Shown: in pieces, positions 1 through 64,000 of the stretch
Layout of the letters: each line of letters starts with the position of its first letter
Position numbering within the stretch: the stretch's first letter is position 1
Source: Arthrobacter agilis
Lineage (GTDB): Bacteria > Actinomycetota > Actinomycetes > Actinomycetales > Micrococcaceae
Length of the DNA stretch: 64,000 nucleotides
Assembly (NCBI RefSeq): GCF_006494655.1
Contig: NZ_VHIM01000005.1
Coordinates: 124,001-188,000, forward strand
Direction: 5' to 3'
Translations under genes and position numbers: made by a program
The notes under the pieces: model-generated
The model's database searches: none
Told to the model about the DNA's origin: nothing
The model's input: only the letters and a program-made list of their open reading frames with translations

Positions 1-2
1 TC

Positions 3-998
<996 letters not shown>

Positions 999-1040
999 GT
1001 CCCCGGTCCGCACAGGCACCCGGAGTCCAGGGACTCCGCA

Positions 1041-1081
1041 GACACGAACGGCACCCCGCCAGGCGGGGTGCCGTTCGTGTC
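1041..1081. terminator. Bidirectional terminator hairpin
   Basis: A perfect 20-bp inverted repeat (arms 1041-1060 and 1062-1081, one unpaired base at the centre) sits between two convergent genes, purA and the SurA-like gene. There is no clear T-tract, but stem strength and position fit a shared terminator. A smaller 7-bp hairpin lies just before it at 1022-1037. Confidence 0.75.
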
Positions 1082-1093
1082 GAACCGGTCGGG

Positions 1094-1876
1094 TCAGAGG
1101 TTCACGGTGATGTCCGCGTCCTCGCGCAGCTGCGCGATCAGTGCCTGCGTCGCGGCGGACAGCTTGTCCCCGGAGAGCTGCTCCACGATCTGGGCCCGCA
1201 CGTCCTCCAGCGGAGGAATGGGCGTGCTCGTCTCGCCGCTGGCTTCCTGCTCGGCCACGGCGGCGTCGTAGGTGTCCTGGATCTCCTCGTCGGTGGGAGT
1301 GGTGTCCCCGGCCTCGTCGGCGAGCAGCGCGTCCAGCTTCACCTGATCGGAGAGCTGCTGGTCGAATTCGGCGTCGTCGAGCCCCTGCTCCTCGAAGGCT
1401 GCCCGCAGGGCCTCCTCGGACTCCAGCTGGCTGGTTTCGAGGAGGTCCGCGATGGCGGCCGCACGGGCCTCGTCGGTGGCCTCGATGCCCCTGCTGTCCG
1501 CTTCCTGCCGCAGCAGTTCGGCGCTGACCAGGTTGTCGGCGACGGAGGTCTTCAGCAGATCCTGGTCGAGCTCCTGTCCACTGGCCTGTGCCGAGGCCGC
1601 CGCCTGCTTGAACTGGCTCTCGTACGTGGTGGTGAAGAGCTCGCGCCCGATCTCCGTCCCGTTGACCACGGCGACGACCTCGGGAAGATCTGCCAGGTCG
1701 GGCTCGGGCAGGGCTGCAGCCGATTCCTGGGAGCCCTCGGCGGGTGCGCTCGACGCGGTGGTCTCCGAGGCGCTGTCGGTCGACTCGCCGTTTCCGCTGC
1801 AGGCGCTGAGGACGGCGGCTGTCCCGATGAACGCGGCGGCAAGGAGCCGCCTCTTCCGTGCTGTGGCGGTTGCCAT
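1094..1876 (-). CDS. SurA N-terminal domain lipoprotein
   Basis: A predicted lipoprotein of 260 residues with an RRLL-type signal peptide and lipobox LSAC (Cys26), then a Ser/Thr/Ala-rich linker to about residue 70. The rest (VAVVNGTEIGRELF onward) resembles the helical SurA/trigger-factor-type N-terminal chaperone domain. No parvulin (PpiC) catalytic domain is apparent, so a chaperone role at the outer membrane face is more likely than prolyl isomerisation; this is inferred from fold class. The ATG at 1876 follows a GAGGAC ribosome site; an in-frame ATG lies 15 bases upstream. Confidence 0.75.
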   Translation of the reverse strand: MATATARKRRLLAAAFIGTAAVLSACSGNGESTDSASETTASSAPAEGSQESAAALPEPDLADLPEVVAVVNGTEIGRELFTTTYESQFKQAAASAQASGQELDQDLLKTSVADNLVSAELLRQEADSRGIEATDEARAAAIADLLETSQLESEEALRAAFEEQGLDDAEFDQQLSDQVKLDALLADEAGDTTPTDEEIQDTYDAAVAEQEASGETSTPIPPLEDVRAQIVEQLSGDKLSAATQALIAQLREDADITVNL

Positions 1877-1972
1877 GTGTGCTGTCCTCACGTTGCGGGC
1901 ATGATCAGCGGTTCACTGTAGCAATCCCGGCCGACAGCCCGCCGGGAGGGGGCTGAATGCGCGCTGGACGGC

Positions 1973-2476
1973 TCACCAGCCCCAGGTGCCGGTGCCGCCC
2001 TTGAACGGTCCGACGATGGCGGTCGTGATCCAGCCGCCGTAGAAGTCGCCCTCCTGCGCCTGCACCGTCTCGCCGTCGACCGTGCAGGAATCCATCCGGG
2101 ACGGGTAGATCGCCGCGCGGGTGCTGAGCTCCTCGTAACCGCGTACGGGTGTGGGGTAGGTCCAGGCTCCGCGGAGGTCCCGGGCGCCGCCGGCGACGAC
2201 GTCGAAATAGGAGGCGGCGCCCTTGAACTCGCAGTGCGTCGTGCCCTCGACCGGAACGAGGACGCCGGGCGCGAAGTCCTCGAGCGGCAGGTAGTACACG
2301 GGCGGGTGGCTCGTCTCGAGCACCCGCACAGCCCGGGTGGTCCGCACGATCAGTTCGCCACCGAAGCGCACCTCGATGGTGCTCCGCGCCGGCTCGACCC
2401 TCGGAGGCCGCGGATAGTCCCAGACCGATTCCTGGCCGGGGCCGGGTGCTACGCGCTTGTTCCTGGTGGGCCTCAT
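1973..2476 (-). CDS. DUF427 domain protein
   Basis: A 167-residue cytoplasmic protein of the DUF427 family, recognised by its pattern: WDYPRPPR near the start, LETSHPPVYYLP, the FKG.ASYFDV segment and a C-terminal AIYPSRMDSCTVDGE region. These small actinobacterial proteins are rich in Trp and Tyr and lack an agreed function; I assign none. The ATG at 2476 is the only good start. Its 5' end faces the amidase gene at 2555, so the 78 bases between them must hold both promoters. Confidence 0.8.
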   Translation of the reverse strand: MRPTRNKRVAPGPGQESVWDYPRPPRVEPARSTIEVRFGGELIVRTTRAVRVLETSHPPVYYLPLEDFAPGVLVPVEGTTHCEFKGAASYFDVVAGGARDLRGAWTYPTPVRGYEELSTRAAIYPSRMDSCTVDGETVQAQEGDFYGGWITTAIVGPFKGGTGTWGW

Positions 2477-2554
2477 GGGACGAGGCTACCCCGGGAGGCT
2501 GCACCGGAGTCTGTACGCTGGATGGACGGTACCGCCCACACGTGAGGTTGAAAC

Positions 2555-3361
2555 ATGCTGGTCAGCGTTGGACAGTTCAGGCCGGGCGGGGACGCCCCGG
2601 CGAATCTCGCGGTCATGCGGGAGCTCGTGGCCGAGGCTGCGGCCGGAGGCTCGGAGCTGATCGTCTTCCCCGAGGAATCGATGTTCTCGATCGGCAAGGT
2701 CGAGGGCCCGCTGCAGCGGGCAGTGGAGGAGAACTGGACCTCCTTCGTCCAGCAGGTGTCCTTCATGGCGGCCGAACACTCGATCGCCGTCGTCGCCGGC
2801 GGGTACGAGTCCAGCGGTGAGGAACGGCCCTTCAACACGCTCGTGCTCATCGACGCGACCGGGCGGATCGTGGACACCTACCGGAAACTGCACCTGTACG
2901 ACGCCTTCAGCTACCAGGAATCCACCCGCATCAAGCCGGGCGACGGCGGGATCAAGATCGCCGATCTCGGCGGTATCCGCGTGGGCCTCATGACGTGCTA
3001 CGACATCCGGTTCCCCGAGCAGGCACGCGCGCTCGCCGATGCCGGTGCCGATCTCATCTGCGTCCCGGCCGCCTGGTTCAAGGGTGACCACAAGATCGAC
3101 CACTGGGAGACGCTGCTGCGGGCACGCGCCATCGAGAACACGCTCTGGGTCGCCGCGGCCGGCACGTCCAGCGCACACACCATCGGCCACTCCGCCATCA
3201 TCGACCCGATGGGCATCCCGCAGGCGCACCTCGAGGAGGAGGAGCGCGGCGTCGTCACCACCGAGGTGACGCGCCGCAGGGTGGAGGACGTCCGCGAGTT
3301 CCTTCCGGTGCTGAGGAACCGACGGTTCGCCCGGAACGACTCCATTGTCGACTCCCACTGA
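2555..3361 (+). CDS. Carbon-nitrogen hydrolase (nitrilase superfamily)
   Basis: A 268-residue cytoplasmic amidase-fold enzyme. The Glu-Lys-Cys triad is visible as E40 (IVFPEE), K111 (YRKLHLYD) and C148 (MTCYDIRFPE). The whole length is a single nitrilase domain, closest in appearance to the deaminated-glutathione or omega-amidase branch; the true substrate cannot be read from sequence. Start at ATG 2555 after GTGAGG. Its 3' end overlaps the annotated start of the LacI-type regulator by 17 bases, so the two are probably co-transcribed. Confidence 0.88.
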   Translation: MLVSVGQFRPGGDAPANLAVMRELVAEAAAGGSELIVFPEESMFSIGKVEGPLQRAVEENWTSFVQQVSFMAAEHSIAVVAGGYESSGEERPFNTLVLIDATGRIVDTYRKLHLYDAFSYQESTRIKPGDGGIKIADLGGIRVGLMTCYDIRFPEQARALADAGADLICVPAAWFKGDHKIDHWETLLRARAIENTLWVAAAGTSSAHTIGHSAIIDPMGIPQAHLEEEERGVVTTEVTRRRVEDVREFLPVLRNRRFARNDSIVDSH

Positions 3362-4625
3362 CGCGGAGGGCCTCTCGGGGACAGTGCCTGTAGGCGGCGC
3401 GCCGGCAGGCGCTCCGGCAGGCGCACCTGTGGGTGGCGTCTCCGGGGGGCGCGTACGCTCAAGTGCCCGGCGTCCCGCTGAGACCGCACGCGCGGCGAAC
3501 ATCCGGGACGTGGCACGCCGCGCCGGCGTGTCCCACCAGACGGTGTCCCGTGTCATCAACGGCCCCCCGAGCCTCCGTGCCGCGACACGGGACCGCGTGC
3601 TCGCCGCGATGGACGAGCTCAGCTTCCGCCCCAACCGGGCCGCCCGCGCCCTTGTCACGAGCCGGTCGACGACCATCGGCGTCCTCGTCAGCAAGGGTTT
3701 CGAGTACGGCCCGGCGGCGAGCCTGCAAGCCATCGACAGCGCCGCCCGCGAGGCCGGGTACGGCGTGGACGTCGCCCACCTCGACGACGTCGACACCTCC
3801 TCCATCCGCTCGGCGCTCGACCGCCTGCTGGCCCACGGCGTGGACGGGATCATCATCCTCGCGCCCCAGACGCGGACGCTCGGGGAGATCGAGCACCTGT
3901 CCATCACCCTCCCGTTCGTGACGGTGCATTCCGCGAGGGCCGACGACGACCACCGGCTGTCGGTGGACCAGTCGGGAGGCGCGGCGCTCGCCACCCGGCA
4001 TCTCTTGCGCCTCGGGCATCGGAGGATCGTGCATGTCGCGGGGCCGGACGGGTGGTTCGAGACGGCTGCGCGTATCCGCGGGTACCGCGGGGAGATGGAG
4101 TCCTGGGGCCTCGAGCCCGAGCCGCTGCTCTCGGGCAACTGGACCGCGGCCTCCGGCTACGAGGCCGGGCACCTGATCCTCCGCGATCCGGGCATCACCG
4201 CCGTCTTCTCCTCCAATGACCAGATGGCGCTGGGTCTGCTGCACGCGTTCCGCGAGCAGGGGCTCCGGGTGCCCGAGGACCTGAGCGTCGTCGGGTTCGA
4301 CGACGTCCCCGAGTCCCCCCACTACTGGCCACCGCTGACGACGGTGCGGCAGAACTTCCCCGAACTCGGCCGCCGGTGTGTGGCCCGGCTGCTCGCGCTG
4401 ATCGGGGAATCCGGCCCCGCCGTTGACCGGGACGCCGGGGAAGCCGCCGGAGCCGCTCGCATCCCGGGATCAGGAACTGCAGGCGTGGCGGATGCAGCGG
4501 GCCCGGCAGCCGACGTCGCTCCGGAGCTGGTTCCACGGGAATCCACCGCGCCGCCGCGGCGGGTGCACAGCCGGCCCGACGCAGCATCCGGCGCCGCGCC
4601 GGCGGAAACGCCCCCGCTCCGCTGA
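3345..4625 (+). CDS. LacI-family repressor, probable arabinose regulator
   Basis: A DNA-binding repressor with a LacI helix-turn-helix (NIRDVARRAGVSHQTVSRVING) at about residues 51-72 and a periplasmic-binding-protein-like ligand domain (IGVLVS...VVGFDDVPESPHY). It lies just upstream of araB and a palindromic operator, so it probably represses the ara operon and responds to L-arabinose or a derivative; this is inferred from position. Two oddities: a Gly/Ala/Pro-rich N-terminal extension, and an extra low-complexity stretch of roughly 50 residues just before the usual C-terminal RESTAPPR. The TTG start at 3345 is uncertain; GTG 3384 or 3429 would trim the extension. Confidence 0.82.
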   Translation: MSTPTDAEGLSGTVPVGGAPAGAPAGAPVGGVSGGRVRSSARRPAETARAANIRDVARRAGVSHQTVSRVINGPPSLRAATRDRVLAAMDELSFRPNRAARALVTSRSTTIGVLVSKGFEYGPAASLQAIDSAAREAGYGVDVAHLDDVDTSSIRSALDRLLAHGVDGIIILAPQTRTLGEIEHLSITLPFVTVHSARADDDHRLSVDQSGGAALATRHLLRLGHRRIVHVAGPDGWFETAARIRGYRGEMESWGLEPEPLLSGNWTAASGYEAGHLILRDPGITAVFSSNDQMALGLLHAFREQGLRVPEDLSVVGFDDVPESPHYWPPLTTVRQNFPELGRRCVARLLALIGESGPAVDRDAGEAAGAARIPGSGTAGVADAAGPAADVAPELVPRESTAPPRRVHSRPDAASGAAPAETPPLR

Positions 4626-4688
4626 CGCCCCGTCCGTCCCGAGCGCCTTGCCGGGGTGGAGGGCGGGCGGGCGGCTTCGGGAGAGCCC

Positions 4689-4750
4689 TTGACACGCACC
4701 ACGGCCGCACACCTACACTGGGGACCGCGGATGTGAACGGTCACATCCGC
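4689..4750 (+). promoter_or_regulatory. ara operon promoter and LacI-type operator
   Basis: A -35 match TTGACA (4689-4694) and a possible -10 TACACT (4714-4719, long 19-base spacer) precede a perfect palindrome with 10-bp arms, GCGGATGTGA (4727-4736) and TCACATCCGC (4741-4750), around a 4-base centre ACGG. The core TGTGA-N4-TCACA is typical of LacI/GalR-family operators. It sits just downstream of the -10, where bound repressor would block transcription. The araB start lies 70 bases further on. Confidence 0.7.
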
Positions 4751-4820
4751 CGCACATCCGAACATCTGATCCACCAGAGGGCTGCTCAGCGGCCTCGAGA
4801 AGAACGAAGAGGTCCTTCCC

Positions 4821-6548
4821 TTGAGTGACTCCATCACGGGCGTAACCACGACCGGGGCGGCCGGCAGCGGATCCACCTACGTCATCGGTGTCGACTACGG
4901 CACCCTGTCCGGCCGCGCCGTCGTCGTCCGCGTCTCCGACGGCGCCGAACTCGGCGCCGCGACGCTCGAATACCCCCATGCCGTCATGGACACCACCCTC
5001 GCTGCCACCGGCGAGCAGCTGCCGCCCGAATGGGCCCTGCAGGTGCCCTCCGACTACGTCGACGTCCTCCGCACAGCCGTCCCCGCAGCCGTCAGGGAGG
5101 CGGGCATCGACCCGCAGGACGTCATCGGCATCGCGACCGACTTCACCGCCTGCACCATGGTCCCCACGCTCGCCGACGGGACGCCGCTCAACGAGGTGGC
5201 TGGCTACGAAGGCCGCCCCCATGCGTACGTGAAGCTGTGGAAGCATCACGCCGCCCAGGGGCAGGCCAACCGCATCAACGAGCTCGCCGCCGAGCGCGGC
5301 GAGGCGTGGCTGCCGCGCTACGGCGGACTGATCTCGAGCGAGTGGGAGTTCGCCAAGGGCCTCCAGCTGCTCGAGGAGGACCGCGAGCTGTACGACCTCA
5401 TGGAGCACTGGGTCGAGGCCGCCGACTGGATCGTCTGGCAGCTCACGGGGGAGTACGTGCGCAACGCGTGCACCGCGGGATACAAGGGCATCTACCAGGA
5501 CGGCGCCTACCCGTCGGACGAGTTCCTCGCCGCGCTCAATCCCGACTTCGCCGGGTTCGCCCGCGAGAAGGTGGAGCACACCATCGGCGCGCTCGCCTCG
5601 AAGGCGGGCACCCTGTCCGAGGCGGCCGCCGGCTGGACCGGCCTGCCCGCGGGGATCGCCGTCGCCGTCGGGAACGTGGACGCCCACGTCACCGCCCCTG
5701 CGGCACAGGCCACCGATCCCGGCCAGATGGTGGCCATCATGGGAACGTCCACCTGCCACGTCATGAACTCCGACCGCCTGAGCGAGGTGCCGGGCATGTG
5801 CGGTGTCGTCGACGGCGGGATCGTCGAAGGATTCTACGGCTATGAGGCCGGCCAGTCCGGTGTGGGCGACATCTTCGCCTGGTTCGTCGCGAACCAGGTG
5901 CCGGGCGAGATTCGGGACGCGGCCACGGCCCAGGGACTCAGCGTGCACGAGTACCTCACCGAGCAGGCGCAGACCGAGCCCGTCGGTGCCCACGGGCTGG
6001 TGGCGCTCGACTGGCACTCCGGCAACCGTTCCGTCCTGGTGGACCACGAGCTGTCCGGCACCATCGTGGGCCTGACGCTCGCCACGAAGCCGCACGAGGT
6101 CTACCGTGCGCTGCTGGAATCGACGGCGTTCGGCACCCGGAAGATCGTCGAGACCTTCAACGCGTCCGGTGTCCCGGTGACGGAGTTCGTCGCCGCCGGC
6201 GGCCTCATCCGGAACCCTTTCCTCATGCAGGTCTACGCGGACGTGCTGAACATGCCCATCTCCGTGATCGGCAGTGCCCAGGGCCCCGCGCTCGGCTCCG
6301 CCATCCACGCCGCCGTCGCTGCCGGTGCCTACGCGGACATCCACGCGGCAGCCGCCGCCATGGGACACCTGAACCGCGCCGCCTACACGCCGGACGCGGA
6401 GCGGGCCGAGGCGTACGACGCCCTCTACCGCGAGTACACCGAACTGCACGACTACTTCGGACGAGGAGCCAACGACGTCATGCACCGGCTCAAGGCGCTG
6501 CGCCGCTCCGCCCGCACGGCTTCCACAGCGCAGGAGGTGTCGGCATGA
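4821..6548 (+). CDS. araB: L-ribulokinase
   Basis: Phosphorylates L-ribulose to L-ribulose 5-phosphate with ATP, the second step of arabinose breakdown. The 575-residue protein has the FGGY-kinase layout: N-terminal [13 protein letters not shown] phosphate loop, the AraB-type [15 protein letters not shown] segment, and the C-terminal [19 protein letters not shown] signature, all at normal family length. The start is TTG 4821 after AGAGG. The stop overlaps the araD ATG (ATGA), showing translational coupling. Expression is expected to be controlled by the operator at 4727-4750. Confidence 0.95.
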
Positions 6549-7273
6549 GCGCCGCAACCCCCACGACCTTCAGCCCCGAGGTGGAGGCCGCGATCCAGGC
6601 CGTGCGGCAGGACGTCGCGGCCCTCCACGCCGAACTCGTGCGCTACGGACTCGTCGTCTGGACGGGCGGCAACGTGTCCGGCCGCGTTCCGGGCGCCGAC
6701 CTGTTCGTCATCAAGCCCTCCGGCGTCAGTTACGACGAGCTGACGCCGGAGAACCAGATCCTCTGCGACCTCGACGGCAACGTCATCGAGGGCACACCCG
6801 GGTCCGAGCGCTCGCCCTCGAGCGACACCGCCGCCCACGCCTACGTCTACCGGCACATGCCCGACGTCGGCGGCGTGGTCCACACGCACTCCACCTACGC
6901 CGTCGCCTGGGCAGCCCGCGGCGAGGCGATCCCCTGCGTCATCACGGCCATGGCCGACGAGTTCGGCGGGGAGATCCCCGTGGGCCCCTTCGCGATCATC
7001 GGGGACGATTCGATCGGCCGCGGCATCGTGGACACCCTGACCGGGCACCGCTCACGCGGCGTGCTCATGAAGAGCCACGGCCCCTTCACCATCGGCAAGG
7101 ACGCGAAGGACGCCGTCAAGGCGGCCGTCATGCTCGAGGACGTCGCACGCACCGTCCACATCTCACGCCAGCTCGGCGCACCCGCAGGCATCCAGGCCGA
7201 GCACATCGACTCACTCTTCGACCGCTACCAGAACGTGTACGGTCAGCCATCTACACCAGGAGCACCGGCATGA
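6545..7273 (+). CDS. araD: L-ribulose-5-phosphate 4-epimerase
   Basis: Converts L-ribulose 5-phosphate to D-xylulose 5-phosphate, which enters the pentose phosphate pathway. The 242-residue class II aldolase/epimerase fold shows TGGNVSGR, the [13 protein letters not shown] segment and the VVHTHSTYA zinc-binding motif; the third zinc histidine is probably in KSHGPF. It starts on the ATG overlapping the araB stop, and its own TGA overlaps the araA ATG, so araB, araD and araA are translationally coupled. Confidence 0.95.
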
Positions 7274-8784
7274 GCCCCCTCAGCACCACCCTCGACACCT
7301 ACGAAGTCTGGTTCCTGACCGGGAGCCAGGACCTCTACGGCGAGGAGACGCTGCAGCAGGTCGCAGAGCAGTCCCAGGAGATCGTCCGGATGCTCGAGGA
7401 CTCGGGACTGCCCGTGAAGATCGTCTGGAAGCCCACCCTGAAGGACTCCGCCTCGATCCGCCGCATGGCGCTCGAGGTCAACGCGGCCGACCACGCGATC
7501 GGCGTCATCGCCTGGATGCACACCTTCAGCCCCGCCAAGATGTGGATCGCGGGGCTCGACGCGCTCCGCAAGCCCCTGCTGCACCTGCACACCCAGATCA
7601 ACGTCGCGCTGCCGTGGGCCGAGATCGACTTCGACTTCATGAACCTCAACCAGGCCGCCCACGGCGACCGGGAGTTCGGGTACATCCAGTCGCGACTCGG
7701 CGTGCCGCGGAAGACCGTCGTCGGCCACGTCTCCAACCCGGACGTCTGCGCGAAGGTGGCCACCTGGCAGCGTGCCGCCGCCGGTTGGGCCGCCGTGCAC
7801 GAGCTGAAGGTCGCCCGCTTCGGCGACAACATGCGCAACGTCGCCGTCACCGAGGGCGACAAGACCGAGGCCGAGCTCCGCTTCGGCGTCTCCATCAACA
7901 CGTGGGGCGTCAACGACCTCGTCGCGGCCGTCGAGGCCCAGTCGGAGGACGCCGTCGACGCCCTCGTGGCCGAGTACGAGTAGACGTACGACGTCGTCCC
8001 CGAGCTCCGCCGCGGTGGCGACCGCCACGAGTCGCTGCGCTACGGGGCCCGCCAGGAACTGGGACTCCTGTCCTTCCTCGAGGAAGGCGGGTTCGGTGCC
8101 TTCACCACGAACTTCGAGGACCTCGGCGCGCTGCGGCAACTGCCCGGCCTCGCCGTCCAGCGGCTCATGGCCCGCGGCTACGGCTTCGGCGCCGAGGGCG
8201 ACTGGAAGACCGCCGTGCTGGTCCGTGCCGCGAAGGTGATGGGCGCCGGGCTGCCCGGCGGTGCCTCGCTCATGGAGGACTACACCTACCACCTGGTGCC
8301 GGGGGAGGAGAAGATCCTCGGGGCGCACATGCTCGAGATCTGCCCCACCCTGACCACGTCGAAGCCCACCCTCGAGGTGCATCCGCTCGGCATCGGCGGC
8401 AAGGAAGATCCCGTGAGGCTCGTGTTCGACACGGACGCCGGAGCCGGCGTCGTCGTCGCGATGTCCGACATGCGGGACCGCTTCCGCCTCACGGCCAACG
8501 CCGTCGAGATCGTCCCGCCGGACGCGCCGCTCCCCAACCTGCCGGTCGCGCGCGCAGTGTGGAAGCCGGAGCCGAGCCTCGAGACGTCGGCAGCGGCCTG
8601 GCTGAGCGCCGGCGCCGCGCACCACACCGTCCTCACCACCGCCGTGGGCCTCGAGGTCTTCGAGGACTTCGCGGACATCGCCGAGGTCGAACTGCTGCGG
8701 ATCGACGCCGACACGAAGCTCCGTGACTTCCAGCGTGAACTGCGCTGGAACGCGGCCTACTATCGCCTGGCGCAGAAACTGTAA
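7270..8784 (+). pseudogene. araA: L-arabinose isomerase, interrupted by in-frame amber codon
   Basis: Arabinose isomerase converts L-arabinose to L-ribulose. The full frame spans 505 codons, the normal length, but codon 238 (7981-7983) is TAG. Reading continues in the same frame without another stop to 8784, so this is a point nonsense change, not a frameshift. The 237-residue product stops before all four residues corresponding to the E. coli metal ligands E306, E333, H350 and H450, which lie here in GAEGDWK (E309), MEDYTYH, GAHMLE and GAAHHT. A restart at ATG 8167 would give only 205 residues. In E. coli the matching position is a Ser in a variable loop. It could be a recent pseudogene or a base-call error. 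Confidence 0.9.
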
Positions 8785-8842
8785 GAGCCACTCCCCGAAA
8801 GCCGGCAACGCTGCCGGAAACCACTCACAAGAAAGTTCCACC

Positions 8843-9961
8843 ATGAATCGGAAATACCTGGCCGGCATCGCGGCCGCCAGCATCCTGACCCTCAGCCTCT
8901 CCGCCTGTGGCGGTAGCAGCCGCGGCGGCGGCGACGCCGCTGCGGAGGGTGGCTCCAACGAGGGCGCCAAGATCGGTGTGGCCATGCCCACGCAGCAGTC
9001 CGAGCGCTGGATCGCCGACGGCGAGAACGTCAAGAGCCAGCTCGAGGACCTCGGCTACGAGGTGGACCTGCAGTTCGCCAACGACGACATCCCCACCCAG
9101 GTCAGCCAGATCGAGAACATGATCAACGGCGGCGTGAAGGCCCTCGTCGTCGCCTCCATCGACGGCACCACCCTGACGAGCGTCCTGGACCAGGCCGAGT
9201 CGCAGGACATCCCGGTCATCGCCTACGACCGGCTGATCAACGGCTCCGACACCGTTGACTACTACACCACCTTCGACAACGAGGAGGTCGGCGTCCAGCA
9301 GGCCACGTCGCTCCTGACGGGCCTCGGCGTCCTCGACGCCGAGGGCGCCGAGACAGGCGAGGAAGGGCCGTTCGACGTGGAACTCTTCGCCGGCAGCCCG
9401 GATGACAACAACGCGAAGTTCTTCTGGGACGGCGCGATGAAGACCCTCCAGCCGTACCTCGACAGCGGCGTGCTCCGCGTGCCGAGCGGCCAGACCGAAT
9501 TCGAGCAGGCCGCGATCCTCCGCTGGCTGCCCGACACCGCACAGGACCGCATGGAGGACCTCCTGACCGTCGGCGGCGGGGAGCAGCTCGAAGGCGTGCT
9601 CTCGCCCTATGACGGTCTCTCGATCGGCATCATCTCGGCCCTCACCTCCGGTGGCTACTCCGCGAGCGACCTCCCGGTCGTCACCGGTCAGGACGCAGAG
9701 GTCGGCTCCGTGAAGTCGATCATCGCCGGTGAGCAGTACTCGACGATCTTCAAGGACGTCCGCGAACTCGGCAAGCAGGCCGTCACCATGGTGGATGCCC
9801 TCATGACGGGCGAAGAGCCCGAGGTCAACGACACCGAGACCTACGACAACGGCGAGAAGATCGTTCCCGCGTACCTGCTCGAGTCGCAGATCGTCACGGT
9901 CGACAACTACGAGGAAGCCCTCGTCGAGACCGGTTACTACACCGAGGACGAGCTCAAGTAA
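8843..9961 (+). CDS. chvE: ChvE-type sugar-binding lipoprotein of ABC importer
   Basis: Extracytoplasmic sugar receptor of 372 residues, membrane-anchored through lipobox LSAC (Cys22) after a short signal peptide. The body is a periplasmic-binding-protein type I fold ([17 protein letters not shown]..., [31 protein letters not shown]), closest to the multiple-sugar receptor ChvE/XylF group. Its place after the ara genes and before the matching ATPase and permease suggests L-arabinose or related pentoses as ligand. Start ATG 8843; a longer upstream frame overlapping araA is not the real start because the signal peptide begins here. Confidence 0.9.
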
Positions 9962-9982
9962 CCGTCCAGCACCACCTCTGAT

Positions 9983-10022
9983 GCCTGTGGCTCCGGACCT
10001 TCCCTGGTCCGGAGCCACAGGC
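9983..10022 (+). terminator. Intercistronic stem-loop between receptor and ATPase genes
   Basis: A perfect 17-bp stem (9983-9999 with 10006-10022) closes a 6-base loop. No T-tract follows, so it probably acts as a partial terminator or a 3' RNA-stabilising structure. Either would give more receptor mRNA than ATPase/permease mRNA, a common arrangement in ABC importer operons. Confidence 0.6.
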
Positions 10023-10078
10023 GCTGTACCTCGCCCGGCATCGCCCGGGACTTCCACTCAAGTAAGCGAGGCTCGACC

Positions 10079-11608
10079 ATGGCGGAAAACATCCTCAGGA
10101 TGCACCGCATCACCAAGACCTTCCCTGGCGTGAAGGCACTGCAGGACGTCAACCTCGACGTCGCGCGCGGCGAGGTCCACGCGATCTGCGGGGAGAACGG
10201 GGCCGGTAAATCGACCCTCATGAAAGTGCTGTCGGGTGTCTACCCGCACGGCACGTACGACGGCGACATCGAGTTCGAGGGTCGCGTCGTAGAGTTCAAG
10301 GACATCCGCGACAGCGAACGCGACGGGGTGGTCATCATCCACCAGGAGCTGGCGCTGTCTCCCTTCCTCTCCGTCGCCGAGAACATCTTCCTCGGCAACG
10401 AGCGCGAGAAGCGCGGTTTCGTGAACTGGAACGAGACCAACCTGGAGGCGGCCAAACTGCTCCGCCGCGTCGGACTGGACCTCAGTCCCACGGTGCGTGC
10501 CGGCGACATCGGCGTGGGCAAGCAGCAGCTCGTCGAGATCGCGAAGGCGCTCTCGAAGAACGTGAAGCTGCTGATCCTCGACGAACCCACGGCCGCCCTG
10601 AACGACGAGGACTCCGCGCACCTCCTCGGGCTCGTCAAGGGCCTCCGCTCCGAAGGCATCACCAGCATCATCATCAGCCACAAACTCAACGAGATCCGCG
10701 AGATCGCCGACTCGGTCACCATCCTCCGCGACGGCCGCACCATCGAGACCCTGAGCCTGCACGACGGCTCGGTCACCGAGGAACGCATCATCAAGGGCAT
10801 GGTGGGGCGCGACATGGAGAGCCGCTACCCCGACCGCACGCCGGTGATCAGGGAGGAAGTCCTCCGCGTCGAGGACTGGACCGTGCACCACCCGCAGGAG
10901 AGTTCCCGCGTGATCGTCGACAAGGCGAATCTCTCCGTCCGCGCAGGGGAGGTGGTGGGCATCGCCGGTCTCATGGGCGCCGGCCGCACCGAACTGGCCA
11001 TGAGCATCTTCGGCCGGAGCTACGGCTCCAACATCACCGGCACGCTGTACAAGAACGGGACGCCCATCACGGCGCGGACGGTCGGTGAGGCGATCCGCCA
11101 CGGGATCGCCTACGCCACGGAGGACCGCAAGCGCTACGGCCTCAACCTGATCGACGACATCAAGCGCAACATCTCGGGCGCCGCTCTCGGCAAGCTCGCG
11201 AAACGCGGCTGGGTGGACAGCGGCCGGGAAGCCGTCGTCGCCGGCGACTACCGGACCTCCATGAACATCAAGGCACCGTCCGTCACCGCCGTCACCGGGA
11301 AACTCTCCGGCGGCAACCAGCAGAAGGTGGTGCTCTCGAAGTGGATGTTCTCGGACCCCGACGTCCTGATCCTCGATGAGCCCACCCGCGGGATCGACGT
11401 CGGAGCGAAGTACGAGATCTACACGATCATCAACCGGCTTGCAGCCGAGGGGAAGGCAGTCATCGTCATCTCCTCCGAGCTCCCCGAGCTCCTCGGCATC
11501 TGCGACCGCATCTACACCCTGGCCGAGGGCCGCATCACCGCGGAGGTGCCCATCGCACAGGCCACCCCGGAACTCCTCATGCAATTCATGACCAAGGAAA
11601 AGGACTGA
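10079..11608 (+). CDS. gguA: Sugar ABC transporter, double ATPase subunit
   Basis: Powers the sugar importer from the cytoplasmic face. The 509 residues hold two fused ABC domains, as in the MglA/XylG/GguA group. The first has Walker [10 protein letters not shown] (about residue 40), the signature [13 protein letters not shown] and Walker [12 protein letters not shown]. The second has a degenerate Walker A ([12 protein letters not shown]), signature [14 protein letters not shown] and Walker [13 protein letters not shown]. Start ATG 10079. The permease follows after 4 bases. Confidence 0.93.
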
Positions 11609-11612
11609 CTCC

Positions 11613-12848
11613 ATGGCTACCACCGTCAAGGACCCCGCCGTTGCGATGCCGCAACCTCCCGTGAAGCACGGGATCTCCTTCCTGACGAGCAGGCTGCGGC
11701 AGATCGGTATCTTCGTCGCGCTCCTCGTGATCGTCACGCTGTTCCAGGTGTTGACCGGCGGCGCGCTGCTGCAGCCGGACAACGTCTCGAACATCATCGT
11801 GCAGAACAGCTACATCCTGCTCCTGGCGATCGGCATGGTCATGATCATCGTCGCCGGACACATCGACCTGTCCGTCGGATCGGTGGCGGCCTTCGTCGGC
11901 GCCATGTCCGGCATCATGGTGCAGGACTGGTCCTTCCCCTGGTGGCTGGCCTTCATCGTGTCCCTCGTCATCGGCGGCCTCGTGGGGGCCTGGCAGGGAT
12001 TTTGGGTAGCCTATGTGGGCATCCCGGCGTTCATCGTGACCCTCGCGGGCATGCTCGTCTTCCGCGGGCTCACCCAGATCGTCCTCGAGAACCAGCGCAT
12101 CACCGGGTTCCCCGAGGAGTACCGCCAGCTCGGCGGAGGGTTCCTGTTCCCGGGTCTCTTTCCCGCCGAGACGAACATCCTCGACTGGACCACCGTGGGC
12201 CTCGGCGTCATCGCCGTCGTCCTGCTCGTCGTGTCCCAGCTGCGCGGCCGCGCCACGCGTGCCCGCCTCAACCTGGAGGACGAGCCGGCAGCCTGGTTCT
12301 TCACCAAGCTGGCTTTCATCGCCGTCATCATCCTGGGCCTCACCTATCTGCTGGCCGGTTCCCGCAGCGGGACGCCGATCGTGCTGGTGGTGCTCGGGGT
12401 CCTGATCGTCGCCTACAGCCTCGTCATGAGCAACAGCGTCTTCGGCCGGCACATCTACGCACGCGGTGGCAACCTGCAGGCAGCCCAGCTGTCGGGGGTC
12501 AACACGAAGCGCATCGACTTCATGCTCTTCGTCAACATGGGTGTGCTCGCAGCGCTCGCCGGCCTCATCTTCACCGGCCGGCTCAACTCCGCCGGGCCGG
12601 GTGCGGGCAACCTCTTCGAGCTCGACGCCATCGCCGCAGCATTCATCGGTGGGGCCGCCGTCACGGGCGGCGTCGGAACGGTGATCGGGGCCATCACGGG
12701 CGGGCTCATCATGGGCGTGCTCAACAACGGCATGTCCCTGCTCGGCGTCGGTATCGACTACCAGCAGTTCATCAAGGGCATGGTGCTCCTGCTGGCTGTC
12801 GGCTTCGACGTCTTCAACAAGCGCCGTGCCTCCAGCGCGCTGAAGTAG
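11613..12848 (+). CDS. gguB: Sugar ABC transporter permease
   Basis: Membrane channel of the importer, 411 residues with about ten hydrophobic segments. The family motif for ribose/xylose-type permeases is clear (HIDLSVGSVAAFVGA, then FIGGAAVTGGVGTVIGAITGGL near the C-terminus). Charged linkers (RGRATRARLNLEDEP, around 210-225) form an inner loop. It is the last gene of the arabinose operon. Two hairpins follow, the second with a T-rich tail. Confidence 0.93.
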   Translation: MATTVKDPAVAMPQPPVKHGISFLTSRLRQIGIFVALLVIVTLFQVLTGGALLQPDNVSNIIVQNSYILLLAIGMVMIIVAGHIDLSVGSVAAFVGAMSGIMVQDWSFPWWLAFIVSLVIGGLVGAWQGFWVAYVGIPAFIVTLAGMLVFRGLTQIVLENQRITGFPEEYRQLGGGFLFPGLFPAETNILDWTTVGLGVIAVVLLVVSQLRGRATRARLNLEDEPAAWFFTKLAFIAVIILGLTYLLAGSRSGTPIVLVVLGVLIVAYSLVMSNSVFGRHIYARGGNLQAAQLSGVNTKRIDFMLFVNMGVLAALAGLIFTGRLNSAGPGAGNLFELDAIAAAFIGGAAVTGGVGTVIGAITGGLIMGVLNNGMSLLGVGIDYQQFIKGMVLLLAVGFDVFNKRRASSALK

Positions 12849-12862
12849 AGAAAAAAGAAAAA

Positions 12863-12960
12863 GCCGGACGGGCGTAACTTCTCCGTCCGGCCCTGCGATT
12901 ACCTGTATGTAAGTGCCGCACCGAGGCTTATCCCCCAACGGGCCTCGGTGCGGCCTTTTC
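12863..12960 (+). terminator. Tandem terminators after the arabinose operon
   Basis: First hairpin: 9-bp stem 12863-12871 with 12883-12891, preceded by an A-rich run. Second hairpin: 13-bp stem 12915-12927 with 12942-12954, followed by CTTTTCATTT. The second has the form of an intrinsic terminator for the upstream operon. Confidence 0.8.
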
Positions 12961-13072
12961 ATTTCCCTTGTCATGTCCCTTGTCATTGTCGAGGCCTTCC
13001 GGGGCCGACGCCCCGGGGCGGGAAGCACCGGTTACGATGGTGTCGCCGTCCCGCCCGAACAAGGAACCGACC

Positions 13073-13627
13073 GTGGCCACAGCCCTGCCTGACGATGCGC
13101 TCACCCGCGCTCAAGCAGGCGAACCCGCGGCCTTCTCCCTCCTCTATCAGGCCCTCGGCCCGGCGGTGCTGGGGTACTTCGCGGGTCGCGGGTCGGAGGA
13201 TCCCGAGGCGCTGACGCAGGATGTGTTCCTGACCGTCTTCTCGAAGCTCGAGGCGGTCACCGGAGGGCTCCCGGGTCTGCGCACCTTCACATTCTCCGTG
13301 GCGCACGCGCGGCACGTCGACGAGGTGCGGAGAAGGACCCGCACACCCGTCCTCGTAGGCTACGAGGCCGACGGCGACACCCGCTCCACCGAGTCGGCGG
13401 AAGCCGTGGTGCTCGACAGGCTGGACGCCGGCCTAGCGGGTGGGCTGCTGGCCCAGGTGAATGCCGACCAGCGCGAGGTCCTCCTGCTGCGCATCGTCGC
13501 GGAACTGCCGATCGACCAGGTCGCCGAGATCCTCGGACGGTCGGCAGGATCCGTCAAGCAGTTGCAGCGGCGGGGACTGCTCAAGTTGAAGGAACTCGTA
13601 CAACCCAACGAATCGGAAGCGCTATGA
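13073..13627 (+). CDS. RNA polymerase sigma factor, ECF-like
   Basis: A 184-residue alternative sigma factor. Region 2 spans LTRAQAGEPAAFSLLYQALGPAVLGYF to the DEVRRR helix (about residues 9-90); region 4 is the HTH REVLLLRIVAELPIDQVAEILGRSAGSVKQLQRRGL near the end. I chose GTG 13073 because AAGGA lies 7 bases upstream; an in-frame ATG at 13037 is possible. The stop overlaps the ATG of the next gene (ATGA), as in sigma/anti-sigma pairs. The promoters it recognises are unknown. Confidence 0.85.
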   Translation: MATALPDDALTRAQAGEPAAFSLLYQALGPAVLGYFAGRGSEDPEALTQDVFLTVFSKLEAVTGGLPGLRTFTFSVAHARHVDEVRRRTRTPVLVGYEADGDTRSTESAEAVVLDRLDAGLAGGLLAQVNADQREVLLLRIVAELPIDQVAEILGRSAGSVKQLQRRGLLKLKELVQPNESEAL

Positions 13628-15084
13628 CTGCACGTGACACCCCGGCGCCGGAGCCCGTGCAGAGTCTCCTGGACGAGGCGGGCCTTTCCCACGACCAACG
13701 GCTCGACGACGTGCTGCAGAGCATCCGGGACCTCGGCACAGGACCCGAACCTGAGTGCTCCGCGGAGCTCGCCCAGCTGATGTCCGACGGCGGCCGGCCC
13801 GGCCAGAGCCGCCGGCACAAGCGGCGGATCACGTTCATCGGAGGCGCGCTCGCCGTCTCCATGGGCGTCGGGATGTCCGGGGTCGCGGCGGGAACCCTGC
13901 ATCTTCCGGGGCATACCGGGGAATCGTTCGATGCCACGGCGCGCTTCAGCGTCCGTGACAGTGCGGATCGTCTCGAGGCCGGGGGGCACGTCCGGACCGG
14001 GCCAGATCCCCTGACCGACGCCGGAACGACGCCGGTACCGACAGCTGAGCGGCCGTCCGGCGCGGGCAGCCCCGTCCCCGGTGATTCCGGCGGGTCATCG
14101 ACGACTGCCGTGCATGCCGTGCCTGTCGCGCCGCTCCCGCCGCTCCCACAGGGACCCGGCCAGGCCCGGACGGCGTCCGACGCCGGGTCCGTGCCCGCCG
14201 CGCCGCTCCCGCAGGGAACCGGCGAGGCCCGGACTGCGCCCGACGCCGGGTCGCTGCCTGCCGTGCCGCTCCCGCCCACGACCGGCGAGGTCGGCAGCCC
14301 GGCGCGATCATCGGCGCCCGGTCCCGCCGATGCCCGTTCGGGCGTATCATCCGTGGCTCCGACGCGGGCAGGCGAGGACGCTGCCTCCGATGTGGCTGCA
14401 GCGGCCGAGACCGCAGCACACCGCTCGGTGACCGTTCCGGCTGTGAGCGGCCCGGCGGAGGGCCCGACAACGACCACGCGGCTGGCGAGCTCTCCCGTCC
14501 CCGGTCAGCGGAGGGAGACCGGGGACGCGCGGCCGGTTGCTCCGTCCGGGGACGCCCGGGTGGACGGTGCCCTGCTCCGCGACCGCTTCAGCGCGACATC
14601 CCCGACGACAGGTGGGAGCCCCGTGATGTCGACCCTGTGGCTCCGTGCAGCGGCGCCGCAGCCGGAGGACACCTCGACCCTCTCCTACCCGGTCCTGACG
14701 GATTCCGACCTCGGGGGCCTGTTCCCTGTGGAAGCGGGGGTGTACGGTCCTGACCCGGCTGACGTCCCCGGGGGCTCCATCGAGCCGGCCGACCCACAGG
14801 ACGCGAAACCCGCTCCCAGCCCGGTGCCCACCGGCGGCGACCCGGCACCCGGGGTCGGCCCGTCGGCGGTTCCGGAGGTCGATCAGGGCGCTCCGCCCGA
14901 GCAGGTCGCCGCTGCCGGCGCGGGAACGGGTGCGGAGGTCGCTGCGGACGCGGAAGCGGTCGCGGACGTGACGGTCGGTGGCGATGGAGGAACCGGTGCC
15001 ACTCCCCCCGAGGAGACTCTCCAGGAGATCCCGGACGAGGCTCCGAAGACGCTGCAGGGCGGGCCCAGCCCTTCGGACGGCTGA
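13624..15084 (+). CDS. Membrane-anchored sigma-factor partner, probable anti-sigma
   Basis: 486 residues: a cytoplasmic head of about 70 residues, a basic patch (SRRHKRR) followed by one membrane segment (TFIGGALAVSMGVGMSGVAA, roughly 75-94), then nearly 400 residues of Pro/Ala/Gly/Thr-rich sequence expected outside the cell. No zinc-binding HxxxCxxC anti-sigma motif is visible. An approximately 21-residue repeat (PLPQ-GTGEARTAPDAGS and variants) occurs near residues 175-220. Coupling to the sigma gene suggests an anti-sigma factor; that is inference. No recognised sensor domain was seen. Confidence 0.6.
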   Translation: MTARDTPAPEPVQSLLDEAGLSHDQRLDDVLQSIRDLGTGPEPECSAELAQLMSDGGRPGQSRRHKRRITFIGGALAVSMGVGMSGVAAGTLHLPGHTGESFDATARFSVRDSADRLEAGGHVRTGPDPLTDAGTTPVPTAERPSGAGSPVPGDSGGSSTTAVHAVPVAPLPPLPQGPGQARTASDAGSVPAAPLPQGTGEARTAPDAGSLPAVPLPPTTGEVGSPARSSAPGPADARSGVSSVAPTRAGEDAASDVAAAAETAAHRSVTVPAVSGPAEGPTTTTRLASSPVPGQRRETGDARPVAPSGDARVDGALLRDRFSATSPTTGGSPVMSTLWLRAAAPQPEDTSTLSYPVLTDSDLGGLFPVEAGVYGPDPADVPGGSIEPADPQDAKPAPSPVPTGGDPAPGVGPSAVPEVDQGAPPEQVAAAGAGTGAEVAADAEAVADVTVGGDGGTGATPPEETLQEIPDEAPKTLQGGPSPSDG

Positions 15085-15102
15085 CGACGCGGCCGGTCCC
15101 GC

Positions 15103-15606
15103 CTAGGAGGTGATCTGCCGCTTCGAGGAGATGACCCCCGTGTTGAACCCCGCCAGGTTGAGCCCGCCGTGGAAGCGTGCATGCTCGATCTTGAGGCAGC
15201 GGTCCATCACCACATCGAGGCCCGCGGCCTCCGCCGAGCGTGCCACGTCCTCGTGCCAGGAGCCGAGCTGCAGCCACAGCGCCTTCGCCCCGACCTCGAG
15301 CGTCTCCTCCAGCACGGACGGCAGGTCGTCGTGCTTCCGGAACACGTCGACGACGTCGGGCACCTCCGGGAGGTCCTTCAGCGACGCGTAGGCCGGCTGC
15401 CCGAGGATCTCTTTCGCCACCGGATTGACGAAGTACAGGCGGTAGGGCGAGGACGACTGCAGGTAGGTCGCCACGAAGTAGGAGGCCCGGGACGGCTTGT
15501 CGGACGCCCCGACGATCGCCACGGACCGTGCGTTCCGGAGGAGAGCCAGTCGCTCCGGGGCAGACGGTCCCTCCCAGGTCCGCGTCGGTGCTTCCGATCC
15601 GCTCAT
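15103..15606 (-). CDS. CoA_binding (Rossmann) domain protein
   Basis: 167 residues forming one CoA_binding/YccU-like Rossmann domain: SVAIVGASDKPSRASYF nucleotide loop at about 29-45, YFVNPVAKEILGQPAY, ALWLQLGSWHEDVA and VVMDRCLKIEH. The cytoplasmic role is not established. It is the third gene of a SAM-riboswitch operon, its ATG overlapping the metY stop (ATGA), which points to a job in sulfur or methionine metabolism. A paralogue lies at 24780. Confidence 0.85.
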   Translation of the reverse strand: MSGSEAPTRTWEGPSAPERLALLRNARSVAIVGASDKPSRASYFVATYLQSSSPYRLYFVNPVAKEILGQPAYASLKDLPEVPDVVDVFRKHDDLPSVLEETLEVGAKALWLQLGSWHEDVARSAEAAGLDVVMDRCLKIEHARFHGGLNLAGFNTGVISSKRQITS

Positions 15607-16982
15607 GCTCCCACTCCTACTGCGCGCGTAGCCGACGCGTCGTCGTCCTTCCCTCCGGCGGCCTCCTGCGGGAGATCGTCGAAGGCCTCGTCCGCGGCGT
15701 CGGTGGCGAGGGTGAGCGCCTGGTCGAGGTCCCACAGGATGTCGTCGAGGTCCTCGAGGCCCACCGAGATGCGGACGAGGTCCTCGGGCACGCCGGCGGC
15801 CGCCAGCTGCTCCGTGGAGAGCTGCTGGTGCGTCGTCGAACCCGGGTGGATCACGAGGGTGCGGGAGTCGCCGACGTTCGCGAGGTGTGATGCCAGCTGC
15901 AGGGACTCGATGAACTTCTGTCCCGCCTTGCGGCCGCCCCTGACGCCGAAGCTGAACACCGAGCCCGGCCCCTGCGGCAGGTAGGTCTGCGCCCGCGCGT
16001 GATGCGGATGCGTGGGCAGCCCGGCGTAGTTGACGTATTCCACGCGAGGATCGGCCTGCAGCCACTGTGCCACGGCCAGCGCGTTCTCGAGGTGTTCGTC
16101 GAGGCGCTGCGCGAGGGTCTCGACGCCCTGCAGGAGCTGGAAGGCCGACGACGGCGAGAGGGACGGGCCGATATCACGCAGCTGCTCGGTGCGGAGCTTG
16201 GTGAGGAAACCGTACTCGCCGAAGTTCGCCCACCACTGGATGTTGCCGTAGGAGGGCACGGGCTCGGTCATCATGGGGAATTTGCCGTTGCCCCAGTCGA
16301 ACCGGCCGCTCTCCACGATCACGCCGCCGAGTGTGGTGCCGTGCCCACCGATGAATTTGGTGGCCGAGTGGATCACGATGTCCGCGCCGTGTTCGATGGG
16401 CCGCACCAGATACGGCGTGCTGAGCGTGGAGTCGACGATGAAGGGGATGCCGGCGTCGTGCGCGACTTCCGCCAGGCCGGCGAGGTCCGAGATCTCGCCG
16501 GACGGGTTCGCGATCACCTCCGCATAGACGGCTTTCGTGTTCTCCCGGATGGCGGCCGCGTAATCGGCAGGATCGGTTCCGGGAACGAAGGTCGTCTCGA
16601 TGCCGAAGCGCCGCAGCGTGACGTCGAGCTGCGTGACGGTCCCGCCGTAGAGCTGCGACGCGGCGACGATGTGGTCGCCCGCCTGGCAGAGCGCCGCGAA
16701 GGTGATGAATTCGGCGCTCATGCCCGACGCCGTCGCCACCGCCCTGATGCCCCCTTCGAGGGAGGCGATGCGCTCCTCGAACGCCGCCACGGTGGGATTG
16801 CCGATGCGCGAGTAGATGTTGCCGTACTTCTGCAGGGCGAAGAGGTTGGCGGCGTCATTGGTGTCCTTGAACACGAACGACGTCGTCTGATAGATCGGCA
16901 CGGCACGTGCCCCGTGGGTGGCGTCGGGGGTGCCGCCGGCGTGGAGTGCGCGCGTACGGAAACCGAAGGAACGTTCTGCCAT
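15603..16982 (-). CDS. metY: O-acetylhomoserine sulfhydrylase
   Basis: A PLP enzyme that makes homocysteine from O-acetylhomoserine and sulfide (or methionine from methanethiol). The 459 residues follow the Cys/Met-metabolism fold: FRTRALHAGGTPDATHGARAVPIYQTTSF, YSRIGNPTVAAFEERIASLEGG, and the PLP lysine in HSATKFIGGHGTTLGG. Its start ATG overlaps the sfnG stop and its stop overlaps the downstream ATG, so all three genes are coupled behind one SAM riboswitch. About 25 residues at the C-terminus are an extra acidic/Ala-rich tail. Confidence 0.94.
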   Translation of the reverse strand: MAERSFGFRTRALHAGGTPDATHGARAVPIYQTTSFVFKDTNDAANLFALQKYGNIYSRIGNPTVAAFEERIASLEGGIRAVATASGMSAEFITFAALCQAGDHIVAASQLYGGTVTQLDVTLRRFGIETTFVPGTDPADYAAAIRENTKAVYAEVIANPSGEISDLAGLAEVAHDAGIPFIVDSTLSTPYLVRPIEHGADIVIHSATKFIGGHGTTLGGVIVESGRFDWGNGKFPMMTEPVPSYGNIQWWANFGEYGFLTKLRTEQLRDIGPSLSPSSAFQLLQGVETLAQRLDEHLENALAVAQWLQADPRVEYVNYAGLPTHPHHARAQTYLPQGPGSVFSFGVRGGRKAGQKFIESLQLASHLANVGDSRTLVIHPGSTTHQQLSTEQLAAAGVPEDLVRISVGLEDLDDILWDLDQALTLATDAADEAFDDLPQEAAGGKDDDASATRAVGVGA

Positions 16983-18148
16983 CAGACACCTGCCTTGCTC
17001 GGGAGTGTTCCGGCGAGGGTCTCGTCCGGATCGAAGTCGACGTCTGCCCTGCGTGCCGCGTCCGCCTCGAGTTCGCGGACGATCGGCAGCACGTCCGCGC
17101 CGAAGGCGGCGACCTCCTCCTGGAAGTGCAGGTAGCACGTGAGGAAGAGATTCACGCCGATCTTCTTGTACTCGACGATGCGCTCGGCGATCTGCTCCGG
17201 CGTGCCGATGAGCTGCGTCCTGAAGCCGTCGTTGTACTGCACCAGGTCCTCGAACGAGGAGTCAGCCCACATGCCCTTGCCGTCCTTCGTCGACGCCCCG
17301 GCCTCCTGCACGGCGTCACGGAAGCCCTCGACGGCGGGGCGGTGCGCTTTCTCGACGATCTCCCGGAGGGTGTCGCGCGCTTCCTTCTCCGAGTCACGCG
17401 CGATCACGAACCCGTTGAGCCCGTAGCGAGGCCGGCGGCCGGCCACGGCGGCCGAGGCCTGCACGCCGGCGATGTTCTCCTTGAAGCCCTCGAGGTCCTT
17501 GCCGTTGGAGAAGTACCAGTCGGCCACGCGGCCCGCCGTCGCCTGCGCGGCCGTCGAGTTGCCGCCGAAGAAGACCTCCGGGTGGGGGCGGCCGGGTACG
17601 TCGACCGGGGCAGGGCTCAGGGTGAAGTTGTTGATGTCGTAGTACTTCCCCGACTGGCTGTAGCCCTGCTCGGTCCACAGCCCGCGCAGCACGCGGATGA
17701 ACTCCTCCGTGCGGACGTACCGCTCGTCGTGCTCCAGCCAGTCGAGGCCGAAGTTCACGAACTCGTCCTTGAGCCAGCCGGAGACGACGTTCACGGCGGC
17801 CCGGCCGTTGGAGATGTGATCGGCGGTGATGATGAATTTTGCGAGGACCCCGGGGTGCCACATGCCGGGATGGACCGCGGCGATCACCTTGAGCTTCTCG
17901 GTCGCGGCCAGGAGTGCCAGGGAGAACGACGTCGCCTCGTGTTGCTTGTCGGCGCCGTAGGACGCGGCATACCGGGTCTGGGACAGTGCGTACTCGAAGC
18001 CGGCGTCCTCCGCGATGCGGGCCAGCTTCCGGTTGTAGTCGAAGTCCCAGCTGGTGCGCTGCTCGATGGTCGAGACCACCAGCCCGCCGCTCACGTTGGG
18101 TACCCAGTAGGCGAACTTCAGGGGAGTGGAAAGGTCGGCAACGCTCAT
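16982..18148 (-). CDS. sfnG: FMNH2-dependent dimethylsulfone monooxygenase, SfnG-like
   Basis: A luciferase-like flavin monooxygenase of 388 residues. Its N-terminal half (KFAYWVPNVSGGLVVSTIEQ..., DYNRKLARIAEDAGFEYALSQ, VNVVSGWLKDEF, WLEHDERYVRTEEFIRVLRG) closely follows SfnG, which oxidises dimethylsulfone to methanesulfinate. Start ATG 18148, with GGAGG 7 bases upstream; an ATG 12 bases earlier lacks a ribosome site. SAM-riboswitch control means expression when methionine is scarce, consistent with sulfur scavenging. No partner flavin reductase lies in the window. Confidence 0.85.
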   Translation of the reverse strand: MSVADLSTPLKFAYWVPNVSGGLVVSTIEQRTSWDFDYNRKLARIAEDAGFEYALSQTRYAASYGADKQHEATSFSLALLAATEKLKVIAAVHPGMWHPGVLAKFIITADHISNGRAAVNVVSGWLKDEFVNFGLDWLEHDERYVRTEEFIRVLRGLWTEQGYSQSGKYYDINNFTLSPAPVDVPGRPHPEVFFGGNSTAAQATAGRVADWYFSNGKDLEGFKENIAGVQASAAVAGRRPRYGLNGFVIARDSEKEARDTLREIVEKAHRPAVEGFRDAVQEAGASTKDGKGMWADSSFEDLVQYNDGFRTQLIGTPEQIAERIVEYKKIGVNLFLTCYLHFQEEVAAFGADVLPIVRELEADAARRADVDFDPDETLAGTLPSKAGV

Positions 18149-18159
18149 CGTGTCCTCCA

Positions 18160-18262
18160 TCGTTCTGGCAGTAGCACCCTACTGTCACCGCGGGAGGCGG
18201 TGGCCAGGGTTGCTGCGGCGTCAGTGAGCCAGATCTCTCAGCCGCTCGGGATGGTCAAGCAT
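18160..18262 (-). promoter_or_regulatory. SAM-I (S-box) riboswitch upstream of sfnG-metY
   Basis: Read on the minus strand, the leader has the S-box order: GAGCGGCTGAGAGATCTGG, TGACGCCGCAGCAACC, a variable GC-rich stem, then GGTGCTA and a closing CCAG about 25 bases before the sfnG start. The GCAACC and GGTGCTA blocks are the conserved SAM-binding core. No intrinsic terminator with a T-tract lies between the aptamer and the gene, so translational control through the ribosome site is likely. A possible promoter (TTGGCT-17-CACACT) lies just upstream on the minus strand. Confidence 0.88.
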
Positions 18263-18411
18263 GAGTGTGACACCGGCATGGCCGGTAGCCAAACAATGTG
18301 TCGTCCTGAGGCGCGCGGGCTGCGCGTGCGGCCTACGAGCAGCCTATGGGCGACCGGTGCGGCACGCTTCGCTCGGGAGGCGCCGGGGCAGGGTACGACG
18401 CGTTACACAAA

Positions 18412-18441
18412 TGTGACAAACCGGAGGAGTGCTGGGTATCG
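18412..18441 (+). promoter_or_regulatory. Putative promoter for the LysM/NlpC gene
   Basis: GTGACA (18412-18417) and TATCGT (18436-18441) are separated by 18 bases. They lie about 30 bases before the c-di-AMP riboswitch, as expected for its start of transcription. The overlapping TTACACAAATGTGA resembles a CRP-family half-palindrome; this is weak. Confidence 0.4.
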
Positions 18442-18469
18442 TCATTGCGTGCTCCCGTCCATGTGGGGC

Positions 18470-18677
18470 GCTCCCGACGGATTGCCGAGCCCTGCCGCCG
18501 GCCGGGATACGTCCGCACCTTCGAAGGCAGGGACGGGGGAACCATCAGTTCCACCGGGCGCGCAGGATCACCTGCACGCGTCCTCGGGGTTAAGTCGCAC
18601 CGCATCGCCCACCGGCGCTGCCCGCGGCCGGGTGACTCCCATCCGAACCCGACAGCTCACCCCGCAGGCATGGGAGA
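18470..18677 (+). promoter_or_regulatory. c-di-AMP (ydaO-yuaA type) riboswitch
   Basis: The leader carries the ydaO motif blocks in order: GCCGAGCCCTGCCGCC (about 18483), GGGGGAACC (about 18536), CGGGGTTAAGTCGC (about 18585) and CCCGACAGCTCACCCCGCAGGC (about 18648, conserved core GACAGCT-ACC-CG-AGGC), closed by a CTCCC/GGGAG outer pairing. This class commonly controls cell-wall hydrolase genes in Actinobacteria and switches them off when c-di-AMP is high. The outer stem ends about a dozen bases before the start codon, next to the GAGAGG ribosome site. Confidence 0.85.
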
Positions 18678-18688
18678 GGTACAGAACC

Positions 18689-19603
18689 ATGTCACGAAAC
18701 ATCTCAACGGCCCGTCACCGCGCCGACGTCGACGGAAACCTCGCGCTGCAGGGCCTGTCCCGTGCCGCGAAGAGCGGAGCCACGTCCGTGGGCCGCCCGG
18801 TCGCCATCGCCGCCGTCACCTCCGGTCTCGCGCTCAGCGCCGTCGGAACCGCCCACGCCGGCACCTACACCGCTGAGGGCACCGCCGCGCCCGCCGCAGT
18901 TGCACCCGCAGCCGCTTCCGGTGCCGCTCACACCGTCGTCGCCGGCGACACCCTCGGCGCCATCTCCGCCTCCTACGGTGCGGACCTGACGGCCGTCCTG
19001 GCTGCCAACGGGCTCACGCTCGCGTCGGTCATCTTCCCCGGCGACACCATCGTCATCCCGGCCGCCGGTGCTGCTGTCGCGGCTCCCGTCCAGACGGTCT
19101 CCGTGCCGGTCGCCGTAGCCCCCGTGGCTCCTGCAGTCGCCGCGGCTCCCGTCTACGAGCAGGCTCCCGCCTTCGAGCAGGCAGCGGCGATCGCCCCGGC
19201 TCCCGCCGTCTCGGCAGCTCCCACCTCGGGCATCTACCTCGCCTCGGCAACCATCACCCCCGTCGCCGAGACGCCTGCTCCCTCGGGCAACGCCGCCGCG
19301 ATCCTCCTCGGTTCCGCCCAGGCCCAGCTCGCAGCCGGCGCCGTGCAGGACTGCACGGTTCTCGTCGAGAAGGCCCTGCGCGCAGCAGGCTTCTCCGTCG
19401 GGGACCTCGGCCCCTCGCAGTTCTTCCAGTTCGGCACCACGGTTGCCACCCCCGCACCCGGCGACATCGTCATCACCGGTGGCCACGTGGCCATCTACGC
19501 CGGCGGTGGCCAGGTCATCAGCAGTGGCATGAACGGCGCCAACCTCACCATGCAGCACCCTCTCTCGGACCTTCCGGGAGCATCCTTCGTTCGCGTGGGC
19601 TAA
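18689..19603 (+). CDS. Secreted LysM and NlpC/P60-like cell wall protein
   Basis: 304 residues. A signal-like hydrophobic stretch (AIAAVTSGLALSAVGTAHA) ends near residue 57 after an unusually long N-terminal head. One LysM domain follows (HTVVAGDTLGAISASYGADLTAVLAANGL, about 86-130), then an Ala/Pro/Val linker, then a C-terminal NlpC/P60-like domain with the probable catalytic Cys in QDCTVLVEKALRAAGF and His in GGHVAIYAGG. It probably binds and cuts or remodels peptidoglycan. ATG 18689 follows GAGAGG; the open frame extending far upstream is antisense to other genes and not used. Resembles Rpf-like or wall-hydrolase genes under c-di-AMP control. Confidence 0.82.
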   Translation: MSRNISTARHRADVDGNLALQGLSRAAKSGATSVGRPVAIAAVTSGLALSAVGTAHAGTYTAEGTAAPAAVAPAAASGAAHTVVAGDTLGAISASYGADLTAVLAANGLTLASVIFPGDTIVIPAAGAAVAAPVQTVSVPVAVAPVAPAVAAAPVYEQAPAFEQAAAIAPAPAVSAAPTSGIYLASATITPVAETPAPSGNAAAILLGSAQAQLAAGAVQDCTVLVEKALRAAGFSVGDLGPSQFFQFGTTVATPAPGDIVITGGHVAIYAGGGQVISSGMNGANLTMQHPLSDLPGASFVRVG

Positions 19604-19623
19604 CACCGGACGGACCACACACG

Positions 19624-19668
19624 GGAAACGGCAGGCGCTTGGACGGGGCGCCTGCCGTTTCCTTTTAA
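19624..19668 (+). terminator. Intrinsic terminator after the LysM/NlpC gene
   Basis: A 15-bp stem (19624-19638 with 19648-19662) and 9-base loop, followed by TTTTAAT. It separates this gene from the convergent acetyl-CoA synthetase gene ending at 19685. Confidence 0.85.
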
Positions 19669-19684
19669 TGTGTCCCGTGACCTG

Positions 19685-21634
19685 TCATGCCGGGAAAGCC
19701 CCAGCGCGGTTCCGCAGGACCGCCTGGATGCCCGCGATGCAGTCCTCGTTCTGCAGGGAGGTCGTGTCGCCGAGCGCCGTACCCTCGTAGAGCTGGGTCA
19801 GCAGGCGCCGCATGATCTTGCCCGAGCGCGTCTTCGGAACGTCCTCGACCACGACGACGGCGGAGGGCCGGGCGATGGGCCCGATCGCCCGTGCGACATG
19901 AGCGCGCAGGACCGGGCCGATATCGGCCTCGGTGCCGGCCCCGGCGGCGAGCACCACGAAGGCCGCGATGGCATGCCCGGTCAGCGGGTCGGCGATGGGG
20001 CAGGCTCCCGCCTCCGTGACAAGCGGATGGGCGACGAGCGCCGATTCGATCTCGATCGTGGACAACCGGTGCCCGGAGACGTTGATGACGTCGTCCACGC
20101 GCCCGAGGATCCACGTGTCGCCGTCGTCGTCGTACCGGGCGCCGTCGCCGGCGAGGAACCAGCCCTCTGCAGCGAACTTCCGCCAGTAGGAGTCCAGGTA
20201 GCGCTGCGGATCGCCCCAGACGGTGCGCGCCATGGCGGGGCCGTGCCGGTCGACGACGATCAGACCCTGCTCACCCGGACCCACCGGCCGCCCGTCCTCG
20301 TCCACGATGCGGGTGCTGACACCGGGTAGGGCCCTCGCCGCGCAGCCCGGTTTGAAGTCCGCGTCCGCAGGGCTGGGGGAGAGGACGGTGGCGCCGGTCT
20401 CCGACTGCCACCAGGTGTCGACGACGGGCACCTCGTTGCGCCCCAGGTTCCGGCGGAACCACCGCCAGGCTTCGGGGTTGACGGCTTCGCCCACCGTCCC
20501 GAGGACGCGGATGCTGGAGAGGTCGTAGCCGGCGGGAACGCCGTCGGGGAACCAGCCCATGAGCGAGCGCACCAGGGTGGGGGCGGTGTAGTAGCTCGTG
20601 ACCCCGTAGCGTTCGATGATCTCGAAGTGGCGGGCCGCATGCGGCGTGTTCGGTGTGCCCTCGAAGATGACCTGCGTGGCACCAGTGGAGAGGGGCCCGT
20701 AGAGCTCGTACGTATGGGCGGTGACCCAGGCGAGGTCCGCGGTGCACCAGTGGACGTCGGTCTCGCGCCTCGCGGCGTCGGGATGGCTGAAGAGGTGCTC
20801 GAAGCTCCAGGACGCCTGCGTCAGGTAGCCGCCGGAGGTGTGGACCAGACCCTTGGGCTTCCCGGTGGTGCCGGAGGTGTACATGATGAACAGCGGCGTC
20901 TCGGCGTCGAACGCCTCGGGGTCGTGGAGCGCCGAGGCGGTGTCGACGACGTCGTGCCACCAGACGTCGCGGCCCTCGGTCCATGCGATGTCGGAGCCGG
21001 TGCGGCGCACCACGAGGACGTGTTCGATGCTGGTGGCACCCCCGACGGCGGCGTCGGCGTTCTCCTTCACAGGGACGGCCCTGCCCCGGCGGTACTGCCC
21101 GTCCGTGGTGACCAGCAGCTTGGCGTTGGTGTCCTCCACGCGGAAGCGCAGCGCTTCGGCGGAGAACCCGCCGAACACCAGCGAGTGCACGGCGCCGATG
21201 CGCGCACACGCGAGCGTGATGACGACCGTCTCCACGAGGACGGGAAGGTAGACGACCACGCGGTCGCCCTTCCCGATCCCGAGGGCGATCAGCGCATTGG
21301 CGGCGCGGCACACCTGGTCGTGCAGATCCGCGTACGTCACGGTGCGGCGATCGCCCGGCTCACCCTCGAAGTGCAGGGCCACGCGGTCACCGCGCCCGGC
21401 CCGCACATGCCGGTCCACGCAATTGGCGGCGATATTGAGGGTTCCCCCGGCGAACCACTCGATCGCGGGCACGCTGAGCGTCCCGTCCTCCTGCAGTTCC
21501 GCCTTCTCGAACGTGTGGAGGGTGTGCCAGGGCTTCTCCCAGTCGAGCCGCTCGGCCTGCTCCGCCCAGAACGCGAGCCGCTCGGCCTCGCTCTGTGCCG
21601 GCGGTGCCGGGACCGGCGTCGTTCCTAGGCCCAT
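19685..21634 (-). CDS. acs: Acetyl-CoA synthetase (AMP-forming)
   Basis: Activates acetate to acetyl-CoA through acetyl-AMP. 649 residues, normal family length: LVFGGFSAEALRFRVEDTNAK, the AMP-binding P-loop MYTSGTTGKPKGLVHT, WWQSETGATV, and the C-terminal regulatory lysine in KTRSGKIMRR. ATG 21634 lies 10 bases inside the permease gene, so this is the last gene of a four-gene sulfonate-transport operon behind a SAM riboswitch. That is an unusual setting for acs; acetyl-CoA is a substrate for O-acetylhomoserine synthesis, a possible but unproven link. The product could also prefer a different short acyl group. Confidence 0.88.
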   Translation of the reverse strand: MGLGTTPVPAPPAQSEAERLAFWAEQAERLDWEKPWHTLHTFEKAELQEDGTLSVPAIEWFAGGTLNIAANCVDRHVRAGRGDRVALHFEGEPGDRRTVTYADLHDQVCRAANALIALGIGKGDRVVVYLPVLVETVVITLACARIGAVHSLVFGGFSAEALRFRVEDTNAKLLVTTDGQYRRGRAVPVKENADAAVGGATSIEHVLVVRRTGSDIAWTEGRDVWWHDVVDTASALHDPEAFDAETPLFIMYTSGTTGKPKGLVHTSGGYLTQASWSFEHLFSHPDAARRETDVHWCTADLAWVTAHTYELYGPLSTGATQVIFEGTPNTPHAARHFEIIERYGVTSYYTAPTLVRSLMGWFPDGVPAGYDLSSIRVLGTVGEAVNPEAWRWFRRNLGRNEVPVVDTWWQSETGATVLSPSPADADFKPGCAARALPGVSTRIVDEDGRPVGPGEQGLIVVDRHGPAMARTVWGDPQRYLDSYWRKFAAEGWFLAGDGARYDDDGDTWILGRVDDVINVSGHRLSTIEIESALVAHPLVTEAGACPIADPLTGHAIAAFVVLAAGAGTEADIGPVLRAHVARAIGPIARPSAVVVVEDVPKTRSGKIMRRLLTQLYEGTALGDTTSLQNEDCIAGIQAVLRNRAGAFPA

Positions 21635-22518
21635 CGGCGCACCGCCCACCGTTCCGCGACCCCGAGCAGGGCGTCCGTGGCCTTGCCGATGACCGCCAGC
21701 AGGATGATGGCGAGCAGGATGCGGTCCACGCGCCCGTTCTGCTGCGAGTCGACGAGCAGGAACCCGAGCCCCATCGACGAGGCGATGAGCTCCGCCGCGA
21801 CGAGGAACAGCCACGACTGGGCGAGCGCCAGCCGCAGGCCGGAGAACAGCGCGGGCACGACGGCGGGAAGCTGCACCGTGGTCAGCAGGCGCAGGCCGTT
21901 CACCCCGAAGGCGCGCGCGGCCTCGACGAGGTTCCGGTCCACGTGCCGCAGTCCGAGGTAGAGCGTCGTGAAGACGGGGAAGAAGGCGCCGATGGTGATC
22001 AGGGTGACCTTCGAGTCCTCGTTGATGCCGATCCACAGGACCAGGAGCGGCACCCACGCCAGCGACGGGACGGCGCGCAGGGCGCCGATTGTCGGGGTGA
22101 GCAGGACGTCGGCGACGCGGGAGAGGCCGAGGACTGCGCCCGCCACCACGCCGAGCACGGAGCCCATCAGGAAGCCGAGGACCACGCGCTGGGTGGAGAT
22201 GAGGATGTGCGTGGCGAGCTGGCCGCGCTCGACGAGGTCGACGGCGGCCGCCAGGACCGAGGTGGGGGAGGGCAGTTGCGACGGCCTGAAGAAGCCCGAC
22301 GCCGTGCTCAGGTGCCAGCCGAGCAGCAGCAGTGCGGGGACGAGCAACCCGAGGAGGATGATCCCGATGCGCCGTCCGGTGGCGCGGCGGGTGCTCCTGT
22401 CGGCGCCCGCAGGTGAACCGCCCTGCCCGACGGCGTCCTCGGCGGTCACGGGAGAACCGACGGCCGCCAGCCCGGCCCGGCTGACGGGGATGGCCCGCTG
22501 GCCCACCTCGGAGCTCAC
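21625..22518 (-). CDS. ssuC: SsuC/TauC-like ABC transporter permease
   Basis: Inner-membrane channel of a nitrate/sulfonate/taurine-type importer, 297 residues with about six membrane segments. The binding-protein-dependent permease loop is seen as NLVEAARAFGVNGLRLLTTVQLPAVVPALFSGLRLALAQSW (a run interrupted by the family EAA motif). The N-terminal 45 residues are a polar cytoplasmic tail. It starts on GTG 22518 overlapping the receptor stop (GTGA). Substrate inferred from the sulfur-regulated context. Confidence 0.87.
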   Translation of the reverse strand: MSSEVGQRAIPVSRAGLAAVGSPVTAEDAVGQGGSPAGADRSTRRATGRRIGIILLGLLVPALLLLGWHLSTASGFFRPSQLPSPTSVLAAAVDLVERGQLATHILISTQRVVLGFLMGSVLGVVAGAVLGLSRVADVLLTPTIGALRAVPSLAWVPLLVLWIGINEDSKVTLITIGAFFPVFTTLYLGLRHVDRNLVEAARAFGVNGLRLLTTVQLPAVVPALFSGLRLALAQSWLFLVAAELIASSMGLGFLLVDSQQNGRVDRILLAIILLAVIGKATDALLGVAERWAVRRWA

Positions 22519-23555
22519 GAGTCGGAGCCGATGGCGTCAGGATCGGCCTTCTCGACGAGGGAGGCGTCGAAGAGCGATTCGAGGGCCTCGTCGATCTGTT
22601 CCTGCGACTGGACGTCACCGGTCTCGACGAACACGGGCCCGATCTTCTCGAGCACGCTGCGCTGGGCGTCGCCCGGTGCCGGGTCCACGACCAGATTGGT
22701 CCGGTCGATGATCACGGAGCTCGCCACCGAGGGGTCAATGCCGGCCACGTCGGCGAGGATGGCGGCGGTTTCCTCGGGGTTCTCCTTCGCCCACTGGCGC
22801 GCCTTCTCGTAGGCGTTCACCACGGTCTGGGCGACGTCGGGCTGCTCCGTGAGGAAGTCCTCCGTGGCGTTGAGGAACCCGTAGCTGTTGAAGTCGATGT
22901 CGCGGAAGAAGAGCTGCGCGCCGTCCTGTTCCGCGGCGGCCATGATCGGGTCGAGGCCGGCCCACGCGTCGACGGCGCCGCTCGCCAGGGCCGAGCGCCC
23001 GTCGGCGTGCTGGAGGTTCTCGATCGTGACCTCGGACTGCTCCACACCGGCCGACTCGAGGGCCTGGAGGAGGAAGAAGTATGGGTCCGTGCCGCGCGTC
23101 GCTGCGACGGACTTCCCGCGCAGGTCCTCGACGCTGGTGATGCCGGAGTCGGGAAGCGTCACCAAAGCGGACCATTCGGGCTGTGAATAGATGTCGATGG
23201 TCTTGATGGGGGAGCCGTTCGAGCGCGCGAGCAGTGCGGCGGAACCTGCCGTGGACCCGACGTCGATCGCGCCGGCGCGCAACGCCTCATTGGCCTTGTT
23301 GGACCCTGCGGACTGCACCCAGTTCACCGTCATGTCCTGTTCGGCGAGCTCCTCCTCGAGCCAGCCCTGCTCCTTCACGATCAGGCTGAGCGGGTTGTAC
23401 GTGGCGAAGTCGATGTTCAGGGTTCCGCCCTGGGTGGAGCCGTCCGCCGAGGCAGGCCCGGTATCGGAGGCGTTCTCGCCCGCGAGGCAGCCGCTCAGGC
23501 TGAGTGAGAGGGCGGAGGCGAGGGCGAGGGTCGGCAGGAGGGCACGGCGGTTCAT
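22515..23555 (-). CDS. ssuA: SsuA-like sulfonate-binding lipoprotein
   Basis: Substrate receptor of the importer: 346 residues, signal peptide with lipobox LSGC (about Cys23), then a NitT/TauT-type binding fold (LSLIVKEQGWLEEEL, AGAIDVGSTAGSAALLAR, DLRGKSVAATRGTDPYFFLLQAL, VDAWAGLDPIMA). This pattern is typical of aliphatic sulfonate receptors. The ligand could be an alkanesulfonate or a dimethylsulfone-derived C1 sulfonate. ATG 23555 follows GAAGGA; about 140 non-coding bases separate it from the ATPase gene. Confidence 0.87.
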   Translation of the reverse strand: MNRRALLPTLALASALSLSLSGCLAGENASDTGPASADGSTQGGTLNIDFATYNPLSLIVKEQGWLEEELAEQDMTVNWVQSAGSNKANEALRAGAIDVGSTAGSAALLARSNGSPIKTIDIYSQPEWSALVTLPDSGITSVEDLRGKSVAATRGTDPYFFLLQALESAGVEQSEVTIENLQHADGRSALASGAVDAWAGLDPIMAAAEQDGAQLFFRDIDFNSYGFLNATEDFLTEQPDVAQTVVNAYEKARQWAKENPEETAAILADVAGIDPSVASSVIIDRTNLVVDPAPGDAQRSVLEKIGPVFVETGDVQSQEQIDEALESLFDASLVEKADPDAIGSDS

Positions 23556-23698
23556 GGGGGTCCTTCGGTCGGGTCTGCGGATGGGCAAGTCAGGAGATGG
23601 AGACAGGAGCATGGGATGCGGGATGGTGGACGCGCGGGCGTGGGAGGGCCGGCGCCGCTGCACGACGGCGGTGGTTCCGCGTCCGCGGACAGCCGAAG

Positions 23699-24511
23699 CT
23701 AGTGCCCCGTGACGCCGAGCATGGAGAGCAGCGAGCTGCGGAGGGCGCCGAGACCGTCGGCGTTGCGCCGGCGCGGCCGTTCGCCGGGCACGGTCACCAG
23801 CTCCGCCACGGTCGACCCCTCGCGCCCGTCGTCGTTCCGGCCGAGGACCAGGATGCGGTCGGCGAGCTGGAGCGCCTCGTCGACGTCGTGCGTGACGAGC
23901 AGGACGGTGGTCGGCTGGGCGCGGTGGACGTCCAGGAGGAGGTCCTGCATGCGGATGCGCGTCAGGGCGTCCAGTGCGCCGAACGGTTCGTCCAGAAGTA
24001 GGACCCCGGGATTGCGGGCAAGGGCACGGGCCAGCGAGGTGCGCTGCGCCATGCCGCCGGACACCTCCCGCGGCCGGTGCTTCGCGAAGCCGTCGAGCCC
24101 CACGAGGGTCAGCAGTTCGAGGACCTTGGCCTTGCCGGCGCTCGCGCTGGAGGACTTGGGCAACCCGATGGCCACGTTGGCCTGAAGCGTGTGCCACGGC
24201 AGGAGGCGTGGTTCCTGGAAGGCGACCGCGCAGCGCTCGTCGATCCCGGACACCGGGGTGCCATCGATGAGGACCTCGCCGGTATCGGGGACGTCGAGAC
24301 CCGCTGCTGCGCGCAGGAGGGTCGACTTCCCGCAGCCGCTGGTGCCGAGGATCGCAAGGATCTCGCCCGGCTGCACCTCGAGGGAGACGTCCCTGAGGAC
24401 GGTGCGGCGCTCCTGGGCGGGTCCGAAGCCGCGGCCGAGCCCGGCGAAGCGCACGCCGAGGGCCTGCTTGGAGGAGGGGCGGGTGCTGCCGGGTGCCAGA
24501 ACTGTGGTCAT
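23699..24511 (-). CDS. ssuB: SsuB/TauB-like ABC transporter ATPase
   Basis: ATP-hydrolysing subunit, 270 residues: Walker A LGTSGCGKSTLLRAAAGL, Q-loop in VAFQEPRLLPWHTL, signature VSGGMAQRTSLARALAR, Walker B VLLLDEPFGALD, H-loop VTHDVDEAL. The FQEPRLLPW form is usual for sulfonate/nitrate importers. First gene of its operon; its start lies a few bases after a SAM riboswitch, so the importer is made when SAM is low. Confidence 0.9.
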   Translation of the reverse strand: MTTVLAPGSTRPSSKQALGVRFAGLGRGFGPAQERRTVLRDVSLEVQPGEILAILGTSGCGKSTLLRAAAGLDVPDTGEVLIDGTPVSGIDERCAVAFQEPRLLPWHTLQANVAIGLPKSSSASAGKAKVLELLTLVGLDGFAKHRPREVSGGMAQRTSLARALARNPGVLLLDEPFGALDALTRIRMQDLLLDVHRAQPTTVLLVTHDVDEALQLADRILVLGRNDDGREGSTVAELVTVPGERPRRRNADGLGALRSSLLSMLGVTGH

Positions 24512-24515
24512 GGTG

Positions 24516-24687
24516 TCTCCATCGGTCCTGGCGGTAGCACCCTACGGACCGAGCCTTCGCCGCCGCGTGCGGGCGGTTCCCAGGGCTCGGACCTCGTTAT
24601 CGCCGTGCGTTGCGGGGAACGCGCGGCGACCAGGGTTGCTGCGGCTTCATCGATCCAGGTCTCTCGGCCGCTCGGGATGGTCACTCC
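24516..24687 (-). promoter_or_regulatory. SAM-I (S-box) riboswitch upstream of the sulfonate importer
   Basis: On the minus strand: GAGCGGCCGAGAGACCTGG, TGAAGCCGCAGCAACC, a long GC-rich insert of about 85 bases forming extended P3/P4 stems, then GGTGCTACCGCCAGGACC, ending just before the ssuB start. The core blocks match those of the riboswitch at 18160-18262 nearly base for base; the peripheral stem is much longer. A weak promoter (TTGCTC-17-TTTCAT) lies upstream on the same strand. Confidence 0.88.
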
Positions 24688-24779
24688 CATGAAACGCCCG
24701 GAGCGTTGCTGGAGCAAAATGGTCCATGTAACAAAGGCTGTAACAATCGCCGGACAGGCACGAGATCTCGGGAGGCACC

Positions 24780-25196
24780 ATGGCGCACCGGAACGACCCG
24801 CAGGTGATCAGGAGGCTCCTCACCGATCACGGGCGGTGGGCCGTCGTCGGGCTGTCGAACAATCCGCGTCGCGCGGCCGTCGGCGTGTCCCGGTTCCTCA
24901 TGGACACCCTGGGCATGGAGGTGGTCCCGGTGAGCCTGAAGGGCGACGACGTCCATGGGCAGAAGGGTTACACGCGCCTTGCGGACGTGCCGGGCGCGAT
25001 CGACGTCGTCGACTGTTTCGTGAACTCCTCGCGCGTAGGTGCCGTGGTGGACCAGGCGATCGCCGTGGGGGCCCGCGCGGTATGGCTGCAGCTCGGCGTC
25101 ATCGACGAGGATGCAGCCCGGCGGGCCGCGGAGGCAGGGCTCGACGTCGTCATGGACACCTGTCCCGTCATGGAGGCGCCGGCCCTCGGGCTCTAG
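24780..25196 (+). CDS. CoA_binding (YccU-like) domain protein
   Basis: 138 residues, a single Rossmann domain: WAVVGLSNNPRRAAVGVSRF, VVPVSLKGDDVHGQKGY, DVVDCFVNSSRVGAVVDQAI, AVWLQLGVIDEDAARRAAEAGLDVVMDTCPVME. It is a shorter paralogue of the product at 15103-15606, with the same WLQLG and VVMD-C signatures. Start ATG 24780 behind GGGAGG. It diverges from the SAM-riboswitch importer operon, so both sulfur loci carry such a gene. Function unproven. Confidence 0.85.
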   Translation: MAHRNDPQVIRRLLTDHGRWAVVGLSNNPRRAAVGVSRFLMDTLGMEVVPVSLKGDDVHGQKGYTRLADVPGAIDVVDCFVNSSRVGAVVDQAIAVGARAVWLQLGVIDEDAARRAAEAGLDVVMDTCPVMEAPALGL

Positions 25197-25203
25197 CGGA
25201 GCC

Positions 25204-26061
25204 TCACATGCGCTGGTACTTCGAACGCACCACCATGAACAGGCCATAGGCCATCAGGCCGATGGCCACCGCGCCGAGCAGCCACGCGCCGAAGGGCTGC
25301 TCGCGGAGGGTCTTCAGTGCGCCGTCGAGCCCGGTGGACTCCTCCGGGTTGTTGGTCACGGTCGCGACGACGAGCAGGACCCCGAGGACCCCGAGTGCAA
25401 AGCCCTTGGCGATGTAGCCCACGGTGCCGAGGGCCACGACGGCGGTGCCGAGACCGGCGGGCGGAATGGCGGAGAGCTTTTTCGTGAAGGACCGCGAGGC
25501 GCCCCGGTAGATGAAGTAGCCGCCGACCGCGAGGATGCCCACGCCGACCGCGATCAGCAGTGCCGAGCCCGCCGGGTTGGACATGAGGGAGGCGCTGGCA
25601 GAGCTCGTCTCGCTGCTGCTGTCGCTCGAGCCGCCGAGCGCGTACCGCCCGAATGTGGTGCCGATGGTGGCGTAGACCGCTGCCTGCCCGCCGCTCTTGA
25701 GCCGCGACGTCAGTTTCTCCTTCCCGCTCAGGGCCCTGACGCCGAAGAAGATCTCACTGACCTGGAACAGCGCGAGGGCGAGGCAGCCGATGAAGCAGAA
25801 CCAGAGGAGGACCGCACCCCCGGGACTGCCGGCGAGCTGACCGATGGCGCCGCTCTGATCGGCGCTGCCGGAGCCACCCCGCGCGAGACCGAGTGCGATG
25901 AACCCGATCAGGAGATGCAGAATGCCGGCGGCGATGTAGCCCGCGCGGGCCGCGAGCTCGAATCCCTTCGAGTTGGCGGCCTCCTCCGCGGCGTCGGACG
26001 CCCTGTCAGTTGCGTCGTCCACCCCGTTGCTGCCTTTGCTGGTTGACGGGTTCGGTTTCAT
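25204..26061 (-). CDS. DUF1206 membrane protein
   Basis: 285 residues with six hydrophobic segments in three pairs, each pair beginning with a similar AARAGYIAAGILHLLIGF, GGQAAVYATIGTTFGRYA or VALGTVGYIAKGFALGVLG sequence: the three-fold repeat of DUF1206. An acidic N-terminal stretch of about 35 residues precedes the first segment. Cytoplasmic membrane protein with no assigned function. Convergent with the CoA_binding gene, only 7 bases apart. Confidence 0.85.
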   Translation of the reverse strand: MKPNPSTSKGSNGVDDATDRASDAAEEAANSKGFELAARAGYIAAGILHLLIGFIALGLARGGSGSADQSGAIGQLAGSPGGAVLLWFCFIGCLALALFQVSEIFFGVRALSGKEKLTSRLKSGGQAAVYATIGTTFGRYALGGSSDSSSETSSASASLMSNPAGSALLIAVGVGILAVGGYFIYRGASRSFTKKLSAIPPAGLGTAVVALGTVGYIAKGFALGVLGVLLVVATVTNNPEESTGLDGALKTLREQPFGAWLLGAVAIGLMAYGLFMVVRSKYQRM

Positions 26062-26273
26062 GATGCTCCCACTTCGCTGGTGGAGCGGCGGGAAGGGGCA
26101 TCAGCGGTGCGCCCGGGCCGGTCCGGATCCCTATCCTGCCACTGCGCGTCCCGCGGACACCCACCCGGAGAGCGGGGGTCCGGATCCCTCTGGCACTCGG
26201 ACATCCATTAGGTTCACATGTGCGTAATCATGCACTTAGGCTGGTGATCCACTTTCCGTCCGAGAGGGCCATG

Positions 26274-27515
26274 ATGCTTTCCGTTCTTTGCCGCCCGGCG
26301 TACCGCCATCTCTTCACGGCGCAGGTCGTCGCCCTCCTCGGAACGGGCCTGCTGACCGTCGCGTTGGGCCTGCTGGCGTTCGATCTCGCCGGAGGGCAGG
26401 CCGGCGCCGTCCTCGGCACGGCGTTGACCATCAAGATGGTCGCCTATGTCTTCGTGGCTCCCGTGATGGCGGCACTGGTCGAACGGCTGCCACGCAGGGG
26501 CGTCCTCGTCGGTGCGGATCTGGTACGCGCGGCCATCGCGCTGAGCCTGCCGTTCATCGATCAGGTATGGCAGATCTACGTTCTCGTCTTCATCCTGCAG
26601 TCGGCGTCCGCGACCTTCACCCCCGCCTTCCAGGCCCTGATCCCCGTCGTGCTCCCGGAGGAGAAGGACTACACCAGGGCGCTCTCGCTCTCCCGGCTCG
26701 CCTACGACCTCGAGTCGCTCGTGAGCCCGCTGCTGGCCGCCGCGCTCCTGCTCGTCATGAGCTTCCACACCCTCTTCGTCGGCACCATGATCGGGTTCCT
26801 CGTCTCCGCGGCGATGGTGCTGTCGACCAGGCTCCCGAGCATTCCGCCCGCCCAGCAGCAGGGGTCGCTCCTCCACCGGACAACTCTCGGGACCCGGATC
26901 TTCCTGCGTGAACCGACGCTGCGCGGGCTCATGGCACTGAATCTGGTGGTGGCGACCGCGACCGCGCTCGTCCTGGTGAATACCGTCGTCTACGCACGCG
27001 ACCTGTTCGGCAGGTCGAACACCGATGTCGCGATCGCACTGGCCTTTTACGGAGCGGGTTCCATGCTCGTCGCGCTCCTTGCACCGCGGGCACTGGAGCG
27101 AGCAACGGACCGGCTCTTCATGCTCCTCGGCGGGGCGGTCCTCTCCGTCGGCCTGCTCGCCGCCGCCCTCCTCGCCGCGGGTGACCACGGTGCTGCCGGT
27201 TCCTCCACCACCTCCTGGGCCATGTTCCTCGGCCTGTGGGTCGTCCTCGGGGTGGGGACCTCGATGATCAGCACCCCGTCCGCACGCCTGCTCCGGCGCA
27301 TCGCCACCGATGACACCCGCAGCTACCTCTTCACGGCCCAGTTCTCCCTCTCGCACGCCTGCTTCCTCATCGCCTACCCGATTGCCGGCTGGGTCGGCGC
27401 CGGGGTGGGCCAGAGCGCAGCAGCACTCGTCCTCGGAGCCCTGGCCCTCCTCGGCACGATCACGGCTCTCCTCGTGTGGCCGCCCGTGCGCCAGGAGGTG
27501 GGGGCCAGGACCTGA
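26274..27515 (+). CDS. MFS transporter, probable exporter
   Basis: About 413 residues with roughly ten to twelve membrane segments in the EntS-like major facilitator group (PAYRHLFTAQVVALLGTGLLTVALGLLAFDL; the LVERLPRRGVLVGADLVRA loop replaces the usual GRLADRxGRR motif; LIPVVLPEEKDYTRALSLSRLAYDLESLVSP). ATG 26274 is 5 bases after AGAGGG; ATG 26271 is adjacent. An ArsR-type metal-responsive regulator follows at 27667, which suggests export of a metal or metal-complexing compound; inference only. Confidence 0.85.
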   Translation: MLSVLCRPAYRHLFTAQVVALLGTGLLTVALGLLAFDLAGGQAGAVLGTALTIKMVAYVFVAPVMAALVERLPRRGVLVGADLVRAAIALSLPFIDQVWQIYVLVFILQSASATFTPAFQALIPVVLPEEKDYTRALSLSRLAYDLESLVSPLLAAALLLVMSFHTLFVGTMIGFLVSAAMVLSTRLPSIPPAQQQGSLLHRTTLGTRIFLREPTLRGLMALNLVVATATALVLVNTVVYARDLFGRSNTDVAIALAFYGAGSMLVALLAPRALERATDRLFMLLGGAVLSVGLLAAALLAAGDHGAAGSSTTSWAMFLGLWVVLGVGTSMISTPSARLLRRIATDDTRSYLFTAQFSLSHACFLIAYPIAGWVGAGVGQSAAALVLGALALLGTITALLVWPPVRQEVGART

Positions 27516-27528
27516 GGCGGGATGCTCA

Positions 27529-27597
27529 GCGCGGGCGCGCTGCACCGGGCGCGCTGCAGCGGGCGCACAACGCGGGCGCCCTGCACCGGGCGGGCGG
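27529..27597. repeat. Degenerate GC-rich direct repeats
   Basis: Short imperfect repeats of the type GCGGGCGCGCTGCACCGG occur four times between the MFS and ArsR genes. Possibly regulatory or simply slippage; nothing else is recognised in the 151-base gap. Confidence 0.5.
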
Positions 27598-27666
27598 GGG
27601 ACGGGAGCAGGCGGTAGCGTAGGGCCAGCGGCAGAACGGCAGAACGACAGAACCGGAAGGGACAGC

Positions 27667-28038
27667 GTGTCCGAGAGCGATCCGGCGACCCCTGTGGGCA
27701 GCGCTCCGAGTCTCGTGCACCGGGTCGAGCCGGATGCGCGACGCCTCGACGCAGGAGCAGCGACCTTTCGGATGCTCGCGGATCCCACGCGCCTCCACAT
27801 CCTCTGGCTCCTCACCCAGGGCCCCGCCGACGTCGGCACACTGGTCGCAGCGACGGGCGCGAACCGCACGGCCGTCAGTCAGCACCTGGCCAAACTCCGG
27901 CTCTCCGGCCTCGTCGCGACGCGCAAGGACGCCCGCAAGGTGATCTATCGCATCATCGACGGGCACCTGGCCCGGCTGATCCTCGAGGGTATGAACCACG
28001 CAGACCATCGCGTCACCGGGGAGCCTGTCCACGAGTAA
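27667..28038 (+). CDS. ArsR/SmtB-family regulator
   Basis: A 123-residue winged-helix repressor: FRMLADPTRLHILWLLTQGPADVGTLVAATGANRTAVSQHLAKLRLSGLVATRKDARKVIY (wing), split here by the usual family spacing. The C-terminus has His-rich sequence (MNHADHR...VHE) and the N-terminus an HRVEPD segment, which could supply metal ligands as in Ni/Co sensors of the NmtR/KmtR type. The GTG start at 27667 follows GGAAGGGA. It probably regulates the MFS gene just upstream. Confidence 0.87.
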   Translation: MSESDPATPVGSAPSLVHRVEPDARRLDAGAATFRMLADPTRLHILWLLTQGPADVGTLVAATGANRTAVSQHLAKLRLSGLVATRKDARKVIYRIIDGHLARLILEGMNHADHRVTGEPVHE

Positions 28039-28140
28039 CGTCGACGGGCTCCTGTGCGGAGCTCTCCACGGCTCGGGGCCGTGTCCGGTCCGCTAGGTTG
28101 AGATGCAGCGTGCCGCCCTCCGGCGCGCCCTCTCGACGGG

Positions 28141-28728
28141 ATGGAAGCCATGGATCGGTTCACCTACGACGAACGCGGTGCAACCGACCGGCCGTTCCCT
28201 GAATCGCTCGACGGCGGCTGGCCGAACGGATACACCGTCATGGTCGAGACCCACGCCATCGAGGCAGCCGACCCCTCCGCGGCCTTCATCGCGCTCACGG
28301 AGGGAATCCTGGCCTGGAACCTGCACCGCGGGGCCGGGCTCACCATGGAGTCGGATGCCGGACGGGCAGAGCCGGGCGTCCGCGTCGTCTCAGGCTTCGG
28401 GCTGGGTCGGGTGCGCATCAAGGCGCCGTGCCGCGTCCTCTGGTCGCGGTCCCCCCAGCTCGACGGCGCGGGAAGGGCCGAGCCGGGCCAGCGGGCCGGG
28501 TTCGGGTACGGGACGCTCCCAGGACACCCCGTTCGGGGGGAAGAGGGCTTCTACGCCGAACTGACGGCCGACAATCGCGTGGTGTTCATCTGCACCGCAT
28601 ACAGCATGCCGGCGAGCCTGCTGTATCGGCTGGCCTCGCCGGTCACGCGCCTGACGCAGCGGTACGTGCTGTCCCGCTATGTCCTCTCGGCGCGCGCTCT
28701 GGCCGCGGCCGGCCCCGGCCCTCGCTGA
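28141..28728 (+). CDS. DUF1990 (UPF0548) protein
   Basis: 195 residues recognisable as DUF1990 by the NRVVFICTAYSMPASLLYRL C-terminal region, AGFGYGTLPGHPVRGEEGF in the middle and RVRIKAPCRVLW. Plant and bacterial members lack a proven function. Start ATG 28141, with ATG 28150 also possible. No sign of coupling to its neighbours. Confidence 0.8.
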   Translation: MEAMDRFTYDERGATDRPFPESLDGGWPNGYTVMVETHAIEAADPSAAFIALTEGILAWNLHRGAGLTMESDAGRAEPGVRVVSGFGLGRVRIKAPCRVLWSRSPQLDGAGRAEPGQRAGFGYGTLPGHPVRGEEGFYAELTADNRVVFICTAYSMPASLLYRLASPVTRLTQRYVLSRYVLSARALAAAGPGPR

Positions 28729-29054
28729 CAGTGCGCACTCGCTCGGCCGACCTGCTGGAAAAGGTCGCCATGTCGAGGACATCCGCGCGCCGAGGCCTCA
28801 CCGATGCTGAATCGTTATACCTGTTTCCTCCTCGGGCCCGTTGTCGTCCCGAGCGCTGGCGCTTAGGTTGAGGTAACAGTGATCGTTCAGGGTACGTCCA
28901 GTTGCTTAGGAGGTTCGCCTGGTTCTTACGATCGGCGGATCATGATGTTCTGTTCGCGGCGGCCTCCCGGAGGCCGCCGCTTGCGTGTGGGGCCGCAAGC
29001 TGGGGCCGTCGGGGGTCGCCCGGGGGATACTACGTGTTTCAGGAGAAGCAGATC
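28729..29054 (+). promoter_or_regulatory. Long leader with two hairpins before the surface-protein gene
   Basis: A 326-base gap. An 11-bp perfect hairpin (28956-28966 with 28970-28980, 3-base loop) is directly followed by a second hairpin (GCTTGCG at 28979 with CGCAAGC ending about 29000), sharing two bases, so the two may be alternatives. Neither has a T-tract. The remainder holds no recognised riboswitch and no convincing promoter. AGGAGAAG precedes the downstream start. Confidence 0.45.
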
Positions 29055-29969
29055 ATGATTGTTGCAAGAAAATGGGTTGCTGCCGGATCGACAGCCACCC
29101 TCCTCGCCGGCGGGTTGTTCCTCGGCGCTCCGATGGCCTCAGCCGCACCCGGCGACGCAGCCTGCCTGCAGGCATCGACCCAGTTCAACGCCGCGCTCGG
29201 CGCGGCGGGCGTCGACGTCGCCTTCGTGAACAACTTCGAGGCCGCTACGGCAGCCGTCGTCACGGCAGCAGAGACCTACGCTGCCGCGGTCGCGGCAGCT
29301 GAATCATCGGATGCAGCCGTCACGGCGCAGGCTGCTGTCGTGAAGGCCGAGGCTGACTACGAGGCCGCTACCGCGCTCGTCGCGACGGCACAAGCGAACT
29401 ACGACGCCGTCTTCGAGGCGTCAGCCGACCCCTCCATCGATCCCGGAGTCGTCGCTGCCCAGAATGACCTGACGCTTGCCCTCGCGGCACAGGCCACCGC
29501 CTCGAACATCGGTCTCGCGGCCACCGCCGCGCTCGAGGCCGCACTGAACACCCCCGCCGTGATGGAGGCTGAGGCGGCCCTCGAGACGGCCGGCGCCAAC
29601 GCGGACGCTCTCCTCGCGCAGCTCAGCGGGAACGAGGCCCTGGCGGCCGAGCTCCTCGGGCTGTTCAAGGCGTTCCTCGCGGCGTGTGATGCCAGTGCTA
29701 TCGGTGTGGATCCCGTGACGCCCGTCGTCGTCGTGCCTGTCGCTCCTGCCCCCGCGGCTCCCGTTGCGCCTGTGACTCCCGGGGCCGGAACAGGCAACGG
29801 CGTCGTCGCACCGACCGGCACCAACAAGGGCCTGAACGTCCAGACCGCTGTCGTGAGCGAGGACAACAGCCCGGCTGTCGCCCTACTCGCAGCGTTGCTG
29901 GCCGTCGGTGTCGCTGTGCCGGTAGCCACCGCGGCCCGGATGCGCCGCCTGGAGCGCGCACAGCGCTAG
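29055..29969 (+). CDS. Secreted surface protein with C-terminal sorting-like signal
   Basis: 304 residues. A signal peptide ends at ASAA (about residue 32). An Ala-rich helical, probably coiled-coil region runs to about 215 (many AAETYAAAVAAAE, AQANYDAVFEA heptads) with only two Cys (about 38 and 212), which may form a disulfide. A Pro/Val linker follows, then GLNVQTAV (about 262-269), a hydrophobic segment (AVALLAALLAVGVAVPVATAA) and a basic tail RMRRLERAQR. That tripartite end is a sorting signal, though NVQTA replaces LPXTG or LAXTG. A sortase gene lies 98 bases downstream and is the likely partner. Confidence 0.7.
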   Translation: MIVARKWVAAGSTATLLAGGLFLGAPMASAAPGDAACLQASTQFNAALGAAGVDVAFVNNFEAATAAVVTAAETYAAAVAAAESSDAAVTAQAAVVKAEADYEAATALVATAQANYDAVFEASADPSIDPGVVAAQNDLTLALAAQATASNIGLAATAALEAALNTPAVMEAEAALETAGANADALLAQLSGNEALAAELLGLFKAFLAACDASAIGVDPVTPVVVVPVAPAPAAPVAPVTPGAGTGNGVVAPTGTNKGLNVQTAVVSEDNSPAVALLAALLAVGVAVPVATAARMRRLERAQR

Positions 29970-29979
29970 TACACTGGCC

Positions 29980-30028
29980 GTCCCGGCGCGGTTCGACAGT
30001 CCATGCGGCCGTTGGACCGCGCCGGGAC
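29980..30028 (+). terminator. Stem-loop between surface-protein and sortase genes
   Basis: A 13-bp perfect stem (29980-29992 with 30016-30028) closes a 23-base loop. No T-tract follows, so it may be a partial terminator letting less sortase than substrate be made. Confidence 0.5.
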
Positions 30029-30067
30029 AACGCAGCACTCTCCTCCTACCTCAGGACACACCAGCAG

Positions 30068-30784
30068 ATGCACCAGCACCGGAGCGCGGACGAGACCCTC
30101 GACCAGGAGCCTCTCGGACCTGTCGTCCGGCCTCGCCGCAGGACAGCCGGGAAGCGCCGACTGGCGTTGCCGCTCGCCGCCGTCGCCGGACTCCTGGTCG
30201 CCTGCTCCGTCCTGCCGCCCGAGTCGGCGGACGCACCTCCGTCACCCTCGTCGTCCCTGTCCGCGGTCGCGACGACCGCACCCGCCCCGTCGCCGTCGGC
30301 CGCCGCCCCGACCCCCGAGCCGACTCCGCCGGCCGGTCCGGCAGCGTCGCAGCCCACCGGGCTCGTGTTCCCGGCCGCGGGCATCGACATGGCGGTCCTG
30401 CCACTGACTCCGAGCGACGCCGACCTCGCAGCGCAGACCCTCGTGCCGCCGCTCACGACCGATGCCTACTGGCTCACGTCCTACGGCGTTCCCGGAGCAG
30501 GGTCGGTCAACACCACGTACATCGCGGGCCACAGTTGGGACGGGAAGGACGCACCGTTCAACAGGCTGAGCGACGAGACCCTCGTGGGCGACGAGTTCAC
30601 CCTGGACACCGGGACGGGCAGCATGACGTATGTGGTCGATTCCGTGATCACGCATGACAAGGACACCCTGAAGGACAGCGATATCTGGAACATCGTGCCC
30701 AATCGCGTGGTCCTCATCAGTTGCTACACCGAGGACCCCTGGGGGAAGAACGTGGTTCTCACGGCCATGCCGAAGACCGCCTGA
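30068..30784 (+). CDS. Class E/F-like sortase with lipobox
   Basis: A transpeptidase expected to attach surface proteins. The 238 residues start with a basic head, a membrane/signal segment and a lipobox-like LVAC (about Cys46), then a Ser/Pro/Ala linker to about 98. The sortase domain follows: TTYIAGHSW (catalytic His), LISCYTEDPWGKN (catalytic Cys; the usual Arg appears to be in NIVPNRVVLISC). The compact domain and TLKD-type loops fit actinobacterial class F or E. It is paired with the surface protein just upstream. Confidence 0.8.
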   Translation: MHQHRSADETLDQEPLGPVVRPRRRTAGKRRLALPLAAVAGLLVACSVLPPESADAPPSPSSSLSAVATTAPAPSPSAAAPTPEPTPPAGPAASQPTGLVFPAAGIDMAVLPLTPSDADLAAQTLVPPLTTDAYWLTSYGVPGAGSVNTTYIAGHSWDGKDAPFNRLSDETLVGDEFTLDTGTGSMTYVVDSVITHDKDTLKDSDIWNIVPNRVVLISCYTEDPWGKNVVLTAMPKTA

Positions 30785-30804
30785 CAGCTGCCGTCCTCGT
30801 ACCG

Positions 30805-30838
30805 GAGGCTCGTGCCAGGTGATGCGGGCCTCTTTTTG
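30805..30838 (+). terminator. Weak terminator after the sortase gene
   Basis: A GAGGC/GCCTC pairing (30805-30809 with 30828-30832) followed by TTTTT. The stem is short, so support is modest. Confidence 0.4.
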
Positions 30839-30866
30839 TGCAGCGAGACGTCCTCGACCGACGGTC

Positions 30867-30936
30867 GCAAACCCGCGGCGGCGTGTCAGGTGCGGCGTGA
30901 CGCCCCCGCGGGTCTGGCGGCCCGGCTCGGCGTGCC
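30867..30936 (+). repeat. Dispersed ~70-bp intergenic repeat, copy A
   Basis: One of three related copies in the window (others near 62248-62315, reversed, and 63496-63564). They share CAAACCCG-GGC, GTGTCAG, a GGCG-TGA-CGCC mini-hairpin, CCCCCGCGG, TCTGGC and GCCCGGCTCGGCG in the same order and spacing. This copy lies between the convergent sortase and purL genes. Confidence 0.75.
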
Positions 30937-30981
30937 ACCCCCGGAGCGGCCGACGGGGGCGTTGCCCCGCCGGCCTGCGTC

Positions 30982-33270
30982 CTAGCCGAAGTGCTTCGGC
31001 AGCGTTCCCTCGTGTGCTTCGCGGAGCTGCGCGATCGGCAGGTTGAAGTACCCCTGCACATCGAGCGCCTGGTTCTCCGTGTCCACCACGCCGATGCGGA
31101 TGGTCGGGAAGTTCCGCGCCGTGCACATGTCGTTGAAGCGGACCTCCTCCGAGCGGGGGACAGCGACGACCGCGCGCGCCTGGCTCTCGCTGAACAGTGC
31201 CGTGAACGCGTCGATGCCGTCGCGCTCGCACAGTTCGTCGAGGCCGATGCGCGCGCCGACACCGAAACGCAGTGCCATCTCGCTGAGGCCCGCCGCGAGG
31301 CCGCCCTCGGAGAGGTCGTGGGCGCCGTCGATCATGCCGTCACGCGAGCAGTTGACGAGGATCGCAGCGAGCGTCTTCTCGGCGGCGAGATCCAGCGCGG
31401 GAGGCTGCCCGCCGAGGTGCCCGCGCAGGTTCGCCCACTCGGACCCGTCCAGCTCGGCCGCCGTGGTGCCCAGCAGGTAGATGGCCTGGCCGTCCTCGCG
31501 CCAGCCCGAGGGCGTGCGGCGCGCGACGTCGTCGAACACACCGAGCACGCCGACCACCGGGGTGGGATGGATGGCCACGCCGCCGGTCTGGTTGTACAGC
31601 GAGACGTTGCCGCCGGTCACGGGGACACCCAGCTCCTGGCAGGCGTCGGCGAGGCCGCGGACCGTCTCGGCGAACTGCCACATGACCTCGGGATCCTCGG
31701 GGGAGCCGAAGTTCAGGCAGTCGGTGACGGCGAGCGGCTCGGCGCCCGACGTCGCGACGTTCCGGTACGCTTCGGCGAGGGCCAGGCGCGCACCCTCGTA
31801 GGGATTCAGGTAGGAGTAGCGGCCGTTCGCGTCGGTAGAGATTGCGACGCCGAGACCGGTCTCCTCGTCGACGCGGACCACGCCCGCGTCGTCGGGCATG
31901 GCCAGGGCTGTATTGCCCTGGACGTAGCGGTCGTACTGGTCGGTCACCCAGTCCTTCGAGCACATGTTCGGCGACGCCATGAGCTCGAGGACGGCCTCGC
32001 GCAGGTCGGTCGGCTGCCCGCCGGCGAATGCATCCGCCTGGACCCCGTCGAGCCACGCGGGACGGGAGTACGGGCGCTCGTAGACGGGTCCCTCGTGCGC
32101 GACCGTGCGGGGATCGACGTCGACGATCTTCTCGCCGTCCCACTCGATGATGAGTCGGCCGGTGCCGGTGACCTCGCCGAGCCAGGAGTACTCCACGGCC
32201 CACCGGTCCATGATGGCCTCGAACGCGCCGACGTTCTCGGGCGTGACGACCGCCATCATGCGCTCCTGCGACTCCGACATGAGGATCTCACCGGGGGTCA
32301 GCGACGGATCCCGCAGCAGCACGTTCGTGAGTTCCACGTGCATGCCGCCGTCGCCGTTGGAGGCGAGCTCCGACGTCGCGCAGGAGATGCCTGCGGCGCC
32401 GAGGTCCTGGATGCCCTCCACCACGGAGGCCTTGAACAGTTCGAGGCAGCACTCGATGAGCACCTTCTCGGCGAACGGATCGCCGACCTGCACGGCGGGG
32501 CGCTTTGACGGCTTCGAGGAATCGAAGGACTCCGAGGCGAGGACGGACGCGCCGCCGATGCCGTCGCCGCCGGTCCGGGCGCCGAACAGGACCACCCTGT
32601 TGCCGGCGCCGGAGGCGTTGGCGAGGCGGATGTCCTCGTGGCGCAGCACGCCCACCGCGAGGGCGTTCACCAGCGGATTGCCCTGGTACACGGAGTCGAA
32701 GACCACCTCGCCGCCGATGTTCGGCAGGCCGAGGGAGTTACCGTAGCCACCGATGCCCGCGACGATCCCGTGCACGAGGCGGGCGGTGTCCGGGTGGTCG
32801 ATCGCGCCGAAGCGCAGCGGGTCCATGACGGCAACGGGACGGGCGCCCATGGAGATGATGTCGCGGACGATGCCGCCGACGCCGGTGGCAGCGCCCTGGT
32901 AGGGCTCCACGAAGGACGGATGGTTGTGGCTCTCCACCTTGAAGGTCACGGCCCAGCCGTCACCGATGTCGACGACACCGGCGTTCTCGCCGATGCCCAC
33001 GAGCAGGTGCTCCTTCATGGCGTCGGTGACCTTGTCGCCGAACTGGCGCAGGTGCACCTTCGAGGACTTGTAGGAGCAGTGCTCGCTCCACATCACCGAG
33101 TACATGGCGAGCTCCGCGCCGGTCGGGCGCCGCCCGAGGATCTCCTCGACGCGTTGGTACTCGTTCTCCTTGAGGCCGAGCTCCGCCCACGGGAGCGCCT
33201 GGCCGGGCGTGGCCTCCGCGTTCGCGACGGTGTCGATGTTGAACTTCCTGGACGTCGTCTCTGCAGTCAC
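30982..33270 (-). CDS. purL: Phosphoribosylformylglycinamidine synthase, large subunit
   Basis: Fourth step of purine synthesis: FGAR plus glutamine-derived ammonia gives FGAM. 762 residues, the short Gram-positive form needing PurQ and PurS. Motifs: [82 protein letters not shown] 33270 directly abuts the purQ stop. Transcribed with purS and purQ. Confidence 0.97.
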
Positions 33271-34068
33271 TTAGCCCACCAGTTTCTTGAGTACCGAGGT
33301 GAAGATGCCGAGCCCGTCGGTGCCGCCGCGCACGCCGACCTCGCCGCGCGCGGAGGAATCGGGACCGAAGCCCGCCTCGACGGCGTGCTCGGGGTGCGGC
33401 ATGAGCCCCACGACGTTGCCCGCGATGTTCGAGATGCCGGCGATGTCGCGCCGGGAGCCGTTCGGGTTGCCGTCGACGTAGCGGAAGACCACGCGGCCCT
33501 CGCCCTCGAGCTCGTCGAGCGTGCGGTTGTCGGCGACGAACTGCCCGTCCTGGTTCTTCAGGGGGATGACGATCTCCTCATCCCGCGCGTACGCGGAGGT
33601 CCAGGACGTCTCGGCGTTCTCGACGCGCAGACGCTGGTCACGGCAGATGAAGTGCAGATGGTTGTTCTTGATCATCGACCCCGGCAGCAGGTGTGCCTCG
33701 GTGAGGACCTGGAAGCCGTTGCAGATGCCGAGGACCGGCAGGGCATCGGGCCCGCCCGACGCCGCGCGGGCTATCTGCTCCATCAGGGGGGCGAAGCGGG
33801 AGATCGCGCCGGCGCGGAGGTAGTCGCCGTAGGAGAATCCGCCGGGGATGATCACGGCGTCGACCTCGTGGAGGTCGTGGTCACCGTGCCAGAGCTGGAC
33901 GGCGCTGCCACCGGCGAGGCGGACGGCGCGGACGGCGTCGCGGTCGTCGAGTGAGCCCGGGAACGTGACGACGCCGACCGTCACGCCGTTCAACGGGCTG
34001 TCGTCGTTGTTCGAAGCGACGGGCTGCGGCCCGCCGATGAGTGGCGTCTCGATATCTGCGGCGCTCAC
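33271..34068 (-). CDS. purQ: Phosphoribosylformylglycinamidine synthase, glutaminase subunit
   Basis: Class I glutamine amidotransferase that supplies ammonia to PurL. 265 residues with Cys nucleophile in VLGICNGFQ and catalytic His/Glu in MPHPEHAVE. The first 25 or so residues ([23 protein letters not shown]...) are a polar extension before the conserved [15 protein letters not shown] 34068 overlaps the purS stop (GTGA); an internal start closer to the conserved domain is possible. Confidence 0.96.
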
Positions 34069-34325
34069 TGGCCGTCCTCCTCGATGACCTCCACGCGCGT
34101 GACGTCCTCGATGACGGGGTTCGACAGCAGCGTGGTGGCCGCGTGGCGCGCCTGCTCGAGGACCTCGGCGGTGACCTCACCGTCGACGGTCAGTTCGAAG
34201 CGCTTGCCCTGGCGGACCCCGGCGAATCCGGTGAGGCCGATCCGGGGGAGGGCTCCGGCGATCGCCTTACCCTGAGGGTCGAGGATCTCGGGCTTGGGCA
34301 TGACGTCGACAACGATCCGGGGCAT
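34065..34325 (-). CDS. purS: Phosphoribosylformylglycinamidine synthase, PurS subunit
   Basis: 86-residue adaptor that holds PurL and PurQ together: [21 protein letters not shown] and [12 protein letters not shown] are typical. ATG 34325 has AGGAG upstream; a longer in-frame start at 34352 has none. First gene of the purS-purQ-purL operon. Confidence 0.95.
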
Positions 34326-34599
34326 CCGGCAACTCCTGTGCGTGAGCGGCAAGTGCTGGGGGTTCCAGCCTTAAATGCAGGAGCCCGGAAGTGCCGTCTC
34401 ACGCCGTGTCCGAAGGGACTGTCCGAAGGACTGTCGGGAATGACACCGGCGCTCCGCGAGCTTGCCCCGCAAGTCTACCGGGAATCGGTGGGTCCCCGAG
34501 GCCGCCGCGTGAGTCCCCGGGCTCCGTGACGCTTCATGGGGCTTGATGGCGCTCCGTGACGCTTCGTCAGGCTTCGGGAGCGACGGCGCAGGACGCCGG

Positions 34600-35250
34600 T
34601 CAGGTGCCGGGAGCCCCGAGGATGTCCCGCACGCTGTTCCAGCGCGAGATCTCGCAACCGTCCGTGAGGGCGAAGGCCGCGAGGACGGAGGTGCCGTCGA
34701 TCTCGCCGGTGATGCTTGCGGTCTGCGGACCGCCGTACTGCTGCGTGCAGATGACGTCCTTGTTCGGCCGGGCGGTGAAGAACTGCGCTCCGAGTTCGGA
34801 CAGGCGGGCACACGCCGCGTCCGCACCGGGCAGGGTGGTCGCAGGTCCGGGGGCCCCGTCGATGCACTCGAGCACGTACTGCGCGGGCTCCGCGGCAGCA
34901 TCCTGCTTGATGGAGATGGTCAGCAGGGCGTTGGAAGCCGACGCCGACGCCGAATCCGAAGCCGGAGCCGGAGCCGAATCCGGAGCCGGCGGCGTCGTCG
35001 GGCTCGCTGGAGCGGACGACGGTGAGGGCTGGGGTGTGGCTGACTGCACGGTGGTCTCCTGGTCGGTGGGTTCCGCCGCGGGGTCCCCCGACGCGCAGGC
35101 CGAGAGAGTGAGGGACAGGGCGGCGAGGGGGAGTACGAGGGCCGCGAAGCCGCTCCTGCGGCGGCGGGTCAGGGCGTCCGCGGCGGCGGTCGGGACTGTA
35201 ATCGGGACTGTGCTCGGCGGACACATCGTGCCCGGATCGGTGCTGCTCAT
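34600..35250 (-). CDS. Lipoprotein with SSI-like protease inhibitor domain
   Basis: 216 residues: basic stretch RRRRSGF, hydrophobic core, lipobox LSAC (about Cys51), a Pro/Ser/Ala linker to about 107, then a domain resembling Streptomyces subtilisin inhibitor (YVLECIDG, LPGADAACARLSELGAQFF, CTQQYGGPQTASITGEIDG, FALTDGCEISRW), with four Cys in the two-disulfide arrangement. The P1 site is not certain. It lies 1.2 kb from a secreted subtilase gene on the other strand, so it may protect the cell from that protease; inference. ATG 35250 follows AGGGGGAA. Confidence 0.7.
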   Translation of the reverse strand: MSSTDPGTMCPPSTVPITVPTAAADALTRRRRSGFAALVLPLAALSLTLSACASGDPAAEPTDQETTVQSATPQPSPSSAPASPTTPPAPDSAPAPASDSASASASNALLTISIKQDAAAEPAQYVLECIDGAPGPATTLPGADAACARLSELGAQFFTARPNKDVICTQQYGGPQTASITGEIDGTSVLAAFALTDGCEISRWNSVRDILGAPGT

Positions 35251-35356
35251 GCGGTTCCCCCTCGGCTGGCTTACCAGCGTAGCGGCTGGTGGAATCACAA
35301 CGAAGGACGACGCCGGTGCGTCCCGACGTCGTTTCCGCCCGGCGACCGCAGCGGTG

Positions 35357-36238
35357 TCAGACGTTCTCGAGAGCGTGATCGAGGGCGTCGAGGAGCCGCC
35401 CCCGGAGCACCTGCGACTCCTCGGCGAAGCCGCGCTGCAGGCGGACGTACTCCGCCTTGCCCTCGGTGGTCTCGATCCGGATGGGGGCGTAGTCCCAGGG
35501 AGCGAGGTCGTAGGGGGAAGCCCTCATGTCCATGCTGCGGATCCGCCAGGACAGCTCGAAGCAATCCATGACGATCTCGCTCGGCAGCAGGGGTGTCAGC
35601 TTGTACGCCCATTTGTAGAGGTCCATGTTGGCGTGCAGGCACCCTGGCTGCTCCAGGTCGCGCTGCGACTCCCGTGTGGGAGTGAGCTCGTTGAGCGGGA
35701 CGGCCTGCGGCGTGTAGAAGCGGAAGGCGTCGAAGTGGGTGCAGCGGATGCGGGCCGATTCGACGACGTCGTCGGTCCCCGCGGCCCCGAGGCGCAGGTC
35801 GAGGTACTCGTGGCGGACGCCGTTGACGGCGGACCTGTACGTCATGGCCCATTCGTGGAGCCCGAAGCACCCGAACTGCGCCGGGCGCGCCGCGGTCCGG
35901 GCGAGGATCAGGCGTGCGAAGTCGACAGCGTCGCGGCGTTCGGTGAGGAAGCGCAGGGGATCGACGCGCGCGTCGCCGTCGTCCTCTGTGTAGTACTTCC
36001 AGCCGGCGCGGTGTTGGGCCGCGCCCTGCAGGAGGACGCCCGCGCCCGGGTGCCAGCGGAGCAGCTGGCCCGGCTTCTGGGTGTAGTACGTGAAGAGGAA
36101 ATCCTCCACGGGGTGCTTGGCGCCCCGCGATCGCCGTTCGAGGTAGGGATCCGCAAAGACGGCCACGCGCTCCTGGTGCAACCGCTCCCGTGCCTGCCAC
36201 TCCGCTTCAGGGAGGCGGGTCAAGAGCTGGGCGGGCAT
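35357..36238 (-). CDS. Conserved protein, presumed 3-methyladenine DNA glycosylase
   Basis: 293 residues of a family conserved in Actinobacteria that databases usually name 3-methyladenine DNA glycosylase. Visible landmarks: HPVEDFLFTYYTQKPGQLLRWHPG, FGCFGLHEWAMTY, HFDAFRFYTPQA and CLHANMDLYKWAYKLTPLLPS. I see no helix-hairpin-helix motif, so the activity rests on the family name alone. ATG 36238 is preceded by GGGACA. Monocistronic-looking. Confidence 0.55.
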   Translation of the reverse strand: MPAQLLTRLPEAEWQARERLHQERVAVFADPYLERRSRGAKHPVEDFLFTYYTQKPGQLLRWHPGAGVLLQGAAQHRAGWKYYTEDDGDARVDPLRFLTERRDAVDFARLILARTAARPAQFGCFGLHEWAMTYRSAVNGVRHEYLDLRLGAAGTDDVVESARIRCTHFDAFRFYTPQAVPLNELTPTRESQRDLEQPGCLHANMDLYKWAYKLTPLLPSEIVMDCFELSWRIRSMDMRASPYDLAPWDYAPIRIETTEGKAEYVRLQRGFAEESQVLRGRLLDALDHALENV

Positions 36239-36458
36239 TGTCCCATTATCACCCCGACCTGCATCGGTAAATACCCTGTGCGATTTCTGTGGAAGCAGGG
36301 CGAGGCTGTCTGGTCGATGAGTGTTGCCTCGGGTAAGTTTGTGCTCGCCGTGGCGTCTGTGAGGGTAATCACAGGTCGGGGGTCCTATCCAGGAGACCGC
36401 GGCATCGGGGGAACGGCCTTGGCCGGCCCGCACTTTTTACGAGAGGCACAACCTTCCT

Positions 36459-39400
36459 ATGACACAACGGAGAAAAGCCGGACAGGCTCGCAGCACCCTG
36501 CGCGCTGCCACGGCGATCGTTCTGGGTCTGCCGCTGCTGGTGACATCGACGGCCGTGGCGCCTGCTGCATTCGCAGCGCCCCTGCCGGCCACCTCGGTCA
36601 CGCCCGTGAAGGCGCCGGCCAAGCAGGTGGACCCGGCGCTGTACCCGGACGGCAAGTACATCGTGGTGCTCGCCGACAAGCCGATAGCAACCTATGACGG
36701 CGGCGTCGAAGGCATCGCCCCCACCAAGCCGAAGAAGGGCGCCAAGCTCGACGCCGAGGCCGAGAACGTCCAGCAGTACTCGGAGTTCCTCGAGACCAAG
36801 CAGCAGGAAGTGGCAGAGGAGGAGAACGTCGAGATCACGCGGACCTACACGGCCGCGATCAACGGCTTCGCCGCGGACCTCAGCGCCGACCAGGCGGTCG
36901 AGCTGGCCAAGAGCGACAAGGTGCTCCTCGTCGCACCCGACGTCGAGAACGCGCCGGACTACTCCAGCATCGACTTCCTCGGCCTCGACGGTGGCAAGGG
37001 TGCGTGGAAGACCCAGTTCGGCGGCAAGAAGAACGCGGGCAAGGGGACCGTCGTCGGCGTCATCGACACCGGGTACGCCCCGGACAACCCCTTCTTCGCG
37101 GGGAAGAAGGTGAAGCCGCTCAAGGGTAACCAGCAGCCCAAGGTCGGCGAGCCCTACCTCGATCCGAGCGGCCAGATCGCCATGCTCAAGGCGGACGGTT
37201 CCACCTTCCTCGGCGAATGCCAGGTCGGCGAGGACTTCGACGGCAGCCTCTGCAACTCCAAGGTTCTCTCGGCGCGCTACTTCGCCGACACCTACCTCGA
37301 GAACGTCCCGGCGGAGGACCGGGCCCCCGAGGAAGTCATCTCCCCGGTCGACATCGACAACCACGGCACGCACACCGCGAGCACCGCGGCCGGTAACTCG
37401 GGCGTCACGCAGACGGTCGACGGCCGGGACTTCGGTGTCTCCTCGGGCGTCGCGCCCGAGGCCAAGATCTCCGTCTACAAGGTCTGCTGGGAGGACACCG
37501 ATCCCGATACGGGCGGCTGCTACTCCTCGGCAGCCGTGGCGGCCATCAACCAGGCCATCCTCGACGGCGTCGACGTCCTCAACTACTCGATCTCCGGCAG
37601 CACGACGACGACGACCGACCCCGTGTCGCTCGCCTTCCTCTCGGCGACCTCGGCCGGTGTCTTCGTCGCAGTGTCGGCAGGCAACTCCGGCCCCACCGCC
37701 AGTACGGTGAACCACGGCGCACCCTGGCTGACCACGGTCGCCGCGAGCACCTTCAGCTACGAGCTCCAGGGCACCGCCGAGTTCTCCGACGGTTCCAAGT
37801 TCCGTGGCGCGTCCATCATGCGGAACGGCGTGCCGGCCAGCCCCGTCGTGCTCGCTGCTGATGCCGCAGCAGCGGGAGCCGCTTCGCCGGCGCTGTGTGG
37901 CCCCAACACACTCGATCCCGCCAAGGTCGCGGGCAAGATCGTCGTGTGCGACCGCGGCGTCGTCGACCGCGTCGCCAAGAGCGCCGAGGTCGCGCGCGGC
38001 GGCGGTGTCGGCATGATCCTCGTGAACCTCGTCGATTCCTCCACGGACACCGACCAGCACGCTGTGCCGACCGTGCACGTCAACGCACCCGAGGCGCTCG
38101 AGCTCAAGGCGAAGGTCGCCGCGAATCCGTCGATCACCGTCGCCCTCAACCCCGAGGACACCACGGGCAAGCCCCTTCCGCCGACTCCGCAGATCGCCGG
38201 CTTCTCCTCCCGCGGCCCGCTGCTCGCCACGGATTCGGATCTCCTGAAGCCGGACATCACGGCTCCCGGTGTCGCCGTCCTCGCGGGCGTCTCCACCGTC
38301 GGGTCCGCCGGCGCACAGTTCGGCTTCCTCTCGGGAACCTCCATGGCATCGCCCCACATCGCCGGGTTCGGAGCGCTCGTGCTGGCGCAGAACCCTAAGT
38401 GGTCGCCTGCTGCGGTGAAGTCCGCCATGATGACCACCGCCTACCCGCTGAAGACCGCCACCGGCGACGTCGAGACCGACGTCCTCGCCGTGGGCGCGGG
38501 ACACATCAACCCTGCAACCGTCCTCAGCCCGGGGCTCGTGTACGACCAGAGCGCCGACGACTACCTGCGCTTCATCCAGGGCACGGGCGTGGATCTCGGC
38601 ATCCCCGACATCGAGGCCGTCGCTGCCCGTAACACCAACGTGCCGTCGTTCGCCCTCGGTAACCTGACCGGTCGCATCGAAGTGACCCGTACGGTCACCG
38701 CGATCACCCCCGGCATCTACCGTGCCACCGCGAACGTGCCGGGAGTCAAGGTCACGGTCACGCCGTCGATCCTCAACTTCAGCGCGGCCGGCGAGAAGCG
38801 GACGTTCAAGGTCTCCTTCGAGAACCAGAGCGCGACGAGTGGCGAATTCGCCGCCGGCTCGATCACGTGGGCCGGTCAGGGCAAGAAGGTCACCTCACCG
38901 GTGGCCGTCCGCCCCCAGGCCGTCAATGCGCCTTCCGAGGCTGCCTTCACGTCTGCCGGCCCCGACGGCAGCGGTACCTTCGACGTCACCTCGGGAACCA
39001 ACACCCCGATCGAGATGACGCTCCTGGGCCTCTCGAAGGCTGACTCCTCAGCGATCGAGCTCGTCCCCGGTGGTCTTGCCAACGGGAACAACGCCTCGAA
39101 CGCCGTCAAGGACGTCACCGTTCCCGAGGGCACGCCGGCGGCCAAGTTCTCGGTCCTCTCGAAGGACCCCACCGCTGACTTCGACATGTTCCTCATCACG
39201 CCGGCAGGGGCCGTCACCCAGGTGGCCACGGCCGATGCCAGCGAGTCGATCACGATCGAGGACCCGGCTCCGGGCACCTACCGCATCATCGCGAACCTGT
39301 ACGCGAGCCCTGACAACGGGCCCACCGCGGGCGAGATCGATGCGACGATCCTGGGCGCCGATGAGAACAACGCGACCGTCACCCCGAACCCTCTCGTCCT

Positions 39401-39632
39401 GGCGAACGGCAGCACCGGCGCGGTGACGCTGAACTGGACCGGCCTGACCCCCGGCTCCTACGTCGGACGCGTGTCCTACGCCGGTTCCTCGGCGTTCACG
39501 TACGTGAACGTCGTCGTCGACGGAGAGGGCAGTGCGGAGGCTCAGCCGTCGGCGGAGCTCCCCACGGTCAGCCCTGCCGACAAGCTCCTCACGGGCCCCC
39601 GTGAGGCCATCACGCCGACCGGCAACAAGTAG
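36459..39632 (+). CDS. Secreted subtilisin-like serine protease (S8) with PA domain
   Basis: 1057 residues. Signal peptide to about 40 (AFAA), I9 inhibitor prodomain (YIVVLADKPIATYDGG to about 168), then the catalytic core: Asp in VVGVIDTGYAPDNPF (about 201), His in DNHGTHTASTAAGN (about 305), Ser in SGTSMASPHIAGFGAL (about 629). A protease-associated insert (about 430-560) splits the core between His and Ser, as in cucumisin-type subtilases; a fibronectin-III-like tail and a PPC-like beta region follow to the end. No membrane or wall anchor is seen, so it is released. ATG 36459 follows GAGAGG. Confidence 0.93.
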   Translation: MTQRRKAGQARSTLRAATAIVLGLPLLVTSTAVAPAAFAAPLPATSVTPVKAPAKQVDPALYPDGKYIVVLADKPIATYDGGVEGIAPTKPKKGAKLDAEAENVQQYSEFLETKQQEVAEEENVEITRTYTAAINGFAADLSADQAVELAKSDKVLLVAPDVENAPDYSSIDFLGLDGGKGAWKTQFGGKKNAGKGTVVGVIDTGYAPDNPFFAGKKVKPLKGNQQPKVGEPYLDPSGQIAMLKADGSTFLGECQVGEDFDGSLCNSKVLSARYFADTYLENVPAEDRAPEEVISPVDIDNHGTHTASTAAGNSGVTQTVDGRDFGVSSGVAPEAKISVYKVCWEDTDPDTGGCYSSAAVAAINQAILDGVDVLNYSISGSTTTTTDPVSLAFLSATSAGVFVAVSAGNSGPTASTVNHGAPWLTTVAASTFSYELQGTAEFSDGSKFRGASIMRNGVPASPVVLAADAAAAGAASPALCGPNTLDPAKVAGKIVVCDRGVVDRVAKSAEVARGGGVGMILVNLVDSSTDTDQHAVPTVHVNAPEALELKAKVAANPSITVALNPEDTTGKPLPPTPQIAGFSSRGPLLATDSDLLKPDITAPGVAVLAGVSTVGSAGAQFGFLSGTSMASPHIAGFGALVLAQNPKWSPAAVKSAMMTTAYPLKTATGDVETDVLAVGAGHINPATVLSPGLVYDQSADDYLRFIQGTGVDLGIPDIEAVAARNTNVPSFALGNLTGRIEVTRTVTAITPGIYRATANVPGVKVTVTPSILNFSAAGEKRTFKVSFENQSATSGEFAAGSITWAGQGKKVTSPVAVRPQAVNAPSEAAFTSAGPDGSGTFDVTSGTNTPIEMTLLGLSKADSSAIELVPGGLANGNNASNAVKDVTVPEGTPAAKFSVLSKDPTADFDMFLITPAGAVTQVATADASESITIEDPAPGTYRIIANLYASPDNGPTAGEIDATILGADENNATVTPNPLVLANGSTGAVTLNWTGLTPGSYVGRVSYAGSSAFTYVNVVVDGEGSAEAQPSAELPTVSPADKLLTGPREAITPTGNK

Positions 39633-39660
39633 GCCGGAGCGAGCTGACAGCAGAACCTGA

Positions 39661-39693
39661 GAAGGCCGGTGGATCCGTGATCCACCGGCCTTC
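39661..39693. terminator. Terminator hairpin after the protease gene
   Basis: A perfect 15-bp stem (39661-39675 with 39679-39693) with a 3-base loop, followed by TTCGT. It lies between the convergent protease and lysC genes. Confidence 0.8.
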
Positions 39694-39810
39694 TTCGTGC
39701 GGTCGTGACATCGGCCACGACGTTCGGTCCGCCGGCCGGGTTCGCCCGATGTTCAGGGCGTTGCTACCCCGGTCCGTACCGACCGGTGGATGGGCGACGT
39801 CGAAGGGGGG

Positions 39811-41100
39811 CTAGCGACCCGTTCCGGCGTAGACGGTGGCCGTGGTCTCGCCGTCGAGCTCGAAGGCGGCGTGCACGGCGCGGACCGCGGTGTCGAGCAG
39901 TTCGGCGCCGGTGACCACCGAGATGCGGATCTCCGAGGTGGAGATCATGTCGATGTTCACGCCGGCGTCGGACAGCGCCCGGAAGAAGCGGTACGAGACC
40001 CCGGGGTTGGACCGCATACCCGCGCCGATGAGGGAGAGTTTGCCGATCTTCTCGTTGTATTCCACGGACTCGTAGCCCACGCGCTCCTGGGCCTCGCCGA
40101 GCGCTGCGAGGGCGTCGGGGAGGTCGACGATCGGGAGAGTGAAGGAGATGTCCGTGCTCGCCGAGCCGTGCGTCGAGACGTTCTGGACGATCATGTCGAT
40201 ATTGGTGTTGGCTCCGGCGACGATCCCGAAGATCTCCGCTGCCTTGCCCGGGATGTCGGGGACCCCGACCACCGTGACCTTCGCTTCGGAGCGGTCGTGC
40301 GCAACGCCGGAGATGATGGGCTGTTCCAAGGGTTCTCCCTCTTGAATCTTGATCTGGTCGTCGGGGCTGGGCAGCACCCAGGTGCCTTCGTTGTGACTGA
40401 AGGAGGAGCGGACGTGCAGGGGAACCCCGAATCGGCGCGCGTACTCGACGCAGCGCAGATGCAGGATCTTCGCGCCGGAGGCCGCCATCTCGAGCATCTC
40501 CTCGCTGGAGATGGTGTCGATCTTCTGGGCTGAGGCGACCACCCGCGGATCCGCCGTGTACACGCCGTCGACGTCCGTGTAGATCTCGCAGACATCGGCG
40601 TCGAGCGCGGCCGCGAGGGCGACGGCGGTGGTGTCCGACCCGCCGCGGCCCAGGGTCGTGATGTCGTTGCTGTCACGGCTCATGCCCTGGAAGCCGGCCA
40701 CGATCGCGACGTCGCCCTTCTCGATGGCCGTCCGGATGCGGTGCGGGGAGACATCGATGATGCGGGCCTTGCCGTGGATGGCATCGGTGATCATGCCGGC
40801 CTGGCTGCCCGTGAAGGACTGCGCGGATGCGCCGATGCCGTGGATGGCCATGGCGAGCAGGGCCATCGAGATCCGCTCACCCGCACTGAGGAGCATGTCC
40901 ATCTCGCGGGCGTCCGACGCCGCCGGGCTCACCTGCGCAGCGAGATCCAGCAGTTCGTCGGTGCTGTCGCCCATCGCCGAGACGACGACCACCACCTGGT
41001 GCCCCGCGGACTGGGTGTCGACCACGCGCTGGGCCACGCGCTTGATGCCATCGGCGTCGGCCACCGAGGACCCGCCGAACTTCTGGACTATGAGGCTCAT
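39811..41100 (-). CDS. lysC: Aspartate kinase
   Basis: Phosphorylates aspartate, opening the pathway to Lys, Thr, Met and diaminopimelate. 429 residues: [11 protein letters not shown] at the start, a kinase domain to about 250 ([31 protein letters not shown]), then two ACT domains that bind Lys/Thr for feedback control ([20 protein letters not shown] and [30 protein letters not shown]). Gram-positive LysC genes often encode a second, beta-only product from an internal start; not assigned here. No asd gene is visible next to it. Confidence 0.96.
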
Positions 41101-41321
41101 GCACTCGCTCACTCGTGAAGGAGGACGGCGGTGGTACCTGCCGGGCTGACTGTTCCTCCGGACGGCAGCACCGGCGCCTCGGCGGAACGGGGCCGGGAAC
41201 CGGCGCCCGTGCAAGTGTAGCGGCGGGGCAAATACGGGCCCAAAGTTCGGGTCGCATTAAGAACACCGATTCCTCACCGGCTTTGCGCTACCGGCGGGCA
41301 TACGTGGCATACCCTCTTATC

Positions 41322-42254
41322 ATGACCAACGAATTTGGGGGAATCGTTGTCGAGGGGGTTGCCAGGAGCTTCGGTTCCGTCCAGGCGGTCCGCGACATCG
41401 ATTTCGAGGCTCCGCCCGGAGAAGTGACCGCTCTGATCGGTCCGAACGGCTCCGGCAAGACCACACTGATGCTGATGCTTGCGAGCCTCCTGGCGCCCGA
41501 CCTCGGGACGGTACGTGTGGCGGGCTTCGATCCGGTCACGCAGGCCGCCGAGGTACGCAGACGGGTCGGGTGGATGCCGGACACCCTCGGGGTCTGGGAC
41601 TCACTGACCGCCCTCGAAGTCCTGAAGACCCTCGGCGCCCTGTACGGCATGGAGCCGGCGGCCTGTGCGCGGCGTGCCGACGACGTGCTCGAGGCCGTCA
41701 GCCTCACCGAGTTCGGACGCCAGCCCGCCCGCGTGCTGTCCCGTGGACAGCAGCAGCGGCTCAGCCTCGCCCGAGCCCTGATCCACGACCCGGAGGTGCT
41801 CCTGCTCGACGAGCCGGCATCGGGTCTCGACCCCGGCTCCCGCGTGGAACTGCGCTCGCTCCTCCGCTCGCTGGCCGCCGAGGGCAAGACCGTCGTCGTC
41901 TCCAGCCACGTCCTCTCCGAACTCGACGAGATCGCGGACCGTGCCGTCTTCGTCAGCCGCGGCCAGTCCGTGAAGAGCCAGACCCTCGACGAGGCCGGCA
42001 GCCAGATGCGCCGGTACTACCTGCAGGCGGAGCCGATGTCCGCGCTGGCGGAAGCCCTGCAGAGTTACGGCGTGCGCTTCGAGGTACGGGGTGATTCCCG
42101 CCGCGAGGAGTTCCTCGTGCAGCTCGGCAGTACCGCTGAAGCCTCCTGGCTGCTGCGCACCCTGGTGATGGGCGACGTCGTCGTCACCGCTTTCGCGCCC
42201 GCCGGAGGCGCGCTCGAGGAGACCTACATGAGCCTGGATACCGATCGTCGATGA
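41322..42254 (+). CDS. ABC-2 type exporter, ATPase subunit
   Basis: 310 residues: Walker A LIGPNGSGKTTLM, signature LSRGQQQRLSLARALI, Walker B VLLLDEPASGLDPGSR, H-loop VVSSHVLSELDEIADR. The C-terminal 90 residues are the extra domain usual in exporter ATPases of the CcmA/DrrA kind. ATG 41322 has no ribosome site upstream, so it may be translated from a leaderless mRNA. Coupled to the permease gene (ATGA). Confidence 0.9.
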   Translation: MTNEFGGIVVEGVARSFGSVQAVRDIDFEAPPGEVTALIGPNGSGKTTLMLMLASLLAPDLGTVRVAGFDPVTQAAEVRRRVGWMPDTLGVWDSLTALEVLKTLGALYGMEPAACARRADDVLEAVSLTEFGRQPARVLSRGQQQRLSLARALIHDPEVLLLDEPASGLDPGSRVELRSLLRSLAAEGKTVVVSSHVLSELDEIADRAVFVSRGQSVKSQTLDEAGSQMRRYYLQAEPMSALAEALQSYGVRFEVRGDSRREEFLVQLGSTAEASWLLRTLVMGDVVVTAFAPAGGALEETYMSLDTDRR

Positions 42255-43387
42255 GCACCGTGACCGAACCATCGACCCCGCAGCCCGTCCGCTCGTCGAC
42301 AGTCCTTCCGTTCTGGAGCGCCGTCCGCACCATCTTCGTGCTCGAGATGAAGCAACGGCTCCGGGGCAAGGGCTGGTACTGGATGCTCGGCATCTGGTTC
42401 GTGGTGATCGGCTTCATCTTCGTCCTGGGCACGGGGGTGATCGGCACGATGGAGAACCAGGGCGGCATCCTCTTCGACCTCATCGTCGGCTTCGTGCTGC
42501 TGTTCGGTCTGCTCGTCGCCCCGGGTCTGTCCGCGAACGCCATCAACGGGGACCGCGCGGGCGGTACGCTCGCGATCCTGCAGGTCACGCTCATCACGCC
42601 GGGGCAGCTTCTCGCGGGCAAGTGGCTCGCCTCCTGGGTCGGGTCCCTCGCCTTCCTCATCCTCAGTTGCCCCTTCATCTTCTGGGCGCTGGCGCTCGGG
42701 GGCGTCAACGTACAGGAGGCACTGGTCTCCCTCCTGATGCTCGCCGTCGAACTCGGGGTGGCCTGCGCCATCGGTGTGGGCGTGTCCTCACTCGCCACCC
42801 GTCCGTTGTTCTCGATCGTCAGCACCTACATGCTGGTGGCCCTGCTCGCCGTGGGAACGGTGATCGTCTTCGGGCTGAGCACCCTGCTGGTGATGGAGGA
42901 GCAGACGGTCCGGTCCTCCTACTACACCTACCCGGAGGGCAGCTTCGACAGCTCCGGAGCACCCGCTCCTGACGCCGAGATGGAATGCGTGAGCCAGACC
43001 AACATCTACGAGGTCCCGAACACGCAGTACATCACCTGGATCCTCGCGGCGAACCCCTTCGTGGTGGTCGCCGATGCCGTGCCGTACAGCCTGCCCGACG
43101 TGCCGCGTGGCAACGGCGCGGCGATGGGCTACGTCGAGGGCCCGTACTACTCGCCCGGCGTCATGGAGACGATCAGCCAGGGCGTGCGGTCGGCCCAGGC
43201 CGGGCCGGACCTCGAGATGACGTGCGAGGAGTCGATGGGTGGCAGGCAGCCCCTCCCGCAGGGGGTGCCGATCTGGCCTCTCGGGTTGGGGATTCAACTT
43301 TTGCTGGCCGGTGCGCTCCTGCTGATCGGCCGGCGGAAACTGACGATGCCCGCGAAACGGCTGGCGCAGGGGACGCGCATCGCCTGA
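42251..43387 (+). CDS. ABC-2 type exporter, permease subunit
   Basis: 378 residues with about six membrane segments: one near residue 45-65 (MLGIWFVVIGFIFVLG), four between 80 and 220, and one near the C-terminus (WPLGLGIQLLLAGALLLIG). A large extracytoplasmic loop (about 220-345) lies before the last segment and has two visible Cys. Substrate unknown. Overlaps the ATPase stop by 4 bases. Convergent with recR. Confidence 0.88.
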   Translation: MSTVTEPSTPQPVRSSTVLPFWSAVRTIFVLEMKQRLRGKGWYWMLGIWFVVIGFIFVLGTGVIGTMENQGGILFDLIVGFVLLFGLLVAPGLSANAINGDRAGGTLAILQVTLITPGQLLAGKWLASWVGSLAFLILSCPFIFWALALGGVNVQEALVSLLMLAVELGVACAIGVGVSSLATRPLFSIVSTYMLVALLAVGTVIVFGLSTLLVMEEQTVRSSYYTYPEGSFDSSGAPAPDAEMECVSQTNIYEVPNTQYITWILAANPFVVVADAVPYSLPDVPRGNGAAMGYVEGPYYSPGVMETISQGVRSAQAGPDLEMTCEESMGGRQPLPQGVPIWPLGLGIQLLLAGALLLIGRRKLTMPAKRLAQGTRIA

Positions 43388-43413
43388 CGCCGGTCCGTCG
43401 GTCGGGGCAGGTC

Positions 43414-44010
43414 TCAGGACATGACGCGGCGACCCTCGAAGGCGCGGCCGAGGGTGACCTCATCCGCGTACTCGAGGTCGCCGCCGACCGGCAGGCCGGA
43501 GGCGAGCCGGGTCACCGGGATACCGATGGTCTTCAGCATGCGCACCAGGTAGGTGGCGGTGGCTTCGCCCTCGAGGTTCGGATCCGTGGCGATGATGATC
43601 TCCTGGACCTGCTCGTCGGAGAGCCGCGCAAGCAGCTCGCGGATCCGCAACTGGTCCGGCCCCACTCCGGCGATGGGGTTGATGGCCCCGCCGAGCACGT
43701 GGTACCGGCCGCGGAAGGACCGCGTCCGTTCGACGGCGATCACATCCTTCGATTCCTCGACGACACAGATCATGGTCGGGTCGCGGCGTGGGTCGCGGCA
43801 GATGGCGCACTTGTCCTGCTCCGCGACATTGCCGCAGACGGTGCAGAACTTCACACGCTCCTTCACCGTGGTGATGGCCGTGACCAGCCGCTTCATGTCA
43901 TCGCTGTCCGCCTCCAGGATGTGGAACGCGAGACGCTGGGCCGACTTGGGCCCTACACCGGGGAGACGACCGAGCTCATCGATCAGCTCCTGCACTGCGC
44001 CTTCGTACAC
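43414..44010 (-). CDS. recR: Recombination mediator RecR
   Basis: 198 residues, full length. Helix-hairpin-helix [17 protein letters not shown], a four-Cys zinc finger ([16 protein letters not shown]), and a Toprim domain ([34 protein letters not shown]). Acts with RecF/RecO to load RecA at gaps. GTG 44010 follows AGGAGAGGGA. It sits downstream of dnaX, a very common bacterial order, although no YbaB gene lies between. Confidence 0.96.
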
Positions 44011-44234
44011 CGTGTTCCCTCTCCTGCAACGTCATGACGCATCCTCGGGCTACTGCCGTCGGGGGTGCGCGTCCGTGGTCCTCCGACGGGGATCACGCTC
44101 TTCCATTGTCTGCCCTTTTGGGCCGGCTTGAGTGCCGGGCTGGCCCGAGTGCCCGACCGTGCCGAGCGACGGGGGCCATGCCGTTCCGGGCGTACGGTCC
44201 GACGCCGTTCCCGGCGCCCCGGTGCGGCGCCGGC

Positions 44235-47200
44235 TCAGGTCCCGCCGACGGATCGTTCCTCGACGAGCCGCCCGTTGAGGATCCGCTCGATCGCGGTACG
44301 CCCGACGAGGCCGGACTCCTCGATGGTCTCGTCATCGGCGCTCGGCTCGTCTTCTACGAAGCGGAGGTCGACGGCGCCACGGGCCGCTGCGGCTTCTTCA
44401 GCGCGCTTCCGCTCCGCTTCGTCGAGCAGCTTCTGGTAGCGGCTGACCGGCTTCTGCCGGACGTCACCCGCCGGAGCGGAGGCATCCGGGGTGCCGGCCG
44501 GAGTTGCTACGGAAGGGGAGGGCGTCACAGGAGGGGGGCTCCAGACAACACTGCGTGACGCCGTGGCCGGTGGCGCGGTGTCCGGCGTGGACTCGGCCGT
44601 TTCTGCCCCCGCCCCTGCCCCTGCCGATGACGGGCCGGGAGCAGGGCCGGTCGCGCCTTGCGCGGGCGGGGTCCGTGCGGGACCGCGCGCAGGGGCGGCA
44701 GGAGTGCTTCGCTGGGTGGACGTCTCGGGAGCGCTTGCAGGGCCGGGTGTGCCTTGGGCCGGGCGGGGACTTACCTGGGCAGGGCCGGGTGCCTGTCCGC
44801 GGGCCGGCGCCTGAGGGTCGCGGGGCGCCGGCCGGGCGAACGGGTCCTCGGGAACGGCGTTCCACCCCGGGCCCGGGTCGAATGCCTCCTCGGGAGGTTC
44901 GACGAGGGCCCAGGAGTCGTCCGCCATCGACGGGTCCCAGGCGCTGACCGACTCGGGTGAGGCCTCGGCCGATCGCGCGGAACCCGTGGGGCGTCCCGTC
45001 GAAGAGGACCGAGGGTCCCGGGCGGTGCCGGGAGTCGATGGGGAGGTCGACGATACCGACGGCGCGTCGGTGATACGTGTCGCAGGGGCACCGCTCGACG
45101 TGCTCGGGCCGCGCGACCCGCGACCCGCGACCGCTCCGGTGTCGGAGTCAGAAGATCGGGGCCCACCGGTCGGGGGGTCTTGCACGGGTGCTCCAGGGCC
45201 AGTGGCCGTTGGCGAGCTGGTGGTGTGCTGATCGCTCCATACGCCGCCGGCATTCTCCGCTGCAGGCGGGGCAGGGCTCTCGTTGGCAGCCGCAGGCTTC
45301 ACCTGGGGGTCCGTCGCAGGTGCGGGTGCAGGTGCGGTGGAGTCCGGGCGTTGCGTGCTCCCGGCCGCCGCCGGGCTGGCCTGGGAGTCCGATGCAGGTG
45401 CAGGTGCGGTGGAGTCCGGACGTTGCGTACTACCTGCAGCCGCACCGGCAGCCGCCGCAGGTGCCGGGACGTCCGCGGATGCGGCGGGGGGCGCGGCGGA
45501 ACCGGGGCCCGGGGTGCTGCCCGGGCCGGTCTGGCTAGCCGGTACTTTTGGGCCCGACTCACCCGACCCGCCGGCGTCGTGGACCGCCTCGATGGAACAC
45601 GAGAGCCCGAGGACCGTATGGATGGCCTGCTTGACGTTGTCCATGTGCGGACCACGCTGGAATCCGATGGCCGTGCCCTGGTTCGTGAATGCCAGCACCA
45701 GCTGATTGCCCTCGAACGAGCGCGGCTTCGCCGACACGTTGACGATGAGCCAGGTGGCGCGTTTGATCTTCGCGACCTCGTCCATGATTTCCGGCCAGGC
45801 ACGCCTGACCATCTCGACGTTCCCGCCGCCCGCCTGCGGCGGCCCGTCGCGGCGCGCGTCCGGCCGCGGCGCTTCCGGGGAACGGTCTGTCTGCACCGGC
45901 GCGGGCCGCTGATCCCGGGCGTCGGAGGGCTGGTGACCCTGGGTGTCGGCGGGCCGCTGACCCCGGGCGTCGGAGGGCTGCTCGCGTGGATCGGTCTCGT
46001 GTCGCTGCGGTGCCGGGGCTGATGATTGCTCACCCTGCGCACCCGGAGCGTGGGCTTGCTGGCGGGGTGCAGACCCATCGCCGTCACCCCACGGCGCGGC
46101 AGTGGTGGGTTCGGTGCTGTTCGACCGCGCAGCGGCGGGAGGATGCTGGCCCGAGCGGCCGGCGGGAAGCACCTGTCCGGAGTCAGCCTGCGCTGGAGCA
46201 ATCGAGTCGGGTGCCCCCGGTCCCGTGGGTCCGGCTGCTCCTTCCGCCTGCGCCGGAGCTGTCCTGTCGGCGGCGGCGGACGGCCCGCCGGGCATCCGCC
46301 GCTCGGCGTCGCCCTGCTGCGCTGCGGCAGGCGGCTGCGCTCCGGTCGCCCCTGGTCCTCCGACGGTCGAATCTGTGGATACGCCCCACACCCCTCCCCA
46401 GTCGGGTGAGGAATCGGCGCCGGCAGCGCCCTGGGCCGGGCGGTCACTCCGGACCGCAGCCGGAATTGCGGGGGAGTGTGCACCAGGCACGGCGGCGGGG
46501 ATGGCCGGCGCCGCGGGATCTGCCGTGGGGAGCGACCACCGAGCGGCAGCTTCCTCCGCGTTCCGGGGCACGTCGAGGCGGGGACGGGCAGGCCGGGCCG
46601 GCGCGGCGTCCGGCTCGGCATCAGGCGCGTCCGGAGACGTCGGAGCGCCCCCAGCGTACTCGAGCCGGCGCTCGATGCGGTCCACCCGTGCAAGGGTTCC
46701 GCGCTCCGAGGCGTCGGCCGCGGGAAGCAGCAGCCGGGCGCACAGAAGCTCGAGGTGCAGGCGCGGTGACGTGGCACCGGTCATCTCGGTCAGTGCCGTG
46801 TTGGTCACGTCTGCCGCGCGCGAGAGCTCACCCGCTCCGAGTTGCGTGGCCTGTGTACGCATGCGGTTCAGCTGGTCGTCCGGGACGCCGCGAAGGATGG
46901 AGGCCGCGCCCTCGGGCACGGCGTTGATGACGATCAGGTCGCGGAACCGCTCGAGCAGGTCCTCGACGAAGCGCCGGGGATCATGCCCCGTCTGGATGAC
47001 GCGGTCCACGGCGTCGAAGACCGTCCCGGCGTCGTCCGCGGCGATCGACTCGACGACGTCGTCGAGCAGGGTTGCGTGCGTGTAGCCGAGCAGGGAGACC
47101 GCGAGCTCGTAGTCCAGCCCTGCGTCGCCTGCGCCTGCCATGAGCTGGTCGAGGACGGAGAGCGAGTCCCGGACCGAACCGCCACCGGCCCGGATGACCA

Positions 47201-47816
47201 GAGACAGCACGCCGGGCGCCACGGGCACGTTCTCCTGCCGGCACAACAGCTCGAGGTAGCCCATGAGGGGTTCCGGCGGAACCAGCCGGAAGGGGTAGTG
47301 GTGTGTCCTCGAGCGGATGGTGCCGATCACTTTGTCCGGCTCGGTGGTCGCAAAGATGAAGAGGATGTGCTCCGGCGGTTCCTCGACGATCTTCAGCAGG
47401 GCGTTGAAGCCGGCGGACGTGACCATGTGGGCCTCGTCGATGATGAAGATCTTGAAGCGGTCCCGGACGGGCGCGAAGGTGGCACGCTCCCGGAGGTCGC
47501 GGGCGTCGTCGACGCCGCCGTGGCTCGCGGCGTCGATCTCGATGACGTCCAGGCTGCCCGAGCCGTTCCGGGCGAGGCCCACGCAACTGTCACACACGCC
47601 GCAGGGCGTGGACGTGGGACCCTGCGCGCAGTTCAGGCAGCGGGCGAGGATGCGCGCCGAGGTGGTCTTGCCGCAGCCACGCGGTCCGGAGAACAGGTAG
47701 GCGTGGTTGATGCGGTCCTTGTCGATGGCCGCCATGAGGGGCGCGGTGACATGCTCCTGGCCGATGACGTCCGCGAAGGTCTCCGGGCGGTAGCGGCGGT
47801 AGAGGGCTGTACTCAC
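44235..47816 (-). CDS. dnaX: DNA polymerase III subunit gamma/tau, with very long linkers
   Basis: Clamp-loader ATPase of 1193 residues. Residues 1-370 are the conserved core: SGPRGCGKTTSARILARCL (Walker A), zinc-binding CLNCAQGPTSTPCGVCDSC, FIIDEAHMV (Walker B), sensor LFIFATTEPDKVIGTIRSR. Two low-complexity Pro/Ala/Gln/Gly regions (about 400-660 and 750-1120) flank a folded tau domain (MVRRAWPEIMDEVAKIKRATW to CSIEAVHDA). Near 780-850 a unit AGSTQRPDSTAPAPA is repeated. The C-terminus (VSRYQKLLDEAERKRAEE) is helical. It is nearly twice the length of E. coli DnaX (643). GTG start overlaps the gluQ stop. Confidence 0.94.
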   Translation of the reverse strand: MSTALYRRYRPETFADVIGQEHVTAPLMAAIDKDRINHAYLFSGPRGCGKTTSARILARCLNCAQGPTSTPCGVCDSCVGLARNGSGSLDVIEIDAASHGGVDDARDLRERATFAPVRDRFKIFIIDEAHMVTSAGFNALLKIVEEPPEHILFIFATTEPDKVIGTIRSRTHHYPFRLVPPEPLMGYLELLCRQENVPVAPGVLSLVIRAGGGSVRDSLSVLDQLMAGAGDAGLDYELAVSLLGYTHATLLDDVVESIAADDAGTVFDAVDRVIQTGHDPRRFVEDLLERFRDLIVINAVPEGAASILRGVPDDQLNRMRTQATQLGAGELSRAADVTNTALTEMTGATSPRLHLELLCARLLLPAADASERGTLARVDRIERRLEYAGGAPTSPDAPDAEPDAAPARPARPRLDVPRNAEEAAARWSLPTADPAAPAIPAAVPGAHSPAIPAAVRSDRPAQGAAGADSSPDWGGVWGVSTDSTVGGPGATGAQPPAAAQQGDAERRMPGGPSAAADRTAPAQAEGAAGPTGPGAPDSIAPAQADSGQVLPAGRSGQHPPAAARSNSTEPTTAAPWGDGDGSAPRQQAHAPGAQGEQSSAPAPQRHETDPREQPSDARGQRPADTQGHQPSDARDQRPAPVQTDRSPEAPRPDARRDGPPQAGGGNVEMVRRAWPEIMDEVAKIKRATWLIVNVSAKPRSFEGNQLVLAFTNQGTAIGFQRGPHMDNVKQAIHTVLGLSCSIEAVHDAGGSGESGPKVPASQTGPGSTPGPGSAAPPAASADVPAPAAAAGAAAGSTQRPDSTAPAPASDSQASPAAAGSTQRPDSTAPAPAPATDPQVKPAAANESPAPPAAENAGGVWSDQHTTSSPTATGPGAPVQDPPTGGPRSSDSDTGAVAGRGSRGPSTSSGAPATRITDAPSVSSTSPSTPGTARDPRSSSTGRPTGSARSAEASPESVSAWDPSMADDSWALVEPPEEAFDPGPGWNAVPEDPFARPAPRDPQAPARGQAPGPAQVSPRPAQGTPGPASAPETSTQRSTPAAPARGPARTPPAQGATGPAPGPSSAGAGAGAETAESTPDTAPPATASRSVVWSPPPVTPSPSVATPAGTPDASAPAGDVRQKPVSRYQKLLDEAERKRAEEAAAARGAVDLRFVEDEPSADDETIEESGLVGRTAIERILNGRLVEERSVGGT

Positions 47817-48766
47817 GGATGAACCTTATCGGTTGGAGCTGACGGTTTGCATGCGGGCCCGACGGCGGTGGAGGGCAGGTCCGGCGGGACGACGACCCAC
47901 GGCTGCTGCGGCAGCCGACCGGGGTCGAAAGCGTCAAGGGCCGCCGCCAACGATGTCGTCGGGAGACCGAGCGAATCGAGGAGGATCCCGAGGACTGCGG
48001 GTGGCAGGCACCCCTCGGCCGCGAGGTCCTCCAGTGTCACAGCGCCGTCCCGCTTTGCCAAGCGGCGCCCCTCCAGGGTGACGGCCAGGGGTACGTGCGC
48101 ATAGACGGGCGTGGGCAGGCCGAGCAGGGACGCGAGGTAGGCCTGCCGGGGTGCGGATTCGAGGAGATCATCGCCGCGCACCACCTGGTCGACACCCTGC
48201 GCCGCATCGTCGACGACGACCGCGAGGTTGTAGGCGATGACGCCGTCGTTCCGGCGGAGGACGACGTCGTCGACCGGTGCGGAGACCCAGCCGGCAAGCA
48301 GATCGTCGACTTCCCAGGTCTCGACACCGGATCTCAGCCGCAGGGCAGGGGGACGCCCGCCGCGCCGTTCTCCCCGTTCCTCGTCGGTGAGATCCCGGCA
48401 CGTGCCGGGGTAGAAGCCGGGACGGGCATGCGGTGCGCTGGCGGCTTCGGCCACGTCCCGGCGCGTGCAGAAGCACTCGTAGACCAGGTCCTGCGCCATG
48501 AGCCGGTCCAGCGCAGCTGCGTACTGCCCGGTGCGTTCGCTCTGCCGCACGACCGGGGAGTCGGAGGTGATGCCGAGGGCAACGAGTTCCGCCAGTTGCT
48601 CGGCCTCGGCGCCCGCGCGCACGCGGTCGAGATCCTCGATGCGGATGAGGAAGCGGCGGCCCGTGGACCGGGCGAACAACCAGGCGACGACGGCGGTGCG
48701 GAGGTTGCCGACGTGCAACCGGCCGGAGGGGCTGGGTGCGAAACGGCCGGCGCCGGTGTCTGCCAC
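47813..48766 (-). CDS. gluQ: Glutamyl-Q tRNA(Asp) synthetase
   Basis: A truncated GluRS paralogue of 317 residues that loads glutamate onto queuosine at the wobble base of tRNA-Asp. It has FAPSPSGRLHVGNLRTAVVAW (HIGH-like), a zinc site (ECFCTRRD...YPGTCR) and RRLAKRDGAV (KMSKS-like), but no anticodon-binding domain, as normal for the family. tgt, needed for queuosine, lies at the window's end, consistent with its role. GTG 48766; the stop overlaps dnaX (GTGA). Confidence 0.93.
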   Translation of the reverse strand: MADTGAGRFAPSPSGRLHVGNLRTAVVAWLFARSTGRRFLIRIEDLDRVRAGAEAEQLAELVALGITSDSPVVRQSERTGQYAAALDRLMAQDLVYECFCTRRDVAEAASAPHARPGFYPGTCRDLTDEERGERRGGRPPALRLRSGVETWEVDDLLAGWVSAPVDDVVLRRNDGVIAYNLAVVVDDAAQGVDQVVRGDDLLESAPRQAYLASLLGLPTPVYAHVPLAVTLEGRRLAKRDGAVTLEDLAAEGCLPPAVLGILLDSLGLPTTSLAAALDAFDPGRLPQQPWVVVPPDLPSTAVGPACKPSAPTDKVHP

Positions 48767-48798
48767 CGTGGACCCTCCCTGCTGTGCTCGCTTAAAAG

Positions 48799-48893
48799 TG
48801 AAGACCCCCCATGCACCTGCCAGAGCCCGCTTACCCTTGCTACCTTCCGGTCCTGGGGGAGTTCACAGGATGACACCACATGAGGGGCCGGGA
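48799..48893 (-). ncRNA. ffs: Signal recognition particle RNA (4.5S type)
   Basis: On the minus strand the sequence has the bacterial small SRP RNA features: a 5' GGCCCCTC, the conserved domain IV bulge block CAGGACCGGAAGGTAGCAAG, and a 3' GGGGGGTC that closes the long hairpin. About 95 nucleotides; end positions are approximate. It lies just upstream of gluQ and dnaX on the same strand. It forms the targeting particle with Ffh. Confidence 0.9.
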
Positions 48894-49003
48894 AATAGTC
48901 TACACAGGTGCGTGCGCGCCCTCGAACCGGTGGCCGCCGCTCCGAACGGGCACGATTCGGCAGGATCCGCATGTATGGGTATTCTGGTATCTGCTCCAAA
49001 TCA

Positions 49004-49088
49004 GGAGGATTCGCCTAGCGGCCTATGGCGCACGCCTGGAACGCGTGTTGGGTTCACGCCCTCGGGGGTTCAAATCCCCCATCCTCCG
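49004..49088 (+). tRNA. tRNA-Ser (anticodon GGA)
   Basis: 85 bases, class II. The acceptor GGAGGAT (49004-49010) pairs with ATCCTCC (49081-49087); the anticodon stem CACGC/GCGTG encloses the loop CTGGAAC-type with GGA; a long variable arm and a GGTTCAAATCC T-loop follow. No CCA is encoded; the discriminator base is G. Reads UCC and UCU. A strong terminator lies 12 bases on. Confidence 0.95.
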
Positions 49089-49099
49089 CTCGCAGCAGA

Positions 49100-49139
49100 C
49101 AGCAGGACCCCGGTTCACGAACCGGGGTCCTGCTGTTTA
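49100..49139 (+). terminator. Intrinsic terminator after tRNA-Ser
   Basis: A perfect 16-bp stem (49100-49115 with 49120-49135) and 4-base loop followed by TTTAA. Confidence 0.88.
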
Positions 49140-49177
49140 AGCGGGTACTGCCGTTAGAGCGGGTGATGCAGCCCGAG

Positions 49178-50098
49178 TCAGGCAGGCGGTGTCCCGCCCA
49201 GGCGGCGGATGCGGATCTTCGCGGCCGTCTCGGCGGGACCCTCGGCGCCGAGGCCCAGGCGGATCATGCCGAGCACGAGCCGGACCGCCGTCCGGATGGG
49301 CAGGGGGATGGGCCCCAGGGACGGCACGCGGAGGCCGAGCAACTCGCGGTGTCGGGGTTCGAGCGTCGCGACGGCTCCCGCGAAGAGGATCTGGTAGCCG
49401 ATGCGCTGGGACCGGGGAAGCGGCGGGCGCCGAATGTACGTGATCGCCTCCTGCACCTGGGCGCTGGTGCCCAGGTCGGCGTCGAACGCTGCCAGCTGGG
49501 CCTGGAGTTCCGCCTCGGACCGCGGCGGGTTTTCGAGGCCCATCAGCTCACCGGCAGCGGCCCACTCGGAGACGTACTCGTCCACGCCTCCCGGGATGGA
49601 TCCCCCGTAGGCCGCATGGGCAGCCACGAAGGCGTCGGTGAAGGCCAGATGCACCCACCGGATGAGATCCGGATCAGCAGCGGAGTAGGGCCGCTCGGTT
49701 CCGCGGCTGTCGACATAGGTGCCGTTGACCCTCGTGTGGAGGCGCTGGACGAAGGCAGAGCCCTCCTGCGCGGCGACCTTCGAACCGTAGGTGACGGTGA
49801 AGATCCAGCGGATCGTATTGGCGAGCCGCCCGAGGGGCTCCTCGCGGAAGCTCGAGTGCGCATGGACGCCGGCCATGGCCCCGGGGTGCAGCGTCTGCAG
49901 GAGGAGCGCGCGGATGCCCGCCACCGTGGGGGTCATGGAGCTGTGTACGGTCCAGACGGCGGAGCCGACCGGGAAGTACCCGAGATCGTCCCCCTTCTCG
50001 AACTCGAACTGCCACTGCGGAATGGTCGGGTCGCCGTCGGTGAAGGTGGTGCGGAGCTGCGTCTTCCACGTGGCGATGATTCCCATGCGGTGATCCAT
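49178..50098 (-). CDS. MpaB-like oxygenase (DUF2236) family protein
   Basis: 306 residues of the MpaB/latex-clearing-like family: LLLQTLHPGAMAGVHAHSSFREEPLGRLANT near 65-95 has the conserved His/Arg, WVHLAFTDAFVAAHAAYG in the middle supplies another conserved His, and the C-terminus is hydrophobic (LPIRTAVRLVLGMIRLGLG). Characterised relatives are haem oxygenases, so a haem-binding oxidoreductase is possible; substrate unknown. ATG 50098, or ATG 50086, which has the better-spaced GGAT. Confidence 0.78.
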   Translation of the reverse strand: MDHRMGIIATWKTQLRTTFTDGDPTIPQWQFEFEKGDDLGYFPVGSAVWTVHSSMTPTVAGIRALLLQTLHPGAMAGVHAHSSFREEPLGRLANTIRWIFTVTYGSKVAAQEGSAFVQRLHTRVNGTYVDSRGTERPYSAADPDLIRWVHLAFTDAFVAAHAAYGGSIPGGVDEYVSEWAAAGELMGLENPPRSEAELQAQLAAFDADLGTSAQVQEAITYIRRPPLPRSQRIGYQILFAGAVATLEPRHRELLGLRVPSLGPIPLPIRTAVRLVLGMIRLGLGAEGPAETAAKIRIRRLGGTPPA

Positions 50099-50236
50099 CC
50101 TGTCGCTGCTTCAGAGGCCTCGGGGCCGTCGTCCGTCCAACGTACTCACACCGCGGTTTGCTCCCGGCGTCGTGGACTCCCATCCGCATGGCACTGTGGG
50201 ACGAAGCAGGAGACCACCACCAACCAGGGAGCAGCC

Positions 50237-50737
50237 ATGTCCTCGTCCAGCCTGTACGAGATAGACCTCACCATGAACGACGGCACCCCGAAGTCCTTCG
50301 GCGACTTCCGCGGACGGCCGGTCCTCGTGGTCAACGTGGCGTCCAAGTGCGGCTTCACCCCGCAGTACGCGGGCCTCGAGGAGCTCTACAGCACGTACGC
50401 AGAGCGGGGCCTGGTGGTCCTCGGCATGCCGAGCAACCAGTTCATGGGGCAGGAACCCCTGAACGACGGCGAGATCGCCGAGTTCTGTTCCACCACCTTC
50501 GGCGTCACGTTCCCGCTGATGGCCAAGGGGGATGTCCGCGGGAAGGACCAGCACCCGCTCTACCGGCAGCTGACCAAGTACAGGAACGGCGTGCTGCCGG
50601 GTCTCGTGAAGTGGAACTTCGAGAAGTTCCTGGTCAATCGCGACGGCGAGATCGTGGCGCGCTTCGCGCCGACCGTCGAGCCCGATGCGCCCGAGGTCAT
50701 CGCCGCCATCGAGGCCGTCCTCGCGCAGTCCGCTTAG
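50237..50737 (+). CDS. Glutathione peroxidase-like thiol peroxidase
   Basis: 166 residues, thioredoxin fold. The peroxidatic Cys is in VASKCGFTPQY (Cys, not selenocysteine), Gln in MPSNQFMGQEP and Trp in LVKWNFEKFLV; a second Cys (EFCSTTFGVTFPL) is placed to act as the resolving residue. Actinobacteria use mycothiol, so thioredoxin is a likelier reductant than glutathione. ATG 50237 is behind GGGAGCAG. Convergent with the HAD gene, 8 bases apart. Confidence 0.92.
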   Translation: MSSSSLYEIDLTMNDGTPKSFGDFRGRPVLVVNVASKCGFTPQYAGLEELYSTYAERGLVVLGMPSNQFMGQEPLNDGEIAEFCSTTFGVTFPLMAKGDVRGKDQHPLYRQLTKYRNGVLPGLVKWNFEKFLVNRDGEIVARFAPTVEPDAPEVIAAIEAVLAQSA

Positions 50738-50745
50738 CAGTACAC

Positions 50746-51666
50746 CTAGCTGAGCGAGGCCACGCACCGGGCGAGGAAGGCCGCGCCGGCCTCCTCGTGG
50801 ATCAGTTCGCCCTCGGTCATGACGTCGTAGGGTTTCGCCGGGACGCCGTCCGCCGGCCGGACGTCCACGTGCGCGACGTCGAAGCCCTGCTCGTGCAGGT
50901 AGTCGGCCATCGCGTAGTCGGTCCGGGAATCGCCCACCGTCCGCCAGGTCCGCGGGATGTCCATGAACGGAGCCACGAGCGTGAGTGCCCGCTCGGCGCC
51001 GACGTCCTTGCCGACCCGCACCGACTCGATGTCCGTGGAGATGATGGTCGGGTCCACGCGGTATTCGATGTCGCCGTTGCTGTCCGGTTCCTCACGGTCG
51101 AGTCGGCACGCCCCCATGTCGTGGCTGTGCATGATCTCGAGGGCGTCGTCGTCGAAGGCCCGCTGGCCCACGAGATAGTCGGCGTTCGTCGCCGTCAGCG
51201 TCTGCTCCACCGAGACCATGGCGAGCTTCGTCTCGTCGAAGAACATGAGGTCGGCGTACTTCTCCTCCACGAGGTCACGGACGTCGTCGGCGAAGCTGAC
51301 CGGTAGGGCCAGGCCGCGGTCCACGAAGACCTCGCCGGCGCCGTCGGCCGTGAACGAGAACCACGTGGCGCCCTTCTCGCAGACGGCGTGGAAGGTGACG
51401 CCGGCCGGGATCCCGCTGGCGATCATCGGTGCCATGACCTGCTCCCGGATGAAGGCGTCCGAGCGCCCCGTGTTGAAGACGACCGGCCACCCCGCAGCCG
51501 CGAGCGTGAGTAGATCGCTGATGATCCCTGCCGGTACGGTGCGGCTCACGGGGCTGGCGATGGGACCGTCGACGTCCAGCAGGAGTCCCTGAGCGGTCTT
51601 CCCCGCGGTGGCTGCGGGCAGGGCCGGGGCGTCGGGCAGGAGGTCGAGCGGAGAATCCGTAGGCAT
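50746..51666 (-). CDS. HAD-superfamily hydrolase
   Basis: 306 residues. Motif I is GLLLDVDGPIAS (nucleophile and acid Asp), motif II VVFNTGRSDAF, and motif IV VGDSRTDYAMADYL. A large cap lies between, as in Cof-type sugar phosphatases. Substrate unknown. ATG 51666 gives a start just before the domain; the frame remains open further upstream. Its 5' end faces the ribokinase gene, 97 bases away. Confidence 0.82.
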   Translation of the reverse strand: MPTDSPLDLLPDAPALPAATAGKTAQGLLLDVDGPIASPVSRTVPAGIISDLLTLAAAGWPVVFNTGRSDAFIREQVMAPMIASGIPAGVTFHAVCEKGATWFSFTADGAGEVFVDRGLALPVSFADDVRDLVEEKYADLMFFDETKLAMVSVEQTLTATNADYLVGQRAFDDDALEIMHSHDMGACRLDREEPDSNGDIEYRVDPTIISTDIESVRVGKDVGAERALTLVAPFMDIPRTWRTVGDSRTDYAMADYLHEQGFDVAHVDVRPADGVPAKPYDVMTEGELIHEEAGAAFLARCVASLS

Positions 51667-51763
51667 GTCCCCATTATGTTCCGAGCCGGCGCACGCCTTC
51701 CATTCGAGGCCGCGCTCGAGCGTCATCGGGGGCGTGTCATGGCTGCGTGGGAAACTTCGATGC

Positions 51764-52720
51764 ATGAAGAGTTCGTCGCGGGGCATCGTCGTCGTCGGGT
51801 CCATCAACGCGGATCTCGTGGTCGCCCTCACGCGGCACCCGCACCCGGGTGAGACCGTCTTCGGACGGTCGATGACGGTGCTGCCCGGCGGCAAGGGGGC
51901 CAACCAGGCCGTGGCGGCTGCACTGCTGGGCGCCGACGTCGCGATGATCGGCGCCGTGGGGGCAGATGCCTACGCCGACACGGCCCTGTCGGCCCTGTCG
52001 GCCGCCGGCGTGGACCTGCACGCCGTGGCCAGGCTCGACGGCGGCACTGGCGTCGCGCTCGTGGAAGTGGCCGACGGCGGCGAGAACACCATCGTGGTGC
52101 TACCCGGCGCCAACGCGCAGGTCACACCCGATCGCGTGTCGGTGTCCGCGGACGTGATCAGTGACGCCGCCGTCGTCGTCGTGCAGGGTGAACTGCCGGC
52201 CGCGTCGACCGAGACAGCGATTCGGGCCGCGGCCGGACGCGTCATCGTCAACCTCGCGCCGGTCATCGAGGTCGAGCGTGACGTCCTGCTCCGGGCGGAT
52301 CCGCTCGTCGTCAACGAGCACGAGGGAGCCCTGGTCCTCGAGCAGCTGGGCGGAGCCGCTGCGGCCAACCACCACGCCGTGGTCGAGGCGCTCCTCACGT
52401 GCGGCTTCGCCTCCGTGGTGATGACGCTCGGCGGCGCGGGGGCGCTGGTGTCCGACGGCGGCACCGCGCGTTCCGTCCCGGCCCCCCGTGTCTCCGCCGT
52501 CGACACCACGGGTGCGGGTGACGCCTTCGTCGGTGCACTCGCGGCCCGGCTCGCCGCGGGGGGCCAGCTCGACGACGCCGTCCGCTTCGCGGTACGCGTG
52601 GGCTCCTACGCCGTGCAGCACCCGGGAGCCCAACCCTCCTACCCCACGCTCGACGACGAGCTGCCGGAATCACCGGACCCGTCCAGCGCGGCGCCCCAGC
52701 AGGACGGGCGGACCGATTGA
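51764..52720 (+). CDS. rbsK: Ribokinase
   Basis: PfkB-family sugar kinase that makes ribose 5-phosphate. 318 residues: VVGSINADLVVALTRHPHPGETVFG, VLPGGKGANQAVAAALLGADVAMIGAVG, and the catalytic DTTGAGDAFVGALAARLA. The last 30 residues are an acidic/polar tail beyond the fold. ATG 51764. A standalone gene; no ribose importer is adjacent, and close relatives with other nucleoside or sugar substrates exist. Confidence 0.87.
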   Translation: MKSSSRGIVVVGSINADLVVALTRHPHPGETVFGRSMTVLPGGKGANQAVAAALLGADVAMIGAVGADAYADTALSALSAAGVDLHAVARLDGGTGVALVEVADGGENTIVVLPGANAQVTPDRVSVSADVISDAAVVVVQGELPAASTETAIRAAAGRVIVNLAPVIEVERDVLLRADPLVVNEHEGALVLEQLGGAAAANHHAVVEALLTCGFASVVMTLGGAGALVSDGGTARSVPAPRVSAVDTTGAGDAFVGALAARLAAGGQLDDAVRFAVRVGSYAVQHPGAQPSYPTLDDELPESPDPSSAAPQQDGRTD

Positions 52721-52871
52721 ATGCGGCGTCGACTTCTGACGGCGCCCTCTCGACGCCCGCTGATGCTGCAGCACGGCCTGCAGCGGCCCGCGGCGTAACC
52801 TTTGGGCCACGAGATGGCCGCGAGGGGGCGGCCACGTTCCATTGCCCCGTGCAATTACCTAGGCTGTAGCA

Positions 52872-53171
52872 GTGATCTTCAAAGCAGTGAGTGACGGCCG
52901 GCCGTATCCGGACCATGGACACGTGACGCCGAAGGACTGGGCGGAAGTGCCTCCACGGCAGGTGCGGCTCGACGAGCTCGTGACCACCAAGACGACGCTG
53001 GACCTCGAAGCGCTCCTCGCCGAGGACTCGACATTCTTCGGAGACCTCTTCCCCCACGTGGTGCAGTGGAACGAGACCATGTACCTCGAGGACGGCCTGC
53101 ACCGTGCCGTCCGGACCGCGCTGCACCAGCGGACCATCCTGCACGCGAGAGTCCTCGTGCTCGATGAGTGA
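52872..53171 (+). CDS. Small conserved actinobacterial protein
   Basis: 99 residues, highly conserved in Actinobacteria as judged from memory of relatives: MIFKAVSDGRPYPDHG, RLDELVTTKTTLDLEALLAEDSTFFGDLF, MYLEDGLHRAVRTALHQRTILHARVL. The LEDGLHR block resembles the ParB-like DGHHR motif. Databases often label relatives VapB antitoxin, but no toxin gene is adjacent and the sequence does not look like one, so I do not adopt that name. Its last 8 bases overlap the LytR_C gene. Confidence 0.7.
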   Translation: MIFKAVSDGRPYPDHGHVTPKDWAEVPPRQVRLDELVTTKTTLDLEALLAEDSTFFGDLFPHVVQWNETMYLEDGLHRAVRTALHQRTILHARVLVLDE

Positions 53172-53868
53172 GCACGATTCGCCGCGCCAGCAGCGCGCGC
53201 AGGCGAAGCGCGACCCCACCGAGTGGCACGGCCAGCGCATCGTCACCGAGACGGACCTCGGTGCCGTGTTCGTCGAGGACGATGCGGTGCGGCATCGACG
53301 CACGGTACGGCGCCGCGTCCGTCACGGGATCGTCCTCGTGCTGCTCGTGGCGCTGCTCGCCGCCGCCGTCTACGTGGCGCTCGGCATAGCCCGCGGTGAC
53401 ATCACCGTCGGAGAAGCCGCGCCGGCCCCCGAGCCCACGTCCTCCTGCCCGGTAGGTCCGTTCGACTACCAGGACCCGAGCGCCATCACCGTCAACGTCT
53501 ACAACAGCACCACCATCGACGGGCTCGCCTCCACGGCAGCCGACCAGCTCCGCGGCCGCGCCTTCGCGGTGCGTGAGATCGGGAACCGGCAGGTCGATTC
53601 CTCCGGCATGACGGCGATCATCGTCTCGGGCGAGGGGGGACACGCCAACGCCGCCACCCTCCAGCGGACCCTCCCGGAGTCCATCTTCGTCGAGGACGAA
53701 CGCGAGGACCGCTCGGTCGACGTGATCCTCGGCTCGCAGTACAGCGGGATCGTCCCGCCCGAAGCCGTGGACATCACGCCGATCGCCCTGACCTGCGCCC
53801 CCGAGGAAGAGGCGGCGACGCCCGGACCGACCCCGTCGGCCCCGGCACCCACTCCGACGGCTCCCTAG
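53164..53868 (+). CDS. Single-pass membrane protein with LytR C-terminal domain
   Basis: 234 residues: a basic cytoplasmic head, a membrane segment (GIVLVLLVALLAAAVYVALGI, about 58-78), then an outer LytR_C domain (ITVNVYNSTTIDGLASTAADQLRGRAFAVREIGN, VDVILGSQYSGI) and a Pro-rich tail. Two Cys flank the domain (about 97 and 216). Such domains go with cell-envelope polymer ligases, but the catalytic LCP domain is absent. ATG 53164 overlaps the preceding gene by 8 bases, so the two are coupled. Confidence 0.82.
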   Translation: MSEHDSPRQQRAQAKRDPTEWHGQRIVTETDLGAVFVEDDAVRHRRTVRRRVRHGIVLVLLVALLAAAVYVALGIARGDITVGEAAPAPEPTSSCPVGPFDYQDPSAITVNVYNSTTIDGLASTAADQLRGRAFAVREIGNRQVDSSGMTAIIVSGEGGHANAATLQRTLPESIFVEDEREDRSVDVILGSQYSGIVPPEAVDITPIALTCAPEEEAATPGPTPSAPAPTPTAP

Positions 53869-53873
53869 TACGG

Positions 53874-53987
53874 CCCGAACCGGACCACGTTCCCGCGGCC
53901 CCGGACCGGTGGGTTCGCCAGCGGATCACGTTCCCGCAGCCCCGAACCGGACCACGTTCCCGCGGCCCCGGACCGGTGGGTTCGCCA
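53874..53987. repeat. Tandem intergenic repeat (67-base period)
   Basis: A 47-base unit (53874-53920) recurs exactly at 53941-53987. The 20 bases between contain a third, partial copy of the core ATCACGTTCCCGC. The core GGAYCACGTTCCCGC therefore appears three times, about 40 and 27 bases apart. It lies after the LytR_C gene and before the convergent aceB. Confidence 0.9.
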
Positions 53988-54070
53988 CCGGACGGTGGCC
54001 GGGTCGTTCGGTCGGCCGGCGGGAAGGGACGGCACCGCGTGGGTGCCGTCCCGCTCGACGACGGAGCGGG

Positions 54071-55699
54071 TCAGGCCGCCGCGAGTGCCCGGCCGTCGCG
54101 GAGGTACTTCGAGTAGGCCGTGACCGTCAGGAAGGCGGGGAACTTCTCGCCGAGGGCCACCTCCTCGAACACCTCGCGAGCTTCGTCGAAGCGGTCGCCG
54201 TCGAATCTCGCGAGCGCGGCGAACTCCTCGTCGAGCAGGTCCGTCACCCACTCGCGCGTGACGATCTCGCCGTCGTCCGTGATGGCACTCGTGAAGATCC
54301 ACTGCCAGATCTGGGATCGGGAGATCTCGGCCGTGGCCGCGTCCTCCATGAGGTTGTTGATGGCCGCCGCGCCGTTGCCCCGCAGCCACGATTCGATGTA
54401 GCGGACGCCGATCTCGAGGTTCTCGCGGATGCCGCGCTCGGTGATGCTGCCGGGCGTGGCTGCGATGTCCAGCAGGGAGCGGTCATCGGGGACGACGTCG
54501 TCGCGCAGGCGATCGATCTGGTTTGGGCGCTCGCCGAGCGTCGCGTCGAAGACCTCCAGCGCGACCGGCACGAGGTCCGGGTGCGCCACCCACGAGCCGT
54601 CGAAGCCGTCGTCGGCCTCGCGGGACTTGTCGGCCCGCACCTTGGCGAGGGCCGACGCGTTCGCTTCCTCGTCCCGCCGGTTCGGGATGAAGGCTGCCAT
54701 GCCACCGATCGCGTGGGCGCCGCGGCGGTGACATGTGCGGACCAGCTGCTCGGTGTAGCTCCGCATGAAGGGGGCGGTCATGGTCACCGTGTTGCGATCC
54801 GGCAGGACGAAGCGGGGCCCCCGCGTCCTGAAGTTCTTGATGACCGAGAAGATGTAGTCCCAGCGACCGGCGTTGAGCCCGGCCGCATGGTCGCGCAACT
54901 CGTACAGGATCTCCTCCATTTCGAAGGCGGCCGTGATGGTCTCGATCAGGACGGTGGCGCGGATGGTCCCCTGCGGGATGCCGAGCAGATGCTGCGCCTG
55001 GACGAAGATGTCATTCCACAGCCGTGCCTCGAGGTGGTTCTCGAGCTTCGGCAGGTAGAAGTAGGGGCCGCGGCCCTGCTCGATCAACGTGCGCGCATTG
55101 TGGAAGAAGTAGAGGGCGAAGTCGAACAGGCCGCCCGCGACGGCGATGTCCTGGATGAGGACGTGCTTCTCCGGCAGGTGCCACCCGCGGGGGCGCACGA
55201 CGACGGTCGGCAGGTTCTCCCGAGGGCCCCTCACCCGGTAGTCCTTCCCCTCCGGCGACGTGAAGTCGATGCGGCCCGCGAGGGCGTCCTTCAGGTTCAG
55301 CTGCCCGCCGATCACGTTGGACCATGACGGCGTGGAGGAATCCTCCATGTCCGCGAGCCAGACCTTTGCCCCGGAGTTCAGCGCGTTGATGGTCATCTTG
55401 CGGTCCACGGGCCCGGTGATCTCCACACGGCGGTCCTCGAGGCCGGGTGCGGGCGGGGCCACCCGCCAGGAGGCGTCGTCGCGGATGTGCCGGGTCTCCG
55501 GCAGGAAGTGGGGGTCCGCTCCGGCGGCGACGGCCTTCCGCTGACGGCACCGGTGGTCGAGGAGTTCCTCGCGGCGCTTGTGCGTGGCGAGGTGCAGTGC
55601 CTTGACGAACTCGAGTGCCTCCCGCGTGAGGATCTCGTCCTGCCGCTGCACGGGTGGGGCCGTGAGGGTGATGCCGTTCAGGGTGTAGTGGTGGTTCAT
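54071..55699 (-). CDS. aceB: Malate synthase A
   Basis: Condenses glyoxylate and acetyl-CoA to malate, second step of the glyoxylate shunt. 542 residues: [47 protein letters not shown], a [20 protein letters not shown] segment, [25 protein letters not shown] and the [32 protein letters not shown] active-site region. ATG 55699 has AGGAGCACC in front. An in-frame ATG 72 bases earlier (55771) could add 24 residues; see the hairpin at 55725. Downstream of aceA. Confidence 0.95.
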
Positions 55700-55724
55700 G
55701 GGGTGCTCCTGGTGGGTGTCGGGG

Positions 55725-55787
55725 CGCCGAGAGGACAGAAAAGACGGCCCCGGGGCGGGTTCCGTGGTCATTTCTGTCCTCTCGGCG
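55725..55787 (-). promoter_or_regulatory. Long inverted repeat in the aceA-aceB leader
   Basis: Two perfect 17-base arms (55725-55741 and 55771-55787) are separated by 29 bases. On the minus strand the first arm holds GAGAGGACAGAAA, a ribosome-site-like GAGGA right before an ATG (55771) in frame with aceB. There is no T-tract. It could partially terminate aceA transcripts, stabilise aceA mRNA, or hide the upstream aceB start. Confidence 0.7.
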
Positions 55788-55793
55788 GGAGGG

Positions 55794-57131
55794 TCAGTGG
55801 AATTGCTGGGCCTCCGTGGACCCTGCGAGGGCGAGGGTGCTGCCCGTGGGGTTCAGCGCCGTGGCGATCTGGTCGAAGTAGCCGGTCCCGACCTCGCGCT
55901 GGTGGCGCGTGGCGGTGTAGCCGCGGGCTTCGGCGTCGAACTCCCGATCCTGCAGATCGACGTACGCACTCATGCCATTCCGGGCGTAGCCGTGGGCGAG
56001 ATCGAACATCGAGTAGTTGAGCGCGTGGAAGCCCGCGAGGGTGATGAACTGGAAGGTGAATCCCATGGCACCGAGTTCGCGCTGGAAGCGCGCGATCGTC
56101 GCGTCGTCGAGATGCTTGCGCCAGTTGAACGACGGCGAGCAGTTGTAGGCGAGCATCTGGTCGGGGAACTCGGACCGGATCCCCTCGGCGAAGCGTCGGG
56201 CGAGTTCCAGGTCCGGCGTGCCCGTCTCCATCCAGAGGAGGTCCGCGTACGGTGCGTAGGCACGCCCACGGGCGATGCACGCCTCGAGGCCGTTTCGCAC
56301 GTGATAGAAACCCTCCGGCGTGCGCTCGCCGGTGACGAACGGTTGGTCCCGTTCGTCGACGTCGGACGTGATGAGCGTGGCCGCCTCGGCGTCCGTGCGG
56401 GCCACGATGACGGACGGCGTCCCGGCGACGTCGGCCGCGAGCCGTGCCGCGTTGAGGGTACGGATGTGCTGCTGCGTGGGGATGAGCACCTTCCCGCCGA
56501 GGTGGCCGCACTTCTTCTCCGAGGCGAGCTGGTCCTCCCAGTGGATACCGGCGGCTCCGGCCTGGATCATCGACTTCATGAGTTCGTAGGCGTTGAGGGG
56601 GCCGCCGAAGCCCGCTTCGGCATCGGCAACGATCGGCACCAGCCAGTCCTCCACCGTGGAGGCGCCCTCGGCCCACTCGATCTGGTCGGCGCGCAGGAGC
56701 GCGTTGTTGATGCGGCGCACCACCGTCGGGACCGAGTTCGCGGGGTACAGCGACTGGTCGGGGTAGGTGTGGCCGGAGTTGTTCGCGTCGGCCGCCACCT
56801 GCCAGCCGGAGAGGTAGATGGCGCGCAGGCCTGCCTTGACCTGCTGCACGGCCTGGTTGCCGGTCAGCGCGCCGAGCGCGTTCGTGTAGCCGCCGGCATC
56901 GGCCTCGGTGGTGAGCTGGTGCCACAGCTTCTCGGCCCCGCGGCGTGCGAGCGTGTGCTCCTCCTGGACGCTGCCGCGCAGGCGGACGACGTCGTCCGCG
57001 GAGTAGTCGCGCCGGACACCGCTCCAACGCGGATCGGCGGCCCACTCGAGGGTGAGGGCATCGGTGGCGCCCGCTGCCGCGCCCTGCGGTCCGCGGTCGG
57101 AGGGGTTCGAGGTGGATGGGTCCTGCGTCAT
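55794..57131 (-). CDS. aceA: Isocitrate lyase
   Basis: Splits isocitrate into succinate and glyoxylate. 445 residues: [46 protein letters not shown], the [11 protein letters not shown] signature with the catalytic Cys, and [20 protein letters not shown] 57131 follows AGGAGA; the reading frame stays open upstream without a start of similar quality. Divergent from the RamB-like regulator gene, 123 bases away; followed by aceB. Expected to be on during growth on acetate or fatty acids. Confidence 0.96.
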
Positions 57132-57254
57132 TGCTGTCTCCTTGGTCGTCCATCGGGCTTCCCGGGGTGGTGAAGTCAACGATTCGCCACTTCTGTCGGG
57201 CTTCCTAGCCTCAGACCATGGAAAAATCGGCCGTTCTTCGCTTATCGTCAAGAA

Positions 57255-58736
57255 ATGACGACTCCCGCCTGGTCCCGGACCGCTTCCGCCGCGCCGAGCA
57301 GACAGGCCGCTCCGCTGGACCTGATCAGCCTCGGGCGTCGCGTCCGGCACCTGCGGAAGGGGAAGGGCCTGACGCTGGACCGGCTCGGAGAGGCCGTCGG
57401 CACCGTGGCGTCGCAGCTCTCGCTCATCGAGAACGGCAAGCGGGAGCCGAAGCTGAGCCTTTTGAAGAGCCTCGCGGTGGCGCTCGACGTGACGATCGAC
57501 GACCTCCTCGGGTCCGCGCCGCCGTCGCGCCGTGCCGCCCTGGAGATCGAACTGGAACGGGCCCAGCGCGGACCGCTGTACGCATCACTCGGGCTGCCGA
57601 CAGTGCGTATCTCGTCGCGTCTGCCGCTGGAGGTACTCGAAGCGCTCGTGGGCCTGCAGGGCGAACTCGAGCGACGCATGGACGAGCAGGTGGCGACGCC
57701 GGAGGAAGCCCGGCGCGCGAATGTTGAACTCCGAGCCGTCATGCGCGAGCGCAACAACTACTTCCCCGAGATCGAGACACAGGCCCACGCCGTGCTCGAC
57801 GCCGTCGGATACGCGGGCGGACCGGTGTCCCAGCACCTGATCGCCGACATCGCCGCGCACCTCGGCTTCTCACTGCACCACGTCGGCGACCTGCCGCACT
57901 CCACACGGTCCGTCACCGATCTCAAGAACCGGCGGATCTACCTCACGCAGTCCCAGCGCACCGACCACGATCCGCGGTCGGTGCTGCTCCAGGCCCTCGG
58001 GCACTACGTCCTGGAGCACCGCACGCCCGAGAACTACGGCGAGTTCCTCCGCCAGCGGGTTGCGACGAACTACTTCGCGGCGGCGCTCCTGCTCCCCGAG
58101 AAACCCACGGTGGAGTACCTGAAGCGAGCCAAGGCGGCCAAGGAGATCGCGGTCGAGGACATCCGCGACACCTTCGCGGTCTCCTACGAGACGGCCGCCC
58201 ACCGGTTCACGAACCTGGCAACCGAGCACCTCGACATCCGCACCCACTTCCAGAAGACCCACAAGAGCGGCATCATCTACAAGGCCTACGAGAACGACGG
58301 CGTGACGTTCCCGCAGGACCACACCGGGGCCATCGAGGGCCAACCGTCCTGCCGACGGTGGACCTCACGCGTGGTGTTCGACGTGCAGGACAAGTTCCGG
58401 GCGTACAACCAGTACACCGACACCCCGAGCGGCACGTACTGGTGCACGGCGCGCACCGAACGGGCCGCGAGCGGGGAGTTCTCCCTCAGCATCGGCGTGC
58501 CCTATGCGCAGGTGAAGTGGTTCCGTGGGCGCGATACCGACATCCGCGAGACGTCCTTCTGCCCGGACGAGTCCTGCTGCCGGCGTCCACCCGCGGACCT
58601 CGCGCGGGAGTGGTCGGGGCAGGCCTGGCCGAGTGCACGGGCGCATTCGCACCTGCTCGCTGCGATGCCGCCGGGAGCCTTCCCCGGTGTCGACGAGACG
58701 GAGGTGTACGCCTTTTTGGCGGCGCACTCGGGCTGA
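57255..58736 (+). CDS. ramB: RamB-like regulator of the glyoxylate shunt
   Basis: 493 residues. XRE helix-turn-helix [40 protein letters not shown] at about 27-66, a long linker, an IrrE/ImmA-like domain ([10 protein letters not shown], about 255; [26 protein letters not shown]), and a C-terminal ScfRs-type domain with a CPDESCC cluster. The usual HELGH zinc motif reads QALGH here, so protease activity is unlikely. It probably controls aceA/aceB, as RamB does in Corynebacterium. ATG 57255 lacks a ribosome site, suggesting a leaderless mRNA. Confidence 0.85.
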
Positions 58737-58740
58737 ACCG

Positions 58741-59232
58741 TCAGCTGCCGTGGCGCAGCGCGCGCCGCCGCACGGCCAGCGGGTACACGACCCAGAGGAG
58801 CACGACGACGACGAGCACGGACCCGAGGACGATCAGCCCTGCCGTACGGCTCACGACGAGGTCGAAGACCAGCCAGGCCGTGCCCGCGAGCACCAGGCCG
58901 ACGAGGGCGATCGTCGTGCGGATGAGCGCGGCGGTGTGACCGACCAGGGTGGCCTTGACCTTGAGCCCGAACAGCACGCGGTGCAGGTTCACGGACGCGA
59001 GCACCAGGGCGGTGATCAGCGCGGACAGGCAGACGAGACAGAGGTAGACGATCACCTGGACGCGGTCGAGCTCGGCGAACCGGCTCTGGAAGGGCAGCGT
59101 CAGCAGGAAACCCGTCAGGATCTGGATGCCCGTCTGCATGACCCGCAGCTCCTGGAGCATGTCCTGCCAGTTGCGGTCGAGGCGCTGGTTGCTGCTCTCG
59201 CCCCGGCCGTCGTCGTCCGATGGGCTGCTCAT
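58741..59232 (-). CDS. DUF6328-like small membrane protein
   Basis: 163 residues with four membrane segments (TGIQILTGFLLTLPF, VIVYLCLVCLSALITALVL, RTTIALVGLVLAGTAWLVF, LIVLGSVLVVVVLLWVVYP). The ELRVMQTGIQILTGFLLTLPFQ start is the family hallmark. No known function. Last gene of the minus-strand cluster that begins with tetR; 31 bases separate it from the kinase gene. Confidence 0.75.
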   Translation of the reverse strand: MSSPSDDDGRGESSNQRLDRNWQDMLQELRVMQTGIQILTGFLLTLPFQSRFAELDRVQVIVYLCLVCLSALITALVLASVNLHRVLFGLKVKATLVGHTAALIRTTIALVGLVLAGTAWLVFDLVVSRTAGLIVLGSVLVVVVLLWVVYPLAVRRRALRHGS

Positions 59233-59263
59233 GAGGACCGGTCCTCTCCCGGAGGCGGGTCCG

Positions 59264-60085
59264 TCAGGCCCGCGCACCGCCCTGCCAGACGGCGTCGAAC
59301 GGTGCATTGGACGCCACCCGATTGCGGATGCCCTCGGTGACGAACGCCTTGGCCGTGCGTGCGGCCTCGAGCGGAGACGCGCCTTTCGCGAGCTCGGCGG
59401 CGATGGCAGCAGCCAGCGTGCAGCCCGCGCCGCTGACCGCGACGTCGCCCACCTTGGGAGCGGACAGCACTTCGAGGGTCTCGCCGTCGAAGTAGACGTC
59501 GACGGCATCCGGCCCCTCGATGCGCACCCCGCCCTTGGCGAGGACGACGGCGCCGCTCTGCCGGTGGATGATTCGAGCGGCTTCCTTCAGGTCCTCGAGG
59601 TCTCCGATGGTCGTCCCGGAGAGGGACTCGGCCTCGAAGTGGTTCGGGGTGACGAACGTGGCCAGGGGAAGGATGTTCGCCTTGAGCGCCTGGTCGGTGT
59701 CGAGGGCGGCACCCGGCTCCTGGCCCTTGCAGATCAGCACCGGGTCGAGGACCACGTTGTCCCACTCCTGGCGCTTGAGTGCGGCGGCGACGGTGTCGAT
59801 GGTGGCAGGCGTCCCGAGCATGCCGAGCTTGACGGTGTCGAGCGGGTAGCAGGACTGGATGGCCTCGAGCTGGTCCGCGATGACCTGCTGGTCCACGGGG
59901 ACGAACCGGTGCTGCCAGTCCTTCTTCGGATCGAAGGAGACGATGCAGGTCAGCGCCACGATGCCGTAGACGCCGAGTTCCTGGAAGGTCTTGAGATCGG
60001 CCTGCGCACCGGCGCCGCCCGTCGCCTCGGAGCCGGCGATCGTCAGGGTGATGGCAGGAGCAGGGAGCGTCTGGGTATCGGACAT
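59264..60085 (-). CDS. pdxK: Pyridoxine/pyridoxal kinase of the ThiD-like (PdxK) type
   Basis: 273 residues, ribokinase fold. TIAGSEATGGAGAQADLKTFQELGVYG and VVLDPVLICKG are characteristic of the CC-type pyridoxal kinases like B. subtilis PdxK (formerly ThiD), including Cys in CKG and in VSGAGCTLAAAI (catalytic Asp replaced by the SGAGC region here, a detail worth noting). It phosphorylates B6 vitamers; HMP kinase activity (ThiD) cannot be excluded. ATG 60085 is behind TAGGAG. Confidence 0.82.
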   Translation of the reverse strand: MSDTQTLPAPAITLTIAGSEATGGAGAQADLKTFQELGVYGIVALTCIVSFDPKKDWQHRFVPVDQQVIADQLEAIQSCYPLDTVKLGMLGTPATIDTVAAALKRQEWDNVVLDPVLICKGQEPGAALDTDQALKANILPLATFVTPNHFEAESLSGTTIGDLEDLKEAARIIHRQSGAVVLAKGGVRIEGPDAVDVYFDGETLEVLSAPKVGDVAVSGAGCTLAAAIAAELAKGASPLEAARTAKAFVTEGIRNRVASNAPFDAVWQGGARA

Positions 60086-60089
60086 GCTC

Positions 60090-61040
60090 CTAGTGTGCAC
60101 GAACCGGCTTCGGGGCTTCCACTCGGTTCGGCGGGAGGATCTGGTGGAGCGCCGAACCCAGGGTGGGGTAGTCGAAGGCGAAGCCTGCGTCGAGGAGTTT
60201 CCGCGGGAAGGCCCACCGGCTCTTGAGCACCAGCTCCGCCTCGGTACGGATGATCATGCCGCCGAGGTCGAGGAGCCAGGCCGGTGTCGGAAGACCGGCG
60301 GGTATGCCGAGCTGCGCACGGACGGCCGCCATCAGCTCGGCGTTGGTCACCACGCCGGGTGCGGCAAGATTCACCGGCCCTTCGAGGGACGGCGTCGCGG
60401 CGATGAGGACGACGGCACGGTACAGGTCGTCGAGGTGGATCCAGCTGAACTTCTGCGTGCCCGGGCCCATGCGACCTCCCAGACCAGCCCGGGCCAGCGT
60501 GCTCAGCGGAGTCATCACGCTTCCGGCGCCGAGGACGATCGCGATGCGCAGCGCCACCTTCCGCACGCCCGGGGTGGGGGCGTCGGCGAGGGCCTGCTCC
60601 CACGCCCTCGCAACCGAGACCGAGAAGCCTGTGCCGAGGTCGCCGTCGTCCTCCGCCTGCGGCCGATCCTCGGCGTGCCGGTAGATGGTGCCCGTGCTGG
60701 AGTTCAGCCAGACCGGCGGCGGCGTGCCGCCCCTCGCCCTGCACAGGGCGAGGGCGCGGCCGAGTTCCTCGGTGGTGTCGACGCGCGAGGAGAAGATTGC
60801 ATCCGCGGTGCGCCGGGTGTAGCGGCAGTTCACGCTTCGGCCGGCGAGGTTGATCAGGGCGTCCGCGCCGTCGAGCGTTCGGGCGAGGGCGCCGGTGTCT
60901 CCCCAGACGGCCGGTCCGCTCCGGCCGATCGTCCGCACGTCCGTGCCGTCGTCGGCGAAGCGCCGGATCAGGTGGGAGCCGATGAAGCCGGATGCGCCGG
61001 CGATCACGACCGCTCTCGGACTGCTCGCCAGGACGCTCAT
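60090..61040 (-). CDS. TIGR01777 family NAD(P)-binding epimerase
   Basis: 316 residues of an SDR fold: VVIAGASGFIGSHLIRRF nucleotide loop, LINLAGRSVNCRYT, NSSTGTIYRHAEDRPQAED in the middle, FSWIHLDDLYRAVVLI and GPVNLAAPGVVTNAEL. The C-terminal DUF1731 segment (LLDLGGMIIRTEAELVLKSRWAFPRKLLDAGFAF) completes the family pattern. Substrate unknown. ATG 61040 overlaps the stop of the membrane-protein gene (ATGA). Confidence 0.88.
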   Translation of the reverse strand: MSVLASSPRAVVIAGASGFIGSHLIRRFADDGTDVRTIGRSGPAVWGDTGALARTLDGADALINLAGRSVNCRYTRRTADAIFSSRVDTTEELGRALALCRARGGTPPPVWLNSSTGTIYRHAEDRPQAEDDGDLGTGFSVSVARAWEQALADAPTPGVRKVALRIAIVLGAGSVMTPLSTLARAGLGGRMGPGTQKFSWIHLDDLYRAVVLIAATPSLEGPVNLAAPGVVTNAELMAAVRAQLGIPAGLPTPAWLLDLGGMIIRTEAELVLKSRWAFPRKLLDAGFAFDYPTLGSALHQILPPNRVEAPKPVRAH

Positions 61041-61522
61041 TGCACCCGGACCAGCTTCCAGACGCTGACCCGGGCAAGGGCGGCCGCACCGCCGATGATG
61101 AAGGCCGTCGGCAGTCCGTCCCCGAAGGTCGTGGAGGGCGACAGCAGGGCTGCGACCACCAGGGCCGCGACCATGAAGACCGCGAAGAAGACGCCGACGT
61201 GGACCCACTGGTTCCGCACCGGCCGCAGGAGGAGACCGATGACGATGCCGAGCGGCAATCCCGTGACGAGGCCGATGCCGAATCCGTACCAGAGCGCCAG
61301 CAGGAAGACGCCCGGAGCGTCCGCGCCCCACGTCGAGGCGAACGCGACGGCCAGGACTCCCACACCGACGAGGAAGCCGACGGCTACGGCGCCGATACCG
61401 AAAGTCACCCGCCCGGGTGCCTCTGAAGGGACCGCGTCCAGTGGGGTGTCGCCGTCCGGCGTCGTGCCATCGTCCGGTCGGACAGCCGGGTCGTCCTCCG
61501 GCCGTGTACCGTCGGGGTTCAT
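61037..61522 (-). CDS. Small membrane protein, no family recognised
   Basis: 161 residues: an acidic N-terminus of about 38 residues, then four hydrophobic segments (FGIGAVAVGFLVGVGVLAVAF, VFLLALWYGFGIGLVTGLPLG, VHVGVFFAVFMVAALVVAALL, PTAFIIGGAAALARVSVW). Coupled to tetR before it and the epimerase after it, each by a 4-base overlap, so they form one transcript. Confidence 0.75.
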   Translation of the reverse strand: MNPDGTRPEDDPAVRPDDGTTPDGDTPLDAVPSEAPGRVTFGIGAVAVGFLVGVGVLAVAFASTWGADAPGVFLLALWYGFGIGLVTGLPLGIVIGLLLRPVRNQWVHVGVFFAVFMVAALVVAALLSPSTTFGDGLPTAFIIGGAAALARVSVWKLVRVQ

Positions 61523-62184
61523 CGCCGGGTCCCGTGGATGAGCTGGACGACGTCCTCGACGATCTTCCGGACCACCGGCAGCCGCGAGAGGATCACGAGC
61601 TTCGAGATGAGCGGCGCGGCCTGGTCGATCAGGCGGCGGGTGCGCGTCTGCCCGGGGGAGGAGTCGTACACCCAGAAAAGGGTGACGGCCATGTATGTGT
61701 ACCAGAGGAGTTCAGGGAGGTCGTTCCGGATCGCGAGCGGAGGCTGCGGCCTCGACATCGCGACGGCGTGGCGGAACAGGGAGATGGCGCGGGCGCGGGC
61801 CACGGCGGACTCGCTGCCGAAGGGGCTCGTGGTCGCCGAGGGCTTGATGGCGATGCTGATGAAGCTCGACCCGAAGTCGTGGTAGGGTCCCATCACGTCG
61901 ATCCCCGTGTTGAGCACCACCTTGAGCAGCTCACCGAGATTCCGGCCCTCGCGCAGGAGTGGCAGGGCGAGCGCCCGGTGCTCCTCCTGGAGCGTCCGGT
62001 AGAGCTCGTGGACGAGGTCGTCCTTCGACGCGAAGTAGTAGTACGCGCTACCGGTCGAGACATTCGCTTCCGCGGCGATGGCGCGCATGGTCGTCTTCTC
62101 GTAGCCGACGTCCCGGAACAGCCGCAGGGCGGTCGAGACCAGCAGCTCGCGCGTGGCTTCGCTCTTGGCGGTGGTCAACGGCAT
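61519..62184 (-). CDS. TetR-family regulator
   Basis: 221 residues. N-terminal HTH TRELLVSTALRLFRDVGYEKTTMRAIAAEANVSTGSAYYYFASKDDLVHELY (split by family helices) and a ligand domain. First gene of a tight minus-strand cluster running to 58741. ATG 62184 follows AAGGAG. Two matching palindromes lie just upstream, so it probably represses its own cluster. Ligand unknown. Confidence 0.9.
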   Translation of the reverse strand: MPLTTAKSEATRELLVSTALRLFRDVGYEKTTMRAIAAEANVSTGSAYYYFASKDDLVHELYRTLQEEHRALALPLLREGRNLGELLKVVLNTGIDVMGPYHDFGSSFISIAIKPSATTSPFGSESAVARARAISLFRHAVAMSRPQPPLAIRNDLPELLWYTYMAVTLFWVYDSSPGQTRTRRLIDQAAPLISKLVILSRLPVVRKIVEDVVQLIHGTRR

Positions 62185-62193
62185 GACGCTCCT

Positions 62194-62241
62194 TTCGAAC
62201 ACGTTCAATTTGGAGTGTACGCCGTTTTTGAACGCGTTCAA
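62194..62241 (-). promoter_or_regulatory. Paired TetR-type operators
   Basis: A perfect 14-base palindrome TTGAACGCGTTCAA (62228-62241) and a near copy TCGAACACGTTCAA (62195-62208) lie 33 bases apart, start to start, about three helical turns. The near copy sits just before the tetR ribosome site. This fits autorepression. Confidence 0.75.
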
Positions 62242-62247
62242 TCCCGT

Positions 62248-62315
62248 GCGCGCCGAGCCGGGCTGCCAGAGCCGCGGGGGCGTCACGCCGGGTCTGACAC
62301 GCTGCCGCGGGTTTG
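62248..62315 (-). repeat. Dispersed ~70-bp intergenic repeat, copy B
   Basis: Read on the minus strand it matches copy A (30867) and copy C (63496) over its full length, with the block TGACGCCCCCGCGG conserved. It lies between tetR and the AbiEi-like gene, in opposite orientation to copy C, which is on the other side of that gene. Confidence 0.75.
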
Positions 62316-62474
62316 CTCCCGGAGGCGGGCACGACGTCGCCGCCGGGTGCCGGCGGCGCATGGGGATCGCGGTGTTGAAGCTATCGACGTCCTGTCGGGA
62401 TCGGGCGACGTCGCCGCTGTCGAAGGACGATCAGCCGCACGGGCGGCGCTGGGCCGGCTGCAACCGGACGACGG

Positions 62475-63419
62475 TCAGGCGACCGTGCGTCGAGCAGCCC
62501 CGTCGAGCGCCCCACGAAGCCGCGCCTCGAGTTGCGCTTCCCTGAAGAGGTCGTCCCACTCGATGCGGATGATCCTCCAGCCGGCTTCGACCAGCGCCCG
62601 CTCCCGGCGTCGCTCCTGGTACAGGACCTCGTCCGTCGGGATCGCACCGAAGTACTTGATCCGTCCGTCGAACTCCAGGCCGACACGCAGATCCGGCCAC
62701 GCGAAGTCCAGCCGATACAACCCCAGACGTGTAAGTACCTCGACCTGGCACTGCGCCGCCGGCAGACCGAGGCGGCGCAGCCGGATGCGGGCCAGGGACT
62801 CGCCCGGCGACTCCGACGACGGGTCCGACGCGACGATCACGTCCCGGGCGCGGGCCGCTCCCGTCACAGGGCCCAGAAGGTCGAGCGCGGTGAGTGCCCC
62901 CGCGCGGTCGACGCCGCGCGCACGGCACTGGTCGACGACGATCAGGGCCTGGTCGAAGGACAGCGAGCGGGCACAGTCCACCGCGGTCCGCTGGAGCGAC
63001 GTCGTCGGTAACCCGCGGAGAAGGACGACGTCGTCGTCGGTCAGCTCGGCGCTGTGGTTCCGGACGTCCGGACCGTGACTGGAATTGGAGGTGCGGGTGG
63101 GCTGGGTGACATGGACGTCGGCTCCGGGCCGCCACAGCTCGAGGCCGTGCAGGACTGCCGCGGTCTCATGACTGTAGACGTGCTGCGTGGTCGGCCTGCC
63201 GACGAGGCTGTGATGATGAGCCTCGGCGCGGAGCGCGAGCCGTTCCACCGCGGTCAACGATGCCCAGTGCGCTTCGGTGACGTAGCAGTTCTTCCGCAGG
63301 CGCCGGAGGTCGCCGTCGGCCAGGAAGTGTTGGACGTCGCGGCGGGTCAGGCCCTCGTCGAAGAGTTCGCGGTAACGCCAAAGCGTCTTGGTGCCCAGCG
63401 CGTCCTGGTGATCCGTCAT
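62475..63419 (-). CDS. AbiEi/DUF559-like protein with PD-(D/E)XK-type domain
   Basis: 314 residues. The N-terminus (TRRDVQHFLADGDLRRLRKNCYV) is the winged-helix type seen in AbiEi antitoxins. A middle region follows, and the C-terminus (LYRLDFAWPDLRVGLEFDGRIKYFG, then ERRRERALVEAGWRIIRIEWDDLF) is a DUF559/Vsr-like nuclease fold with Asp and Glu-x-Asp in position. No AbiEii partner is next to it. Such proteins are common in Actinobacteria; function unknown. Start at ATG 63419. Confidence 0.8.
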   Translation of the reverse strand: MTDHQDALGTKTLWRYRELFDEGLTRRDVQHFLADGDLRRLRKNCYVTEAHWASLTAVERLALRAEAHHHSLVGRPTTQHVYSHETAAVLHGLELWRPGADVHVTQPTRTSNSSHGPDVRNHSAELTDDDVVLLRGLPTTSLQRTAVDCARSLSFDQALIVVDQCRARGVDRAGALTALDLLGPVTGAARARDVIVASDPSSESPGESLARIRLRRLGLPAAQCQVEVLTRLGLYRLDFAWPDLRVGLEFDGRIKYFGAIPTDEVLYQERRRERALVEAGWRIIRIEWDDLFREAQLEARLRGALDGAARRTVA

Positions 63420-63495
63420 GCCACGAGGATCGCAGCGGCGGCCCCGACGGGCGCGTTCGAGAGGCGTAATGTGGACAATGCGGCGTGCACACGGA

Positions 63496-63564
63496 CAAAC
63501 CCGTGGCCGAGTGTCAGAGCCGGTGTGACGCCCCCGCGGGTCTGGCAGCCCGGCTCGGCGCGCC
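63496..63564 (+). repeat. Dispersed ~70-bp intergenic repeat, copy C
   Basis: Matches copies A and B; the mini-hairpin reads GGTG-TGA-CGCC here instead of GGCG-TGA-CGCC, a change that keeps pairing through G-U. It lies between the AbiEi-like gene and the tgt 3' end. Confidence 0.75.
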
Positions 63565-63586
63565 CCCCGAGGAGGGGGAGCAGCCG

Positions 63587-64000
<414 letters not shown>

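Follow-up and report, generated by a model that had tools for sequence, protein, structure and literature searches.

The window analysed here is a stretch of 64,000 nucleotides, corresponding to positions 124001–188000 of contig C44 in assembly G000, a genome of 3.24 Mb in 48 contigs that is 99.96% complete. It carries an arabinose operon on the forward strand, in which a LacI-type regulator is followed by araB, araD and araA and then by the binding protein, ATPase and permease genes of an ABC transporter. The regulator, a putative ara repressor with Pfam LacI and Peripla_BP_3 domains (3345–4625), is an open frame and has matches of 70–77% identity adjoining araB in 14 relatives. Also open are araB, encoding ribulokinase (4821–6548; FGGY_N and FGGY_C), and araD, encoding L-ribulose-5-phosphate 4-epimerase (6545–7273; Aldolase_II), and both the araB/araD and the araD/araA junctions are ATGA overlaps. 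The three transporter genes, for the sugar-binding protein (8843–9961; Peripla_BP_4), the ATPase (10079–11608; ABC_tran, matched in two stretches) and the permease (11613–12848; BPD_transp_2), are likewise open, the permease ending in a TAG terminator of its own.

Upstream of araB lies a palindrome, TGTGAACGGTCACA (4732–4745), whose conservation suggests that it is the operator of the LacI-type regulator. It is found 5′ of araB in all 14 sequences compared, one copy having a single base changed; these were the window and 13 relatives, G021 being left out since its araB match did not begin at residue 1. The initial annotation, which regarded the surroundings of araA as functional, is thus borne out by the open frames of the regulator, araB, araD and the transporter, by their expected Pfam domains and by this conserved palindrome. 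A possible araB promoter, picked out by eye at 4689–4719 of the forward strand, comprises TTGACA and TACACT, which we take to be promoter hexamers by analogy with the consensus. The latter is conserved in 10 of the 13 relatives aligned. A scan for consensus promoters that allowed spacers of 16–18 nt reported nothing; the spacer of the candidate seen by eye is 19 nt. A small forward-strand hairpin of six pairs between araA and the transporter genes (8802–8817; −10.7 kcal/mol when the gap is folded with ViennaRNA) could partly terminate transcription or tune it. Elsewhere the window holds another palindrome, TGTGAGGGTAATCACA, at 36358–36373; its spacing is N6, as in CRP/GlxR-type sites, and not the N4 of the ara operator.

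The araA frame (7270–8784, forward strand) comprises 504 codons plus a TAA terminator and is interrupted at codon 238 by an in-frame TAG (7981–7983). This agrees with the initial annotation, whose figure of 505 codons includes the terminator. Over its first 19,000 bases, codon 238 among them, the window is identical to the host assembly. The stop leaves an upstream part of 237 codons (7270–7983 with the TAG), bearing AraA_N and the first 58 positions of AraA_central, and a downstream part of 266 codons plus TAA (7984–8784), bearing the rest of AraA_central, from profile position 60 to 148, and Arabinose_Iso_C. The Pfam domains of L-arabinose isomerase are matched almost end to end, all three of them above cut-off and, save for the TAG, in one frame. 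The catalytic residues of the Escherichia coli enzyme, E306, E333, H350 and H450, align with residues 309, 336, 353 and 452 (codons at 8194, 8275, 8326 and 8623), and their equivalents are named as catalytic in the account of the Arthrobacter sp. 22c enzyme (PMC3520711). All four lie downstream of the stop, so that the product translated up to the TAG has none of them, as had been claimed for the metal ligands from the first reading of the sequence. Lacking these residues and the C-terminal domain, it should be inactive.

The ancestral state of the codon was judged by alignment with close relatives, as the initial annotation had itself proposed. It had also noted that E. coli has serine here, which is correct, but all 14 close relatives compared have GAG, encoding Glu, from which the TAG would derive by a single G-to-T change. 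GAG is present too in G059, a genome with an open araA that was added later and lies outside the 14 relatives used for codon, invariant-column and branch-change counts. Glu is the local ancestral residue at 238. More widely, the position is D in 35, E in 23, R in 12, A in eight, Q in one and N in one of 80 named loci, and E in 22, A in four and D in three of 29 further loci from the genus and order, a variety suggesting that the site tolerates replacement. A stop at codon 238 is seen in none of these 109 loci. The araA frame is open over at least 470 aligned residues in 108 of them (80/80 named loci and 28/29 genus and order loci); the apparent second break, in the relative G029, proved to be a scaffold gap of 100 N. 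The 109 loci count some genomes twice, G016 and G013 for example appearing also under public names, and leave out ten further weak or distant matches. The nearest of the 80 named loci kept is that of Arthrobacter sp. SX1312, with 92% identity over the first 237 residues of AraA, in a search from which the host's own records may be missing.

Secondary decay of the operon was not found. Of 435 araA columns invariant in the 14 relatives, the host departs at one only, the stop at codon 238 itself, and there are no departures at the 459 invariant columns of araB or the 190 of araD. There has been enough time for decay, since the two nearest relatives are only about 79–80% identical to the host at third positions over the operon. 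By parsimony, the host's own branch has 41 synonymous and two replacement changes after the stop, and 32 synonymous and five replacement changes before it in araA, whereas a simple model in which the transition and GC weights are assumed predicts about 3.2 replacements per synonymous change under neutrality. In its replacement rate, the part after the stop is not clearly distinct from the rest of the operon (2:41 against 62:357, p = 0.10). With a zero baseline, the share of the branch spent without selection is roughly estimated as at most about 5%; taking araA as the baseline lowers this to about 2%, and taking the rest of the operon brings it to nil. The 41:2 ratio thus implies either that selection lapsed only within the final few percent of the branch or that the base was misread. 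On these rough numbers the stop is either recent or not real.

No second araA was found in the host genome, where the N-terminal half, the C-terminal half and the PF02610 profile have one match each, nor were other members of the araA N-terminal family found there. Across the genus, the downstream half of araA is present in 29 of 38 genomes, the host included, and a close araD is present in the same 29; a 30th araD match, in G027, is weak (E 2e-6, 30% identity). Both genes are missing from G001, G005, G010, G011, G017, G027, G031, G057 and G058, two of which are less than 90% complete. Restricting the count to genomes with completeness of 90% or more and contamination of no more than 5% gives 27/34 for araA and 27/34 for araD. 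This joint absence from nine of 38 genomes indicates that the pathway is dispensable. The host also keeps one match to the alpha-L-arabinofuranosidase C-terminal domain.

Taken with the uniqueness of the stop and the absence of secondary decay, these results lead us to think it probable that a nonsense mutation has very recently made a null allele of the host's araA, a dispensable gene and the only copy found; the host is predicted to be an arabinose non-user. Among the options raised in the initial annotation, recent loss of arabinose use is accordingly the one that fits best, with the phenotype as a prediction. The main rival attributes the TAG to an error of sequencing or assembly and takes the strain's araA to be intact. 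The difference is of one base with no other sign of decay, and a base-call error would leave just the same absence of secondary decay as a recent mutation. The host assembly is moreover a draft of 48 contigs, and apparent breaks in the ara operons of relatives, with araB in three frames in G024 and the transporter ATPase in two in G012, may be errors. Against this, breaks like that of araA do not look frequent in the host assembly. In 145 gene comparisons between its contig C44 and contig C34 of genome G032, a stop away from the ends was found in 13, araA included. Of the other twelve frames, seven can be assigned to a Pfam family; each of these has its stop ahead of the domain, which points to a probable overcall of the start. 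The remaining five have no family. Only in araA does the stop lie inside a Pfam domain. Three split matches break at residues 35–63, with the domain downstream of the break in two and no family in the third, and the reverse comparison gave 10 stops and two splits in G032. Further candidate breaks (14 and 16 listed) were set aside as mostly window ends, start-site overcalls or wrong-looking frames; among the candidate breaks listed, araA is the one recognised gene cleanly broken by an internal stop. The TAG has, besides, landed in a pathway that is missing from nine of 38 genus genomes. The rarity of such breaks argues against an assembly that is often wrong while still allowing for one wrong base, and we regard this explanation as rather improbable.

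The other explanations keep the TAG and rescue the enzyme. Suppression, an option in the initial annotation, finds some encouragement in the intact and conserved downstream frame, and the variety of residues at 238 (E, D, R, A, Q or N in relatives, Ser in E. coli) means that many inserted residues might be accepted. It nevertheless appears unlikely: 46 tRNA genes pass the family cut-off, and ARAGORN reads none of their anticodons as CUA; TAG commonly serves as a terminator here, ending 24 of the 85 contig C44 genes (out of 118 compared) whose end coincides with that in G032, rather than being avoided as recoding would lead one to expect. The permease gene of the operon itself ends in TAG, as it does in 11/11 relatives checked (G009, G012 and G026 being left out), and the lack of any stop at codon 238 in the 109 related loci speaks against a conserved programmed read-through. 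That a suppressor tRNA or the codon context gives full-length AraA at a useful level is therefore very unlikely, and we hold it highly improbable that the TAG is usefully translated with no dedicated suppressor tRNA, in a strain still using arabinose with the first step of the pathway merely throttled by the stop. An active enzyme assembled from two separately translated pieces is scarcely credible. Both pieces are conserved, but the first in-frame start past the stop is the ATG at 8167 (codon 300), which lies well inside the central domain and has no ribosome site clear to the eye before it. Re-initiation there, which would skip residues 238–299, was rejected on these grounds.

If the preferred reading of a recent null allele is right, a G-to-T mutation would have changed Glu238 (GAG) to TAG in the only araA found, and the TAG would be present in the cell, as we infer, and not just in the record. 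Translation would halt after 237 residues, within the central domain. Sensing and import of L-arabinose could continue, but without its isomerisation to L-ribulose the strain should fail to grow on the sugar. The untranslated araA message may also, through polarity, reduce how strongly the transporter genes further downstream are expressed. Whether the TAG is a mutation or a base error, the case is an ordinary one, and the loss, if real, an ordinary kind of gene loss. A real stop would capture the loss of a sugar pathway cleanly at its first step, with one fresh stop and the rest in place; in this genus, close araD and araA are absent from about a quarter of the genomes examined (9/38). In genome-based metabolic models of the strain, L-arabinose use is best marked as doubtful.

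Oenococcus oeni belongs to a different phylum. In one study of that species, strains in which araA, araB or both are truncated are described as arabinose-negative (PMC5131533). The likeness to the present case is a broken araA within an otherwise present ara cluster (PMC5131533); the difference is that the phenotype was tested there (PMC5131533) and is only predicted here. In Propionibacterium freudenreichii a correlation is described between premature stops and lost use of ribose and of gluconate (PMC4437456), and this species, an actinobacterium, resembles the present case in having an araABD locus with a LacI-type regulator and an rbs-type transporter (PMC4437456). From the genus itself, the L-arabinose isomerase of Arthrobacter sp. 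22c was cloned, by the published account, with primers derived from araB, araD and araA of Arthrobacter operons (PMC3520711). Its four catalytic residues are equivalent to those of E. coli (PMC3520711), and it is active when expressed (PMC3520711), whereas the copy in the window stops before all four.

Several irregularities were observed in related loci. In L164 (G024), araB matches in three frames over 9118–10805, and in L166 (G012) the transporter ATPase matches in two frames over 13999–15526; these may be small indel errors or real losses, the two assemblies consisting of one and two contigs respectively. In L169 (G009), from 14095–15402 onward, the ATPase match stops at residue 436 of 509, with no permease match in the stretch examined. 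Finally, the stretch of G032 that matches 24780–34368 of the window is about ten kilobases longer, a block of genes having been either lost here or gained in G032.
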